Of a stretch of DNA of 64,000 nucleotides, positions 1 through 64,000 are shown piece after piece. The position numbers and the translations under genes are program-made. How positions within the stretch are numbered: position 1 is the stretch's first letter; every line of letters starts with the position of its first letter. Below the pieces are notes generated by a model that did not search any database, was not told where the DNA came from, and worked only from the letters and a program-made list of their open reading frames with translations. This DNA comes from Burkholderiaceae bacterium. GTDB taxonomy: Bacteria; Pseudomonadota; Gammaproteobacteria; Burkholderiales; Burkholderiaceae_C. The stretch covers positions 1 through 64,000 of the forward strand of contig JAFALA010000032.1 of assembly GCA_019234815.1 (NCBI GenBank), written 5' to 3'.

Positions 1-114
1 CCAACCTTATGTAATCAACATGAAACCGAAAGATTTTATTGCAATGCAACAGTGCCGAATGTACTTGGCACGACACTTCACTGCAGATTGCAACACTGCG
101 GGACAAAGAAAGAC

Positions 115-921
115 TCAATTCAGGTCATTGCGATAGAAGTGCGTGGAAGTGTTGTAGAGACCGCGCCGCAACTCGACCGGCACGTCGCCATAGGTGAACG
201 AAAGCCGCTCCACGCCCAACAGGGGCGCGCCCACTTCCACCTGCAGCAAGGCCGCCGACTCTGCGTCTGCCGCAACGGCGCGGATGCGTTCCTGTGCACG
301 GATCATATGCACACCGAATTCGGTTTCAAACAGGCCGTAGAAGGGCCCGCGATGCTGACTCAGCCGCTCAGCGGTCAGGCCGCCGAACAGGCGACCCGGC
401 AGCCAGATGTCGTCCAGCACCACAGGCTTGCCCTTGCTGTGCAGCAGGCGGCGCACCTCGACCATCGCGTCGCCAGTGCGCATATTCAGTTGGTGCGCGA
501 TCCAGGCCGGCGCGCGCTGACGACGGCAATCGAGCAGTTGCCGACCCAGCCCCGGCTCCTGCCCCTCGTCAGGTGTCAGGCGCAGGAAACGGTATTGCTG
601 CTGCTGCTCGGCATGCGTGGCCACGAAGGTGCCCTTGCCTTGCCGCCTGACCACCAGATTCTCGGCCGCCAGTTCGTCGATGGCCTTGCGAACGGTGCCC
701 TGGCTGACGCCGAAGCGCGCGGCCAGTTCGACCTCGCTGGGAATGCCCTCGCCGGCACGCCATTCGCCAGCCTGCAGGCTGGCAATGATCAAGGCCTTGA
801 TCTGGCGATAAAGCGGACTGAACGATGGCCCCACCGGCGCAGCCGCAGATGACGAACCCGATCCCGCGCCTGGGCTGGCTTCAGTCGAATTGGCGACGCG
901 CGTGTTCGTGGGGGGCGGCAT
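115..921 (-). CDS. GntR family transcriptional regulator (HTH + UTRA domain)
   Basis: N-terminal wHTH 'PLYRQIKALIIASLQAGEWRAGEGIPSEVELAARFGVSQGTVRKAIDELAAENLVVRRQGKGTFV' is canonical GntR/HutC type; UTRA-like C-terminus; divergent from mdh. Confidence 0.93.
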   Translation of the reverse strand: MPPPTNTRVANSTEASPGAGSGSSSAAAPVGPSFSPLYRQIKALIIASLQAGEWRAGEGIPSEVELAARFGVSQGTVRKAIDELAAENLVVRRQGKGTFVATHAEQQQQYRFLRLTPDEGQEPGLGRQLLDCRRQRAPAWIAHQLNMRTGDAMVEVRRLLHSKGKPVVLDDIWLPGRLFGGLTAERLSQHRGPFYGLFETEFGVHMIRAQERIRAVAADAESAALLQVEVGAPLLGVERLSFTYGDVPVELRRGLYNTSTHFYRNDLN

Positions 922-950
922 ACCCCGAGTCTACCCTGATTGCAGACCAA

Positions 951-962
951 TCTTATATAAGA
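951..962. promoter_or_regulatory. Candidate operator: perfect 12-bp palindrome TCTTATATAAGA between gntR and mdh
   Basis: Self-complementary TCTTATATAAGA 30 bp upstream of the gntR start, followed by a partial repeat ACATAAGA. Confidence 0.4.
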
Positions 963-1065
963 CATAAGATCGTCAGATTTGTGCAAAACCTGCGCGTAGA
1001 ATGAGGGGACCACTAGGCCTCACCGGGCCCAGGCGCTACGATTTCCCATCCTCTCGGAGATATTC

Positions 1066-2052
1066 ATGAGCAAGAAACCCGTTCGCGTTGCCGTCACCGG
1101 CGCCGCAGGCCAGATTGGCTACGCACTGCTGTTCCGCATCGCCTCCGGCGAAATGCTGGGCAAGGACCAGCCCGTGATCCTGCAACTGCTGGAGATCCCG
1201 GACGAGAAGGCCCAGAACGCGCTCAAGGGCGTGATCATGGAGCTGGAAGACTGCGCCTTCCCGCTGCTGGCCGGCATCGAAGCCCACAGCGACCCGATGA
1301 GCGCCTTCAAGGACACCGACTACGCCCTGCTGGTCGGCTCGCGTCCGCGCGGCCCCGGCATGGAGCGCTCGGAGCTGCTGTCGATCAACGGCGCCATCTT
1401 CATCGCCCAGGGCAAGGCCCTGAACGCGGTCGCCTCGCGCAATGTCAAGGTGCTGGTGGTCGGCAACCCCGCCAACACCAACGCCTACATCGCCATGAAG
1501 TCGGCCCCCGACCTGCCGGCCAAGAACTTCACCGCCATGCTGCGCCTGGACCACAACCGCGCCGCCAGCCAGCTGGCCGCCAAGACCGGCAAGGCCGTCG
1601 CCAACATCGAGAAGCTGGCCGTCTGGGGCAACCACTCGCCCACGATGTACGCGGACTACCGCTTTGCCACCATCGGCGGCGAATCGGTCAAGGCCATGAT
1701 CAATGACGAAACCTGGAACCGCGAAACCTTCCTGCCCACCGTGGGCAAGCGCGGCGCCGCCATCATCGCCGCTCGCGGCCTGTCGTCGGCCGCCTCGGCT
1801 GCCAACGCCGCCATCGACCACATGCGCGACTGGGCCCTGGGCACCAACGGCAAGTGGGTCACCATGGGCATTCCGTCGGACGGCTCCTACGGCATTCCCA
1901 AGGACGTGATGTTCGGCTTCCCCGTCACCACCGAAAACGGCGAGTACAAGATCGTGCAAGGCCTGGAGATCGATGCCTTCTCGCAGGAGTGCATCAACAA
2001 GACGCTCAAGGAACTGACCGACGAACAGGACGGCGTCAAGCATCTGCTGTGA
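1066..2052 (+). CDS. mdh: Malate dehydrogenase
   Basis: 328 aa; '[27 protein letters not shown]' NAD-binding start and '[16 protein letters not shown]' active-site region. Confidence 0.98.
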
Positions 2053-2089
2053 TGGCCTGACCCGCTGACACAGGTCGCTGTCAAAATCA

Positions 2090-2117
2090 GGCCAGCATGC
2101 TTCATGCTGGCCTTTTT
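2090..2117 (+). terminator. Rho-independent terminator after mdh
   Basis: Perfect 10-bp stem GGCCAGCATG-CTT-CATGCTGGCC followed by TTTTT. Confidence 0.85.
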
Positions 2118-2143
2118 CATTGAGCCTTCGCACTCCTACTGCC

Positions 2144-3160
2144 GTGAACACCACCCACACCCTCACCAGCGCCGTGCACCCCCGCCAAGCTCTTTTCGAG
2201 GAGGGTGACGACGCCGCCGCCCTGCCCGTCGTGGACCACTATTGCGGCGTCGAGGTCCGCATGCGCAAGAGCCTGGAAATGCAGGCCGACATGGGGCCGG
2301 TCTTCGATGTCACGCTGGACTGCGAAGATGGCACGCCCATAGGCGGCGAGGCGGAGCATGTCGCGCTGGTCTGCGAACTCGCCAACAGCAGCCTGAACCG
2401 GCACAACCGCGTCGGTGCGCGCGTGCACCCCCTGACACATGCCAGCTTCGAAGCCGACGTGGACTGCCTCATCCAGGGCGCCGGCAAGCGCCTGGCCTAT
2501 CTGATGCTGCCCAAGCCGCAAAGCCTTGCGGACGTGGTCAAGGCCTGCGACTTCATCGACGGTACGCTCAAGCGCCATCACGTGCGGCCCGACCTGCCCA
2601 TTCACGTGCTGATCGAGACCCATGGCGCCCTGCGCGACGTGCAGGCCATTGCCGCGCATCCACGCATCGAGTCGCTCAGCTTCGGCCTGATGGATTTCGT
2701 GTCGGCCCATCGCGGCGCCATCCCCAAGCAGGCCATGAGCATGCAAGGCCAGTTCAGCCATCCGCTGGTGCTGCGCGCCAAGCTGGAGATTGCGGCGGCG
2801 GCGCACGCCCAAAGCAAGACGCCGTCCCATTGCGTAGTGACCGAGTTCAAGAGCGCGGCGGCCATCGAGGCAGCCGCAAGCAAGGCCTATCGCGAACTCG
2901 GCTACACGCGCATGTGGAGCATCCACCCCAGCCAGATCCAGCCCATCATCGACGCCTTCGCACCCAGCATGGCCGAAATCGACGAGGCCATCGACATCAT
3001 CCACGCTGCGCAGGCGGCCAACTGGGCCCCGATCCAGCACCGCGACACCCTGCACGACCGCGCCAGCTACCGCTATTTCTGGCAGGTGCTGGAGCGTGCG
3101 CATCGAACGGGCCAAACCTTGCCCATCGAGGTCTGCCAGGCCTATTTCGATGCCTGTTGA
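2144..3160 (+). CDS. HpcH/HpaI aldolase / citrate lyase beta-subunit-like protein
   Basis: 'VFDVTLDCEDGTPIGGEAEHVALV', 'IHVLIETHGALRDVQAIAAHPRIESLSFGLMDFVSAHRGA' match the CitE/HpcH TIM-barrel family. GTG start at 2144 preferred; the ORF opens at TTG 2120, 3 nt past the terminator T-tract. Confidence 0.88.
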   Translation: MNTTHTLTSAVHPRQALFEEGDDAAALPVVDHYCGVEVRMRKSLEMQADMGPVFDVTLDCEDGTPIGGEAEHVALVCELANSSLNRHNRVGARVHPLTHASFEADVDCLIQGAGKRLAYLMLPKPQSLADVVKACDFIDGTLKRHHVRPDLPIHVLIETHGALRDVQAIAAHPRIESLSFGLMDFVSAHRGAIPKQAMSMQGQFSHPLVLRAKLEIAAAAHAQSKTPSHCVVTEFKSAAAIEAAASKAYRELGYTRMWSIHPSQIQPIIDAFAPSMAEIDEAIDIIHAAQAANWAPIQHRDTLHDRASYRYFWQVLERAHRTGQTLPIEVCQAYFDAC

Positions 3161-3285
3161 CAAGCCCGCGCCGCCGATCGTCAGAGGTATCCGTTCGTAA
3201 ACCCGTGCACGGCAATGTAATAAGGCTTGGCCCTCGCATTTTTTTCGCGACAATCCGTGCACCGCAGTCCCCCACCTCCGATCCC

Positions 3286-3831
3286 ATGATGAACATCAAA
3301 GCAATTTCCTGGTCCGCACTCGCTTCATGTCTGCTGCTTGCCAGCCAAAGCTGGGCCGCGGTAGCCGACAGCAGCAGCACGACGCCGACCGTCGCCAAGG
3401 CCAAAACAAAGGCCAAGACCAAAGCCAAGGCGGTAGTTGCGGCCGAACCGGTCGAAGAGCCCCTGACCGACGAGCAGTTGGCTATTGCCCCGCGCGTCAA
3501 CGCGGGCGACGCGCATTGCGAGTTCAAGCAGACCGTCAAGGTCTCAGCGCATCCCACCAAGCCCGGCCGCTTCCAATTGCAGTTCGGCAAGATGATCTAC
3601 AACATGACGCCCGAACCCACCAGCACCGGTGCCGTCGTACTGAAAGACAATGCCGCCGGCGTGGAATGGCTGCAAATTCCCACCAAGTCCATGCTGATGA
3701 ACACGCGCCTGGGCCAACGCATGGTTGATGGCTGCCAGCATCCCGAACAAGTGGCGTTCGAGAGCAATGCTGCGCCCGCAGCCTCGGCCGAAGGTTTCGG
3801 CATCGCGCCTGACGCCGGCAAGGCCAATTGA
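3286..3831 (+). CDS. Exported hypothetical protein with Lys/Ala/Thr-rich N-terminal segment
   Basis: Signal peptide MMNIKAISWSALASCLLLASQSWAA followed by VAKAKTKAKTKAKAVVAAEP; terminator just downstream. In-frame ATG inside the 2242..3831 ORF. Confidence 0.75.
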   Translation: MMNIKAISWSALASCLLLASQSWAAVADSSSTTPTVAKAKTKAKTKAKAVVAAEPVEEPLTDEQLAIAPRVNAGDAHCEFKQTVKVSAHPTKPGRFQLQFGKMIYNMTPEPTSTGAVVLKDNAAGVEWLQIPTKSMLMNTRLGQRMVDGCQHPEQVAFESNAAPAASAEGFGIAPDAGKAN

Positions 3832-3870
3832 CCCCACTGATTCCGGGCCGGGCAGCCCGTCCAAGCATCG

Positions 3871-3895
3871 AAAGGAGGCCCAGGCCTCCTTTTTT
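3871..3895 (+). terminator. Rho-independent terminator
   Basis: AAAGGAGGCC-CA-GGCCTCCTTTTTT. Confidence 0.8.
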
Positions 3896-3915
3896 AATTT
3901 GAAATGCCGAATCGA

Positions 3916-3936
3916 GTACGTATAATCAATACATAC
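3916..3936. promoter_or_regulatory. Candidate antitoxin operator/promoter: GTACGTAT-AATCA-ATACATAC over a TATAAT -10-like box
   Basis: 8-bp inverted repeat (one mismatch) about 45 bp upstream of the antitoxin ATG, containing TATAAT (3921-3926). Confidence 0.45.
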
Positions 3937-3978
3937 TTTAGACCACATACCGTCGCCACGGCGGAGCGGGAGACCTGC

Positions 3979-4224
3979 ATGGAAGCAACGGTTGCCGAAC
4001 GAGGCCAGATCACGCTGCCCAAGGCCGTGCGCGACGCACTGGGCCTGACCAAAGGCACCACGCTCAAGGTGGAACTCGACGGCGCGCGCATCATCCTGCG
4101 CAAGAATGTCGACGATGCCATTTCACGCGCCCGCGGCCGCTTCAAGCTGCCGGCGGGCACCTCGACCGACGACATCATGCGCGAACTGCGCGGCCGCGCG
4201 CCCGGCGACCCCGTGGAAGACTGA
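3979..4224 (+). CDS. AbrB/MazE/SpoVT-type antitoxin (VapB-like)
   Basis: 'MEATVAERGQITLPKAVRDALGLTKGTTLKVELDGARIILRK' swapped-hairpin AbrB fold; immediately upstream of a PIN gene. Confidence 0.88.
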   Translation: MEATVAERGQITLPKAVRDALGLTKGTTLKVELDGARIILRKNVDDAISRARGRFKLPAGTSTDDIMRELRGRAPGDPVED

Positions 4225-4230
4225 ACCCCT

Positions 4231-4671
4231 ATGATCGCTGTCGACACCTCCGTCCTGATCGACCTGCTGGGCGACGACCCGCGCGCCGATGCGGCCGAAG
4301 CCTGCCTGCGCCTGGCACTCAGCGCCGGCCCGGTGACGGTCTGTGACGTGGTGCTCAGCGAAGTCACCGCCGGACTGGGCCATGGCTCCGAAGTCATGGA
4401 TGCCCTGGAGGAAATGGGCATTCGCTTCTCCGCGCTCGACCAGCGCGCCGCCATCCGGGCCGGAGAAATGCAGCGCAGGTACAAACTGCGTGCCCAAAGC
4501 GCCAGCGGCGCGCACAATTCGGCCCGTACGATTCCGGATTTCCTGGTTGGCGCACATGCCATGCTGCAGTGCGACGCCCTGATCACCCGCGACGACGGAT
4601 TTTTTCGCGACTATTTCAAAGGACTGAAGGTGATCACGCCGCAGTCCCCCGAGCGGGTCGCCGCGCGCTGA
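4231..4671 (+). CDS. PIN-domain toxin (VapC-like ribonuclease)
   Basis: '[23 protein letters not shown]', '..[29 protein letters not shown]' retain the acidic PIN pattern; 6 bp after the antitoxin. Confidence 0.88.
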
Positions 4672-4720
4672 CCCCAGCCAGATTTCAACCATCTTCACCC
4701 TCACACCTGGAGAGCACACC

Positions 4721-7312
4721 ATGCTGCAAGCCTATCGCCAACATGCCGCGGAGCGCCAAGCCCTCGGCATCCCGCCCCTGCCCCTGGACGCCAAGCAGGT
4801 CGCCGACCTGATCGAGCTGATCAAGACCCCCCCCGCCGGTGAAGACGCCTTCCTGCTGGATCTGCTGACGCACCGCGTGCCTCCGGGCGTGGACGATGCC
4901 GCCAAGGTCAAGGCAAGCTTCCTGGCCGCCGTGGCGCACGGCGACATCAAGGTCGGGCTGATCAGCAAGGCCAAGGCCACCGAACTGCTGGGCACCATGG
5001 TCGGCGGCTACAACGTGCATCCCCTGATCGAACTGCTGGACGACACCGAAGTGGCCGACGTCGCGGCCGCGGGTCTGAAGAAGACCCTGCTGATGTTCGA
5101 CTTCTTCAACGACGTGGCCGAGAAGGCCAAGGCCGGCAACGCGAAGGCCAAGGAAGTGATGCAGAGCTGGGCCGACGCCGAGTGGTTCACCAGCCGTCCC
5201 GAAGTCGAGAAGAAGATCACCATCACCGTCTTCAAGGTGCCCGGCGAAACCAACACCGACGACCTGTCGCCCGCCCCCGACGCCTGGAGCCGCCCCGACA
5301 TTCCGCTGCACTACCTAGCGATGCTGAAGAACACCCGCCCCGACGCAGCCTTCAAGCCCGAGGAAGACGGCAAGCGCGGCCCGATGCAGTTCATCGAAGA
5401 CTTGAAGAAGAAGGGCCACCTGGTCGCCTACGTGGGCGACGTGGTCGGCACCGGCTCCAGCCGCAAGTCCGCCACCAACAGCGTGATCTGGGCCACCGGC
5501 CAGGACATCCCCTTCGTGCCGAACAAGCGCTTCGGCGGCGTGACCCTGGGCGGCAAGATCGCGCCGATCTTCTTCAACACGCAGGAAGACTCGGGCTCGC
5601 TGCCGATCGAAGTCGACGTCAGCAAGCTGGAGATGGGCGACGTGGTCGACATCCTGCCCTATGACGGCAAGATCCAGCGCGATGGCGCCACCCTCACCGA
5701 GTTCAAGCTCAAGAACGACGTGCTGTTCGACGAAGTGCGCGCCGGCGGCCGCATCAACCTGATCATCGGCCGCTCGCTGACCGCCAAGGCCCGCGAATTC
5801 CTGGGCCTGCCCGCCTCCACCGTGTTCCGCCTGCCCAAGGCGCCGGTCGACAGCGGCAAGGGCTTCACGCTGGCGCAGAAGATGGTCGGCCGCGCCGTCG
5901 GCCTGCCCGAGGGCCAGGGCGTGCGTCCGGGCACCTACTGCGAGCCCAAGATGACCACGGTCGGTTCGCAAGACACCACCGGCCCGATGACCCGCGACGA
6001 GCTGAAAGACCTGGCCTGCCTGGGCTTCAGCGCCGACATGGTGATGCAGTCCTTCTGCCACACCGCGGCCTATCCGAAGCCCGTCGACGTCAAGACCCAC
6101 CGCGAACTGCCCGCCTTCATCAGCAACCGCGGCGGCGTCTCGCTGCGCCCCGGCGACGGCGTGATCCACAGCTGGCTGAACCGCCTGCTGCTGCCCGACA
6201 CCGTCGGCACCGGCGGCGACTCGCACACGCGCTTCCCGATCGGCATCTCCTTCCCGGCCGGCTCCGGCCTGGTCGCCTTCGGCGCCGCCACCGGCGTGAT
6301 GCCGCTGGACATGCCCGAATCGGTGCTGGTGCGCTTCAAGGGCCAGATGCAGCCCGGCGTGACGCTGCGCGACCTGGTCCACGCGATTCCGCTGTACGCC
6401 ATCAAGGCCGGTCTGCTGACGGTCGCCAAGGCCGGCAAGAAGAACATCTTCTCGGGCCGCATCCTCGAGATCGAGGGCCTGCCGGACCTGAAGGTTGAAC
6501 AAGCGTTCGAGCTGTCCGACGCGTCGGCCGAACGCTCGGCCGCCGGCTGCACGATCAAGCTCAACCCCGCGCCGATCAAGGAATACCTCACCAGCAACGT
6601 CGTGCTGATGAAGAACATGATCGCCGACGGCTACGCCGACGCGAAGACCTTGCAGCGCCGCATCGAGAAGGTCGAGGCCTGGCTGGCCAAGCCCGATCTG
6701 CTGGAAGCCGACAAGGACGCCGAGTACGCCGCCATCATCGAGATCGACCTGGCCGACATCAAGGAACCCATCCTGTGCTGCCCGAACGATCCGGACGACG
6801 CCAAGACCCTGTCCGACGTGGCCGGCACCAAGATCGATGAAGCCTTCATCGGTTCGTGCATGACCAACATCGGCCACTTCCGCGCCGCGGCCAAGCTGCT
6901 GGGCGGCCAGCGCGACATCCCCGTCAAGCTGTGGGTCGCGCCGCCGACCAAGATGGACCAGAGTGAACTGATCAAGGAAGGCCATTACGCTGCCTTCGGC
7001 ACCGCCGGCGCACGCACCGAAATGCCGGGCTGCTCGCTGTGCATGGGCAACCAGGCGCAGGTGCGCGAAGGCGCGACCGTGGTCTCGACCTCGACCCGCA
7101 ACTTCCCGAACCGCCTGGGCAAGAACACCAACGTGTTCCTGGCCTCGGCCGAGCTGGCCGCCATCGCGTCCAAGCTGGGCCACATCCCCACGGTGGCCGA
7201 GTACCACGAAGCCATGGGCATCGTGAACAAGGACAGCGCCTCGATCTACAAGTACATGAACTTCGACCAGATCGAAGAGTACGCAGAGACCGCCAAAGGC
7301 GTGACGGCCTGA
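4721..7312 (+). CDS. acnB: Aconitate hydratase B (bifunctional aconitase / 2-methylisocitrate dehydratase)
   Basis: 863 aa AcnB-type domain order; '[28 protein letters not shown]' and '[12 protein letters not shown]' Fe-S region. Confidence 0.98.
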
Positions 7313-7334
7313 TCGCTTCAGGCCCGCCCGCAAA

Positions 7335-7361
7335 AAGGCCCGCGTGAAGCGGGCCTTTTTT
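7335..7361 (+). terminator. Rho-independent terminator after acnB
   Basis: AAGGCCCGC-GTGAA-GCGGGCCTTTTTT. Confidence 0.85.
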
Positions 7362-7378
7362 CATGTCAGAACTATTTC

Positions 7379-9388
7379 TCAGGGCCCCAGCGTATAGCAG
7401 GTGGCGTACTTGCGTCCCAACGCGTCGAGCGCCATGAGCCAGATCTGATAGCCCGTTGCCGTGAAGCCGGCGCCCAGCGTCGGCGCGGCCAAGTTCGCAC
7501 TGGTCGCACCGGTCGCAGGTGGCAAGGACACGCGGAGATCGGTGATGACGGGCGCGGCGGCCACACCGGCACTCGTGCCAGCCACCACCGTGCGCACGCT
7601 CAACAAGCGCATGTCCGGATTGGCCGCGGCCCAAGTGCTCCAGGCGACCGTCATGCCATTCAGCAACGCGGCGCCGCTCAAGGTATTGTTCCGGCTCACG
7701 CCGTCGAGCTGCGGCATGCGGCTGAGCGTGAGGGACTGATTCAGGTCGGCATACAGGTAGGTACCCTGGGTCGTGGAGGCGAGATTGCCCTGGGGGACAT
7801 AGGTCGCGACATACCGGTCACCCTGCACGACATCGGTGGTGCTGATCCAGCCCGCCGTTCCCACGACCAAGGTTTGATCCGCCGCGCTTCCCGTTGCCGT
7901 GGCGCTACCCGCGCCGGGCGTGTTGGTGATGCAGGCGTAGGTCTGATTGCAATTGGCAAAGGCGATGCTGAACCCGCCCGGCGTTTGCACGGCGGCGCTG
8001 GTCAGCAATTGAACCGGCGGCGTCGCGGGCGAATACGCCTCCAGCAAGATCTGAATCCCGGTCGCCAGGCCACCCGCCAAAGACGGATCGGCCGAACCGT
8101 CGTCGCGCAATTGCGTCCATTGCAGCGGAAACAGCGCAAACTCCAGCGCCTGGTTGTTGCCGCCGAATGTCCAGTTCGGCACGCCAGCAGCGGGCGTCTT
8201 GGCGTAGGTCAATGCATCGCTAAAGATCTGCACCACCTGCCCGCTGTTGTTGGTGATCGGCGCCGCCACCTTCACCAAGGTGCATTTGCCCTTGGTGACC
8301 ACCACATCGGCGCAGCCGGTCGTCTGGAAACGCCCGAGTTGCAGGTTGGAGCCCTCCAGGGCGGCGAATTGCGAGGCCAGCGCGGCCGCGGTGCGGCCAT
8401 TGTTCTGGGTATAGGTCGCCAGCACGGCACTGTTCGCAAACGCGGTGGCGGTCTCTCCCTGCGCCAGCATGTTGTTGATGGCGGCGCCGAGCGCGTCCAG
8501 CGTCGGCAACTCGCCGGCCACGGTGGTGGAGCTGCTGGTCGTCGTCGCGGTCGAAGTGATGGCGCTGGCCGGCGCTCCCGTGGCCAAGGCCAACTGGGTG
8601 GACGCGGTGGCGATATTGATCACGACCTCGGCCGCCGGCGAGGCCAGGAATTTGTTGCCCAGCTCCAGCACCACGGCACCGCTGCTGGTGGTGACCAGGC
8701 TGACCCGAAGGCTTTCCAGCAGCACGTCCTGCGGGCTCTTGTTGGCGACGAACGTGCCGTCGCCGAGCAGGTCGACCGTCGTGCCGGACGCGAACTTGGC
8801 GTCAGTGATGTTGCTGGCGATCACCGTGCTGAGAAAGGTTTCAGCGGCCGCGGCGGAACTCAGCAGCGCCAGGGTCTTGCCCTGGCCCTTGGGCGACGCC
8901 ATCAGCGGCGCAGGGTCGACGCCCAAGGACATCGCCACGATGGCATTGGACAAAGGCGTGACGTTGGCGACCATGGCCGAGGCCTGCACCGGCACCACGG
9001 AATGCAGCACGCGCGGCGTGCCGGTGGCATCAAAGCCGCGTGCCTGCACCAGCAGAGGCATCACCGGCTTGCTGCTGGCGAGCGTCAATGTGTAGGCGCC
9101 GCCGAGGCTGGTCGCGGTCGCCGTGCCCATGGCGGCGCCGCTGGCGTCGATCACGCTGATTTGCGCGTTCAACAGCGGCGAACCCACTGCAGCCACGCCG
9201 CTCAAGGTGGGCGCAGCGGTGCTGGTGCCCGTGCTGCCGGTCGAGCTGCCGGAACTGGACCCTCCCGACCCGCAGGCCTGCAGCAAGGCCACGGTACATG
9301 CAACACCCAGGCCAATAGGCACGCGAGGCCTGGCGGACGCGAAGCAACGTGCAATGACAAAACCGGCGGAACGAAGTGAATCCAACAT
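7379..9388 (-). CDS. Large Ser/Thr/Ala-rich putative surface lipoprotein, function unknown
   Basis: In-frame start MLDSLRSAGFVIARCF..VACTVALLQACGSGGSSSGSS gives a lipobox (LLQAC) and Gly/Ser linker; 'LSGVAAVGSPLLNAQISVIDASGAAMGTATATSLGGAYTLTL' resembles a carboxypeptidase-regulatory-like beta fold. Confidence 0.72.
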   Translation of the reverse strand: MLDSLRSAGFVIARCFASARPRVPIGLGVACTVALLQACGSGGSSSGSSTGSTGTSTAAPTLSGVAAVGSPLLNAQISVIDASGAAMGTATATSLGGAYTLTLASSKPVMPLLVQARGFDATGTPRVLHSVVPVQASAMVANVTPLSNAIVAMSLGVDPAPLMASPKGQGKTLALLSSAAAAETFLSTVIASNITDAKFASGTTVDLLGDGTFVANKSPQDVLLESLRVSLVTTSSGAVVLELGNKFLASPAAEVVINIATASTQLALATGAPASAITSTATTTSSSTTVAGELPTLDALGAAINNMLAQGETATAFANSAVLATYTQNNGRTAAALASQFAALEGSNLQLGRFQTTGCADVVVTKGKCTLVKVAAPITNNSGQVVQIFSDALTYAKTPAAGVPNWTFGGNNQALEFALFPLQWTQLRDDGSADPSLAGGLATGIQILLEAYSPATPPVQLLTSAAVQTPGGFSIAFANCNQTYACITNTPGAGSATATGSAADQTLVVGTAGWISTTDVVQGDRYVATYVPQGNLASTTQGTYLYADLNQSLTLSRMPQLDGVSRNNTLSGAALLNGMTVAWSTWAAANPDMRLLSVRTVVAGTSAGVAAAPVITDLRVSLPPATGATSANLAAPTLGAGFTATGYQIWLMALDALGRKYATCYTLGP

Positions 9389-9668
9389 GGAAGCATGCAA
9401 GAGCGGGCAGAGCGCCAGTATCTGCGCAGAACTCATGTTGCAAAGTGCGGTGAAGCGGGGCAAACGCCCGCCAAACCGGGCATTCTGCCCTCCCCCATCA
9501 CACCCGCGACGGCGCGGGTGCTCGACACAACCGGAGACTTGCAACACGTCACCAAAGGTTCACATTACTTAACCTAAAGAAAACGCGTACCAACCAGTAA
9601 GGGTATTCAGCTATCCCTAGAATCAGCCGCTTTGGCTTTAGCAGCATCAGGACAGGGCGGAATCAAGG

Positions 9669-12600
9669 ATGTGGATTGTTCGAATAGCCTTACAGAGGCC
9701 CTACACCTTCATCGTGATGGCCATCATGATCCTGCTGGCCACGCCGCTGGCGGTGATGCGCACCCCGGTGGACGTGCTGCCCGAAATCGATATTCCCGTG
9801 ATCAGCGTGATCTGGAACTACACCGGATTGTCGCCCCAGCAAATCGGCGACCGCATCTCGCAGGTTCACGAGCGTGTGCTGACCACCACGGTCAACGACA
9901 TCGAGCACATCGAGTCGCAATCGCTGACCGGGATCGCCGTCATCAAGATCTACTTTCAGCCCAACGCCAACATCCAGACCGCCATCGCCCAGGTGGTGTC
10001 GGTCTCGCAGGCCGTGCTGCGTCAGATGCCGCCCGGCATCACGCCGCCGCTGATCATCAAGTACACCGCATCCAGCATTCCGGTGATCCAGGTCGGCCTC
10101 TCCAGCAAGACCATACCCGAACAGTCCATGTTCGACGCCGCAACCAATGTGCTGCGTCCGCAGTTGGTGACCATTCCCGGGGCAGCCATTCCCTATCCCT
10201 ACGGCGGCAAGCAGCGCGTCGTGTCGGTGGACATCGATCCCAAGGCCCTGCTGGCCAAGGGCCTGAGCTCCTCCGACGTCGTCAATGCCGTCAACACGCA
10301 AAACCTGACCCTGCCCTCCGGCACCGCCAAGATCGGCGACATCGAATACAGCGTCGACACCAACGCCTCGATCGCCTCCATCGCGGCGATGAACAAGATC
10401 CCGGTCAAGACCGTCAAGGGCTCGACCATCTACCTCGGCGAGGTGGCCCACGTGCGCGACGGCTTCACGCCGCAGACCAACGTGGTGCGCAAGGACGGCC
10501 AGCGCGGCATGCTGCTGTCGGTGTTGAAAAACGGCGGCGCCTCCACGCTGGACGTGGTGGACGGCATCAAGGCCAAGATGCCCTCGGTGCTGCCCACCCT
10601 GCCCGAGGGCCTGGACGTCAAGCTGCTGGCCGACCAGTCGGTGTTCGTCAAGACGGCCATCCAGGGCGTGATTCACGAGGCCCTGATCGCCGCCGTGCTG
10701 ACGGCCGTGATGCTGCTGCTGTTCCTGGGCAACTGGCGCACCACCTCCATCATTGCCATTTCCATTCCGCTGTCGATCTTCTGCTCGGTCGTGCTGCTGC
10801 ATGCCATCGGCGAGTCGATCAACATCATGACCCTGGGCGGCCTGGCGCTGGCGGTGGGCATCCTGGTGGACGACGCGACGGTGACCATCGAGAACATCGA
10901 GCGCCACCTTCACATGGGCTCCGAGCTCTACACAGCCATCCTTGACGGCGCCGGCGAAATCGCCGTGCCGGCGTTCGTGTCGACGCTGTGCATCTGCATC
11001 GTGTTCGTGCCCATGTTCTTCCTGCAGGGCGTGGCGCGCTACCTGTTCGTGCCCCTGGCGGAGGCGGTGGTGTTCGCCATGCTGGCGTCCTACCTGCTGT
11101 CGCGCACGCTGGTGCCGACCCTGGCGCTGATGCTGATGGGCCACCAGGGCCGCCGCGGCCGCATCGACCGTGTCATCGACGCCATCCACCAGGCCTTCAA
11201 CACGCGCTTCGAGAGGCTGCGCGCCGGCTACGTGCTGCTGCTGAGCCATCTGCTGACGCACCGGCGCAGTTTCGTGAGCGCCTTCCTGGGCTTTTGCGTG
11301 CTCTCGTGCGGGCTCTACGGACTGATGGGCCGCGACCTGTTCCCCAGCGTCGATACCGGGCAGATCAAGCTGCACATGCGCGCCCCGACAGGCACCCGCA
11401 TCGAGCGCACGGCGGTCCTGGCCGACCAGGTGGAAAGCGTCATCCGCGAGGTGATTCCAGCCACCGAGCTCGAAACCATCATCGACAACATCGGCCTGCC
11501 CTACAGCGGCATCAACCTGTCCTACAGCACCTCGGGCACCATCGGCACGCTGGACGCCGAGATCCTGATCTCCCTCAAGCCCGGGCACCAGCCCAGCGAG
11601 CACTACATCGAGGCGCTGCCGGAGCGCCTGAAGCAGCGCTTCCCCGAGCTGGAATTCTTCTTCCAGCCCGCCGACATCGTCACGCAGATCCTGAACTTCG
11701 GCACGCCGGCCTCCATCGACGTGCAGATCACCGGCGCGCGCTACGAAGACAACCAGCGCCTGGCCGGCGAGCTGGCCGCCAAGATCAACCAGATCGCAGG
11801 TGCCGCCGACGTGCATGTGCACCAGCGCCTGGACGGGCCCTCGCTGCAGCTCGACATGGACCGCACCCGCCTGCAGACGCTGGGCCTGAACCCCAACGAC
11901 GTGGCGCAGAACATCCTGCTGCCGCTCTCGGGCAGCGCGCAGACGGCGCCTTCGTTCTGGCTCAACCCCAGCAACCGCGTGGTCTACAACCTGACCGTGC
12001 AGGCGCCGCAGTACAAGATCAGCTCGCTCGACGAACTGCTGCAGCTGCCGGTCAAGGGCGCGGGCACTGCTTCGCCCGACAGCACGCCGCAGGTGCTGGG
12101 CAACCTGGTGTCGGTATCGCCGTCGCGCTCCTATGGCGTGATGTCGCGCTTCAACATCCAGCCCGTGATCAACATCTACGCCAACGTGCGCGGCCGTGAC
12201 CTGGGCTCGGTGGCCAAGGCCGTGCAGGCCATCATCGACGAGGCCCGGCCGGGCCTGCCCAAGGGCAGCCAGATCGCACTGCGCGGCCAGGTGCAGACCA
12301 TGCAGGCCTCCTACCTGGGCCTGGGCGTCGGCCTGCTCGGCGCCATCGTGCTGGTCTATCTGCTGATCGTGGTCAACTTCCAGTCCTGGCTGGACCCCTT
12401 CATCATCATCACCGCCCTGCCCGCGGCGCTGGCCGGCATCGCCTGGATGCTGGTCCTGACCAACACGGGCCTGAGCGTGCCGGCCCTGACCGGCGCCATC
12501 ATGACCATGGGCGTGGCCACGGCCAACAGCATTCTGGTGGTGTCGTTCGCGCGCCAGCGCATGAACGAGGGCCTGGCGCCGCTGGCGGCGGCGCTGGAAG

Positions 12601-12857
12601 CCGGCGCCACCCGCCTGCGCCCCGTGCTGATGACGGCGCTCGCCATGATCCTGGGCATGATCCCCATGGCCATAGGCCTCGGCGAAGGCGCTGAACAGAA
12701 TGCGCCGCTGGGCCGCGCCGTGATCGGCGGCCTGCTGTTCGCCACCTGCTCCACCGTGCTGTTCGTGCCGGTGGTGTTCGCCTCATTCCATCGTTGGCTG
12801 GCGCATCGAAACGCCCACAAACTCGCCGCCGCCAACCCCATTGCTTCGGACGCATGA
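9669..12857 (+). CDS. RND efflux transporter permease subunit (AcrB/MdtB superfamily)
   Basis: 1062 aa; 'GLALAVGILVDDATVTIENIERHL', 'MTALAMILGMIPMAIGLGEGAEQNAPLGRAVIGGL'. Confidence 0.95.
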   Translation: MWIVRIALQRPYTFIVMAIMILLATPLAVMRTPVDVLPEIDIPVISVIWNYTGLSPQQIGDRISQVHERVLTTTVNDIEHIESQSLTGIAVIKIYFQPNANIQTAIAQVVSVSQAVLRQMPPGITPPLIIKYTASSIPVIQVGLSSKTIPEQSMFDAATNVLRPQLVTIPGAAIPYPYGGKQRVVSVDIDPKALLAKGLSSSDVVNAVNTQNLTLPSGTAKIGDIEYSVDTNASIASIAAMNKIPVKTVKGSTIYLGEVAHVRDGFTPQTNVVRKDGQRGMLLSVLKNGGASTLDVVDGIKAKMPSVLPTLPEGLDVKLLADQSVFVKTAIQGVIHEALIAAVLTAVMLLLFLGNWRTTSIIAISIPLSIFCSVVLLHAIGESINIMTLGGLALAVGILVDDATVTIENIERHLHMGSELYTAILDGAGEIAVPAFVSTLCICIVFVPMFFLQGVARYLFVPLAEAVVFAMLASYLLSRTLVPTLALMLMGHQGRRGRIDRVIDAIHQAFNTRFERLRAGYVLLLSHLLTHRRSFVSAFLGFCVLSCGLYGLMGRDLFPSVDTGQIKLHMRAPTGTRIERTAVLADQVESVIREVIPATELETIIDNIGLPYSGINLSYSTSGTIGTLDAEILISLKPGHQPSEHYIEALPERLKQRFPELEFFFQPADIVTQILNFGTPASIDVQITGARYEDNQRLAGELAAKINQIAGAADVHVHQRLDGPSLQLDMDRTRLQTLGLNPNDVAQNILLPLSGSAQTAPSFWLNPSNRVVYNLTVQAPQYKISSLDELLQLPVKGAGTASPDSTPQVLGNLVSVSPSRSYGVMSRFNIQPVINIYANVRGRDLGSVAKAVQAIIDEARPGLPKGSQIALRGQVQTMQASYLGLGVGLLGAIVLVYLLIVVNFQSWLDPFIIITALPAALAGIAWMLVLTNTGLSVPALTGAIMTMGVATANSILVVSFARQRMNEGLAPLAAALEAGATRLRPVLMTALAMILGMIPMAIGLGEGAEQNAPLGRAVIGGLLFATCSTVLFVPVVFASFHRWLAHRNAHKLAAANPIASDA

Positions 12858-14047
12858 CCATGACACACGAACGCCACACCCAGCAGGGCCTGCCTGAAAT
12901 GAAGCTGCACGACGACCAGCAGCACCTCCATCGCGAGCGCGTGGTCAAACACACGCGCCGGATCGCCTTTGTCATCGCTGCCCTGCTCCTGGGCGGCCTG
13001 GCGCGCACCTTGTATGCGCGCTGGGATGAATCCAAGCAACTGGAAGCGCGCGTGCACGAAAACGCCGTGCTCCACGTCCGAACCGTTCATCCGGGCCATG
13101 CAGGCGACGATGGCAAGGTTTCGCTGCCCGGCACGCTGCAGGGTCAGATCGAAGCGCAGATCTATGCGCGCGCCGCCGGCTACGTGAGCCACTGGTACAA
13201 GAACATTGGCGCCCAGGTCAAACGCGGCGAGGTGCTGGCCACGCTGGACATCCCGGAAGTGCAGCGCCAGGTTGACGAAGCAGCCGCGAACTACGAACTG
13301 GCCAAGACGGCGTTTGAACGCTGGAAGCGCCTGCGCGCGGACGACGCCGTTTCGCAGCAGGAACTCGACGAGAAGCAAGGTGCCTACAAGCAGGCCGAAG
13401 CCGTGCTGCGCCGCCTGCGCGAGCAACTCTCGTACGGCCAGGTGCTGGCACCGTTCGACGGCATCGTGACGAAGCGCAATGTCGACGTCGGCGATCTGGT
13501 CAACGCTGGCAATGGCGGCGCGGCCCAGGTGCTGTTCAGCATGGCCCAGAGCGACAAGCTGCACGTGTACTTCTACGTCCCGCAAGACCTGGCACCGCTT
13601 GTGCACGTGGGCGACAGCGTGGACATTGCCCCGACCGATCATCCCGACCAGGTCGTGCAGGCCCGCGTGTCGCGCACGGCGGGCGCCATCGACATGGCCA
13701 CGCGCACCCTGCAGGTGGACGTCGATCTGGACAACAAGAGCACGCACTGGCTGCCCGGCAGCTATGTCGAGGCGGCATTCAAGCTCAACAACAGCCAGGG
13801 TCTGGCCCTCCCCACCAACACCCTGCTGTTCAACGCCAAGGGCGTCGAGGTGGCGGCCGTGGTCGACGGCAAGGTCAAGCGTCAACTGGTGGTGCTGGGC
13901 ACCGACCATGGCCGCACCGTCGACGTTCGCAGCGGCCTGACTGCGGCCACGGAGGTCATCATGAACCCGCCCGATTCGATTGCGGAGGGCCAAAGCGTCA
14001 GCGTCGAGAAACCCGAGGCCGCCGCATCTTCGGTGCGTGGGGAATGA
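12854..14047 (+). CDS. RND efflux periplasmic adaptor subunit (membrane fusion protein)
   Basis: 'GTLQGQIEAQIYARAAGYVSHWYKNIGAQVKRGEVLATLDIPEVQRQV' MFP lipoyl half-motif; ATGA overlap with upstream permease. Confidence 0.93.
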   Translation: MTMTHERHTQQGLPEMKLHDDQQHLHRERVVKHTRRIAFVIAALLLGGLARTLYARWDESKQLEARVHENAVLHVRTVHPGHAGDDGKVSLPGTLQGQIEAQIYARAAGYVSHWYKNIGAQVKRGEVLATLDIPEVQRQVDEAAANYELAKTAFERWKRLRADDAVSQQELDEKQGAYKQAEAVLRRLREQLSYGQVLAPFDGIVTKRNVDVGDLVNAGNGGAAQVLFSMAQSDKLHVYFYVPQDLAPLVHVGDSVDIAPTDHPDQVVQARVSRTAGAIDMATRTLQVDVDLDNKSTHWLPGSYVEAAFKLNNSQGLALPTNTLLFNAKGVEVAAVVDGKVKRQLVVLGTDHGRTVDVRSGLTAATEVIMNPPDSIAEGQSVSVEKPEAAASSVRGE

Positions 14048-15519
14048 AACTCGCCATGATCCGCACCTCCCCCATTTCCGTGCGTGCAGCCGCCAGCATG
14101 CTGATCCTGGGCCTGTGCTCGGCCTGTTCCACCGTGGGGCCGAACTATGAGCGGCCACAGCTGGAGCTGCCCGCCAACTGGAAAGCGCTACCGGCGGCGG
14201 ACGAGTCCCGCTGGCACATCGCCGCACCGGCTGACGCAGCGCCCAGGCATGACTGGTGGGTCGTCTATGGCGACCCGGTGCTGAACGACCTGATGGATCG
14301 CTGCGTGGCCCGCAACTACAGCCTGCAGGCCGCGCTGACGCGCCTGGACCTGGCCCAGGCGCAAATCGCGATTCGGGGTGCGGCAGGCACGCCCCAGGTG
14401 CAAGCCGGCGCCACGGCGCAGCGCAGCCGCATTTCGGCCGACCGCCCCTTGGCCAACTATGCCGTGCCCAACCAAAGCACGGTGCAGAACGACTTCAAGC
14501 CCAGCCTTTCGGTCAGCTACGAATTCGACTGGCTGGGCCGCATCCGCCGCGATGTCGAAGGCGCCCGCGCCAGCGCGGAACAGACGCAGGCCGACATCGA
14601 GAACCTCCGTCTGCTATTGACGGCGCAGCTGGCGTCGAGCTACTTTACGCTGCGCCAGGCCGACCAGGAACAGGAGGTGGTGCAGGCTAACCTTGTGCTT
14701 CAGCGCAAGGTGCTCGACCTTCAAGTCAAGCGGCACCAACTGGGGTCGGCCACGCAAGTCGACCTGGAGCAGCAGCAAGCGCTCATCACCTCGACGCAGG
14801 CGCAGCTGGACCTGCTCAAGGCGCAGCGCGCGCAGCAGGAAAACGCCATTGCCACCTTGACAGGCACGCCGGCCGCCGAATTCACCCTTTCGGCCAGCGA
14901 CCGCGTCACCGCCGTGCCCGCCCTGCCCGCCGGTCTGCCCAGCACCTTGCTGGAGCGCCGCCCCGACGTGGCCTCCGCCGAACGGGCCATGGCGGCGGCC
15001 AACGCTCAAATCGGCGTGAACCAGGCCGCGCGCTATCCCAACCTGATGCTGGCGCCGAATGTGGGCGGCTTTGAATCGAACACGCTCAGCCACTTGATCT
15101 CCACGCCGGCATTGATCTGGTCGCTCGGCATTGGCAGCTCCATGACGCTGTTCGACGGCGGGCGCATCGATGCGTCCGTCAATCAGGCCAAGGCGGCTTA
15201 TGCCGGCACCGTCGCCAGCTACCGTCAGACCGTGCTGGCGGCGGTCGAGGAGACGCAGACAGCCCTGAGCAATCTGCAGCAGATGGCGCAGGCGGTGCGC
15301 GATCAGGACGAATCCGTCCGTCATCAAGACCGTGCCTTCCAGATCGGCCTGCTGCGTTATCGCGAAGGCCTGGACAACACGCTTCAACTCGCCGTTTCAG
15401 AGCAAAACCTGTTGACTGCCCAACGCAGCCAAACGCAGTTGCACGGCACTCAGCTGCAGTATTCCGTCACGCTGATCAAGGCCCTGGGCGGCGGCTGGGC
15501 GGGGCTGCACCAGCCTTGA
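14044..15519 (+). CDS. RND outer-membrane factor lipoprotein (NodT/OprM family)
   Basis: 'LCSACSTVGPNYERP' lipobox and family start; 'LERRPDVASAERAMAAANAQIGVNQAARYP' OMF repeat motif; ATGA overlap. Confidence 0.95.
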   Translation: MKLAMIRTSPISVRAAASMLILGLCSACSTVGPNYERPQLELPANWKALPAADESRWHIAAPADAAPRHDWWVVYGDPVLNDLMDRCVARNYSLQAALTRLDLAQAQIAIRGAAGTPQVQAGATAQRSRISADRPLANYAVPNQSTVQNDFKPSLSVSYEFDWLGRIRRDVEGARASAEQTQADIENLRLLLTAQLASSYFTLRQADQEQEVVQANLVLQRKVLDLQVKRHQLGSATQVDLEQQQALITSTQAQLDLLKAQRAQQENAIATLTGTPAAEFTLSASDRVTAVPALPAGLPSTLLERRPDVASAERAMAAANAQIGVNQAARYPNLMLAPNVGGFESNTLSHLISTPALIWSLGIGSSMTLFDGGRIDASVNQAKAAYAGTVASYRQTVLAAVEETQTALSNLQQMAQAVRDQDESVRHQDRAFQIGLLRYREGLDNTLQLAVSEQNLLTAQRSQTQLHGTQLQYSVTLIKALGGGWAGLHQP

Positions 15520-15625
15520 CCCGCCAGGCCGATGGCCTCGCCCACCGGGCCTGAGGCCGCACCTGGCCGCATGGCACAATGTGGCCCGCGGCGCGCAGCC
15601 GCGCCGCACGGTCCGCCGGCATTTT

Positions 15626-15702
15626 CTGCCCGTAGCTCAACTGGATAGAGCAATTGCCTTCTAAGCAATAGGTCGGGGGTTCGAGTCCCTCCGGGCAGGC
15701 CA
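15626..15702 (+). tRNA. tRNA-Arg (anticodon TCT)
   Basis: Acceptor CTGCCCG/CGGGCAG, discriminator G, encoded CCA; anticodon arm ATTGC-CTTCTAA-GCAAT; T-loop GGTTCGAGTCC. Confidence 0.95.
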
Positions 15703-15707
15703 GCCTC

Positions 15708-16511
15708 TCAGCGCGGCGCGTCAGGGCCTGCCAGATGGCGGTTGACCAGCTTGCCGACCGTGTCGCCTTTCTCCAGCCGTTCAAGGCTGCTGTTCAAGGA
15801 CGCCAGCAGGGCCCTTGAGGCATCGCGCCCTTCCGGCACGCCAAGGTACAAGCGGCGCTCCGGCTCGCCTGGCAAGGGCTCCATGCCCAACTCCCCGGTT
15901 GAAATCTGATGCCCGAGCTTGGCATTCATCAAATAGAGGCCCGCAACTTCTTCGCGAGTGCCTACGGCGATGTCGCAGCGTCCCAGCTGCAATTTGGTCA
16001 CCATTTGACCGAAGCTCTTCGTGGTGCCCTGGTCGATCGCCTGCGCAGGGATGCCGAAAGATTCATACTGATGCCCGCCCATGCCGCAGACTTTCAGGCT
16101 CGACATCTGCGCCGCGCTCGTCAGGGTCAGTCCATTCGGATACACCGTGCGGGAATACAGGTACACCCCATGGGTCGAATAAAAGGGGCGAGAAAGAAGC
16201 AGATGGTGCGAGCGGGCTTCGTCTTCGCCGACATCAAGCACCATGGCGTAGCGGCCGCTCTGGGCGTCCAGCATGCAGCGGCCCCAAGGCACGAGTTCGA
16301 TGCGCAATTTCCAGCCCTGCTCGCGCGCGATCAGGCCCAGCAGGTCGATGGTCACGCCTGCGGCCCTGTTGTCCCGGTCGGACCCGGCCGGCATCGTGTA
16401 GACGAAAGGAGGCATTTCGGCCGAGTCCGCGCATGCGACCAGTTCGTCGGCGCGCGCCAGCGCAAAGCTGGTCAAGAGAACGAGGCCCAATGGCAATCTG
16501 AAGCATTCCAT
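15708..16511 (-). CDS. Periplasmic substrate-binding protein, SBP_bac_3-like (orphan)
   Basis: Signal peptide MECFRLPLGLVLLTSFALARA then 'DELVACADSAEMPPFVYTMPAG..AAGVTIDLLGLIAREQGWKLRIELVPWGRCMLDAQSGRYAMVLDV'; no ABC permease or ATPase adjacent. Confidence 0.82.
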   Translation of the reverse strand: MECFRLPLGLVLLTSFALARADELVACADSAEMPPFVYTMPAGSDRDNRAAGVTIDLLGLIAREQGWKLRIELVPWGRCMLDAQSGRYAMVLDVGEDEARSHHLLLSRPFYSTHGVYLYSRTVYPNGLTLTSAAQMSSLKVCGMGGHQYESFGIPAQAIDQGTTKSFGQMVTKLQLGRCDIAVGTREEVAGLYLMNAKLGHQISTGELGMEPLPGEPERRLYLGVPEGRDASRALLASLNSSLERLEKGDTVGKLVNRHLAGPDAPR

Positions 16512-16563
16512 GTGTCCAATGACCTTAACACGCGCGAGGCCACGGATCATTGCGGCCTTCCCC

Positions 16564-17724
16564 TCAGAAAGAACTCTGGATGGCGAAGGACATCAGCGTT
16601 GAATTGCCGAAGAAGTCGTACCTCGACTCATCCACCGAAATGTCGTACTGGGCCTTGAGCGCCACGTTCTTGTTCAGGTCGTAACGCAGGGCGAAGGTCT
16701 GGGTCCGGCGCCCTTCGATGGGCGACCCGATGTTGTTGAAGGTGGTGGTGTAGTGCGACAAGGTATACATCCCCGTCCACGCGCCTTGCTTGTAGCCCCC
16801 GCCGGCCAGGAAGTAGTTGTAGGTCGAGCCCGTCCCGGCCTGCTGGAATCGATTGAATTCGCTGCGGGCGATGAAATGGCTACCGTCATAGTTCAGCGAC
16901 AAGGCCCCGATGGACGTTCGGTCATTGTCGAGATTGACGGTGATGGTTCCGTCCGGATGGTGCGTCACCTGCTGGTCCTTGAACGTCATCAGCATGGCGC
17001 GAGCGCTCCAGACGCCGTCGCTGATCGTGACATAGCCGCCTGCAATGTCCCGCCACGCCTCGTCGGTGGGCTGCGTGTAGTAGATCTTCGTGTCGTAGGC
17101 ATCGTTGCGGGTGTTGAAGCTGCCCGCCCATGCGTTGGCGTCCAGGGTCCAGGATCCGCCGTCGATCGCCCCGCTGTATGCCAGGTTGGCGCCGTCGTAC
17201 GCGTAGATGGGCCAGCCGTAGACATCGGGGGCCGGACGCACCCAGGGATACGCCGTGCCGATGTAGAGGAAGTCGCTGTAGTAATAGAGCGGAATCCGCT
17301 TGCGGCCGACCTGGATGGTCCATTGATCATTCAAGGCATACGAAACGTACGCCCAGTCGACACTGGGACGGTAATTGTCGTTATGGGGTCGGGACAGCAC
17401 CTGCATCGTGCCCGACAGGCTGTCATTGACCCGCAAGCTGCCCTGCAATCCCACCAGCGATTCCTGGTCGGCCTGCCAGCCTTTGGACTGCTCGTAGACG
17501 CCCACATACTCCCAGTTCTGGATGGTGCAGGGGCAGCTCCATTGCTGGTAAGTGCCTTGCTTGCCGCTGAGTACCTTGGCGACCGTGAGATTGGCGAATC
17601 CCGACAGGGAGAACTGCATGCCGTCGTCATCCGCCTTTGCCGGCTGGGCTGTCATGAAAAGCGCGTGGGCAGTCAAGGCCGCCATCAGTCTTCGCGTGAG
17701 ATGCATATTCGGCCTCGGACTCAT
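16564..17724 (-). CDS. Outer-membrane porin-like beta-barrel protein
   Basis: Signal peptide (MHLTRRLMAALTAHALFMTAQPAKA) and alternating aromatic/polar beta-strands ending in SFAIQSSF (C-terminal Phe); 4-nt ATGA overlap with the 17721 stop of the upstream gene. Confidence 0.8.
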   Translation of the reverse strand: MSPRPNMHLTRRLMAALTAHALFMTAQPAKADDDGMQFSLSGFANLTVAKVLSGKQGTYQQWSCPCTIQNWEYVGVYEQSKGWQADQESLVGLQGSLRVNDSLSGTMQVLSRPHNDNYRPSVDWAYVSYALNDQWTIQVGRKRIPLYYYSDFLYIGTAYPWVRPAPDVYGWPIYAYDGANLAYSGAIDGGSWTLDANAWAGSFNTRNDAYDTKIYYTQPTDEAWRDIAGGYVTISDGVWSARAMLMTFKDQQVTHHPDGTITVNLDNDRTSIGALSLNYDGSHFIARSEFNRFQQAGTGSTYNYFLAGGGYKQGAWTGMYTLSHYTTTFNNIGSPIEGRRTQTFALRYDLNKNVALKAQYDISVDESRYDFFGNSTLMSFAIQSSF

Positions 17725-18185
17725 TTGACCTCGTACACGACCTTGACGCTGCCGTCGACGGCAGCGGCATCGATGTAGCCGATCAACGTGGGATTGCTTG
17801 ACACCAGCTTCTTGACGGCGGCGCTGTCCCCGTTCTCCTGCGGTGGCGAACCCTTGCCGGTAAAGATCATGCGAGACCAATACGCCCTGACCTGGGCCTC
17901 GCTCTTCTCGGTCACTTGCCCATAGAACTGCACATAGGCCGGACTGCCCTGCACCTGGTCCACGGGCACAGCCTTGTTGCCGCTGGGAAAGGTCTTGACC
18001 GCGCCAAGAAAGATCGCGGCGACCTGATCGTGATTCAGCTTGGGAGAGGGATTGGAGGCTGCGACGACCACGGCGAGCGGGCCGGCCGCAACGGCCCGGC
18101 AGCCCAGTGCCAACACCGCGCCCCACCACATGCGGCATCTGAGAACAGGCAACAAGGGTGGCCTCACAAAACCTCCGCACACCAT
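17721..18185 (-). CDS. PstS-like (phosphate ABC substrate-binding) small periplasmic protein, orphan
   Basis: 'VVVAASNPSPKLNHDQVAAIFLGAVKTFPSGNKAVPVDQ...AYWSRMIFTGKGSPPQENGDSAAVKKLVSSNPTLIGYID' matches the PBP_like_2/PstS-like family; exact start uncertain (ORF extends to 18266). Confidence 0.78.
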   Translation of the reverse strand: MVCGGFVRPPLLPVLRCRMWWGAVLALGCRAVAAGPLAVVVAASNPSPKLNHDQVAAIFLGAVKTFPSGNKAVPVDQVQGSPAYVQFYGQVTEKSEAQVRAYWSRMIFTGKGSPPQENGDSAAVKKLVSSNPTLIGYIDAAAVDGSVKVVYEVK

Positions 18186-18649
18186 GCCATGGACCGCAGG
18201 GGCAGCCAGCCGCCCGGCGCTACCACCCATAGCCCCCACCGCGAGCCGATGGAATGCTGTTTCCAAGGGGTGTAATTCGCGCCGGTTACAACAATGAGCG
18301 CCACCATCTACCTACTCATTCAGACAAATCCAGTTTGCCCACCTGGTTTTCATTTGACAAGCTGCGGTTTCTACGCATGAGAATTCAAACTTGCCCCCAT
18401 CAAAGTTGGACTATAGTCATGCCGGAATTCAAGACCCCTGCCAGCCGGATTTTCGATGCCGCCCAGGGCCTCTTGCCATGACATGCAACAGGTCTCGTAC
18501 CTTCTTCTCTCAGCCGGAAGGACTCATTCGCACTGCCGGAAGGCACGGCTCTTTTCTTGCCCATCGATTCGGGTCCCACGCGCGGATCGACATGCAAGCG
18601 TGTCTTCAAAACAAACCCCTGGCAGAGAGCAGATTGAGAGCGGTATTGA

Positions 18650-21343
18650 ATGGGCAATGCAGTAACGCCATCCAATCCAAGCACCGACAAAAGGTTTGAT
18701 CCATCGGCCTGGCGCAATCGTGCCAGGCGCTACGTCGTCTACGGAGGCGTGTTTCTTTCCATCGTGCTGACGCTTGCCATCGCCGTGGCGGCGATCGACC
18801 AATTGCGCGACATGGCCAGGCAACGGGCCATATTGAGCACCCAGAACCTGGCCTCTTCCGCGACGCTGACATTCGACAGCATCATCGACACCATCGATGG
18901 CGCCTTGCTCAGCGCCAAGGACGAGATTGAGGAACAGGTGGCGTCCAGGTCGAAATTCAAGCAGTCGATCTCCGAATTCCTGGCGCAACAGCAGAGCCAT
19001 CTGCCCGTCGTGTCCTTTGTTCGAGCCACCAACGAATTTGGCGACGTCATCGAAGGCGCCGGCATCAAGACGCCTTACATCCGCATTGCCGATCGCGACT
19101 ACTTCTCCAGGCAACGCGACAACCCCAACGCGGGGCTGGTGGTGGGCACGCCCATCTTCAGCCGAATCAACCACCGCTGGGCCTGGGTGTTTTCACGGCG
19201 CATCAACAAGCCCGACGGGTCTTTTGGCGGCGTGGTCTATGCCACGCTGTTGATCGACGGGATCGACCGGGTGCTGATGCAGATCAAGTTGGTCGAAGGC
19301 CAGTCCATCACGCTGCGTCACGCCGATCTTGCATTGATTGCAAGCCGCGACGAAACGAAGCATGAACAGCTTGAGGACATCGGCAACAGGGCCGTCTCGA
19401 CCGAGTTCGCGTCCGCCCTGCGCAGCAATCCCGACGAAGGCAACTTCACCGAAGCATCACGGACGATGTCCTACCGTAGAAGCGGCCGGCACGAATTCCT
19501 GATCACCGTCGGCATACCTGACACGGCCATTTTTTCGGAATGGCAAAGGCAGCTCCGCGTCACCTCCATCACGGTGGCCACACTGATCGCCGTGAACCTA
19601 ACCTTGCTGCTCCTGGTGCGGCGCGCCTGGCTGCGCCAGACCCGTGACCTTGCAGCACTCAACGAGGTTCAGGAGTTGGCCAGCCTGGCCAGCTATGAAA
19701 TCAATTTGCAGACCGGCGACATCAAGGTCTCGCGCAATATGTATGCAGTCTTGGGCATAGAGCCGCGCCATGCGATGACCGTGGACAACTGGATTGCCTT
19801 GATTCCGGAGCCCCCTCGCTCTGAAATTCGGAACTACTTCAATCACATTGTCGCAAACCGGCTTCCGTTCATTCGCGAATATCCCATCATCCGCCGCGAC
19901 AATGGCGAACAGCGCTGGATGTTCAGCAAGGGTCAGCTGCACATGGGCTCCAGCGGCCAGCCGATCGCCTTGATGGGCACGCTGCAGGACATCAGCGAAC
20001 GCAAGCGGGCCGAAGACGAGATCAAGAACCTCGCCTATTTCGACAGCCTCACCGCCCTGCCCAATCGTCGTCATTTGATCGACAGCCTGAAACATGAACT
20101 GGCTCAAAACTCGCGACGGACCTCGACCAGCGCGCTGTTGCTGATCGACCTCGACAACTTCAAATCGCTCAACGACACGCGCGGGCACGATGTCGGCGAC
20201 CTGCTCCTGAAAGAGGTGGCTCACCGGCTGAGCAGGTGCACGCGCGAAGCGGATATCGTGGCGCGCCTGGGCGGCGACGAATTCGTGGTCGTGCTCACCG
20301 AATTGAACGAGCACCCGCACAACGCGGCCATGGCCGTCGAAATGATCTGCGAAAAGATTCTGGCCGAACTCAACCGCCCGTATGCCTTGTCAGGACACAC
20401 CTACCACAACACCTGCAGCATCGGGGTGGCGCTGTTCGCCGGCCCGCGGCAATCCGTGGACGAGCTGATGAAACGCGCCGACATGGCGATGTACCAGGCC
20501 AAGGCAGCCGGCCGCAACGCCGTGCGATTCTTTGATCCGGAAATGCAGGCAGCCGTCAGTGCCAGGGTTTCGATGGAAAACGACCTGCGCCAGGCGGTCG
20601 AATTGGGGCAGTTCGTGCTGCACTTCCAGCCCCAGCTCGACTTGCAAGGCCGCGTGATTGGCGCCGAGGCCCTGGTGCGTTGGCAACATCCAGTCAAGGG
20701 CCTGGTCGCGCCGGCCGAATTCATTCCCCTGGCCGAAAGCACGGACCTGATCCTGCCGCTTGGCGAATGGGTGCTGCGCACGGCCTACTCGCATTTGCTC
20801 GCCTGGTCGTACCAGCCGAAAATGACGGGACTGACCCTGGCGGTGAACGTGAGTGCGCGCCAATTCAGCGCGCCGGGTTTTGTCGACCAGGTCAAGGCCG
20901 TGATCGAGCTGGCGCCGCCCCTGTCCGCCCGACTGAAACTTGAACTGACCGAAGGCCTGCTGCTCGAGGACGCAGAAGCCGTGATCTCGAGAATGGTCCA
21001 CCTCAAGTCCGCGGGCGTCGGCTTCTCCATGGACGATTTCGGAACCGGTTATTCGTCCTTGTCGTATCTCAAACGACTGCCGCTGGATCAATTGAAGATC
21101 GACCAATCCTTCGTGCGCGACGTGCTGACCGATCCGAATGACGCCGTGATTTCCAAGACCATCATCGCCCTGGGCCAGACGCTGGGCTTGAATGTGATCG
21201 CCGAGGGCGTCGAATCGCTGGAACAGCGAGACTTCCTCGCGCAGGCCGGATGCCACTGCTACCAGGGCTATTTCTTCAGCAAGCCATTGCCCATCGCCGA
21301 GTTCGAATCCTATGTGCGCCGCCAGAATGCGGCGAACATTTGA
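18650..21343 (+). CDS. Membrane sensor protein: periplasmic Cache-like domain - TM - PAS - GGDEF - EAL (c-di-GMP cyclase/phosphodiesterase)
   Basis: TM1/TM2 flank the periplasmic domain; 'RLGGDEFVVVL' with RxxD I-site (READ-IVARL-GGDEF); 'GAEALVRWQHP', 'DDFGTGYSS', 'LKIDQSFV', 'IAEGVES' EAL motifs. Confidence 0.95.
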   Translation: MGNAVTPSNPSTDKRFDPSAWRNRARRYVVYGGVFLSIVLTLAIAVAAIDQLRDMARQRAILSTQNLASSATLTFDSIIDTIDGALLSAKDEIEEQVASRSKFKQSISEFLAQQQSHLPVVSFVRATNEFGDVIEGAGIKTPYIRIADRDYFSRQRDNPNAGLVVGTPIFSRINHRWAWVFSRRINKPDGSFGGVVYATLLIDGIDRVLMQIKLVEGQSITLRHADLALIASRDETKHEQLEDIGNRAVSTEFASALRSNPDEGNFTEASRTMSYRRSGRHEFLITVGIPDTAIFSEWQRQLRVTSITVATLIAVNLTLLLLVRRAWLRQTRDLAALNEVQELASLASYEINLQTGDIKVSRNMYAVLGIEPRHAMTVDNWIALIPEPPRSEIRNYFNHIVANRLPFIREYPIIRRDNGEQRWMFSKGQLHMGSSGQPIALMGTLQDISERKRAEDEIKNLAYFDSLTALPNRRHLIDSLKHELAQNSRRTSTSALLLIDLDNFKSLNDTRGHDVGDLLLKEVAHRLSRCTREADIVARLGGDEFVVVLTELNEHPHNAAMAVEMICEKILAELNRPYALSGHTYHNTCSIGVALFAGPRQSVDELMKRADMAMYQAKAAGRNAVRFFDPEMQAAVSARVSMENDLRQAVELGQFVLHFQPQLDLQGRVIGAEALVRWQHPVKGLVAPAEFIPLAESTDLILPLGEWVLRTAYSHLLAWSYQPKMTGLTLAVNVSARQFSAPGFVDQVKAVIELAPPLSARLKLELTEGLLLEDAEAVISRMVHLKSAGVGFSMDDFGTGYSSLSYLKRLPLDQLKIDQSFVRDVLTDPNDAVISKTIIALGQTLGLNVIAEGVESLEQRDFLAQAGCHCYQGYFFSKPLPIAEFESYVRRQNAANI

Positions 21344-21344
21344 G

Positions 21345-21785
21345 TCATTCGGTCAAGCGCGCGTCAATCCAGGCCCGCGCCGACTCCAGCGTCTCGAAGG
21401 CCTGCGCCGGAACGCCGTTCTCGACATAGCATCGCAAATAGAGGGCCGTCATCAAGGCCGCGCCCTCGACGTCGGGGCTCATGACCAAGGCACAAGCCGC
21501 GGGGCTCCTGCCGCTCTGCGCCCGTGATCTGACATTGCGCGTCAACAGCGTCAGCGCGCTCAGCGAGGTCAGGGCGCTGGACTGGAACACCACGATCACG
21601 GCCCATTTTCCCAATCGGATCAATTCGTCCAGCAGCCCGGCAGATTGCCCTTGCAGGTGGTCGATGAATTCGGCATTGAACGGTCCTTGCACCGTGCATA
21701 TCAGCACCTGGCCATCCAGCCGGAACTGGAAACGGCCAAGCACCGGAGAACGTCCGTCGCTGCCGTCGTCCAAGCTGCCCGCCAT
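21345..21785 (-). CDS. Small hypothetical protein, SpoIIAA/STAS-like
   Basis: 'FQFRLDGQVLICTVQGPFNAEFIDHLQGQSAGLLDELIRLGKWAVIVVFQSSALTSLSALTLL' beta-alpha pattern; in-frame start inside the 21345..22019 ORF; stop 1 nt from the convergent GGDEF/EAL stop. Confidence 0.6.
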   Translation of the reverse strand: MAGSLDDGSDGRSPVLGRFQFRLDGQVLICTVQGPFNAEFIDHLQGQSAGLLDELIRLGKWAVIVVFQSSALTSLSALTLLTRNVRSRAQSGRSPAACALVMSPDVEGAALMTALYLRCYVENGVPAQAFETLESARAWIDARLTE

Positions 21786-21867
21786 CGATGCCACGCCCGA
21801 TCTCCCCACTTGCCGTCCGCCAACCTCATGGCCCGGCCTCAATGTAGCCGATGCGGGTGGCCAAAAG

Positions 21868-21893
21868 AAAAAGCCCCGACGCGAAGTCGAGGC
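21868..21893 (-). terminator. Intrinsic terminator on the minus strand (end of the RND / RidA-EIIA transcript)
   Basis: Minus-strand GCCTCGAC-TTCGC-GTCGGGGC followed by TTTTTC (8-bp stem with one G-U). Confidence 0.7.
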
Positions 21894-22072
21894 CGAATGT
21901 CCGCCAAGCAAGTCAGACGGACGCCCTGCAACAGCAGGGAGCGTTTCCAGAAGGTTGACGCTCAGGGGCAGTCTAACGAGCCGATGTAGGCCGCCTACCC
22001 CTGAAATAAGGGTGAGCAACCCCGCATATGGGTGGCATCCTCGTCCCGGGCGCAGCCGCCTAGCCCTGTCCC

Positions 22073-22939
22073 TTATCGTTTGGCTGCGCGAGCGCTGTCG
22101 CCCTTGGCTACCGCACTCAGGAAAAGTTCCGCAACGGATCGCACGTCCTTGAGCTGGCGCAGTCGTCCCCGTGAGGTCGGATCGGACAGGAGTTCGGCGA
22201 TCTGGGCGAACAGCTGCAGATGCAGATGGGGATCCTGGCGCGGCATCAGCAGTGCAAGCACCAGGTCGACAGGCTCATCGTCAGGCGCATTCAGCGCGAT
22301 GGGTTTGGCCAGCCGCAGGAAGATGGCCATGGGCTTGTCCAATTTGTCGACCCGCGCATGCGGCAAGGCCACGCCGTGCCCGAGCGACGTGGAGCCCAGC
22401 GCCTCGCGCTCCAGCAAGCCTTCGCGAACCTCCTGCTCGCTCAAGCCGCTGCGGCGGGCCAGTCGGTTCGCCAGCATCTGGCGCAGGCTGCGCTCGTCGC
22501 TCACGCGCAGGTTAAGCTCCACGTCCTGTGCGCGTATCCACTGCCCCATCGCACCGGCGTCAAATTGCCCGTCGACATTCTTCACCGCGGCCTGCACCTC
22601 AATCTCGACCTTGTAGGCCGGGTTGATCAAGTGCGTGGCAATGGTCGTGCGCGCCGGCGCCTGGCCCGGCTGCACCCAGTCGTCCCAGACCGAATTCATG
22701 GCCGCATAGTCGCCCGCCGACGCGAGAAAGATCCTGACCATGGAGATGTGCTCGCGTCCGGCGCCCGCCTTGGCCAGCAAGCGATCCACGATGCCCAGCA
22801 CCTGCCGTGTCTGCCCGGTGACGTCCAGCGAGGTGTTTTCCGCGACCTGGCCGGAAATGTGAATCAGCCGCGTGTCGGCCACCGTCACCACGGTCATTTC
22901 ACTGAATCTGGCGCCGACTTCAAATCGTTCAATGGTCAT
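22073..22939 (-). CDS. RidA/YjgF-family domain fused to PTS EIIA-Ntr (PtsN-like) domain
   Basis: Residues ~1-120 RidA-like ('RLIHISGQVAENTSLDVTGQTRQVLGIVDRLLAKAGA..ARTTIATHLINPAYKVEIEVQAAV'); residues ~130-285 EIIA-Ntr ('LGHGVALPHARVDKLDKPMAIFLRLAKPIALNAPDDEPVDLVLALLMP'); one uninterrupted ORF. Confidence 0.9.
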   Translation of the reverse strand: MTIERFEVGARFSEMTVVTVADTRLIHISGQVAENTSLDVTGQTRQVLGIVDRLLAKAGAGREHISMVRIFLASAGDYAAMNSVWDDWVQPGQAPARTTIATHLINPAYKVEIEVQAAVKNVDGQFDAGAMGQWIRAQDVELNLRVSDERSLRQMLANRLARRSGLSEQEVREGLLEREALGSTSLGHGVALPHARVDKLDKPMAIFLRLAKPIALNAPDDEPVDLVLALLMPRQDPHLHLQLFAQIAELLSDPTSRGRLRQLKDVRSVAELFLSAVAKGDSARAAKR

Positions 22940-22972
22940 TGCGGGCTCGTGTCGAATGGGAAATGGATGTGC

Positions 22973-24499
22973 TCAAGGATGCATCGCGCCGGATGTGCTG
23001 ACAATCGAATCTTGGCGATTCCACCAACCCCCGCCGAGGGACTGGAACAGCAGCGCGGTGTCGCTCAACCGGTTGGCTTGCGCAATCTGGACATTGGCTT
23101 GCGCCTGCAGGGCGCCCTGCTCGGCCAGTATCACTGCCAACGAATGGGTGTCGCCCAGTTCCAGTTGCCGCCGGGTGATGGCCAGCGTCCGGTCGGCCGC
23201 GCGCTGGTTGTCGATCGCAATACGCAGGGCCTGGGTATCGACCTGTATCGATTGCAGGCTGTCCGCCACGTTCTGGTATGCGCTGATCACGGTGGCACGG
23301 TACTGCGCCACGGCCGCGTCGTATTCGGCGCGCGCCGCCAGTTCGCGGTGCTTGAGCGCACCGGCGTCAAACACCGGCTGGGTGACGCTCGCCGCCAGCG
23401 TCCAGAACCTCGAACCCGGACTGAACAGATTGCCCAAGGTGTAGGCCGACGAACCCCAGGCATTGACCCCCAGCTCGACATTGGGCAGTCGGGCCGCCAC
23501 GGCCACGCCGATGCCCGCGCTGGCCGATTGCAGCTGCGCCTCGGCCGCCAGCACGTCGGGGCGCCGGTCCACCAGCGTCGAGGGCACGGTCAGCGGCACC
23601 TCTTCGGGCAGATGCAGCTGCGCGAGCGAAAACTCGGCGGCCAAGGCGTCGGAAGGCAGGCGTCCCGCCAGGGCCTTGATCAAGTCGCGCTGCAAGGCCA
23701 ACTGCTTCTCAAGGGGCGGCAAGGCCGCCTGCAAGCCCGCCATCTGGGCCTCCTGCAGGATCAGGTCGGTCTGCGCGACCTGTCCCAATTCGAGCTGGCG
23801 GCGGTAGCTGGCCACGATGCGCTGCTGCAACTCCACTTGCCGCCGGGCCGCGTCGATCTGCTCGCGCAGCGCCGCCTCCTCGATCACGGCCACCACCACA
23901 TTGCTCGTCAAGCTCAGGTAGGCCGCCTCCAGCTGCCAGCGCTGGTTGTCGGCCTGGGCCTGCAGGGACTCGACCTGGCGGCGGTTGGCGCCGAACACAT
24001 CCGGCGTGTAGGACACCTCCAGCTGCAGCGTGTGCAGGGTGTAGTAGCTCGCGCCGCTGGACGCCGGACTGGCCAGAGAGTCCGCAATGCGTTGACGCGA
24101 TCCGGCATAGCTGACGCTGGCGTTGGGATAGTACGCCGCCTGTTGCGCCTTGACGTTGTGTTCGGCCGCCTGCAGGGCCGCCTGCGCCGCCACGATCGAG
24201 GGGTTGTTGTCCAGGCTCGCGCGCACCAGCTCGTCGAGCGCGGGCGACTTGAACATTTCCCACCACTTCGCGGGCAGGTCCGCGTCGGCGTGCAGGCGCT
24301 GGACCGGGACCGTATCGCCCGCGCTCAGCGACTCCGGTGCCGGCGACTCGGTATAGCGCTCGGCATGCGCCACCGCGGGACGCTGGTAGTCGGGCCCGAC
24401 GGCGCAGCCCGCCAACACCGCCGCGCACAACACGGCGCACAACACCTTACACAACGCCGCGGCAGGCGCTTTCAAATCAACAACGTTTGCATTCATCAA
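22973..24499 (-). CDS. RND outer-membrane factor lipoprotein (NodT family)
   Basis: 'LAGCAVGPDYQRPAVAHAERY' lipobox; 'LVDRRPDVLAAEAQLQSASAGIGVAVAARLPNVELG'. Confidence 0.95.
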   Translation of the reverse strand: MMNANVVDLKAPAAALCKVLCAVLCAAVLAGCAVGPDYQRPAVAHAERYTESPAPESLSAGDTVPVQRLHADADLPAKWWEMFKSPALDELVRASLDNNPSIVAAQAALQAAEHNVKAQQAAYYPNASVSYAGSRQRIADSLASPASSGASYYTLHTLQLEVSYTPDVFGANRRQVESLQAQADNQRWQLEAAYLSLTSNVVVAVIEEAALREQIDAARRQVELQQRIVASYRRQLELGQVAQTDLILQEAQMAGLQAALPPLEKQLALQRDLIKALAGRLPSDALAAEFSLAQLHLPEEVPLTVPSTLVDRRPDVLAAEAQLQSASAGIGVAVAARLPNVELGVNAWGSSAYTLGNLFSPGSRFWTLAASVTQPVFDAGALKHRELAARAEYDAAVAQYRATVISAYQNVADSLQSIQVDTQALRIAIDNQRAADRTLAITRRQLELGDTHSLAVILAEQGALQAQANVQIAQANRLSDTALLFQSLGGGWWNRQDSIVSTSGAMHP

Positions 24500-27400
24500 C
24501 GTTCGCTCCGTTGTTGCCTGCCCCAGGTCTTGCCTTCGAAGAAGCGCTCCACCGTGTAGTACAGGGTCGGCAGCACCAGCAAGGTCAGGAAGGTCGACAC
24601 AATCAGGCCGCTGACCACCACGGTCGCCACGCCGCGCTGCACATCGGTGCCGACGCCCGTCGCCAATGCGGCGGGCAACATGCCGATGGAGGCCACGGTG
24701 GCCGTCATCAGGACGGGTCGAAGCCGCTCAGTGGCCGCCGCGATGATGCTCTCGTCCAGAGGCAGGCCTTCGCCGCGCACGCGGCGGAAATTGGCCACCA
24801 TGATGATGCCGTTCTGCACCGAGACGCCGAACAAGGCGATGAAGCCCACGGCCGAGGCCACGTTCAGGGTGGCGCCGGTGGCATGCAGCGCAATCAGGCC
24901 GCCCAGTGCCGCCAGGGGCACAACGCCCAGCACCAGCAGGGTCTGCCGCACCTTGCCGAACTGGAAGAACAGCAGCACCGCCATGAAGATGAACACCAGG
25001 CTCAGGATGAACACCAGCCGCCGCGCCGCGCGCCGCTCGTTCTCGAACTGGCCCGCCCATTCCAGGCGATGCTGCTGCGGGTCGAACTTGATCTCGGCGT
25101 CGATGCGCTGCTGCGCTTCGGCCAGGTAGGAACTCAGGTCACGGTCGCGGTTGTCGATGCGCACGGTGATCTGCCGCTCATTGAGCTCGTGCGAGATGGT
25201 GCTCTCCCCGGTCTTGTACGACAGCGACGCCAGCTGCGCCAGCGCCACCTTGACGCCGCCCGTCCCGGTGACGGTCAAGGCCCCCAGGGATTCCAGGTCG
25301 GACTTGGCCGAGCGGGGGAAACGCACGGTCACGTTGTAGATCCGGTCGCCCACGTAGACCGTGGACACCGGCGCACCGCCCACGCCGGTCTGGATCAACA
25401 TGGCCGCGTCGGCGACATTGACGCCGAATCGCGCCGCCGCCTCGCGGTCGATCTTCACGACCAACTGAGGAATCGGCGGTTCCTGGAACAGCGAAGCCGA
25501 AGCGGTGCCACGGATCGTGCGCAGGATGTCGACCACCTGGGTGCCGATGCGTCGGTTCTCCGCCAGGTCAAAACCGTAGACACGCAGCACCAGCGGGCTG
25601 TGGGCGCCGCCAATCATGTCGTTGACGCCGTCGATGATGGGCTGGCTGATGCCGACGTCAAAGCCCGGCAACTGCTGCAGGCGAGCGTTCAAGCGGCGTA
25701 TGAAATCGGCCTTTGACTCCCCCGCAGGCCATTCGCCGTAGGGCTTGAGGCCGACCGGCACCTCGATGTGCGAGGGCGTCCAGGGGTCGGTGCCGTCGTC
25801 GCTGCGGCCCAGTTGCGTCACCACATAGGACACCTCCGGGAACTCGCGCAGGGTGCGGCGCAGGTCGCTGGCCATCTCGCTGGCCTTGTCGAGCGAAAGG
25901 CCCGTGGGCATCTGCACCTGCAGCCACAGGGCGCCTTCGTCCAGCTCGGGCAGGAACTCGCGGCCCACCGTGGCGCCCAGCCCCACCACCGCCGCCAGCA
26001 CCACGGCCGAGGTCACGTAGACAATCCCGGGGCTGCGCAGCAATCGGCTCAATACCAGGCGATAACGCGCCGTCACCCACTCCAGCGGCTTGTTATGGAA
26101 CACCTTCCTGGGCATGCGCAGCGCAACATAGGCCAGGCCAGGAATCAGGGCCAGGGCCGCCAGCAAGGCGCCGAACAGCGCGTAGCCCACCGTCAGCGCC
26201 ATCGGCGAAAAAAGCTTGCCCTCGGCGCGCTCGAACGCAAACAAGGGGAAATAGGCGGAAATGATGACCAGCGTGGCAAAGAAGATTGGGCGCGCCACGT
26301 GGCTGGTGGTTTCCAGCACGTCGTCTTCGGTCAGCGGCTGGTCCGGGATGTCTTCGCGGCGCCGCAGCAGCGCCTCCATCACGACGATGGCGCCGTCGAC
26401 GATGATGCCGAAGTCGATCGCACCCAGCGAGAACAGATTGGCCGGCATGTGCGTGACGTTCATGGCGATGAACACCGTCACCAGCGCCAGCGGAATGACC
26501 ACGGCCGCCACCAGCGCGCTGCGCGGACTGCCCAGGAACAGGATCAGCACGATGCAGACCAGGCCCACGCCTTCCAGCACCGTGTGCGTCACCTTGGTCA
26601 CCGTCAAATGCACGAGGCCGTCGCGGTCGATGTACGGGACCAGGCGCACGTTCATCGGTGCCAGGCGCTTTTGCAACTCCTCGACCTTGGCATGCACGCC
26701 TTCGAGCACATGCGAGGGATTCTCGTACTTGAGCAGCAGCACGATGCCTTCGATCGTGTCGGGATTGGTGTCTTTGCCCAGAATCCCCTCGCGCTCCTGG
26801 TGCCCGATCCTGAGCTTGCCCAGGTCGCGCACCAGCACCGGCACGCCATTGCTCTGCGTCACCACGGTCGCGCCCAGGCCGTCCAGGTCGTGGATCTGGC
26901 CGATGCCGCGCACCACGTAGCCCTGCTCGCCGCGTGAAATGCGTCCGCCGCCGGCGTTTTGCGAGCCGCTGTTGATCGCGCTGACCACGTCGTCCATCGC
27001 GATGCCGTAATGATCGAGCTGGCTCGGATCGAGTTCGAGCTGGAACTCCTTGGTGAAGCCGCCGAAGTTGTTGACGTCGGCCACGCCCGGCACCTGCCTG
27101 AAGGCCGGCATCACGATCCAGCGCTGGATCTCCGACAGCTCCATCAGGTTCTTGGTGTCCGATTCCAGCGTGTAGCGGTAGATTTCCCCGACAGGGCTGG
27201 ACACCGGATCCAGCCCGGGCTGAATACCCGGCGGCAGCGTCACCTGCGAGATGCGCTCCATGATGCGCTGGCGCGCAAAGTAATCTTCCGTGCCGTCCTT
27301 GAACACCAGCGTGATCAGCGACAGCGCGAAGGTGCTGCTGGAGCGCATGGTCACGAGCCCAGGGGTGTTGGCCAATGCGCGCTCGAGCGGCGTGGTGATC

Positions 27401-27591
27401 TGCTGCTCGATCTCCTCGGCGGCAAGACCTGGCACCTGGGTGGTGACCTGCGCGGTCACATCGCTGATGTCGGGATAGGCCTCCACCGTCATGCGGGTCC
27501 AGGAGTAGTAGCCATAAACGACGATGGCCAGCGTCATCACCCACACCAGCAGGCGGCGCCGGAAACACAGCGCAATGAACTGGTTAATCAT
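24496..27591 (-). CDS. Heavy-metal RND permease (CzcA/CusA, HME family)
   Basis: 1031 aa; 'EAYPDISDVTAQVTTQVPGLAAEEIEQQITTPLERAL', TM4 'SLGAIDFGIIVDGAIVVMEALLRR'. Confidence 0.95.
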   Translation of the reverse strand: MINQFIALCFRRRLLVWVMTLAIVVYGYYSWTRMTVEAYPDISDVTAQVTTQVPGLAAEEIEQQITTPLERALANTPGLVTMRSSSTFALSLITLVFKDGTEDYFARQRIMERISQVTLPPGIQPGLDPVSSPVGEIYRYTLESDTKNLMELSEIQRWIVMPAFRQVPGVADVNNFGGFTKEFQLELDPSQLDHYGIAMDDVVSAINSGSQNAGGGRISRGEQGYVVRGIGQIHDLDGLGATVVTQSNGVPVLVRDLGKLRIGHQEREGILGKDTNPDTIEGIVLLLKYENPSHVLEGVHAKVEELQKRLAPMNVRLVPYIDRDGLVHLTVTKVTHTVLEGVGLVCIVLILFLGSPRSALVAAVVIPLALVTVFIAMNVTHMPANLFSLGAIDFGIIVDGAIVVMEALLRRREDIPDQPLTEDDVLETTSHVARPIFFATLVIISAYFPLFAFERAEGKLFSPMALTVGYALFGALLAALALIPGLAYVALRMPRKVFHNKPLEWVTARYRLVLSRLLRSPGIVYVTSAVVLAAVVGLGATVGREFLPELDEGALWLQVQMPTGLSLDKASEMASDLRRTLREFPEVSYVVTQLGRSDDGTDPWTPSHIEVPVGLKPYGEWPAGESKADFIRRLNARLQQLPGFDVGISQPIIDGVNDMIGGAHSPLVLRVYGFDLAENRRIGTQVVDILRTIRGTASASLFQEPPIPQLVVKIDREAAARFGVNVADAAMLIQTGVGGAPVSTVYVGDRIYNVTVRFPRSAKSDLESLGALTVTGTGGVKVALAQLASLSYKTGESTISHELNERQITVRIDNRDRDLSSYLAEAQQRIDAEIKFDPQQHRLEWAGQFENERRAARRLVFILSLVFIFMAVLLFFQFGKVRQTLLVLGVVPLAALGGLIALHATGATLNVASAVGFIALFGVSVQNGIIMVANFRRVRGEGLPLDESIIAAATERLRPVLMTATVASIGMLPAALATGVGTDVQRGVATVVVSGLIVSTFLTLLVLPTLYYTVERFFEGKTWGRQQRSER

Positions 27592-28753
27592 TCAGCAGCA
27601 CCCCGCCACGCGTGACGACCCGCTCGCCAGGCTTGAGCCCGGAGAGGATGCGAACCATCTCGCCATCCTCGCTGCCCAACTCCACCGTCCGCCGGCTGAA
27701 CACCCAGGGGGCGGTCTCGACCAGGACCGTCGTGGTGTCGTTGTTCATCAGCAGCGCCGAGGTCGGCACCGTCACGGTATCGGCTTGCTGAACGGCGAAG
27801 GCCGCGGTGGCGAACATGTTCGGCTTCAGGCGACCGTCCGCGTTGGCGAATTCGATGCGGACCTTGGTCCTGCGCGTATCGGGTTCCAACAGGGGGCTGA
27901 CCAGGCTTACGCGACCATGCCAGGTCTGTCCCGGATAGGCTGCCAGCGTGATGTCCACGCCCTGCCCTTTCTTGATGGCGCCGACCTGGTGCTCGGCAAG
28001 CTGCGCGGTCACCCAGACACGGTCCAGTTTGGCCAAGGTGAGCAAGGTGGCCGTGGGGTCGTTGACGTAACTGCCGGCCGCGACATTCAGCGCCGTCACG
28101 GCGCCCTCGCTCGGGGCACGCACGTCCAGCAAGCGCGACTGCGGGCTCATGCGCCCGTCTCCCAGCAATGTCTTCAACCTGGAACGGGCGCGCACGTCTT
28201 CGGCAAGGGCCTGGTTGTAGCTGCTCTGGGCTGCTTCCAGATCCTTCACGGCGTTGGCGCCCGCGTCCATCACGCCGCGCGCACGTTCCAGGGCGCGCTT
28301 GGCCAGGTCCAATGCATCGGCGGCTTTCTCGGCGTCGGAACGGGCCTGGTCCAGATCCGGCGAGGCGATTTCAAGCAGCACCTCGCCTTTCTTGACCTGC
28401 GCGCCCAGCCCCACCTTGAGCGCGACCAGGCGGCCTGTGAGCGGCGCCAGCACGTTGACCACCTGCGCAGGATTGGCCTCCACCACCGCAGGCGCGCTCA
28501 ATGCGTGCGCACTCGCCTTCACACCCACGCTGGCCACGAGCAGGCGCTTGCGCAGCGGCGACTGCTCGGGCACCGTGATTTTTCCGCCCTCATGAATCGC
28601 CAGAGGCGCCGGTTCAGCCGCCGACGCATCGGCTGCGCCGGCCTGAAACGGGTTCAGCAGCAGGGCCCACAACACAAGCCGGTATCGGGTCGGAATTTTC
28701 GAAATCCAAGGCCTGAATGTTTGAGAGGTGGCGCTGATTTGCGGCATCTGCAT
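27584..28753 (-). CDS. Heavy-metal RND periplasmic adaptor (CzcB/CusB-like)
   Basis: 'LLVASVGVKASAHALSAPAVVEANPAQVVNVLAPLTGRLVALKVGLGAQVKKGEVLLEIASPDL' adaptor motif; overlaps the start of the permease gene by 8 nt. Start trimmed from the 29239 ORF to the signal-peptide ATG. Confidence 0.92.
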   Translation of the reverse strand: MQMPQISATSQTFRPWISKIPTRYRLVLWALLLNPFQAGAADASAAEPAPLAIHEGGKITVPEQSPLRKRLLVASVGVKASAHALSAPAVVEANPAQVVNVLAPLTGRLVALKVGLGAQVKKGEVLLEIASPDLDQARSDAEKAADALDLAKRALERARGVMDAGANAVKDLEAAQSSYNQALAEDVRARSRLKTLLGDGRMSPQSRLLDVRAPSEGAVTALNVAAGSYVNDPTATLLTLAKLDRVWVTAQLAEHQVGAIKKGQGVDITLAAYPGQTWHGRVSLVSPLLEPDTRRTKVRIEFANADGRLKPNMFATAAFAVQQADTVTVPTSALLMNNDTTTVLVETAPWVFSRRTVELGSEDGEMVRILSGLKPGERVVTRGGVLLND

Positions 28754-28969
28754 GCGTCCTGGTTGCGTTGTCGTCAGGCTCCTCGCCATGACGGGCAAGA
28801 AGACTGGCGATTCTCCCGCACATCCGGACCATCGTTCATGATAGAAATATGACAGGACCCTGCCTTCCCCCGGCCCGCGGACCGGGTCGACAACCCCAGG
28901 CCCATTGATGCCATTGGAAGCCACCGGAAATGTGCTAGAAAATGCCATCCACCCGTTCTGGAGGTTTGC

Positions 28970-29212
28970 ATGAATGCACCACACCATCGGCTCGAGGACC
29001 TGTTTGCCCAACTGGGCCTGGCCTCCAGCACCCAAGGCATCGAGGCCTTTCTGAGCACCCATGCCCCCATTCCCGCCGACGTTCCGCTGGCGGACGCGCC
29101 GTTCTGGACGGAAGCGCAATCCAAGCTGCTGAAGGAAGAAATGCTGGGCGACGCGGATTGGGCCGAGGTGGTCGACCAGCTCAACCTGGCCCTGCACCAA
29201 ACCAACGCTTAG
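28970..29212 (+). CDS. DUF2789-like small protein
   Basis: 80 aa 'HHRLEDLFAQLGLASSTQGIEAFLSTHAPIPADVPLADAPFWTEAQSKLLKEEMLGDADWAEVVDQLNLALHQ'. Confidence 0.8.
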   Translation: MNAPHHRLEDLFAQLGLASSTQGIEAFLSTHAPIPADVPLADAPFWTEAQSKLLKEEMLGDADWAEVVDQLNLALHQTNA

Positions 29213-29276
29213 CGTCTCCACATGCAAGATGCCCGCCAAAGCGTTCAGCTGGCGGGCATCCTGGCTTGTAGGGGCA

Positions 29277-30848
29277 TCAGCCCCTCACCGGCGCCGGCGT
29301 TCGGATCAGGTGGTCGAATGCGCTCAGGCCGGCCTTCGCGCCGTCGCCGGCAGCAATGACGATCTGCTTGAACGGCACCGTGGTGACGTCTCCCGCGCCG
29401 AACACCCCTGGCACCGAGGTCTGCCCCTTGGCGTCGACGATGATCTCGCCATGCTTGCTCAGCTCGACCACGCCCTTGAGCCATTCGGTGTTGGGCACCA
29501 GGCCGATCTGCACGAACACGCCTTCGAGCTCGACGTGATGCGCTTCTTGCGTGGCGCGGTCCACGTAGCGCAGGCCGTTGACCTTGCTGCCGTCGCCGGT
29601 GATTTCGCTGGTCTGCGCCCGGGTGTGGATCTCCACGTTGGGCAGGCTCTTGAGCTTGTCCACCAGCACGGCGTCGGCGCGCAGCGCGTCGGCGAATTCG
29701 AGCAAGGTGACGTGAGAGACGATGCCTGCCAGGTCGATGGCGGCCTCCACGCCGGAGTTGCCGCCGCCGATCACGGCCACGCGCTTGCCCTTGAACAAGG
29801 GCCCGTCGCAATGCGGGCAATAGGCCACGCCACGGTTGCGGTATTCCTTTTCGCCCGGCACGTTGACCTCGCGCCAGCGCGCCCCGGTGGCCAGGATGAC
29901 GCTGCGGCTCCTCAAGGTGGCGCCATTGGCCAGGCCTACGGAGATCAGTCCACCGGCCGCTTCAGCCGGCAACAGGCTGACGGCGCGCTGCGCCGTCATG
30001 ACGTCGACCTCGTAGTCGCGCACGTGCTGCTCCAGCGCGGCGGCAAACTGCGGGCCTTCGGTGTGGCGCACCGAGATGAAGTTCTCGATGCCCAGGGTGT
30101 CCAGGGTCTGCCCGCCAAAGCGTTCGGCCAGCACGCCGGTGCGTATACCCTTGCGCGCGGTGTAGACGGCCGCCGCGGCGCCTGCAGGCCCGCCGCCGAC
30201 GATCAGCACCTCGTAAGGCGCCTTCTGCGCCAGCTTGGCCGCATCGCGCTGCGCAGCGCCGGTGTCGATCTTGGCCAGGATCTGCTCGACACCCATGCGC
30301 CCTTGGCCGAAAGGTTCGCCGTTCAGGAAGATGCTGGGCACGGCCATGATCTGGCGCTGCTCGACTTCGGCCTGGAACAGCGCGCCGTCTACCGTCTCCA
30401 CGCGGATGGCCGGATTCAGCACCGCCATCAGGTTCAGCGACTGGACGACTTCGGGGCAGTTCTGGCACGACAGCGACATGAATACTTCGAAGCGGAACTC
30501 GCCCTGCAGAGACTGGATCTGCTCGATCACATCGGCTTCCAGCTTGGGCGGATGGCCGCCGACCTGCAGCAGCGCGAGCACCAGGGAGCTGAATTCGTGG
30601 CCCATGGGGATCGCGGCAAATCGGATGCCCATATCGGCACCGGCACGGTTCAAGGTGAACGAGGGTCTGCGGACCTTGTCGTCAGCTTCGCCGTAGCTGA
30701 TCAGCGGCGACAAGGCCGAGACTTCCTGCAGCAGCTCGCGCATTTCACGCGCGCTGTCGCTGGCGTCCAGCGAGGCCCGGATCTCGATCGGAAGGGTGAC
30801 ACGCTCAAGGTAGGCCTTGAGCTGTTCTTTGAGGCTGGCATCCAACAT
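29277..30848 (-). CDS. ahpF: Alkyl hydroperoxide reductase subunit F
   Basis: 523 aa with N-terminal double-Trx-fold ('[22 protein letters not shown]') and '[32 protein letters not shown]'. Confidence 0.97.
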
Positions 30849-31047
30849 GGCGGCTCCTGGTGCGGTGTTTCGGGCGTGGCTCGGCGAGCCACATTGAAAA
30901 CATCCAGCTGGAGCTGCTAAGGATGCAGCACCTGGATGCTTTCAGCGTCGCTCAGGAAGCTGTGGAGGGAGGCCGCCCGCCCCGTCAGGACAGGCAGCCT
31001 TGCTTGTTTCAAGACAAGCTGAAGGTCAGCGGATCAGGACGGCAGAC

Positions 31048-31611
31048 TCAGATCTTGCCGACCAGGTCCAGCGAAGGCTTCAGCGTGCTGGCGCCCGGGG
31101 TCCACTTGGCGGGGCAGACTTCACCCGGATGCGAGGCCACGTACTGGGCCGCTTGCACCTTGCGCAGCAGTTCCTTGGCATCGCGGCCGATGCCGTTGTC
31201 ATGGATCTCAGCGATCTTGATTTCGCCTTGGGGGTTCACCACGAAGGTGCCGCGCAGCGCCAGGCCTTCTTCTTCGATCATCACGTCGAAGTTGCGGGTC
31301 AGCGTGCCGGTCGGGTCACCGACCAGCGGGTACTTGATCTTGGCGATGGTGTCGGACGTGTCGTGCCAGGCCTTGTGGGCAAAGTGCGTGTCGGTCGACA
31401 CGCCGTAGATTTCAACGCCCAGCTTCTGGAATTCGGGGTACACATCGGCCAGGTCGCCCAGCTCGGTCGGGCAGACAAAGGTGAAGTCGGCCGGATAGAA
31501 CACGAACACGCTCCACTTGCCTGCCACGGTGGCATCGCTGACGTCGACGAACTTGCCGTTCTGGAACGCCGTGGCCTTGAAGGGCTTGATCTTGCTGTTG
31601 ATGATGGACAT
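31048..31611 (-). CDS. ahpC: Alkyl hydroperoxide reductase subunit C (peroxiredoxin)
   Basis: '[47 protein letters not shown]', C-terminal '[13 protein letters not shown]'. Confidence 0.98.
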
Positions 31612-31710
31612 GGGTGTCACTCCTGTTGGGTGGGAAAAAACTTCAGAACGGAACGAATCATATCGAGTCGTTCAGCGGTGCAGGTTTGATAAAACAAATC
31701 GCGCTGATTG

Positions 31711-31738
31711 GCACAACCTATTGATATCAACTATTGAA
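31711..31738 (-). promoter_or_regulatory. Candidate OxyR-type site/promoter upstream of ahpC
   Basis: Minus strand ATAG-TTGATAT-CAATAGGTTGTGCC includes the palindrome TTGATATCAA (31721-31730) and ATAG/CAATAG half-site-like elements ~100 bp upstream of ahpC. Confidence 0.35.
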
Positions 31739-31761
31739 ATTTTCCCCCGATAGCCAACCCG

Positions 31762-33012
31762 TCACAGCTCCAAAGCCAGCAATTCCTCCACCGTCTGGCG
31801 CCGACGGATCAGGCGGCTGCCGCTGCCATCCACCAGCACCTCGGCGATCAAGGGCCGCGAGTTGTAGTTGCTCGACATCGAGGCACCGTAAGCCCCCGTG
31901 TGATGGATCACCAGCAGATCACCGACCCGCGCGCCGGGCAGGTCTCGCGGCAGGACCGTACCGCCCTCGCCCTGCGTGAACACGTCGCCCGATTCGCACA
32001 GCGGCCCGGCCACCACCGTGGGGCGGGCTGCCGGCAACACACCGTCCTTGGGCAGCAGCGTCATGGCATGAAAGCTGCCGTACATGGCCGGACGCATCAG
32101 CTCGTTGAAGCCGGCATCGACCAGCACGAAATGATTGGAACCCACGTTCTTGGTGGCCCGCACCTCGGCCAGCAGGCAGCCCGACTCGGCGACCAGGTAG
32201 CGGCCCGGCTCGATTTCCAGGCCCAGCGCATGGCCCATCAAGACCTCGGCTTGCTTGCGTGCGGCATCCCAAAGCCCGTGGTAATGCGCCACGTCGACCA
32301 CCGGATCGTCCTCCCGATAGGGGATGGACAGGCCGCCGCCCGCCGAGATGGCCCGCAGATCGTGTCCTGCCGCCTTCACCTGCCCCACCAGATCCAGCAT
32401 GGCACCGCAGACCTGGGACAGGTGCTCGTAGTCGACGCCCGAGCCGATGTGCATGTGCAGGCCCTCGAGCTTCAAGCCATGCTGGCGAATGGCCGTCAGC
32501 GCGATGTGCAGATCGGCGTGCCAGATGCCGTGCTTGCTGTGCTCGCCGCCCGTGTTGGTCTTGTTGCTGTGGCCGTGTCCGAAGCCCGGGTTGATGCGCA
32601 GCCAGACCGGATGGCTTGGCGACGCCTCGCCCAGTTGATGCAGCATGTCGATGGAGCCGGCATTGACCGGGATTCGATGCTCGATCACGGTCTGCAAGGT
32701 CTCGCGGTCCAGCAAATCGGCGGTGAAGACGATCTCGGACGCCGCCGTGCCGGCCCGATAGCCCGCCGCCAGTGCGCGAAGAATCTCGCCGCGCGAGACC
32801 GCGTCGACCTTCACGCCCTGCTCGCGCATCAAGCGCAGGATGTGCGTGTTGGAGCAGGCCTTCTGGGCAAAACGGACCGCATCAAACGCCTTCAGCGCCT
32901 GGATGCGCGCGCGAATCACCGCCGCGTCGTAGACCCACAGCGGACTGCCGTAGGTCTGGGCCAGGCTCCACAGTTGTGATGCGGCAAAGGTCTGGATCTT
33001 GAGTTCGGGCAT
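31762..33012 (-). CDS. lysA: Diaminopimelate decarboxylase
   Basis: 'YGSPLWVYDAAVIRARIQALKAFDAVRFAQKACSNTHILRLMREQGVKVDAVSRGE'; 'HIGSGVDYEHL'; divergent LysR gene. Confidence 0.97.
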   Translation of the reverse strand: MPELKIQTFAASQLWSLAQTYGSPLWVYDAAVIRARIQALKAFDAVRFAQKACSNTHILRLMREQGVKVDAVSRGEILRALAAGYRAGTAASEIVFTADLLDRETLQTVIEHRIPVNAGSIDMLHQLGEASPSHPVWLRINPGFGHGHSNKTNTGGEHSKHGIWHADLHIALTAIRQHGLKLEGLHMHIGSGVDYEHLSQVCGAMLDLVGQVKAAGHDLRAISAGGGLSIPYREDDPVVDVAHYHGLWDAARKQAEVLMGHALGLEIEPGRYLVAESGCLLAEVRATKNVGSNHFVLVDAGFNELMRPAMYGSFHAMTLLPKDGVLPAARPTVVAGPLCESGDVFTQGEGGTVLPRDLPGARVGDLLVIHHTGAYGASMSSNYNSRPLIAEVLVDGSGSRLIRRRQTVEELLALEL

Positions 33013-33096
33013 GGCGGACTTTCGAAAGAGGGCAAATCACACCCTGCGCAGCATGCCTGCGCTAATCCATTCATACAAATGCTTTTGAGTCGATAA

Positions 33097-33121
33097 TCAA
33101 TTCATATTTGATATGAATTGA
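33097..33121. promoter_or_regulatory. Perfect palindrome TCAATTCATAT-TTG-ATATGAATTGA; candidate LysR-type operator
   Basis: 11-bp perfect arms, 3-nt loop, ending 1 nt before the lysR ATG at 33123; fits T-N11-A. Confidence 0.65.
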
Positions 33122-33122
33122 C

Positions 33123-34061
33123 ATGGGCAAGATCCAGCACCGCCACATCGAGGTCTTTCGCGCGGTCATGACGGCCGGCAGCGTCACGGGCGCCGCTGCC
33201 CTCCTGCACACCTCGCAACCCACCGTCAGCCGGGAGCTGGCTCGCTTCGAATACCTGCTCGGCTACGCACTGTTCGAGCGCAGCCAGGGCCGGCTCAAAC
33301 CGACGGCACGTGCGCTGGCCCTGTTCGACGAGGTGCAGCGTTCCTATCAAGGCCTGACCCAGGTGCTGGCGCGTGCCGAGGAACTCGGCCGCGCACAGCA
33401 CGAAACCTTGAACGTGCTGTGCCTGCCGGCCCTGAGCCATGCCCTGCTGCCGGGCGCCTGCGCCCGCTTTCTGCGGCAGCACGAGGCTGCCCGAATCAGC
33501 ATCACCCCGCAGGAATCGCCGCTGCTGGAAGAGTGGATGAGTGCACAGCGCTTCGACCTCGGCCTCAGCGAGCAGCACCAGGCGCCGGCCGGTGCGACAC
33601 ACCAGTTGCTGCTGAGCCTGGACGAGGTCTGCGTGCTACCCGCAGGGCACAAGCTGCTGGCCAAGCCGATCCTGCAGCTGCAGGACTTCGAGGCGCAGGA
33701 TTTCGTCAGCCTGGCGGCGGACGACAGCTACCGGCTGCAGTTTGATGCGCTGTTCAGCCAGGCCGGCGTCCAGCGCCGGCTGCGCGTGGAAACGCACAGC
33801 GCCGTGGCCGTCTGCGCCCTGGTGGCGCAAGGGCTGGGGCTGGCCATCGTCAACCCGCTCACGGCCCTGGCCTGCGCCAGCGACGCGCTGCATCTGCGCC
33901 GCCTGGCCGTCTCGGTGCCGTTTCAGGTGGGTGTGCTGCTGCCGCAATACCGCCCCATGCCCGGGCTGGTGCAGGACTTCGTGTCAGCCTTGTGCGCCGA
34001 AGCCCAGGAACTCAGTCTGGCCTTGCTGGCGAACCTTCAGGCCCGCTCGATGCGGGCATAG
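33123..34061 (+). CDS. lysR: LysR family transcriptional regulator (LysR of lysA)
   Basis: 'RHIEVFRAVMTAGSVTGAAALLHTSQPTVSRELARFEYLLGYALFERSQGRLKPTARAL'; divergent from lysA. Confidence 0.9.
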   Translation: MGKIQHRHIEVFRAVMTAGSVTGAAALLHTSQPTVSRELARFEYLLGYALFERSQGRLKPTARALALFDEVQRSYQGLTQVLARAEELGRAQHETLNVLCLPALSHALLPGACARFLRQHEAARISITPQESPLLEEWMSAQRFDLGLSEQHQAPAGATHQLLLSLDEVCVLPAGHKLLAKPILQLQDFEAQDFVSLAADDSYRLQFDALFSQAGVQRRLRVETHSAVAVCALVAQGLGLAIVNPLTALACASDALHLRRLAVSVPFQVGVLLPQYRPMPGLVQDFVSALCAEAQELSLALLANLQARSMRA

Positions 34062-34075
34062 GCCGAATGGTTGTG
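34037..34075 (-). pseudogene. Vestigial 3' end of a second folE2 (encodes ..[12 protein letters not shown]-stop)
   Basis: Minus strand CAC AAC CAT TCG GCC TAT GCC CGC ATC GAG CGG GCC TGA versus intact folE2 CAC AAT CAC AGC GCT TAT GCC CGC ATA GAG CGG GCA TAA: 12/12 residues identical, 7/13 codons differ, all silently. Confidence 0.7.
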
Positions 34076-34119
34076 ACAAGCCACAAAGATACTCGTAGTC
34101 AGGCTTGCGCAATCGCAGC

Positions 34120-34137
34120 CCCGGCGCTCGCGCCGGG
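34120..34137. terminator. GC-rich hairpin between convergent lysR and folE2 (possible terminator)
   Basis: CCCGGCG-CTCG-CGCCGGG; no clear T-tract. Confidence 0.35.
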
Positions 34138-34154
34138 CCAAGCGTAGCTTGGGC

Positions 34155-34949
34155 TTATGCCCGCTCTATGCGGGCATAAGCGCTGTGATTGTGAATTGAT
34201 TCGAAGTTCTCGACGTCCGCCGTATAGCGGCCAATACGGGGCTCGGCATTCAGGCGCAAGGCCACGTCGCGCACCAGGTCCTCGACGAACTTGGGGTTTT
34301 CGTAGGCCCGCTCGGTGATCCACTTTTCGTCGCTGCGCTTGAGCAAGGGCCAGATTTCACTGGAGGCGCTCTCCTCGGCGAAGCGGACCAGTTCGGGCAG
34401 GCTCAGGCTGTCGTCCTTGAGTTCCACGCGCAGCGTGACCAGCGAGCGCTGGTTGTGTGCGCCGTAGTCGGAAATTTCCTTGGAGCAGGGGCACAGACTT
34501 TTGACCGGCACCGCCACCTCCAGCCACACCGAAGTCTGGCCGGCACGGGTTTCAGACAGCAGCATCCCTTGGTAGTCCAGCATGCTCTCGATGCCCGACA
34601 CGGGCGCGCGCTTGCGGATGAAGAACGAAAAGCGGACCTCGATGCGACCTTCCACGGCCTCCAGCTTGGACAGCATCTGCGCATGCAGGCTGCGCAGGCC
34701 GGCGGCGTCCAGCGGCTCGTGCAGGGCGTCCAGCCAGGCCACGAAGCGCGACATGTGGGTGCCCTTCTTCTCGGCCGGCAGGCTGACGTCCAGCGTCCAT
34801 TGCCCCACGGTCGGCTGCGCCTTGCCGCCGATGCGCAGGCTCAAGGGGTAGCGCACGTCCTTGACGCCGACGCGCTGGATCACCAGATGGCGCTCGTCGC
34901 GTTCGCTTTGGGTATCCGGAATGTGAAGTGCGCTGGTGACTTGGTTCAT
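34155..34949 (-). CDS. folE2: GTP cyclohydrolase IB (FolE2 family)
   Basis: '[19 protein letters not shown]' and '[27 protein letters not shown]'; 264 aa. Confidence 0.96.
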
Positions 34950-35080
34950 ACTGAAAAATCGGGGAGACCGGAATCCATTTCCGGTCGTGTGATGCGAAGC
35001 ATGGCATCAAAGCGGCAACCTTGCCACGACAAGGACTTTGCCTAAGCGCTCTGCAAGCGCCGATCAGCAAAGTGTAGGGG

Positions 35081-37000
35081 TCATTGATTGACCACCGAAC
35101 GCAAGGCATGCGCGCCCATGGCGAAATGCTTGCGGACGGACTGCTCGATGCCATGGGCGTCGAGGCCGCACAGGCTCATCAGCTTGACGGGATCGCCGTG
35201 CTCGATGAACTCGTCGGGCAGGCCCAGCTGCAACACCGGCACCGACAGGCCCGCAGCTTGCAGCGATTCCATCACAGCGCTGCCGGCACCGCCCATCACG
35301 CAGCCGTCTTCCAAAGTGACCAGGGCGTCGTGGCTGCGGGCCAGACGCGCCACCAGCTCGTGATCCAGCGGCTTGACGAAGCGCATGTTGACAACCGTTG
35401 CGTCCAGGGCCTCGCCCGCCTCCAGGGCCGCCGTCAGCAACGTGCCAAACGCCAGGATGGCGACGCGCGTGGCGCCGCCCTGCCCCTTGGTCAAGCTCGA
35501 TTCACGGCGGATCTCACCTTTGCCCCATGTCCAGGCCGTCATGGCCGCATTGATCTCGACACCGGTGCCAGCGCCGCGTGGATAGCGCACGGTCACGGGG
35601 CCATCGTGCAGGAAACCGGTGTAGAGCGCCTGGCGGCATTCGTTCTCATCGGCCGGCGTCAGCACGCTCATGTTGGGAATGCAGCGCGTGAAGGCAATGT
35701 CGTAATTGCCGGCATGGGTGGCGCCATCGGCGCCAACCAGTCCTGCGCGATCGAGCGCGAACAGCACCGGCAGGTTCTGGATCGCGACGTCATGGATCAG
35801 TTGATCGTAGGCGCGCTGCAGGAAGGTGGAATAGATCGCCACCACGGGCTTGAGCCCTTCGCAAGCCAGGCCCGCGGCAAAGGTCACGGCATGCTGCTCG
35901 GCAATGCCGACGTCGTGATACCGGGTCGGGAAACGCTTGTGGAATTCGACCATGCCCGAGCCCTCGCGCATGGCCGGCGTGATGCCCACCAGGCGCGAAT
36001 CAGCCTCCGCCATGTCGCACAGCCAGGATCCGAACACCTGCGTGAAGGTGGTCTTTGCTGGCTTGCTGGACGGCTGGACGCCGACGCTGGGGTTGAACGG
36101 CGAGGGCCCGTGGTATTTGACGGGATCGGCCTCGGCGAGCTTGTAGCCCTGCCCTTTCTTGGTGACCACATGGAGGAATTGCGGACCGCCACGGTCGCGC
36201 AGGTTCTCCAGCGTGGGAATCAAGGCGTCGAGATCGTGGCCGTCGATCGGGCCCACGTAGTTGAAGCCGAATTCCTCGAAGATGGTGCCGGGCACGACCA
36301 TACCCTTGGTGTGCTCTTCGAAACGCCGAGCGAACTCGTAAAGCGGCGTGTTCTTGAGCACGCTCTTGGCACCTTCGCGGGCAGCAGCATAGAACTTGCC
36401 GCTCATCAGCCGCGCCAGGTACTTGTTCAAGGCGCCAACTGGCGGGCTGATCGACATATCGTTGTCGTTCAGGATCACCAGCACGTCGCCGAGCAGGCCG
36501 CCATGCGCCACGCCCGCGTTGTTGAGCGCCTCGAAGGCCATGCCGGCCGTCATCGCGCCGTCGCCGATGATAGCCACCGCCTTGCGCTCCTCGCCTTTGA
36601 GCTTGGCCGCCATGGCCATGCCGTGCGCGGCGGAAATGGAGGTGCTGGAATGCGCGGTGCCGAAGGTGTCGTACTCGCTTTCGTCGCGGCGCGGGAAGCC
36701 GCTGATGCCGCCGAGCTGGCGCAGCGAGTCCATGCGCTCGCGCCGTCCGGTCAGGATCTTGTGCGGATAGGTCTGGTGCCCCACGTCCCAGACCAGCCGG
36801 TCACGCGGCGTGTTGAAGACATAGTGCAAGGCCACGGTCAGCTCCACCGTGCCCAGGTTCGACGACAGATGGCCGCCCGTCTTGGCCACGCTCTCGAGCA
36901 GATAGGCTCGCAGTTCGTCGGCCAGCTTGTGCAGGTCGGCGCGCGGCATGCGGCGCAGATCGGCCGGGCTGTTGATCGTCTTCAGCAATGAATAGTTCAT
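35081..37000 (-). CDS. dxs: 1-deoxy-D-xylulose-5-phosphate synthase
   Basis: '[44 protein letters not shown]'; 639 aa. Confidence 0.98.
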
Positions 37001-37049
37001 CAGGAGGTGGTCGATCGATTCAATACGTCAAAAAATGGCACAGGCAAGC

Positions 37050-37091
37050 TTCAGTTGTCGCGATTCAGTTGTCGCGATTCAGTTGTCGCGA
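37050..37091. repeat. 3 x 14-bp perfect tandem repeat TTCAGTTGTCGCGA spanning the ispA stop codon
   Basis: Copies at 37050-37063, 37064-37077 and 37078-37091; minus strand ATCGCGACAACTGA includes the terminal RDN-stop codons. Confidence 0.95.
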
Positions 37092-37966
37092 TCCACGACC
37101 TTGTCGGCCAGCATGCCCAGCCATGCCGTGTGCGCCAGGCCGCTGCGACGCAACGCAGTGTGAGCCTGCGCGCGCAGCGCCTGCGCATAGTCGCCCGCAG
37201 CCTGCAGACCCAGGATGCTCACGTAAGTCGGCTTGTTGGCATCCTGATCCTTGCCGGCCGTCTTGCCCAGTACGACGGAATCCTGCGTGACGTCCAGGAT
37301 GTCGTCGACGACCTGGAAGGCCAGGCCCACCGCGGCGCCGTAGTCGCTCAGGGCCGACCATGCATGGGCATCGACGCTGCCGCAAGCCGCGCCCATCAGC
37401 ACGCTGGCCTGCAGCAGCACACCCGTCTTCAGGCGGTGCATGGTGCGCAACTCCTGCTCGCTGAGCGACTTGCCCACGCTGGCCAAGTCGATGGCCTGGC
37501 CGCCGGCCATGCCCTCGTACCCCGAGGCCCGGGCCAGCAGGCTGCAAAGCCGGGCCTGCAGCGCCGGCTCCACGCCGGCGTCCGGCGTCAAGACCTCGAA
37601 GGCCAGCGCCTGCATGGCGTCGCCGGCCAGCATGGCCTGCGCCTCGCCGTACTGCACATGCACCGTGGGCTTGCCGCGGCGCAGGATATCGTTGTCCATG
37701 CAGGGCATGTCGTCGTGCACCAGGGAATAGGCGTGAATCAGCTCGACAGCGCAGGCGGCGCGCAAGGCAGGCTCGCTCAAACCATCGACCGCTTCCGCAG
37801 CGGCCAGCACGAGCAAGGGGCGCAAGCGCTTGCCTGCACCCAGCACCGCATAGCGCATCACCTCACCCAGGCCCGCGGGTGCTCCCTTGGGCGTCCAGTC
37901 TTCCAACGCGTTTTCGACTTGTGTCAGGCCGCGCGTCATCCATTGCTCAAAAATGCCAGCATCCAT
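37079..37966 (-). CDS. ispA: Polyprenyl (farnesyl) diphosphate synthase
   Basis: 'LIHAYSLVHDDMPCMDNDILRRGKPTVH' first DDxxxxD motif; 'QVVDDILDV' second motif. Confidence 0.95.
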   Translation of the reverse strand: MDAGIFEQWMTRGLTQVENALEDWTPKGAPAGLGEVMRYAVLGAGKRLRPLLVLAAAEAVDGLSEPALRAACAVELIHAYSLVHDDMPCMDNDILRRGKPTVHVQYGEAQAMLAGDAMQALAFEVLTPDAGVEPALQARLCSLLARASGYEGMAGGQAIDLASVGKSLSEQELRTMHRLKTGVLLQASVLMGAACGSVDAHAWSALSDYGAAVGLAFQVVDDILDVTQDSVVLGKTAGKDQDANKPTYVSILGLQAAGDYAQALRAQAHTALRRSGLAHTAWLGMLADKVVDRDN

Positions 37967-37967
37967 C

Positions 37968-38219
37968 TTATTTTTCCTCCCAGGCTTGCATCTGCCCGCC
38001 TTCCAGCAACTTGACTTGCTGTTCGACGGCCTGCAACCGGTCTCGGCAAAAAACGAGCAACTCACCCCCACGCCGATAACTGTTCAGCAACTGATCCAAA
38101 GGCATTTGCCCGGCTTCCATGGACGCCACCAAGCGTTCCAATTCCTCGAGCGCGTGCTCGTAGCTGGCGGGAGACGCAGCATCCATGACTGCCTTGCTGG
38201 GGGCGGAAGATTTACTCAT
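37968..38219 (-). CDS. xseB: Exodeoxyribonuclease VII small subunit
   Basis: '[55 protein letters not shown]'; xseB-ispA-dxs order. Confidence 0.92.
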
Positions 38220-38677
38220 GAGAAGGGCGCAATTGTAGTCAGCACGCCACGCACCTTCATCGTATGGTCTTGGTGTGTACTCACCTAGCCACACCCAAAA
38301 TAGGTGATTGCACAAATCTTACTCACCTGACTCAACTTTTTCAGGGGTAGAATCCCAGGTTCGCTGCTGAATTGCCATCCCAGCATGGTCATTTTTCAAC
38401 AGCGATTGGGGAGCCCGGCGACAGAGTCAAGTCATGATCGACAGCAACGTCAACATCGTGACCGACATCATGTTGATTCCGGGCTTTTTGACACAAACCC
38501 GGCTTTGCTCGCCACAACTCCTTTTGCAAGTCGCAGGTCCCCGGCGCAAGCACCTTTTACGCGTTGATTACGCGTTGATGTTCGCACCGTCGAAACCTTG
38601 TCAGTTCTTGTAAAGAAGTCGATGGCCCATGCATGGCCGGGGGGTTGACATTGGTTTCTTGGAGACCCAATTGGATC

Positions 38678-39796
38678 ATGTCCGACCTGAGCCTCTCTCT
38701 CACATCGCTTGAACGCAGCCAGACACAGCTGCCCGTCACTTCCTATTTCGATGAGGCCTTGTTCCGTAGGGAACAGGAACTGATCTTCCAGTCCGGCCCC
38801 CGCTACCTTGGGCATGCGCTCGCGCTGCCCGAGGTGGGCGACTATTACGCCCTGCCCCAGGAGCAGGAAGGGCGGGTGCTGGTGCGCACGCCCCAAGGCA
38901 TCGAGCTGCTTTCCAACGTCTGCCGCCACCGCCAGGCCGTGATGCTGCGCGAGCGCGGCAACACCCGCAGCAACCTCGTCTGCCCCCTGCACCGCTGGAC
39001 CTACTCGCTGAGCGGCGAATTGCTGGGTGCCCCGCACTTCGACCACGACCCCTGCCTGAACCTGAACCGCTACAAGGTCCGCGAATGGAACGGCCTGCTG
39101 TTCGAGGAGACGCCGCATAACGCCGCCAACGACGTGGCCGCGCGGCTGGCCGGCATGGGTCCGCGCCATGAACTGGACTTTTCCGGCTATGTGCTGGACA
39201 AGGTCCAGATGCATGAATGCGACTACAACTGGAAGACCTTCATCGAGGTCTATCTGGAGGACTATCACGTCGGCCCCTTCCATCCCGGACTGGGCCAGTT
39301 CGTGACCTGCGACGACCTGTCCTGGGAATTCGGCATGCATCATTCGGTGCAGACGGTCGGCATCAACAAGGCCCTCAGCAAACCGGGCTCGGAGATCTAC
39401 CGCAAGTGGCACGACCAGGTCCTGCAGTTCACCGGCGGCGTGGCGCCCAAGCAAGGCGCCATCTGGCTGACCTACTACCCGAACATCATGGTCGAGTGGT
39501 ATCCGCATGTGCTGGTGGTGTCCTCGCTGTTCCCGACCGGCCCGCAGAAGACGACCAATATCGTCGAGTTCTACTACCCGGAAGAGATCGCAGCGTTCGA
39601 GCGCGAATTCGTCGAAGCCAACCAGGCCGCTTACATGGAGACCTGCATTGAGGACGATGAAATCGCGCTGCGCATGGACTGGGGCCGCAAGGCCCTGATG
39701 GAGCGCGGCGACAACGAGGTCGGCCCCTACCAAAGCCCCATGGAAGACGGCATGCAGCACTTCCACGAGTGGTACCGCCGCGAGATGAAGCTCTGA
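38678..39796 (+). CDS. Rieske aromatic ring-hydroxylating oxygenase alpha-subunit-like protein
   Basis: Rieske 'CRHRQAVMLRERGNTRSNLVCPLH' (CxH...CxxH) and catalytic-domain 'DYNWKTFIEVYLEDYHVGPFHPGL' mononuclear-iron motif. Confidence 0.92.
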   Translation: MSDLSLSLTSLERSQTQLPVTSYFDEALFRREQELIFQSGPRYLGHALALPEVGDYYALPQEQEGRVLVRTPQGIELLSNVCRHRQAVMLRERGNTRSNLVCPLHRWTYSLSGELLGAPHFDHDPCLNLNRYKVREWNGLLFEETPHNAANDVAARLAGMGPRHELDFSGYVLDKVQMHECDYNWKTFIEVYLEDYHVGPFHPGLGQFVTCDDLSWEFGMHHSVQTVGINKALSKPGSEIYRKWHDQVLQFTGGVAPKQGAIWLTYYPNIMVEWYPHVLVVSSLFPTGPQKTTNIVEFYYPEEIAAFEREFVEANQAAYMETCIEDDEIALRMDWGRKALMERGDNEVGPYQSPMEDGMQHFHEWYRREMKL

Positions 39797-39819
39797 AGGA
39801 GCCGCGCGTGCCGGCCTCC

Positions 39820-40752
39820 ATGCTGATGATCGCGGCGAGCTTCCTGTTCGCCACGATGGGGGTGTGCGTCAAGCTGGCGTCGGAGTTCTACTCGGCCGGC
39901 GAGATCGTCATGTACCGCGGCCTGGTCGGCACGCTCATGATGGCCTTGTGGGCTGCCAGCCAGGGCCTGAGCCTGCGCACCCGACTGCCGGCCATGCACC
40001 TGCGGCGCAGCCTCGCGGGCGTCATCGCGCTGCTGCTGTGGTTCTATGCCATAGGCAAGCTGCCGCTGGCGACGGCAATGACCCTGAACTACATGTCGTC
40101 GATCTGGATGGCGCTGTTCCTGATTGCGGGCCACCTGCTGCTGAAACGCAACCAGGTAGACCCGCGCCTGATCGCTGCCGTGCTGCTCGGGTTTGCCGGC
40201 GTGGCCCTGGTGCTGCACCCGACATTCGCGGAGCAGCAACTGGCATACGGCCTGTGCGGCTTGGTGTCAGGCGTGCTGGCGGCGACGGCCTATCTGCAGG
40301 TGTCGGCGCTGGGACAGGCCGGCGAGCCGGAGTACCGGATCGTCTTCTACTTTTCCATGGGCGGCGCCGCGGCGGGCGCGCTCGGCACCTGGGCGAGCCA
40401 ATGGCATGCAGCCACCGCTTCCGCGGCCGGCCTGCACGGACACACCGTCAAAGGCGCGGCGCTGCTGATCGCCGTGGGTGTGCTGGCCACCCTTGCGCAA
40501 TGGATGATGACGCGCGCCTACGGTCGCGGCAAGACGCTGGTCAACGCCAGTCTGCAATACTTGGGCATTGCGTTCTCGGCGCTCTATGGCGTGCTGCTCT
40601 TCCACGACCGCCTGGCATACAGCGCGATGCTGGGCATCGCGCTGATCGTGATGGCGGGCCTGGGTGCAACGCTGCTGCGCAGCGCCGGGAATTTCAGCAA
40701 GCCTTCGGCCTGCAGTTCCACGACATCCACGCTTTCAATGATCAGCGAGTGA
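39820..40752 (+). CDS. DMT-family (EamA) transporter
   Basis: ~10 TM hydrophobic protein; 'LYSAGEIVMYRGLVGTLMM'-type EamA repeat; start could be GTG 39808 or ORF start 39769. Confidence 0.88.
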   Translation: MLMIAASFLFATMGVCVKLASEFYSAGEIVMYRGLVGTLMMALWAASQGLSLRTRLPAMHLRRSLAGVIALLLWFYAIGKLPLATAMTLNYMSSIWMALFLIAGHLLLKRNQVDPRLIAAVLLGFAGVALVLHPTFAEQQLAYGLCGLVSGVLAATAYLQVSALGQAGEPEYRIVFYFSMGGAAAGALGTWASQWHAATASAAGLHGHTVKGAALLIAVGVLATLAQWMMTRAYGRGKTLVNASLQYLGIAFSALYGVLLFHDRLAYSAMLGIALIVMAGLGATLLRSAGNFSKPSACSSTTSTLSMISE

Positions 40753-40755
40753 ATC

Positions 40756-41628
40756 ATGAGCAACACCCCTGCGCCCTTTCGAACCCTCATCAGCGCCGCC
40801 GAGTTGCAAGCGCTCCGATCGCAAGAACTGCCCCTGCTGCTGGTCGATGTCAGCTTCGACCTGACCGATCCCGGCGCAGGTGAGCGGGCCTACCAGAAGG
40901 AGCACTTGCCCGGTGCGCATTACCTGCACCTGGAACGCGACCTGAGCGGCCCCAAGACATCGCCCGGCCCCGCATTCACCGGACGGCACCCCCTGCCCGA
41001 CCGCGAAGCCTTCGCCCTTGAGCTCTCGGCGCTGGGCCTCAACGCCCACACCCAGGTGGTGGTCTACGACAACCAGAACGGCATAACGGCTGCGCGCCTG
41101 TGGTGGATGCTGCGCTGGCTGGGCCATGAGGCAGTGGCCGTGCTGGACGGCGGCCTGGCCGCCTGGTGCGCTGGCCAGGGCGAACTCACCAGCGAGCCGC
41201 CTGCCGCAAGCCGGGTCGGCAACTTCAAGCTCCAAGCCAGCCTGGAGACCACCGTCGATGCACCCGCCCTGCTGACCCAGCTGGGCAAGGTTCGATTGAT
41301 CGACGCACGCGCCGGCGAACGCTTTCGCGGCGAAACCGAGCCGCTGGACGCCAAGGCCGGCCACATTCCCGGCGCAGTCAACCGCTTCTTCAAGGACAAC
41401 CTGGGCGCGGACGGCCGCTTCAAGCCGGCGGAGCAACTGCAGGCCGAATTCGAAAAACTGCTCGCCCCGTTTGAAGCCGACCAGGTCGTGCACCAATGCG
41501 GCTCTGGCGTCACCGCCTGCCACAACCTGCTCGCCATGGCGCATGCCGGCTTCAGCGGCGCAAGGCTTTACCCCGGATCCTGGAGCGAATGGTCGGCTGA
41601 TCCCGGCCGGCCGACAGCACAAGGCTGA
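40756..41628 (+). CDS. sseA: 3-mercaptopyruvate/thiosulfate sulfurtransferase
   Basis: Tandem rhodanese; active-site loop 'VVHQCGSGVTACHNLLAM' (CG[ST]GVTA). Confidence 0.92.
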   Translation: MSNTPAPFRTLISAAELQALRSQELPLLLVDVSFDLTDPGAGERAYQKEHLPGAHYLHLERDLSGPKTSPGPAFTGRHPLPDREAFALELSALGLNAHTQVVVYDNQNGITAARLWWMLRWLGHEAVAVLDGGLAAWCAGQGELTSEPPAASRVGNFKLQASLETTVDAPALLTQLGKVRLIDARAGERFRGETEPLDAKAGHIPGAVNRFFKDNLGADGRFKPAEQLQAEFEKLLAPFEADQVVHQCGSGVTACHNLLAMAHAGFSGARLYPGSWSEWSADPGRPTAQG

Positions 41629-41641
41629 GGGTCTCCCGTAC

Positions 41642-41663
41642 GTTCTTGACATACCGCAAGAAC
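41642..41663. promoter_or_regulatory. Inverted repeat GTTCTTG-N8-CAAGAAC overlapping a TTGACA -35-like element upstream of usp
   Basis: 7-bp perfect arms; TTGACA at 41646-41651; about 90 bp upstream of the universal stress gene. Confidence 0.4.
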
Positions 41664-41739
41664 CGCGCCACAAATAGGCGCAACATCGTGAAATCGAATT
41701 GGCCGAATTGGTATTCGAGCTTTACGGGAGATCTTCACC

Positions 41740-42174
41740 ATGTTCAAACACATCATCGTTCCCACCGACGGTTCCGACATCACAGCCAAGGCTGTCGAGA
41801 AAGCCCTGGCCCTGGCACAGCTCCACAAGTCCAAGGTCTACGTCATCACGATCAAGGAACCCTTCCCCTATTCGGCCGTGTCGGAAATGCAGCCCACGCC
41901 GCCGCAGGAGTTCTACGACGCGCAGGAGCGCATGGCCCAAGCGCGCCTGCGCCAGGTGCTGGACGCCGCCACCCCATTGGGCGTGGACTGCGAATGTCAC
42001 AGCGTCGAAGCACTGCACGCCTGGGAAGCCATCATCGAGCACGCCAAACGCCACGGTGCCGACCTGATCGTGATGGCCTCGCATGGCCGGCGCGGCGTGC
42101 AGGCCCTGCTGCTGGGCAGCGAAACGCAGAAGGTGCTGACGCACTCGACCATCCCGGTGCTGGTGGTGCGTTGA
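41740..42174 (+). CDS. Universal stress protein (UspA family)
   Basis: 'FKHIIVPTDGSDITAKAVEKALALAQ', 'DLIVMASHGRRGVQALLLGSETQKVLTHSTIPVLVVR'. Confidence 0.96.
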   Translation: MFKHIIVPTDGSDITAKAVEKALALAQLHKSKVYVITIKEPFPYSAVSEMQPTPPQEFYDAQERMAQARLRQVLDAATPLGVDCECHSVEALHAWEAIIEHAKRHGADLIVMASHGRRGVQALLLGSETQKVLTHSTIPVLVVR

Positions 42175-42218
42175 CCTGGCGTTGGGCTGGAGCTGGAGGT
42201 TGGCTTTAAAGCCGGCTT

Positions 42219-42998
42219 TCAGCCGTGCTGCTCCAGGCTGCCGACCGCCAGCACCACCAGCGCCATGCCGCTTGCCAGCCAGAACAGCTGGTAGGCAGTG
42301 TCGCGCCAAGGCAGGCGGCGCTGCAGTTGCGGAATCAAGTCCGCCACGGCGACGTAAATGAAACTGCTGGAGGCGGCCACCATCAGATACGGGAACAGGG
42401 CCTCCCAAGGCCCGACGACGAAATAGCCGAGCACGCCGCCCGCGACGGCCGCCAGCCCCGAGACCGCATTGAACAGCAGGGCCCTGGCCCGCGTGAAACC
42501 GGCATTCAGCAGCACGATGTAGTCGCCCACCTCCTGCGGAATCTCGTGCGCAATGATGGCCAGCGCCGTGACCCAGCCCAGCCGGGTGTCGCTCAGGAAC
42601 GCCGCCGCGATGATGATGCCGTCGCAAAAATTGTGGATGCTGTCTCCCACCAGCACGCTCATGCCGCCCCGCCCGGCCTGGTGCTCATCGAAATGATGGT
42701 GGTGGTGATGCCCGTCCCCTTCGTGATGGTGACTGTGCCGGTACAACTCGGCCTTCTCGAGCAGGAAGAAGAACATCAGGCCGCACAGCAGGGTCAGGAA
42801 CAGCGCATGGGGACTGGCCTTGCTCTCGAACGCCTCCGGCAATACATGCAGCAGCGCGGTGGACAGCAGCACCCCGGCCGACAGGCTGACCAGGTGCCGC
42901 ACCATCGTGCTCAACAGCTTGACGGTCAGGCTGGCGGCGATCAGTACCGACAGCAGGCCACCCACGAAAGTGGCCAACACGATGTGCAAAAGGGTCAT
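42219..42998 (-). CDS. ZIP-family divalent metal transporter
   Basis: 'HSHHHEGDGHHHHHHFDEH' cytoplasmic loop, 'GDSIHNFCDGIIIAAAFL' and 'IAHEIPQEVGDYIVLL' TM4/TM5 motifs. Confidence 0.94.
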   Translation of the reverse strand: MTLLHIVLATFVGGLLSVLIAASLTVKLLSTMVRHLVSLSAGVLLSTALLHVLPEAFESKASPHALFLTLLCGLMFFFLLEKAELYRHSHHHEGDGHHHHHHFDEHQAGRGGMSVLVGDSIHNFCDGIIIAAAFLSDTRLGWVTALAIIAHEIPQEVGDYIVLLNAGFTRARALLFNAVSGLAAVAGGVLGYFVVGPWEALFPYLMVAASSSFIYVAVADLIPQLQRRLPWRDTAYQLFWLASGMALVVLAVGSLEQHG

Positions 42999-43117
42999 GG
43001 AGAGGGCCCGCAAAAATTGCGCTGCATTCTAGGCCTCCGGCCTGCGTTGAAAATTTCTGCGCAGACAATCCCCAAAGTCAGCGCCCGTCCGCCCATTTAG
43101 CCCCGACAATTCGCCCC

Positions 43118-44659
43118 ATGAATTTGCCGCGCACCGCCACGCCTACCCCACCCGCCGCAGAAACCCTGGCTGCCATCGACATGGGGTCCAACAGTTTCCG
43201 GCTTGAAATCGCGCAATTGCATCGCGGCCAGTACCGTCGGCAGGTCTATTTGAAGGAGACGGTGCGCCTGGGCGCCGGCCTGGACGAGCAAAGCATGCTG
43301 ACCGAAGAGGCCATGCAGCGCGGCTTGCAGTGCCTGCAGCGCTTTGCGGCGCAACTGATCGAATTCCCGCCCACGCAGGTGCGCGCCGTGGCGACGCAAA
43401 CCCTGCGCGAGGCACGCAACCGCAACATCTTCCTGGAGCGCGCGCAACTGGCCCTGGGCTATCCCATCGAGGTGATCAGCGGCCGCGAAGAAGCCCGCCT
43501 GATCTACGCCGGCGTGGCCCGCCTGCAAAGCTCGACCGCGCCGCGCCTGGTGATCGACATCGGCGGGCGCTCCACCGAAATGATCCTGGGCTCGGGCCGC
43601 AAGCCGCTGCGCGCGGAATCGTTCCAGGTCGGCAGCGTGAGCCTGTCGCTGCGCTACTTCCCCGATGGCGAATTCACCGCCGAGGCCTTCCGCGCCGCGC
43701 AGGTGGCCGCCGGCGCCGAACTCGAAGAAGCGCTGACGCTGTTTGCACGCGCGCAGTCCCGCCCCACCTGGATCGACGCCCTGGGCTCTTCAGGCACCGT
43801 CGGCGCGGTGTCGCAGATCCTCGCGGCCAGCGGCGTGAGCGACGGCAGCATCACGCTGGACGGCCTGCGCTGGTGCATCAAGCAATGCCTGTCGGCCGGC
43901 CATTCGAGCCGCCTGAACCTGCCCGGACTCAAGGAAGACCGGCGCGCGGTCGTCGCAGGCGGCCTGTGCATTCTCTACACGCTGCTGACGCATTTCGACA
44001 TCGACACCCTGCTGCCCACCAAGGGCGCGCTGCGCCAGGGTGTGATCTTCGATCTGTCGGAACGCCTGGAAGCGGCGCAGCAAGACCTGGCGCGCGGCCA
44101 CGACATGCGAGACCAGTCGGTGCATGCGATGCAAACGCGCTTCGGCGTCGATCTCCAGCAGGCGCAGCGCGTGCAGCGCATGGCGCTGGTCCTGCATGGC
44201 CAGCTGAGCCCACGCGCGGCGCGCGAACGCCAACGTGAACTCTCATGGGCCGCCAGCCTGCACGAGATCGGCATGATGATCTCGCACCACGACCACCACC
44301 GCCACACGGCCTACGTGCTGGCCCATGTGGACGCACCCGGCTTCTCGCAAAACCAGTTGCGCCGCCTGGGCGACCTGGCCCTGGGCCAGCGCGGTGGCCT
44401 GCGCAAGCTGGAGCCGCAGTTCGGCGATGAAGACCTGCTCTGGCAGCTGCTGGCGCTGCGCCTGGCAGTCATCAAGTGCCACGCCCGCAGCGCCGTCGAC
44501 GAAGGCGCCATCCGCATCCGGCGCACCGGACGGCAGATCACCGTCGCGATGGACAAGCACTGGGCTTCCGCACACCCGCGAGCGCTCTACCTGATGCAGG
44601 AAGAGCTCGAAGCCTGGCGGCGCTTGAACGGCGTGCTGGACCTGCAGCTGAATGCCTGA
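43118..44659 (+). CDS. ppx: Exopolyphosphatase (Ppx/GppA family)
   Basis: 'AAIDMGSNSFRLEIAQ', 'LVIDIGGRSTEMILGSG'; near ppk. Confidence 0.93.
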   Translation: MNLPRTATPTPPAAETLAAIDMGSNSFRLEIAQLHRGQYRRQVYLKETVRLGAGLDEQSMLTEEAMQRGLQCLQRFAAQLIEFPPTQVRAVATQTLREARNRNIFLERAQLALGYPIEVISGREEARLIYAGVARLQSSTAPRLVIDIGGRSTEMILGSGRKPLRAESFQVGSVSLSLRYFPDGEFTAEAFRAAQVAAGAELEEALTLFARAQSRPTWIDALGSSGTVGAVSQILAASGVSDGSITLDGLRWCIKQCLSAGHSSRLNLPGLKEDRRAVVAGGLCILYTLLTHFDIDTLLPTKGALRQGVIFDLSERLEAAQQDLARGHDMRDQSVHAMQTRFGVDLQQAQRVQRMALVLHGQLSPRAARERQRELSWAASLHEIGMMISHHDHHRHTAYVLAHVDAPGFSQNQLRRLGDLALGQRGGLRKLEPQFGDEDLLWQLLALRLAVIKCHARSAVDEGAIRIRRTGRQITVAMDKHWASAHPRALYLMQEELEAWRRLNGVLDLQLNA

Positions 44660-44670
44660 ATGGCGCAGGC

Positions 44671-45063
44671 CTACGCCGCACCCCATGGAGCCTGCTGCAG
44701 CACGACCCGGTAGCGGTCGTGGTCCTCGAAGGTTCTTCCGCGTTGCTGCCAATAGGGGTTGAACGACTCCGCCTCCGTGAAGCCGGCTTTCAGCATGGAC
44801 GTGCAAGTCCGCAGCCATTCGCCGGCATCCGGCAGGTAGAGCACGACGAGGTCTTCGGGCGTGGGCGTCGGCACGACAGGATGCGTGCGGCAGTACGTAA
44901 ACTCGAAGTGGTAGCGGAGGCCCGGCAAGCCCACCATGGCCCCGTCAAACCCCTCGTGATTCTCGAATCGGCCCAGCACATGCAAACCCAGTCCACGGCA
45001 ATACATGTCAACAGAACGGTCGATGGAACTGACCGGCCTGGCGATGCGCAGTTGGGCATTCAT
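44671..45063 (-). CDS. VOC (glyoxalase/bleomycin-resistance fold) family protein
   Basis: 'LRIARPVSSIDRSVDMYCRGLGLHVLGRFENHEGFDGAMVGLPGLRYHFEFT'. Confidence 0.88.
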   Translation of the reverse strand: MNAQLRIARPVSSIDRSVDMYCRGLGLHVLGRFENHEGFDGAMVGLPGLRYHFEFTYCRTHPVVPTPTPEDLVVLYLPDAGEWLRTCTSMLKAGFTEAESFNPYWQQRGRTFEDHDRYRVVLQQAPWGAA

Positions 45064-45082
45064 CTTTGTGCGTTCATTTCGC

Positions 45083-47128
45083 CTACATCGCCGCGCTCAA
45101 CCTCATCAAGGCCTGCTGCGCACTGACACCATGACCCGACACGCGGGTGGAGCGGCCATCGGCGCCGAGCTGCCAGGCATCCAGCGTGTCGTGCAGATAG
45201 GGTTGCAGGGCCTCGTCGATGACGCGCTGGCGCAGCTTGGCGTCGAGCACGGGCCAGGCCACTTCGATGCGGCGGACCAGGTTGCGGCTCATCCAGTCTG
45301 CGCTGGACAGGTACAGCACCTCGTCAGCCTCGCTGGCGCCCCAACGGAAATAGCAAATGCGGGAGTGCTCGAGAAAGCGGCCCACCACCGAGCGCACCAC
45401 GATGTTGTCGGACACGCCAGGCAAGCCCGGCGGCAGCATGCAGGCGCCGCGCACGATCAGGTCGATGTGGGCGCCCGCCTGGGCCGTCTTCAGCAAGGCG
45501 GCGATCAAGCCGGCATCGGTCAGCGCATTGAGCTTGAGCACCACCCGCGCCGGCTTGCCCGCGCGCGCCGACTGCTCGACCTTGGCGAGGAAATCGCCCA
45601 TGCGCTGGTGCATGTTGAACGGCGCCATCAGCAGGCGCTTGGGCGCCTTGAACTTGGACAGCGAGGCCAGTTGACGGAACACGGTGTCGACGTCGGCGGT
45701 GAGCTCGGGATCCGCCGTCAACTGGCCCAGGTCGGTGTAGAGCCGCGCCGTCTTGGGGTTGTAGTTGCCGGTCGACAAATGCGCGTAGCGACGCAGCCGG
45801 CCTTGTTCACGGCGCGTCACGAGCAGCAGCTTGGCGTGCGTCTTGAGGCCGACGATGCCGTACACCACCTGCGCCCCGACCGCTTCCAGCCGCTCGGCCC
45901 AGTTGATGTTGGCTTCCTCGTCGAAGCGCGCCTTGAGCTCCACCACCGCCAGCACTTCCTTGCCGCGGCGTGCGGCTTCGATCAGCAGGTCCATCAGCAC
46001 CGACTGGCTGCCGGTCCGGTAGATGGTCTGCTTGATCGCCAGCACATCGGGGTCTTCGACCGCTTCGCGCAGGAACTCGACCACCGGCTCGAAACTCTCG
46101 AACGGGTGGTGCAGCAGCACGTCGCCCTTGCGCAACTGCTCGAAAATGGACTTCTGCTCCGACAGGCTGCGCGAGGGCCAGCGCGCCTCGAAGGGCTTGA
46201 ATTTCAGGTCGGGCGCGTCGGTCTGGTCGATCAGCTCACTCAGCCGCACCAGGTTGACCGGGCCGTTGACCCGATAGAGCGCCGCCGCCGGCAGTGCGAA
46301 CTGCTCCAGCAGGAAACTGGCCAGCTCCTCCGGGCAGGTGTTGACCACCTCCAGCCGCACCGCTCGGCCGAAATGCCGCGTGGTCAGGCCCGAGCGCAGT
46401 GCATGGCGCAGATTGGCCACTTCCTCCTCGTCGACCAGCAGGTCCGAGTCGCGCGTGACGCGGAACTGCGAGAACGCCTCCACCTGCCGGCCCGGAAACA
46501 GTTGCTCCAGGTGGGAGCGGATCACGCTGGTCAGCATCACGTAGATCTGTTGGCCATGCGTCAGCGCTGCAGGCAGCTTGATCACGCGCGGCAGCACGCG
46601 CGGCACCTTGACGATGGCGATGCGGTTGTCGCGGCCGAATGCGTCCTTGCCGGACAGGCGGACGATGAAGTGCAGCGACTTGTTCGCCACCTGCGGAAAC
46701 GGGTGCGCGGGGTCCAGGCCCACCGGCACCAGCAAGGGCCGCACCTCGCGCTCGAAGAAGCGCGCCACCCAGCGCCGCTGCGCCTCGTCGCGGTCGGCGT
46801 GGTTATGCACCAGGATGCCCTGCTCCCGCAAGGCCGGCATCACCTGGTCGTTGAAGATGCCGTACTGATGGTCGATCAACACGTGGGCCGCGCGCGCCAC
46901 CCGCTCCACGTCGGCGTGGCTGACCATGCTGGCCGGATCGCGCGCGGCATCCAGCATGTCGGCGAACCTCACCTCGAAGAACTCGTCAAGATTGGACGAC
47001 ACGATGCAGATGTAGCGCAGCCGCTCCAGCAGCGGCACGTCGGGGCGCTGCGCTTGCGCCAGCACGCGGCGATTGAATTCGAGAATGGCTTGCTCGCGAT
47101 TGAGCAGCATGGGTTCGGGTGCAGTCAT
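45083..47128 (-). CDS. ppk1: Polyphosphate kinase 1
   Basis: 'LNREQAILEFNRRVLAQAQRPDVPLLERLRYICIVSSNLDEFFEVR', 'HLSTGNYNPKTARLYTDLGQLT'; 681 aa. Confidence 0.97.
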   Translation of the reverse strand: MTAPEPMLLNREQAILEFNRRVLAQAQRPDVPLLERLRYICIVSSNLDEFFEVRFADMLDAARDPASMVSHADVERVARAAHVLIDHQYGIFNDQVMPALREQGILVHNHADRDEAQRRWVARFFEREVRPLLVPVGLDPAHPFPQVANKSLHFIVRLSGKDAFGRDNRIAIVKVPRVLPRVIKLPAALTHGQQIYVMLTSVIRSHLEQLFPGRQVEAFSQFRVTRDSDLLVDEEEVANLRHALRSGLTTRHFGRAVRLEVVNTCPEELASFLLEQFALPAAALYRVNGPVNLVRLSELIDQTDAPDLKFKPFEARWPSRSLSEQKSIFEQLRKGDVLLHHPFESFEPVVEFLREAVEDPDVLAIKQTIYRTGSQSVLMDLLIEAARRGKEVLAVVELKARFDEEANINWAERLEAVGAQVVYGIVGLKTHAKLLLVTRREQGRLRRYAHLSTGNYNPKTARLYTDLGQLTADPELTADVDTVFRQLASLSKFKAPKRLLMAPFNMHQRMGDFLAKVEQSARAGKPARVVLKLNALTDAGLIAALLKTAQAGAHIDLIVRGACMLPPGLPGVSDNIVVRSVVGRFLEHSRICYFRWGASEADEVLYLSSADWMSRNLVRRIEVAWPVLDAKLRQRVIDEALQPYLHDTLDAWQLGADGRSTRVSGHGVSAQQALMRLSAAM

Positions 47129-47305
47129 CGAGCCATTCTATGAAGGATTGGTGATCCGCCCGTGACGCCCCTTTGCAATGGCTCCATCAAGAACCGGTCG
47201 AGTGGCTCTTTGCGCCCAGGGTCGGCTGACCTATCGTCATGCCCAATCCAGACGCCCCCAGACGACCCCTCACCTGTACCACGCGCCACCAGCGCCTCCG
47301 CCTCC

Positions 47306-48580
47306 ATGCAGCACGCCCCTTCTCTCTATGCCGCCACGGCCAATCCCGCGCCCGAGCGCGCGTCCTTGAGCGAACGCATGGAGGCCGACGTCTGCATCGT
47401 CGGCGCCGGCTACACCGGCCTGTCCGCCGGATTGGCGCTGGCGGAGGCTGGATTCAAGGTCGTGCTGCTCGAGCAGGCACGCGTGGGCTGGGGCGCTTCG
47501 GGGCGCAACGGCGGCCAGATCGTGCACAGCTATTCGCGCGACATCGACGTCATCGAGGCCAAGTACGGACGCGCCGTCGCCGAACCGCTGGGCAAGATGA
47601 TGCTGGAAGGCGCGTCCATCATCCGCGAGCGCGTCGCGCGCTACGGCATCCAATGCGATCTGAAAAACGGCGGCGTCTACGCCGCCATGACCGCAAGGAA
47701 GGTCCAAGCCCTGCACGAGCAGAAGGCTTTGTGGGAACGCTGGGGCCACCCAGGGCTGGACCTGGTGACGGACCCGGACCAGATGCAGGGCTTCGTCGGG
47801 AGCACCCGCTACAAGGGCCTGCTGATCGACCCCACTGGCGGGCACATCCATCCGCTCAACCTCGCGCTCGGCGAGGCCGAGGCCATCGAGAGCCTGGGCG
47901 GGCAGATCTTCGAGCAGTCGCCTGTGCAGCGGATCGAACGCGGCGCGCGGCCGGTGGTGCACACAGCCAAAGGCCAGGTTGTGTGCTCGTATGTCATCGT
48001 GGCCTGCAATGCCTACATCGGCACGCTGGAGCCTCGCCTGGCCTCCATGTCCATGCCCTGCGGCACGCAGGTGATCGCCACCGAGCGGCTCGGCAGCCTG
48101 GCCGACGAGCTGCTGCCCGGCGACCACTGCGTCGAGGACAACAATTTCCTGCTCGACTACTTCCGCCTGTCCGCCGACAAGCGGCTGGTCTACGGCGGCG
48201 GCGTGGTCTACAGTGCCCGCGACCCCGAGGACGTGGCCCGACTGATCCGCCCCAAGATGCTCAAGACCTTCCCGCAATTGAAGGATGTGCGCATCGACTA
48301 CGGCTGGACCGGCAACTTCCTGCTGACCCTGTCGCGCCTGCCCGAGGTCGGCAAGCTGAGCAGCAACATCTACTACTCGCAGGGCTGCTCGGGCCACGGC
48401 GTGACCTTCACGCACTTGGTGGGCCGCCTGCTGGGCGAGGCCTTGCGCGGCCAGGCCGAGCGCTTCGAAGCCTTCGAGCGGCTGCCGCATACGCCCTTCC
48501 CTGGCGGCCGCCTGCTGCGCGTGCCGTTCACGGCCATTGGCGCGGCCTGGTACGAGCTGCGCGACCGCCTCGGCTTGTGA
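47306..48580 (+). CDS. FAD-dependent oxidoreductase (DAO family; gamma-glutamylputrescine oxidase-like)
   Basis: 'EADVCIVGAGYTGLSAGLALAEAGFKVVLLEQARVGWGASGRNGGQI'. Confidence 0.92.
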   Translation: MQHAPSLYAATANPAPERASLSERMEADVCIVGAGYTGLSAGLALAEAGFKVVLLEQARVGWGASGRNGGQIVHSYSRDIDVIEAKYGRAVAEPLGKMMLEGASIIRERVARYGIQCDLKNGGVYAAMTARKVQALHEQKALWERWGHPGLDLVTDPDQMQGFVGSTRYKGLLIDPTGGHIHPLNLALGEAEAIESLGGQIFEQSPVQRIERGARPVVHTAKGQVVCSYVIVACNAYIGTLEPRLASMSMPCGTQVIATERLGSLADELLPGDHCVEDNNFLLDYFRLSADKRLVYGGGVVYSARDPEDVARLIRPKMLKTFPQLKDVRIDYGWTGNFLLTLSRLPEVGKLSSNIYYSQGCSGHGVTFTHLVGRLLGEALRGQAERFEAFERLPHTPFPGGRLLRVPFTAIGAAWYELRDRLGL

Positions 48581-48593
48581 CGAACGCTAGGGT

Positions 48594-49502
48594 TCAGACG
48601 GCGGTCGGCTGAGGCGCGCCGACGGGCAGGTCTGCCGGCAGGTCCAGCGGCAGTTCGACCTGTTGAGCCTGTAGGGCGCCGCCTTGCGCCGCATAGCTGC
48701 GGCTGCCCCAGTCCAGCAGCTCCAGCGTGCCGTCGAAGTGCTCGACCAGCGCGGTCATGCTCTCGACCCAGTCGCCGTCGTTGCAATAGAGAACGCCGTC
48801 GATGTCGCGCATCTCGGCATGGTGGATGTGTCCGCAAACCACGCCATGCACGCCGCGACGCCGCGCCTCGCGAGCCACTGCCACCTCGAAGTCCGACACA
48901 TAGTTGACCGCGCGCTTGACCTTGAGCTTGAGATATTTGGACAAGCTCCAGTACGGCAGGCCCATGCGTGCACGCAGGGAGTTCAGGTAGCGGTTCAGCT
49001 TGAGCGTGAACTCGTAGAGATGGTCGCCCACATGGGCCAGCCAGCGGGCGCACTGGATCACGCCATCGAACAGGTCGCCGTGCGTGATCCAGAGCTTGCG
49101 CCCGTCGGCCGTCTCATGAATCCAGTCTTCGACGACCTCGATGCCGCCGAAGTTGTGCTGCAGGTACTTGCGGGCGAACTCGTCGTGGTTGCCGGGCACG
49201 AAAATCACGCGGCAGCCCTTGCGGGCCTTGCGCAGCAGCTTTTGCACCACGTCGTTGTGAGCCTGCGGCCAGTACCAACTGCGCCTGAGCTGCCAGCCGT
49301 CGACGATGTCGCCCACCAGGAACAGGTGTTCGCTTTCGACCTCTTTGAGAAAGTTCAGCAGGGCCTTGGCCTGACAGCCGGGGGTGCCCAGATGAAGATC
49401 GGAAATCCAGACCGATCGGAACTTCAAACCACCGGTCGACGAATCGTCGTTGCCGGCCGAGCCAGCGACGGTGGAGGATGTGAGCGCGGCGGCGCGCGCC
49501 AT
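48594..49502 (-). CDS. Metallophosphoesterase, UDP-2,3-diacylglucosamine diphosphatase (LpxH)-like
   Basis: 'RSVWISDLHLGTPGCQAKALLNFL', 'FLVGDIVDGWQLRRSWYW', 'VIFVPGNHDEFARKYL', 'GVVCGHIHHAEM'. Confidence 0.88.
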   Translation of the reverse strand: MARAAALTSSTVAGSAGNDDSSTGGLKFRSVWISDLHLGTPGCQAKALLNFLKEVESEHLFLVGDIVDGWQLRRSWYWPQAHNDVVQKLLRKARKGCRVIFVPGNHDEFARKYLQHNFGGIEVVEDWIHETADGRKLWITHGDLFDGVIQCARWLAHVGDHLYEFTLKLNRYLNSLRARMGLPYWSLSKYLKLKVKRAVNYVSDFEVAVAREARRRGVHGVVCGHIHHAEMRDIDGVLYCNDGDWVESMTALVEHFDGTLELLDWGSRSYAAQGGALQAQQVELPLDLPADLPVGAPQPTAV

Positions 49503-49678
49503 GGCGTGGTCGTGCAGCATGATTGCCAGCATCGCGCCCAGGCGTGTCCCTGTTGTGGCAATCCCGTGAACAATCAATGACAAGGATCAAGGCGCACCTG
49601 CACGCTCATGGCCTGCAACACGAAACCATGCTTCTGGATGCCGAGTCGCTGTGGAGCTCTGCGCGGGATAATCCGCCC

Positions 49679-50584
49679 ATGCATTTGATGATTCCCTACG
49701 CCAGCACCCTGGACGACGACGGCCTGCGCCGCTTGCAACTGCCCCATCTGAGTTCGCTGCTGGGCCTGTTCCAAGTCGACGGTGAGGCCTTGGGCAGCGA
49801 CGAAACCGCGGCGCGCATGCCGCATGAACTGGCGCTGGAGGTCTGGCAGGCCCCGCCGCCATCGCAACACGATGTGCCGCCCTGGGCCAGGCTCACACCC
49901 ATGCATTTTTCCGTCAGCACCGACCAGGTCACCGCGCTGGACCCGCAGGTGCTGCAGCTGACCGACCCGGAGTCCCAAGCGTTTTTCGACGTGCTTGCGC
50001 CGCTGTTTGCCGCCGAAGACGGCTGGCAGCATCAATGGCAAGGCGCATTGGACTGGCGCGTTGCACATGCGCAATTCCGCGGCCTGGACAAGAACAGCAG
50101 CGCCAGCCTGGACCGCCTCGTCAACCGCAGCCTCACACCCTGGATGCCGCAGGCGCGGCCGCTGCGCCGCCTGCTCAACGAGGTACAGATGAGCCTGCAC
50201 GAACATCCGCTCAACCAGGCCCGCGAGGCGCGCGGTCAATTGCCCGTCAACGCGGTCTGGATCAGCGATGTCGGCCCATGCCGGGACGCCTCGGCACCGT
50301 TCATTGCGCCGGATCTGGTCTTCGACCCTCGCTTGCGCCCTGCGTGGCTGGCCGGCGACTGGGCCGCCTGGGCGCAAGCCTGGCAGGCGCTGGACCACGG
50401 GCCGGTTCGCGCCTTGCTGCAGGCCTTGCAAGACGGAGCGTCCCCCGCCGAACTGAGCCTGACCCTGTGCGGCGAACGGCTGGCCCGCCGCTTCAAGCCG
50501 ACACAGCGCTCGCCCTGGCAGCGCCTCTGGCACCTGCTCAAGGCGCCGCAGGCCCATGTCCACGCCGTGCTGGAGTCCCTGTGA
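49679..50584 (+). CDS. Conserved hypothetical protein upstream of recJ
   Basis: In-frame start MHLMIPYASTLDDDGLRRLQLPHLSSLLG; stop overlaps the recJ GTG start. Confidence 0.7.
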   Translation: MHLMIPYASTLDDDGLRRLQLPHLSSLLGLFQVDGEALGSDETAARMPHELALEVWQAPPPSQHDVPPWARLTPMHFSVSTDQVTALDPQVLQLTDPESQAFFDVLAPLFAAEDGWQHQWQGALDWRVAHAQFRGLDKNSSASLDRLVNRSLTPWMPQARPLRRLLNEVQMSLHEHPLNQAREARGQLPVNAVWISDVGPCRDASAPFIAPDLVFDPRLRPAWLAGDWAAWAQAWQALDHGPVRALLQALQDGASPAELSLTLCGERLARRFKPTQRSPWQRLWHLLKAPQAHVHAVLESL

Positions 50585-52335
50585 GCATCCTCACCGCCCG
50601 CGGCACCGACAGCCCCCTCCCGCCTCAGCTGATCCAGCGTGAAGTACCGCCGCGTGCCGCCTGGGCGCTGCAGCAAGCCGGCGTCTCGCCCCTGCTGGCC
50701 CAGCTGTTCGCCGCGCGCGGCGTGCGCAGCGCCGAAGAGCTCGACGACGGCCTGGCCCAGTTGCTGCCCCCCGACGGCCTCAAAGGCATCGATGCCGCGG
50801 CCCGGCTGCTGGCGGACGCCATCACGCAGCGCGAGCACATCTGCGTGGTGGCCGACTACGACTGCGACGGCGCCACCGCCTGCGCGCTCAGCCTGCGCGG
50901 GCTGGCGCTGCTGGGCGCCGACCCGGCTACCCTGCACTACGTGGTGCCCGACCGCGCCGTGCACGGCTATGGCCTAACGCCCACCATCGTCGACCTCGCC
51001 ATGGCACTGCGGCCGCAATTGCTGATGACGGTCGACAACGGCATCGCCAGCCTGGAGGGCGTGCGGCACGCCAAGGCCCTGGGGCTGAAGGTCCTGGTGA
51101 CCGACCACCACCTGCCCGCCGTTCAGGACGGACAGCCGCAAACCCCCGATGCGAACGCCGTGCTCAATCCCAACCAGCCCGGCTGCGGCTTCCAGAGCAA
51201 GAACCTGGCCGGCGTCGGCGTGGCCTTCTATCTCCTGTTAGCACTGCGCAGCGAATTGCGCCAGCGCGGCCGTTTCGACGAACGGACGCAGCCCCGCCTC
51301 GACGGCCTGCTCGACCTGGTCGCCCTGGGCACGGTGGCCGACGTGGTGCGGCTCGATGCCAACAACCGCCGCCTGGTGGCGCAAGGCCTGCGGCGCATGC
51401 GCGCCGGCCGCATGCAGCCCGGCATCGCGGCCCTCTTCACGGCAGCGGGACGCAAGGCCGATCAGGCCAGCGCCTCGGACCTAGGCTTCGCCTTGGGCCC
51501 TCGCATCAACGCCGCCGGCCGCCTGTCCGACATGACGGTCGGCATCGAATGCCTGATCAGCGACGACCCCGAGCAGGCACTCAGCTTGGCGCGCCAGCTC
51601 GACGAGATCAACCGCGCCCGCCGCGACATCGAGGCCGGCATGCGCGAGCAGGCGGAAAGCCGCTTGCCCGCCCTGATGCCCGACGGCGAGATCCCCGCCG
51701 CCCTGGTGATCCACGACGACGATTTCCACGAGGGCGTGGTCGGCATCCTGGCCTCGCGGCTCAAGGACCAGCTGCACCGCCCGACCTTCGTGTTCGCCAC
51801 CGGCGCCGACGGCCAGCTCAAGGGTTCAGGCCGCTCCATTGCCGGCTTCCACCTGCGCGATGCTCTCGATCTGGTGTCCAAGCGCCACCCCGAACTCCTG
51901 CGCAAGTTCGGCGGCCACGCCATGGCAGCCGGCTGCACACTCGCTCCTGGCAGCGTGCCCGCCTTCACCGCGGCGCTGCAGACGGTGGCGCAGGAATGGC
52001 TCGACCCCAGCGCGCTCACCCGCACGCTGCGCACCGACGGCCCCTTGCCGACGGAGGCCTTCAAGCCCGAAGTGGTGCGCGAACTCGATGCCCAGGTCTG
52101 GGGCCAGGCCTTCGAGGCGCCGCTGTTTTGCGATGAAGTCGAGATCGTCTCGCAGCGCATCGTCGGCGAACGGCACCTGAAGCTGCGGGTGCGCTTTGGC
52201 GGACTCCTGCGCGATGCAATCTGGTTCGGCCGCACCGACCCAGTCCCCGAGCGCGGGCTGATGGCCTACCGGCTGCAGCTCGACGAATTCCAGGGCCAGC
52301 AACGGGTGCAGATGCTGGTCGAAACCCTTCTTTGA
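50581..52335 (+). CDS. recJ: Single-stranded-DNA-specific exonuclease RecJ
   Basis: 'ICVVADYDCDGATACALSLRGLALLG', 'VTDHHLP', 'GLGTVADVV'-type DHH/DHHA1 motifs; GTG start at 50581 (GTGA overlap). Confidence 0.96.
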   Translation: MSILTARGTDSPLPPQLIQREVPPRAAWALQQAGVSPLLAQLFAARGVRSAEELDDGLAQLLPPDGLKGIDAAARLLADAITQREHICVVADYDCDGATACALSLRGLALLGADPATLHYVVPDRAVHGYGLTPTIVDLAMALRPQLLMTVDNGIASLEGVRHAKALGLKVLVTDHHLPAVQDGQPQTPDANAVLNPNQPGCGFQSKNLAGVGVAFYLLLALRSELRQRGRFDERTQPRLDGLLDLVALGTVADVVRLDANNRRLVAQGLRRMRAGRMQPGIAALFTAAGRKADQASASDLGFALGPRINAAGRLSDMTVGIECLISDDPEQALSLARQLDEINRARRDIEAGMREQAESRLPALMPDGEIPAALVIHDDDFHEGVVGILASRLKDQLHRPTFVFATGADGQLKGSGRSIAGFHLRDALDLVSKRHPELLRKFGGHAMAAGCTLAPGSVPAFTAALQTVAQEWLDPSALTRTLRTDGPLPTEAFKPEVVRELDAQVWGQAFEAPLFCDEVEIVSQRIVGERHLKLRVRFGGLLRDAIWFGRTDPVPERGLMAYRLQLDEFQGQQRVQMLVETLL

Positions 52336-52389
52336 CGCTCAAAAACCCTGCTGCACTTGCAAAAAAACCGGCCCCATAGAATCGAAACA

Positions 52390-53265
52390 GTGAACACCCT
52401 GCACGCTCAAACCAACGCCGACCTGCACTGCCACTCCACGGTGTCGGACGGCACGCTCAGCCCCGAAGCGCTGGCGGCGCGCGCGCACGCCAACGGTGTC
52501 GAACTCTGGGCCCTGACGGATCACGACGAGGTCGGCGGTCAAGTCCGTGCGCGCGATGCGGCGCTGGCGATGGGCATGCCCTATCTCACCGGCTGCGAGA
52601 TCTCGGTCACCTTCGCCGGCCGCGTGGTGCATATCGTCGGGCTGGGTTTTGACGCCGACCATCCCGCGCTCGTCGAGGGCCTGCGCCGCACCCGCGGCGG
52701 CCGCGAAGCGCGTGCGCACGAGATGGCCGCCGGCCTGGCCCAGGCAGGCATTGCGGGCGCCTTCGAAGGCGCCCTGCGCTACGTCGGCAACCCCGACCTG
52801 ATCTCGCGCACCCACTTCGCACGCTTCCTGGTCGATGCCGGACATTGCCAGGACGTGCCGGAGGTGTTCAGACGCTTCCTGACCGAGGGCAGGCCCGGCT
52901 TCGTGCCGCACCGCTGGGCCACGCTGCACGACGCCGTGCATTGGATCACCGAGGCGGACGGCATCGCCGTCATCGCCCATCCGGCCCGCTACGACTTCAC
53001 GCCCACCGAGGAGTACGCCCTGATCACCGAGTTCATCGGGCACGGCGGCAGAGGCATCGAGGTCGTGACCGGCAGTCACACCGCGGCCGAGGCGCTCAAG
53101 TACACGGAGACCGCGCTGGAGTTCAATCTGCTGGCCTCGCGCGGCTCGGATTTCCACAGCCCCGACGAAAGCCACACCGACCTGGGCAAGCTTGCGCACC
53201 TGTCGGGACAGCTCACGCCGGTGTGGGAGGCGCTGGAATCGCGAATCCAGGTCGGCATCGCCTGA
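52390..53265 (+). CDS. PHP-domain phosphoesterase (3',5'-nucleoside bisphosphate phosphatase / YciV-RNase AM-like)
   Basis: 'NADLHCHSTVSDGTLSPEALAARAHANGVELWALTDHDEVGG', 'ASRGSDFHSP'; probable GTG start. Confidence 0.9.
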   Translation: MNTLHAQTNADLHCHSTVSDGTLSPEALAARAHANGVELWALTDHDEVGGQVRARDAALAMGMPYLTGCEISVTFAGRVVHIVGLGFDADHPALVEGLRRTRGGREARAHEMAAGLAQAGIAGAFEGALRYVGNPDLISRTHFARFLVDAGHCQDVPEVFRRFLTEGRPGFVPHRWATLHDAVHWITEADGIAVIAHPARYDFTPTEEYALITEFIGHGGRGIEVVTGSHTAAEALKYTETALEFNLLASRGSDFHSPDESHTDLGKLAHLSGQLTPVWEALESRIQVGIA

Positions 53266-53300
53266 GCGCCGCGGCGGCCCGCGCCGCCTACACTGCGCGC

Positions 53301-55151
53301 ATGACCAGCACCACCAACATCCCGCTTCAGGCCCCCGCGCTGCCGACCAACCCGGCGGCGCAGGGTTCCGCATCCCAGCGCGCCAAGGCCAATCCCAAAG
53401 CCTTGTCCGGGCTCTGGCCCTTTCTGCGGCCTTATCGGACGCGCATCGCCTTGGCCGGGGTGTTCCTGATCCTGGCGGCGCTCACCACCCTGGTGTTCCC
53501 GGTGGCGCTGAAGAACCTGATCGACCAGGGCTTCATCTCCGCCTCGCCGGGCGACCGGGTCATGGCGCTGCGGCCCTACTTCCTGGCCCTGTTTGGCGTC
53601 GGCGTGGCGCTGGGCGTGTTTTCGGCCTCGCGCTTCTATGTGGTCACCTGGCTGGGCGAGCGCGTCACCGCCGACCTGCGCAACGCGGTCTACGCGCACG
53701 TGCTGCAGCAAAGCCCCGAGTTCTTCGAAACCACCCAGACCGGCGAGGTGCTGAGCCGCATCACCACCGACACCACCGTCGTGCAGACCGTGGTCGGCTC
53801 CAGCCTGTCGATGGGCCTGCGCAACAGCGTCATGGGTCTGGGCGCCATGGTCATGCTGGTGATCACCAACCCCTACGTGATGGGCCAGGTGATGGGCATC
53901 CTGGTGCTGGTGGTGCTGCCGGCGCTGTACTTCGGCCGCCGCGTGCGGCGCCTGAGCCGCGCCAGCCAGGACCGCGTGGCCGACACCAGCGCCATCGCGG
54001 CCGAAGTGCTGAACGCCGTCGCCGTGGTGCAGAGCTACACACAGGAGCGCGCCGAATCCGCGCGCTTTTCACAGGCCAGCGAATCCGCTTTCGACACGGC
54101 CTTGCGCCGCACCCGCATGCGCTCGGTGCTGGTGGCCTTCCTGATCAGCGCCGTGTTCGGCGCGCTGCTGTGGGGTCTTTACCAGGGCACGCAGGCCGTG
54201 CTGGCCGGACGCATCACGGCCGGGCACCTGGGCGAGTCGATCGTCTACGTGACCCTGCTGGTCAGCAGCGTGGCCGTGCTGGCCGAGGTCTGGGGCGACG
54301 TGCTGCGCGCCGCGGGCGCCACCGAGCGCCTGATGGAGCTGCTGGCGGCACGCTCGCCGGTGGCCGAACCCGCCCAGCCCCAGCCCTTGCCGACCACCCA
54401 GGGCGGCTCCAGCCTGAGCCTGCATCACGCCCTGTTCCACTACCCCTCTCGGCCTGACCAGGCGGCGCTGCAGGACTTCGACCTCGACCTGCGCCCAGGC
54501 GAAACCGTTGCCCTGGTCGGCCCCAGCGGCGCCGGCAAAAGCACGGTGTTCCAGCTGCTGCTGCGTTTCTACGACCTGCAATCGGGCGAGATCCGGCTCG
54601 ACGGCCATCCGCTGACCACCCTGGCGCTCAAGGACTTGCGCCAGCGCATCGGCCTGGTGCCGCAGGACAGCGTGATCTTCTCGACCAACGCCATCGAGAA
54701 CATCCGCTATGGCCGCCCCGAGGCGAGCGACGAGGAAGTCATCGAGGCCGCCAAGGCCGCGTTTGCCCACGATTTCCTCATGCGCCTGCCGCAGGGCTAC
54801 CAGACCTTCCTGGGCGAGCGCGGCGTGCGCCTGTCCGGCGGGCAACGCCAGCGCATCAGCATCGCCCGCGCCATCCTGAAGAATCCGCCCTTGCTGCTGC
54901 TCGACGAAGCCACCAGCGCGCTCGATGCCGAAAGCGAACGCATGGTGCAAGCCGCATTGGACCGCGCCATGCAAGGCCGCAGCACGCTGGTGATCGCGCA
55001 TCGGCTCGCCACCGTGCAACGCGCCGACCGCATCGTCGTGATGGACCATGGCCGCATCGTCGAACAGGGCCGGCACGCCGACCTGGTCGCCCAGGGCGGC
55101 CTGTATGCGCGGCTGGCAGCGCTGCAGTTCGATACGGCGGCATTCCACTAA
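53301..55151 (+). CDS. ABC exporter, fused transmembrane/ATP-binding (MsbA-like)
   Basis: 'VALVGPSGAGKSTVFQLLLRFYD' Walker A, 'LSGGQRQRISIARAILKNPPLLLLDEATSALD' signature/Walker B. Confidence 0.94.
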   Translation: MTSTTNIPLQAPALPTNPAAQGSASQRAKANPKALSGLWPFLRPYRTRIALAGVFLILAALTTLVFPVALKNLIDQGFISASPGDRVMALRPYFLALFGVGVALGVFSASRFYVVTWLGERVTADLRNAVYAHVLQQSPEFFETTQTGEVLSRITTDTTVVQTVVGSSLSMGLRNSVMGLGAMVMLVITNPYVMGQVMGILVLVVLPALYFGRRVRRLSRASQDRVADTSAIAAEVLNAVAVVQSYTQERAESARFSQASESAFDTALRRTRMRSVLVAFLISAVFGALLWGLYQGTQAVLAGRITAGHLGESIVYVTLLVSSVAVLAEVWGDVLRAAGATERLMELLAARSPVAEPAQPQPLPTTQGGSSLSLHHALFHYPSRPDQAALQDFDLDLRPGETVALVGPSGAGKSTVFQLLLRFYDLQSGEIRLDGHPLTTLALKDLRQRIGLVPQDSVIFSTNAIENIRYGRPEASDEEVIEAAKAAFAHDFLMRLPQGYQTFLGERGVRLSGGQRQRISIARAILKNPPLLLLDEATSALDAESERMVQAALDRAMQGRSTLVIAHRLATVQRADRIVVMDHGRIVEQGRHADLVAQGGLYARLAALQFDTAAFH

Positions 55152-55163
55152 ACTTGCGCCCCT

Positions 55164-55988
55164 ATGAGCAGCAGCACCCTTTCACGTCCCATCCGTTCCC
55201 AGTATGAAGACTTCATGCGCCATGTCTTCGAGACCGGCGTGCACAAGGGCGACCGCACCGGCACCGGCACGCGCAGCGTGTTCGGCCACCAGATGCGCTT
55301 CGACCTGAGCGAAGGCTTTCCGCTCGTCACGACCAAGAAGGTGCACCTCAAGTCCATCATCCTGGAACTGCTGTGGTTCCTGCGCGGCGACTCGAACGTC
55401 AAGTGGCTGCAGGAACGCGGTTGCACGATCTGGGACGAATGGGCCCGCGAAGACGGCGACCTGGGGCCCGTCTACGGCGTGCAATGGCGCAGCTGGCCCA
55501 CGCCGGACGGCGGGTACATCGACCAGATCTCCGAAGTCGTCCAGCAGCTCAAGACGCAGCCCAACTCGCGCCGCATCATCGTCTCGGCCTGGAACGTGGC
55601 CGAGCTGTCCAAGATGGCGCTGATGCCCTGCCACGCCTTCTTCCAGTTCTACGTGGCGCAGGGCAAGCTGTCGTGCCAGCTGTACCAGCGCAGCGCCGAC
55701 ATCTTCCTGGGCGTGCCTTTCAACATCGCCAGCTACGCGCTGCTGACCCACATGCTCGCGCAGCAGTGCGACCTGGAGGTGGGCGACTTCATCTGGACAG
55801 GCGGCGACTGCCACATCTACAGCAACCACTTCGAGCAGGTGCAGACGCAGCTGAGCCGCGCGCCGCACCCCTACCCGACGCTGCACATCAAGCGCCGGCC
55901 CGCCAGCATCTTCGAGTACGAATTCGAGGACTTCGATGTGCAGGATTACCAGCACCACCCCGCCATCAAGGCGCCGGTGGCTGTTTGA
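55164..55988 (+). CDS. thyA: Thymidylate synthase
   Basis: '[18 protein letters not shown]', '[44 protein letters not shown]'. Confidence 0.98.
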
Positions 55989-56010
55989 CGCCGAGTCTGA
56001 CGCCGATTGA

Positions 56011-56523
56011 ATGTGTAAAGTCACCTTGATTGCCGCCCTGGCGCGGCACCGGGCCATCGGTCACGACAACGAACTGCTGGCCCGCCTTCCCGAGGACATG
56101 GCGCACTTCAAGGCGCTGACCTTGAAGCACACCATCATCATGGGCCGCAAGACCTGGGATTCGATTCCCGCCAGGTTCCGGCCTTTGGTGGAGCGCCGCA
56201 ACATCGTGCTGTCGCGCCAGAAGGGCTTGAGCCTGCCGGGCGCCGAGGTGTTCGATTCGCTGGACGCCGCGCTGCGCGCCTGTGCCGGTGAAGACGAGGT
56301 CTTCGTGATGGGCGGCGCGCAGATCTATGAGCAGGCGCTGGGCCGCGCTGACCGCCTGGCCTTGACGCTGATCGAAGCAGAATTCGAGGCCGACGCCTTC
56401 TTCCCCGACTACAGCGGCATGGGATTCATCGAAACCTCGCGCCAGACCCAGCACAGCCCGGCCTCGCGCGGACATGGCTGGGACTTCCATTTCGTGCGCC
56501 TGGAACGCCGTCCCGCCGCCTGA
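56011..56523 (+). CDS. folA: Dihydrofolate reductase
   Basis: 'VTLIAALARHRAIGHDNELLARLPEDMAHFKALTLKHTIIMGRKTWDSI'; adjacent to thyA. Confidence 0.97.
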   Translation: MCKVTLIAALARHRAIGHDNELLARLPEDMAHFKALTLKHTIIMGRKTWDSIPARFRPLVERRNIVLSRQKGLSLPGAEVFDSLDAALRACAGEDEVFVMGGAQIYEQALGRADRLALTLIEAEFEADAFFPDYSGMGFIETSRQTQHSPASRGHGWDFHFVRLERRPAA

Positions 56524-56547
56524 CCACCTCTTTTCAAGGAGCCCCCC

Positions 56548-57126
56548 ATGTCCGAAGACGGATTCCACGTTCACGGCCCCCACGACCACGAACTCGAACA
56601 CGCCGCCGAGCACGAACCCAAGGGCATGGCCGGCCAACTGGCCGTGCTGACGGCCATCCTGGCCACGGTCGGCGCCATGTTCGCCTACATGGGCGGCGCC
56701 ACGCAGGCCAACGCGATGCTCTACAAGAACAACGCGGCCATCAAGAAGACCGAAGCGTCCAACCAGTGGAACTATTACCAGTCAAAGGGCAACAAGCAGA
56801 ACCTTGCCGAACTGGCGTCCGCGCTGGTGTCGAGCGACGAAAAAAAAGCGCACTACCTCGCGGAGGTAGAGCGCTACAAGCAAGAGAAAGTCGACATCAA
56901 GGAAAAAGCGGACAAGCTAGAAGCTGAAGTCCTCGACTGGGACCAGCAAAGCGACGAGCAGATGCATCTGCATCACCGCTGGGCCCAGGCCACCACCATC
57001 CTGCAAGTGGCGATCGCCGTGGCCGCGATTGCCCTGCTGACCCGACGACGCTGGATGGAATGGGCCACGGTAGGCCTCGGCGTCGTCGGCGTGGCGACCG
57101 GCATCGTCGCCTGGTTCCATCTCTGA
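56548..57126 (+). CDS. DUF4337-like membrane protein
   Basis: 'LTAILATVGAMFAYMGGATQANAMLYKNNAAIKKTEASNQWNYYQSKGNKQNLAELA' with C-terminal TM pair. Confidence 0.85.
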   Translation: MSEDGFHVHGPHDHELEHAAEHEPKGMAGQLAVLTAILATVGAMFAYMGGATQANAMLYKNNAAIKKTEASNQWNYYQSKGNKQNLAELASALVSSDEKKAHYLAEVERYKQEKVDIKEKADKLEAEVLDWDQQSDEQMHLHHRWAQATTILQVAIAVAAIALLTRRRWMEWATVGLGVVGVATGIVAWFHL

Positions 57127-57167
57127 AACCCGGCGGCAAAGCCGGCCGGCTCACACTCGGTTCAAAC

Positions 57168-58784
57168 TCAATTCAAGCGGACGGGGATGAAGATCCGGTC
57201 ATTCCCGCGTTGCAGCAGCAGCGCCACCGACTTGGGCGATGCAGCCACCACGGCCTTGACCTGATCGACACTGGTGACCGGCGTGCCGTTCACGGCCAGC
57301 AGCACGTCGCCGGCGCGCACGCCCGCCATCGCCGACGGACCGCTGGCATCCTCGATCAGCAGGCCATTGCGAATGCCTGACTCGCGCTGCTCCTGCGGCT
57401 GCAGCGCCCGCAGAGTCAAGCCCAGCTTGCCCTGCGGCGCACCGCCTTCGTCGTCGTTGGCCTGCTTCTCGGACTTGTCGTTGGCATCACCGAGCTTGGC
57501 GCTGAGTTCCTCGCGCTTGCCCTGGCGCCAGATTTCCAGCTTGACGCGCTCGCCCGGCTGCATCTGGCCCAACATGGCCGGCAGGTCGCTGCTGGCCACG
57601 ATGATCTCGCCATTGAGCTTCAGGATCACATCGCCAGCCTTCAGGCCGGCCTTGGCGGCGGGACCGCCCTCTTCCACGTTGGACACCAGGGCGCCTTCTG
57701 GCTTGTCGAGCTTGAAGGAGTCGGCAAAGGTCTGGTTGACATCCTGGATGGTCACGCCCAGGCGCGCATGCTGGACCTTGCCGCCCGACTCGATCTGCTG
57801 CCGCACCTTGTTGGCGACTTCGATCGGAATCGCAAACGACAGGCCCTGGTAGCCGCCGGTCTGGCTGTAGATCTGCGAGTTGATGCCCACCACCTCGCCG
57901 CGCGCATTGAACAGCGGGCCGCCCGAATTGCCCGGGTTCACGGCCACGTCGGTCTGGATGAAAGGCACGAAGTTTTCCTGCGGCAGCGCACGGCCCTTGG
58001 CGCTGACCACGCCGGCGCTCACGCTGTTCTCGAAGCCGAACGGCGAACCGATCGCCAGCACCCATTCGCCGACGCGCAGGTTCTTGGTACTGCCCAGCGT
58101 CACCACGGGCAGGCCCTTGGCCTCGATCTTGAGCACGGCCACATCGGTCTTGGGGTCGCTGCCCAGCACCTTGGCGCGGAACTCGCGCCGGTCCGTCAGC
58201 TTGACGGTGACTTCCTGCGCATCGCGCACCACATGGGCATTGGTCAGGATCACGCCGTCGGCGCTGACGATAAAGCCCGAGCCCTGCCCGTGAATGGCGC
58301 GCTCGCCGCCGCCCTGGCCTCCTTGGCCATTGGGGCCGCCAGGGATCTGGAAACGGCGGAAGAATTCGAAGAAGGGGTCGTCCGGATCGATCTGCGGCAT
58401 GGGGCCGCGACGCTGCGCCTTGACCGTGCCCATCACGCTGACATTCACCACCGCCGCGCCATGACGCGCCGCGATCTCGGCAAAGTCGGGGAAGCTGGCG
58501 GCAGGCGCCACCGGAGCTTGCGTGGCCGGCGCAGCCGGTGTTGAAGTCGTGGGCGCCGGAGTCGTGTTGAGCGCCACGTTCTGCGGTGCGCTGCCGGCAT
58601 CTGACGTGCTCGCGCTCGGTGCTACGGCTGTGGAAGACGTACGCACCACATCGGCGGCGTGCAATGCGCCAGCCCCGCCTGCCGCGCCCAGCACGCCCGC
58701 CGCCACCAGGGCCCAGACCAGCTTGCGAGCCGGAATCATGGTTTCGGCGCGGGATTGCTTCGAAAAGTCCTGCTGTTGATCCAT
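57168..58784 (-). CDS. DegP/HtrA (Do family) periplasmic serine endopeptidase
   Basis: Catalytic triad motifs 'ILTNAHVVRDA', 'KTDVAVLKIEAK', 'AVNPGNSGGPLFNARGEVVGINSQIYS'; two PDZ domains. Confidence 0.95.
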   Translation of the reverse strand: MDQQQDFSKQSRAETMIPARKLVWALVAAGVLGAAGGAGALHAADVVRTSSTAVAPSASTSDAGSAPQNVALNTTPAPTTSTPAAPATQAPVAPAASFPDFAEIAARHGAAVVNVSVMGTVKAQRRGPMPQIDPDDPFFEFFRRFQIPGGPNGQGGQGGGERAIHGQGSGFIVSADGVILTNAHVVRDAQEVTVKLTDRREFRAKVLGSDPKTDVAVLKIEAKGLPVVTLGSTKNLRVGEWVLAIGSPFGFENSVSAGVVSAKGRALPQENFVPFIQTDVAVNPGNSGGPLFNARGEVVGINSQIYSQTGGYQGLSFAIPIEVANKVRQQIESGGKVQHARLGVTIQDVNQTFADSFKLDKPEGALVSNVEEGGPAAKAGLKAGDVILKLNGEIIVASSDLPAMLGQMQPGERVKLEIWRQGKREELSAKLGDANDKSEKQANDDEGGAPQGKLGLTLRALQPQEQRESGIRNGLLIEDASGPSAMAGVRAGDVLLAVNGTPVTSVDQVKAVVAASPKSVALLLQRGNDRIFIPVRLN

Positions 58785-58856
58785 ACGTTCTCCAGAGTCA
58801 AGAATCAAACATGCTGCAACTATGCGCGGCGAGACTTAGACGTCGCTTAATCCAAT

Positions 58857-60239
58857 TCATGCCTGGACTGGAAACACGATGCGGACCCACAAGCCGCCCA
58901 AGGTCGGCGACCGGTCCAGCGTGATCGTCGCCCCATGGCTGTCTGCGATCGCCCTGACGATGGCCAGCCCCAGGCCGCTGCCCTGAGCACCCGCCAGCGC
59001 CGTGGTCTCGGGACTGCGATAGAAACGGTCGAACACGCGCTCGCGCTCGGCGCTGGCAATGCCGGGGCCGCTGTCTTCGACGCAGAGCACCACGGTCCGC
59101 GAGCCTTCAGAACGCAGGCTCAGGTCCACGTGTCCGCCCGCAGGCGTGTATTTGATGGCGTTGTCCAGCAGGTTGCGGATCAGCATGGCCAGGCTTTCGG
59201 ATTGCCCGCGAACCTGTGCCGCGTCGCATCGGCCCAGGCCCAGGTCGATGCCCTTGGCGCCGGCCGCATCGGCAACGGCCACCACGGCGTCGCGGCACAA
59301 GGCGTCCAACGCGACATCATGAGCGCCCAGCACCGCCAGGCTGCGCCCCTCCTGGCGTGCGAGGGCGAGCAGTTGATCCACCAGATGGCTGGCGCGGTCT
59401 ATTCCCTTGGCCAATCGTGCAGCCGCTTGCGCCTGCTCTTGCGCATCTGTGGCTCGTTGCAGACCTTGCAACTGCAGCTTGAGCGCCGTCAGGGGCGAGC
59501 GCAGTTCATGCGCCGCGTCGGCCACGAAATGCTGCTGCGCCTCGAAGGCACCCGCGACGCGATGCAGCAGAGCATTGAACTCCGCCACCAGTGGGCCAAG
59601 CTCCGAGGGCATGTCGGCGGCGACCAGCGGCGCCAGATCATCGGCAGCACGGTTCGCGATCTGCTCGCGCACCCTGGACACCGGTTCCAGCGAATGGCTC
59701 ACCACCCACCAAACCACCACGCCCAGCAACGGCAGCATCAAGGCAATGGGCAGCACCGTGCGCCAGGCCAGCTCACCCGCCATGCGACGGCGCACGGCCA
59801 TGTCCTGCGCCACCTGTATCACCTGATAGGAGGTCTGCAAGGAAAAGACGCGGTACTGCCGGCCATAGGAGTCGACGTTGGAAAAACCCAGCACGGCACG
59901 TTGCGGCAGCAGGCCGCCCAGCGGCGACTCCAGCAGCGGCGAGCCGTCCAAGGCCCAGGCCTGCACCAGGAAATCAAACGGCTGCTTGTCGCCTCCCAGC
60001 GGCACCGACACCGTGCCGCTGCCGAAGCGCCCTTGCATCGAGAACGCCATCTGGCGCATGTGGTAGTCGAAAATCTCGTCGGTCTCGTGCAGCGCGTTGC
60101 GGTAAGCAATCAGGCCCTGAATCAGGGCCGCCACCGATACCGCGGCGATCAGGAAGATGATCAGCCGATAGCGCAGCGACAGCGGCATGCTGCGACGCCA
60201 CCAGTCGGCCAGGGCCGAGCGTTCCAGCGAAGCGCTCAT
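58857..60239 (-). CDS. Sensor histidine kinase (two-component system)
   Basis: 'FVADAAHELRSPLTALKLQLQGLQRA' H-box, 'LIRNLLDNAIKYTPAGG' N-box, 'DSGPGI', 'GSGLGLAIVRAIADSHG'. Confidence 0.95.
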   Translation of the reverse strand: MSASLERSALADWWRRSMPLSLRYRLIIFLIAAVSVAALIQGLIAYRNALHETDEIFDYHMRQMAFSMQGRFGSGTVSVPLGGDKQPFDFLVQAWALDGSPLLESPLGGLLPQRAVLGFSNVDSYGRQYRVFSLQTSYQVIQVAQDMAVRRRMAGELAWRTVLPIALMLPLLGVVVWWVVSHSLEPVSRVREQIANRAADDLAPLVAADMPSELGPLVAEFNALLHRVAGAFEAQQHFVADAAHELRSPLTALKLQLQGLQRATDAQEQAQAAARLAKGIDRASHLVDQLLALARQEGRSLAVLGAHDVALDALCRDAVVAVADAAGAKGIDLGLGRCDAAQVRGQSESLAMLIRNLLDNAIKYTPAGGHVDLSLRSEGSRTVVLCVEDSGPGIASAERERVFDRFYRSPETTALAGAQGSGLGLAIVRAIADSHGATITLDRSPTLGGLWVRIVFPVQA

Positions 60240-60895
60240 TCCTTGGGCACCCGATAGCCGACGCCGCGCACGTTCTGGATCAGCTCCGGCCCCAGCTTCT
60301 TGCGCAGGCCGTGGATGTAGACCTCCACCGCGTTGCTGCTGATCTCGTCCTTCCAGCTGTAGAGCTTTTCTTCCAGCTGCTGGCGCGACAGCACCAGGCC
60401 CGGTCGGGCCAGCAGCGGTTCCAGCACCGCCCATTCGCGCGCGGACAGGCTGACCGATTGACCCTGCACGCTGACCTCGCGGGTGGCCGGATTGACGCTC
60501 ACGCCCTTATGTTCGTAGACAGGCTCGGCCCGCCCGCTGGCGCGCCGCAGCAAGGCGCGGATGCGGGCCAGCAGTTCGTCCAGATCGAAAGGCTTGAGCA
60601 CGTAGTCGTCGGCACCGGCATCCAGGCCGGCAATGCGCTGCTCGACGGCGTCGCGCGCAGTCGAAATCAGCACTGGCACGGTCTTCTTCTGGGCTCGCAA
60701 GCCGCGCAGCACGCTCATGCCGTCGCGCTTGGGCAGGCCCAGGTCGAGAATCACCAGGTCGTATTGCTGCGCAGCCAAGGCGCCATCGGCCTGCTCGCCG
60801 TCGCGCACCCAATCGACCGCGTAGTGCTCGGCGCGCAAGAGGTCGAGCAATTGCTCGCCGATCATCAGATCGTCTTCCACCAACAAGAGTCGCAT
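60236..60895 (-). CDS. OmpR-family response regulator
   Basis: 'MRLLLVEDDLMIGEQLLDLLRAEHYAVDW', 'DLVILDLGLPKRDGMSVL'; ATGA overlap with the kinase gene. Confidence 0.96.
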   Translation of the reverse strand: MRLLLVEDDLMIGEQLLDLLRAEHYAVDWVRDGEQADGALAAQQYDLVILDLGLPKRDGMSVLRGLRAQKKTVPVLISTARDAVEQRIAGLDAGADDYVLKPFDLDELLARIRALLRRASGRAEPVYEHKGVSVNPATREVSVQGQSVSLSAREWAVLEPLLARPGLVLSRQQLEEKLYSWKDEISSNAVEVYIHGLRKKLGPELIQNVRGVGYRVPKE

Positions 60896-60987
60896 GCAGC
60901 TGATCCTTCCCTGAACGGGAATTTTCGCCGATGCGAACCCCGCCGGACTTAGTGCAGGCTTAAGTCAGGACGCAGCACCCACGACAC

Positions 60988-61764
60988 TCAGGCTGGTGCG
61001 CCTGGCAATCCAGGGTAATACGCGCCTGTGGACATGCCACCGTCGACCGCCAGCTCAGCACCGTTGCAGTACGAGGCCTCGTCGCTCGCGAGAAACAGCG
61101 TGGCGCGGGCAATTTCTTCAGGCAAGCCCACGCGCTGCAGCGGCACTCCCGCATAGCGCTTGTTGACCTCTTCAAGCGTCTCACCCATGGGATTGGACAT
61201 CACGGTATTGACGCCGCCGGGATGGACCGAGTTGACCCGTACGCCAAGGTGTCCAAGCTCGAGTGCCGCTGTTTTCGTGAGGCCGCGCACCCCCCACTTG
61301 CTCGACACGTAGGCCGCAAGCGCGTTAACGCCACGCAGCCCATCCACAGAGGAGATATTGACGATGGAGCCTTTGCCTTGCGCCGTCATCAGCGGCGCAA
61401 TGGTTCGGATGCCCAGGAAGGTTCCCACCAGGTTGATCGACTGCGCGCGCTCGAAATCCTGCTTCTTCAGCGCAGTGATGCCCCCAAACACCAGCACGGC
61501 TGCGTTGTTCACGAGCGCGTCGACCCGCCCGAACTCGGCGATCACGAAATCAGCCACTCGCGCCCAGTCCTCCTCGTTCGATACATCCAGGCGAATGAAG
61601 CGCGCCGCTTCGCCAAGCTCGCGCGCGAGTGCCTCGCCTTCGGCTTCCAGCACATCCGCAATGACCACGCGCGCACCTTCTGCAACGAGCAGGCGGCAAG
61701 TCGTCGCACCCATGCCGCGCGCGCCTCCAGTCACGATTGCAACTTTTCCTTCCATGCGAGCCAT
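60988..61764 (-). CDS. SDR-family oxidoreductase (3alpha/20beta-hydroxysteroid dehydrogenase-like)
   Basis: 'MEGKVAIVTGGARGMGATTCRLLVAEGARVVIADV', 'NISSVDGLRGVNALAAYVSSKWGVRGLTKTAALEL'. Confidence 0.92.
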   Translation of the reverse strand: MARMEGKVAIVTGGARGMGATTCRLLVAEGARVVIADVLEAEGEALARELGEAARFIRLDVSNEEDWARVADFVIAEFGRVDALVNNAAVLVFGGITALKKQDFERAQSINLVGTFLGIRTIAPLMTAQGKGSIVNISSVDGLRGVNALAAYVSSKWGVRGLTKTAALELGHLGVRVNSVHPGGVNTVMSNPMGETLEEVNKRYAGVPLQRVGLPEEIARATLFLASDEASYCNGAELAVDGGMSTGAYYPGLPGAPA

Positions 61765-61799
61765 TTCTGTTCCTTTCATTCAAAGAAGCGACAGTCCGC

Positions 61800-62555
61800 T
61801 CAACCCCAATAGGCTCGCCCGCCGTCCAGCGGCAAGGTCGCACCGGTGAGGTAGGCGGCATCTGGACTCGCCAGAAACACGATGGCACGACCAATATCGT
61901 GTTCGCAGTCGCCGACACGTCCCAGCGGAATCGTCTTGAAAAACGCCTCGGCCTCTTCCGGATTGGCTTCAACCCACCCTTTCAGCCCAGGCGAAAGCGC
62001 ATGCGGCGCAACCACGTTGACGCGAATGCCATCGCCGCCCCATTCGCAGGCTGCCGCGCGCGTCAGGGCGCGAGTGGCTTCCTTGGCTGCCGCATACGCG
62101 CCATAGCCTGAAGCATCCCAACGAACTGCCGCAGATGACGCGAAATTGACAACGACGCCACCACCCTTCAGATACGGATGGCAAGCCCGCATGAATCTCA
62201 GGGTCGCAAGCGGCCCGGACGCCATGCCATCGAGAACAGCTTCGTCTGAAACGTCGAGCAAACGGCCGAGCGGCGCAACCTGTGCGTTGTTGACAAGAAT
62301 CTGCACCCCGCCAAATTGCTCCACGACTGCGGCGACACATCCCTCGATCTGGCTCGGATCCGTCACATCGCAGGTGAACGGCGCCGCCCGCCCTCCGCGC
62401 CGCCTGATTTCGTCGCAGGTCACCAGCAGCTTGTCACGCGTGCGCCCCACCACAGCCACGGCGGCTCCTTCACCGGCAAGGGCGTAGGCGATGCCCTGGC
62501 CCACCCCTTGTCCCGCGCCCGTCACAAGCGCGACCTTGTGGTCGAGTTTTCCCAT
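61800..62555 (-). CDS. SDR-family oxidoreductase
   Basis: 'KVALVTGAGQGVGQGIAYALAGEGAAVAVVGR', catalytic 'YGAYAAAKEATRALTRAAACEW'. Confidence 0.92.
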   Translation of the reverse strand: MGKLDHKVALVTGAGQGVGQGIAYALAGEGAAVAVVGRTRDKLLVTCDEIRRRGGRAAPFTCDVTDPSQIEGCVAAVVEQFGGVQILVNNAQVAPLGRLLDVSDEAVLDGMASGPLATLRFMRACHPYLKGGGVVVNFASSAAVRWDASGYGAYAAAKEATRALTRAAACEWGGDGIRVNVVAPHALSPGLKGWVEANPEEAEAFFKTIPLGRVGDCEHDIGRAIVFLASPDAAYLTGATLPLDGGRAYWG

Positions 62556-62564
62556 GAGCCCCCC

Positions 62565-63431
62565 TCACTCAATAATGGCCGGATGCGCCTGCACCGGCCC
62601 ACCCATCCAGTCTCGATAGGACGGCGGCTGCTTGCCGTCGATATCGGTGATCCCGTACCTGAGCGCAGTCTCGGCGCCTATGAGCACCTGGCCCGACTGC
62701 TCCAGCCGTTGCGGATCGCGGTACAGCGCGAGGATCAGCTTGCCCGTGAAGTCCGGGCTCTCTGCCGCCAACGCCAAATTCTTGTACTGGTCAGGATGCG
62801 TGTCCCACACGCGCTTCGTGCGTTCGGTTCGCAACAGCCCCATCCAGATCGACACGGCGGCGACACCCCGGGGACGCAAATCGACCGCCATGTCCCTCGC
62901 GAACTTGTCGACGCCGGCCTTTTGCGCGCCATAGGCGGCACCATGCATGTAGCAATTGGCGCCGTATGACGAGGTGAACACGATCAGGCCCGAGCGCTGC
63001 TTCACCATCAGCGGCGTGGCATGCCAGCTGGCCACGTAGGCCGAGCGCAAGCCCACATCGAGGATGTCGACGAGGTCGAGCGGTTTCTCCCAGAACGGTC
63101 CCTTCTCGATCAGTTGATCGTGCAGGCAGGTCGCGTTGTTGACCAGAATGTCCAAGCGCCCCTGCTCATTTGCAACCCGGTCAAACAGGGCCTTGACCTG
63201 TACATCGTCGGCGTGATCGCAGGCGTGCGCGATGCCCCGGCCACCCAGCGCGTCGATCTCGAGCGCCGTCGAGTGGATCGTGCCAGGCAGCGGCGCGTCG
63301 CCTTCGGTCTGTGTGCGCCCCGTCACGTACACGGTGGCGCCTGCCGCGCCCAGGGCAAGCGCAATGCCCTTGCCAGCGCCTCGCGAGGCCCCCGTGACGA
63401 CGGCCACCAGGCGTTTGTTGTCCTCGTCCAT
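62565..63431 (-). CDS. SDR-family oxidoreductase, DHRS1-like
   Basis: 'LVAVVTGASRGAGKGIALALGAAGATVYVTGRTQ', 'FWEKPLDLVDILDVGLRSAYVASWHATPLMVKQRSGLIVFTSSYGANCYMHGAAYGAQKAGVDKFARDMA'. Confidence 0.92.
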   Translation of the reverse strand: MDEDNKRLVAVVTGASRGAGKGIALALGAAGATVYVTGRTQTEGDAPLPGTIHSTALEIDALGGRGIAHACDHADDVQVKALFDRVANEQGRLDILVNNATCLHDQLIEKGPFWEKPLDLVDILDVGLRSAYVASWHATPLMVKQRSGLIVFTSSYGANCYMHGAAYGAQKAGVDKFARDMAVDLRPRGVAAVSIWMGLLRTERTKRVWDTHPDQYKNLALAAESPDFTGKLILALYRDPQRLEQSGQVLIGAETALRYGITDIDGKQPPSYRDWMGGPVQAHPAIIE

Positions 63432-63485
63432 TGAGCGATGACTCCTCTTCAAAAAGTTCGGGAAAAAGCCCGTCAAGTCGGTGCA

Positions 63486-63989
63486 TCAAGCCCGCTGGGC
63501 CTCGCCGTTCTCACTCGCCGGAGCCTGCGCGCCAGCACACAGCACACCCTTCGCAGCCTCATAGCTCACGACCAATGTGGAGGTGACCACGCAACGGGTC
63601 GCCGAGATCTTCCAGACACCGCCGCACTTCCGGTATGCGTCTTCGTAATAGGCACCCAGTTGCGTGATCGTCTGGTCCCGCGTGTTGATCCCCTGGTAAT
63701 GCAGGCCCCACTTGCCGCGCGCATGGAACGCATCAAGTACGGTGACCTCAGGGTTGACACCGTGATGCATCTCGACCATGTGCGGCTGACAGCCAAGTCT
63801 GGAGAAAACCTCCACCAGCTGATCGCGATGGTGGAACACGCCCACGCGACCATAGTCGATCCGAACGGCGCCCGTGATGAAGCAGTCCCTCACCCCTTCG
63901 GGGTCCTTGAGATCACAGCAGGCGAAGTAACGTGCCTTCAGATTCACAATGGCGGCCGCATCTTCAAGCTTGGCCAAGCGTGTCTCCAT
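63486..63989 (-). CDS. NTF2-like / SnoaL-like fold protein
   Basis: 'LAKLEDAAAIVNLKARYFACCDLKDPEGVRDCFITGAVRIDYGRVGVFHHRDQLVEVFSRLG' typical SnoaL_4-type start. Confidence 0.85.
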   Translation of the reverse strand: METRLAKLEDAAAIVNLKARYFACCDLKDPEGVRDCFITGAVRIDYGRVGVFHHRDQLVEVFSRLGCQPHMVEMHHGVNPEVTVLDAFHARGKWGLHYQGINTRDQTITQLGAYYEDAYRKCGGVWKISATRCVVTSTLVVSYEAAKGVLCAGAQAPASENGEAQRA

Positions 63990-64000
63990 TGATTCAATCG

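Follow-up and report, generated by a model that had tools for sequence, protein, structure and literature searches.

A Rid protein fused to a PTS EIIA domain as the last gene of a ZneA-like RND efflux operon in a Burkholderiaceae genome

Most subfamilies of the Rid family (RidA/YjgF/UK114) have, to our knowledge, no known physiological role. In RidA itself, Arg105 is needed for deaminase activity (PMC4433059, PMC5619798). Two other described systems are close to the locus presented here: ZneCAB, the HME-RND zinc exporter of Cupriavidus metallidurans (PDB 4k0e/4k0j), and PtsN (EIIA-Ntr), which in E. coli inhibits the K+/H+ antiporter YcgO when it is unphosphorylated (PMC11808508). We have analysed a stretch of 64,000 nucleotides (the window) from the draft genome of a Burkholderiaceae bacterium (95% complete, 5% contamination), in which an RND operon of the ZneA kind ends in a gene encoding a Rid protein fused to an EIIA domain. 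In the openly accessible literature we found no report that connects RidA with RND/czcA genes or describes its fusion to an EIIA.

The fusion gene (22073-22939, minus strand) is a single open reading frame of 288 codons (288 aa) that starts 33 bp after the end of the outer-membrane factor gene. It comprises a RidA (Ribonuc_L-PSP) domain at residues 7-119 (22583-22921, minus; Pfam 81.2 bits, cut-off 27.3) and a PTS_EIIA_2 domain at residues 136-274 (22118-22534, minus; 96.3 bits, cut-off 27), the latter with phmmer matches to 4gqx, 3urr and 1a6j. The two are connected in frame, end to end, through a linker of residues 121-135 (22535-22579, minus). Both halves appear to be coding in this same frame, since codon-usage scores favour it (0.33 and 0.29 per codon for the two halves, with negative values in the other frames). 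The 16 codons of the linker score poorly (-0.21); former intergenic DNA would be expected to do so, although the sample is small, and an ATG inside the linker (M131) could represent the ancestral start of the EIIA gene. Structure prediction gave a confident model of the RidA half (pLDDT mostly >90) and a poor one of the EIIA half, because not a single alignment row covered the latter. The expected key residues are present in both halves, Arg97 in a PAR motif (codon at 22649-22651, minus) and His194 in a PHAR motif (codon at 22358-22360, minus). An earlier note on this DNA, made from the letters alone, had described an uninterrupted 288-aa frame with an N-terminal RidA and a C-terminal EIIA, the 33 bp gap to the preceding gene, and the retention of an Arg in the RidA part and of a phosphorylatable His in the EIIA; all of this is confirmed, and each half has its own domain match above the Pfam cut-off. 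Its assignment of the C-terminal half to EIIA-Ntr fared worse, as this half scores 94 bits against 138.7 required by the PtsN equivalog model (NCBIfam TIGR01419) and is 38-41% identical to the PtsN of the host.

His194 aligns with the active-site region (PH motif) of the solved PtsN structures, and both it and a second conserved histidine, His240, match histidines of solved PtsN proteins. The host's own ptsN is a separate gene, located between hpf and hprK. A recent duplication of it as the source of the EIIA half is ruled out by the low identity and by the long branch of the latter. The host genome also encodes EI, HPr and EIIA-Man (on one contig) and HPr kinase; having EI and HPr, the cell therefore contains a phosphate donor for the EIIA half. 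Away from the other PTS genes seen, this genome has a further, orphan EIIA of the PTS_EIIA_2 family (contig C70, 13576-14037).

The RidA half is not an archetypal RidA, with 42.2 bits against the 106.25 of TIGR00004, and falls below the NCBIfam cut-off for RutC too. Arg97, which we take from its PAR motif to be the equivalent of Arg105 of RidA, is invariant among 18 aligned Rid proteins. The RidA tree places the window protein on a long branch (0.35 versus about 0.08-0.11 in three neighbours). Most relative-rate tests, however, are not significant and so lend no support to faster evolution of the fused RidA.

Three genes on the minus strand precede the fusion and form a complete tripartite pump: a periplasmic adaptor (27584-28789; CzcB/HlyD_D23 type by Pfam), its start being approximate, with homology to relatives beginning near residue 157-213 of a long ORF; an HME-type RND permease (24496-27591); and an outer-membrane factor (22973-24499; OEP/NodT type by profile matches). 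The permease scores 891.6 bits with TIGR00914 (CusA/CzcA family; cut-off 701.45). It keeps the DFGxxxDGA motif and has in common with ZneA the acidic residues E136, D172, D602, D654 and D658, presumably the zinc ligands in pumps of the ZneA type. It departs from the motif given for the HME1/HME2 subgroup, DFGX3DGAX3VEN (PMC3637150), reading DFGIIVDGAIVVMEA where ZneA reads DFGIIVDGAIVVMEN. About 180 bp past the fusion stop there is a terminator-like hairpin (21872-21894, minus; a pattern match only) with the longest stem among such matches in the region, which by count are not significant (4 observed, 4.6 in shuffles). The earlier note placed the fusion at the end of a heavy-metal RND operon, and the adaptor-RND-OMF order and the TIGR00914 score bear this out; its minus-strand terminator at 21868-21893 is upheld insofar as a hairpin is found there, but not by the number of such matches in the region. 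Around the operon, we observed an ORF with no Pfam or NCBIfam match after it (21345-22019, minus), a GGDEF-EAL protein with PAS and cache domains near its end (18650-21343, plus), and AhpF and AhpC type genes upstream of it (29277-30848 and 31048-31620, minus). Further away, the window holds a second RND pump (ACR_tran; 9669-12857, plus) with its own outer-membrane factor (14044-15519, plus), and an Rfam scan of the window yielded one tRNA only.

The association of RidA with this kind of pump recurs well beyond the window. A scan of genome contigs gave 21 loci, in 10 of which a stand-alone ridA, with 55-73% identity to the RidA half of the window protein, comes immediately after a complete adaptor-RND-OMF operon, and whole-genome searches added five further independent operons (L082, L083, L084, L087 and L096). 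Hence, at 15 other independent loci, mostly in Burkholderiales, an MFP-RND-OMF operon ends in a stand-alone ridA. Cultured strains that carry the operon include Pelomonas aquatica KCTC 42961 and Undibacterium jejuense KACC 12607. The flanking genes beyond ridA are unrelated among these 15 operons, and none of them has an EIIA gene near the pump. To avoid bias towards RidA, we also searched 401 genomes of the family with the RND protein, which had strong matches in 15 of them. Here RidA accompanied all eight RNDs at least 72% identical (window included) versus none of the seven that were 54-56% identical (ZneA-type); nor is there a RidA within the 7 kb flank of ZneA in C. metallidurans, or at a Variovorax relative. 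The RidA-linked RNDs form one clade (support 100/100), to which the ZneA-type pumps are the sister clade, with 34 fixed differences between the two, and the RND-linked RidAs likewise form one clade (support 99/99) versus 25 RidAs that are not RND-linked. Distances among these RidAs are correlated with those among the RNDs (r=0.78, 0/2000 permutations). Given the 8/8 versus 0/7 split, the support for both clades and the correlated distances, RidA is a fixed fourth gene of one ZneA-like pump clade; with no outgroup in the tree, this may reflect either a gain in that clade or a loss from its sister.

The EIIA domain, on the other hand, is found at this position only in the window. No second RidA-EIIA fusion appeared among 101 relatives at E 1e-20, nor, under stricter limits, in 401 family, 399 order, 312 class and 369 phylum genomes (overlapping sets), in 72,556 plasmids, or in one scan each of genome contigs and viral contigs; limits this strict could overlook a distant fusion whose halves score separately. 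The taxonomic spread for which the earlier note proposed a domain-architecture search thus amounts to one genome among all sets scanned, and of the RND linkage that it expected in homologous genomes, the RidA part recurs at the 15 other loci while the EIIA part recurs nowhere found. RidA together with the RND makes up the conserved unit, and the EIIA fusion is a private addition of this genome.

His-rich C-terminal tails (18-28 residues, about 20% His) occur in 7 of the 15 RND-linked RidAs, whereas the tails of the 25 RidAs not linked to RND have no His at all. In the nearest relatives, the tail sits at the position held here by the EIIA domain, which may have replaced an ancestral His-rich tail. 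Besides, a CadR/PbrR-type regulator adjoins two of the three nearest operons: L082 has a divergent MerR regulator above the NCBIfam cut-off for this type, and L084 a 64% identical homologue of it. By eye, an arrangement like that of MerR-type promoters (TTGAC(T/C), a spacer of 19 bases, GANAAT) is seen upstream of the adaptor gene in L082, L083 and L084; a pattern scan, its pattern being too narrow, picked up L083 alone. Neither the regulator nor the operator of these relatives is present at the window operon. The nearest MerR of CadR/PbrR type in this genome is 44% identical and on another contig. A DUF2789 gene (approximately 28970-29212, plus) lies upstream of the adaptor where L082 and L084 have the MerR gene. 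Elsewhere in the window, a MerR-operator-like match with 2 mismatches (58780-58801, minus; allowing up to 3 mismatches, chance would give 0.01 matches) lies where a Do-like protease gene (57168-58808) has its 5' end. Taken together, the His-rich tails and the regulators beside the nearest operons point to divalent metals.

There are several possible explanations for this arrangement. The one we favour, with moderate confidence, is that the fusion would be an accessory protein, located in the cytosol, that serves a ZneA-like efflux system and has acquired a phosphorylation-dependent regulatory domain. One competing view, which we regard as unlikely, is that RidA serves the pump as a metal buffer or chaperone, any enzyme activity being incidental, and that the EIIA replaced the tail and works as a scaffold or phospho-switch. 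The tails themselves speak for this, being of HAHDDxC-like and VHDHAE-like types across three separate branches (L082-L084; L040/L041/L096; L045) and amounting, one tail per branch, to 16 His in 73 residues. However, a His-rich tail is missing from 8 of the 15 members, so metal binding is not common to all of these RidAs, and the retention of Arg97 and other residues of the Rid pocket in every member suggests that ligand binding or catalysis is under selection. That same conservation of Arg97 would suit a second view, to which we also give little credence, in which RidA is simply an enzyme of detoxification, expressed together with the pump (metal stress damaging PLP enzymes or raising cysteine turnover) and the fusion a neutral accident without a role, as its occurrence in one genome and the lack of an EIIA gene near the pump elsewhere might indicate. 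Against neutrality, the EIIA half looks maintained, because the domain is full-length, uses codons as the host does, has kept His194 and His240, and is too diverged from the host PtsN for a fresh duplicate. It is very improbable that a ridA and an adjacent EIIA gene have been misread as one ORF through a sequencing or assembly error (if the lost stop were a single-base error, the EIIA would remain the next gene of the operon), for although the draft is a single one, codon usage in the linker is weak and M131 might serve as a start codon, the two domains meet in frame at their ends and codon usage agrees on either side of the join.

The accessory protein reading builds on the architecture, the operon, the clade-wide linkage, the tails, the conserved residues and the PTS partners in the genome, and may be laid out as follows. 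The operon would encode a ZneA-like tripartite efflux pump, putatively for divalent metal ions, with the clade-specific cytosolic Rid protein as its fourth, conserved component. Keeping the imine/enamine deaminase residues, this protein probably shields metabolism, or acts as a metal buffer, during the metal stress by which the operon would be induced; alternatively, it may sense a ligand. Its C-terminal slot, filled by a His-rich tail in the nearest relatives, would in this lineage hold the EIIA domain, which the EI and HPr of the host would phosphorylate on His194. The Rid protein, and perhaps through it the pump, would then respond to the phosphorylation state of the PTS, so that by analogy the fusion may link PTS phosphorylation to metal efflux. 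A bolder version, which we consider very improbable, is that the C-terminus of a dedicated Rid subunit is an exchangeable input module (metal-binding tail or PTS-phosphorylated EIIA) throughout this pump clade, and that a Rid trimer docks on the trimeric pump and gates efflux by metal or PTS state.

A Rid protein fixed in one clade of metal pumps offers a concrete role for this family and suggests that metal stress may be connected with imine/enamine chemistry or with ligand sensing by Rid. If functional, the EIIA fusion would join carbon/nitrogen PTS signalling and metal efflux in a single protein. Among known systems, ZneCAB resembles the window operon in its RND (about 57% identical, with the same acidic residues and DFGxxxDGA) and in its adaptor-RND-OMF order, but belongs to the sister clade, set apart by the fixed differences and by a locus without RidA. 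The main text of the survey of the Rid family (PMC4433059) is silent on efflux, metal and PTS, and the metal-efflux operon context seen here is absent there. Like other Rid proteins (e.g., the Rid2 member PA5083, PDB 9bjv), that of the window has a Ribonuc_L-PSP domain and the equivalent of the catalytic Arg, but it lies below the RidA and RutC cut-offs and is fused to an EIIA. This in turn shares with PtsN/EIIA-Ntr (PDB 4gqx, 1a6j) the PTS_EIIA_2 domain, the phospho-acceptor His and the second His, and differs in falling below the PtsN cut-off, in not being beside hpf/hprK and in being the C-terminal domain of a Rid protein. The PtsN-YcgO pair of E. coli involves a monovalent cation antiporter and a separate PtsN, without a Rid domain or an RND pump; it is nevertheless a precedent for an EIIA that controls a cation/proton antiporter through its phosphorylation state (PMC11808508).
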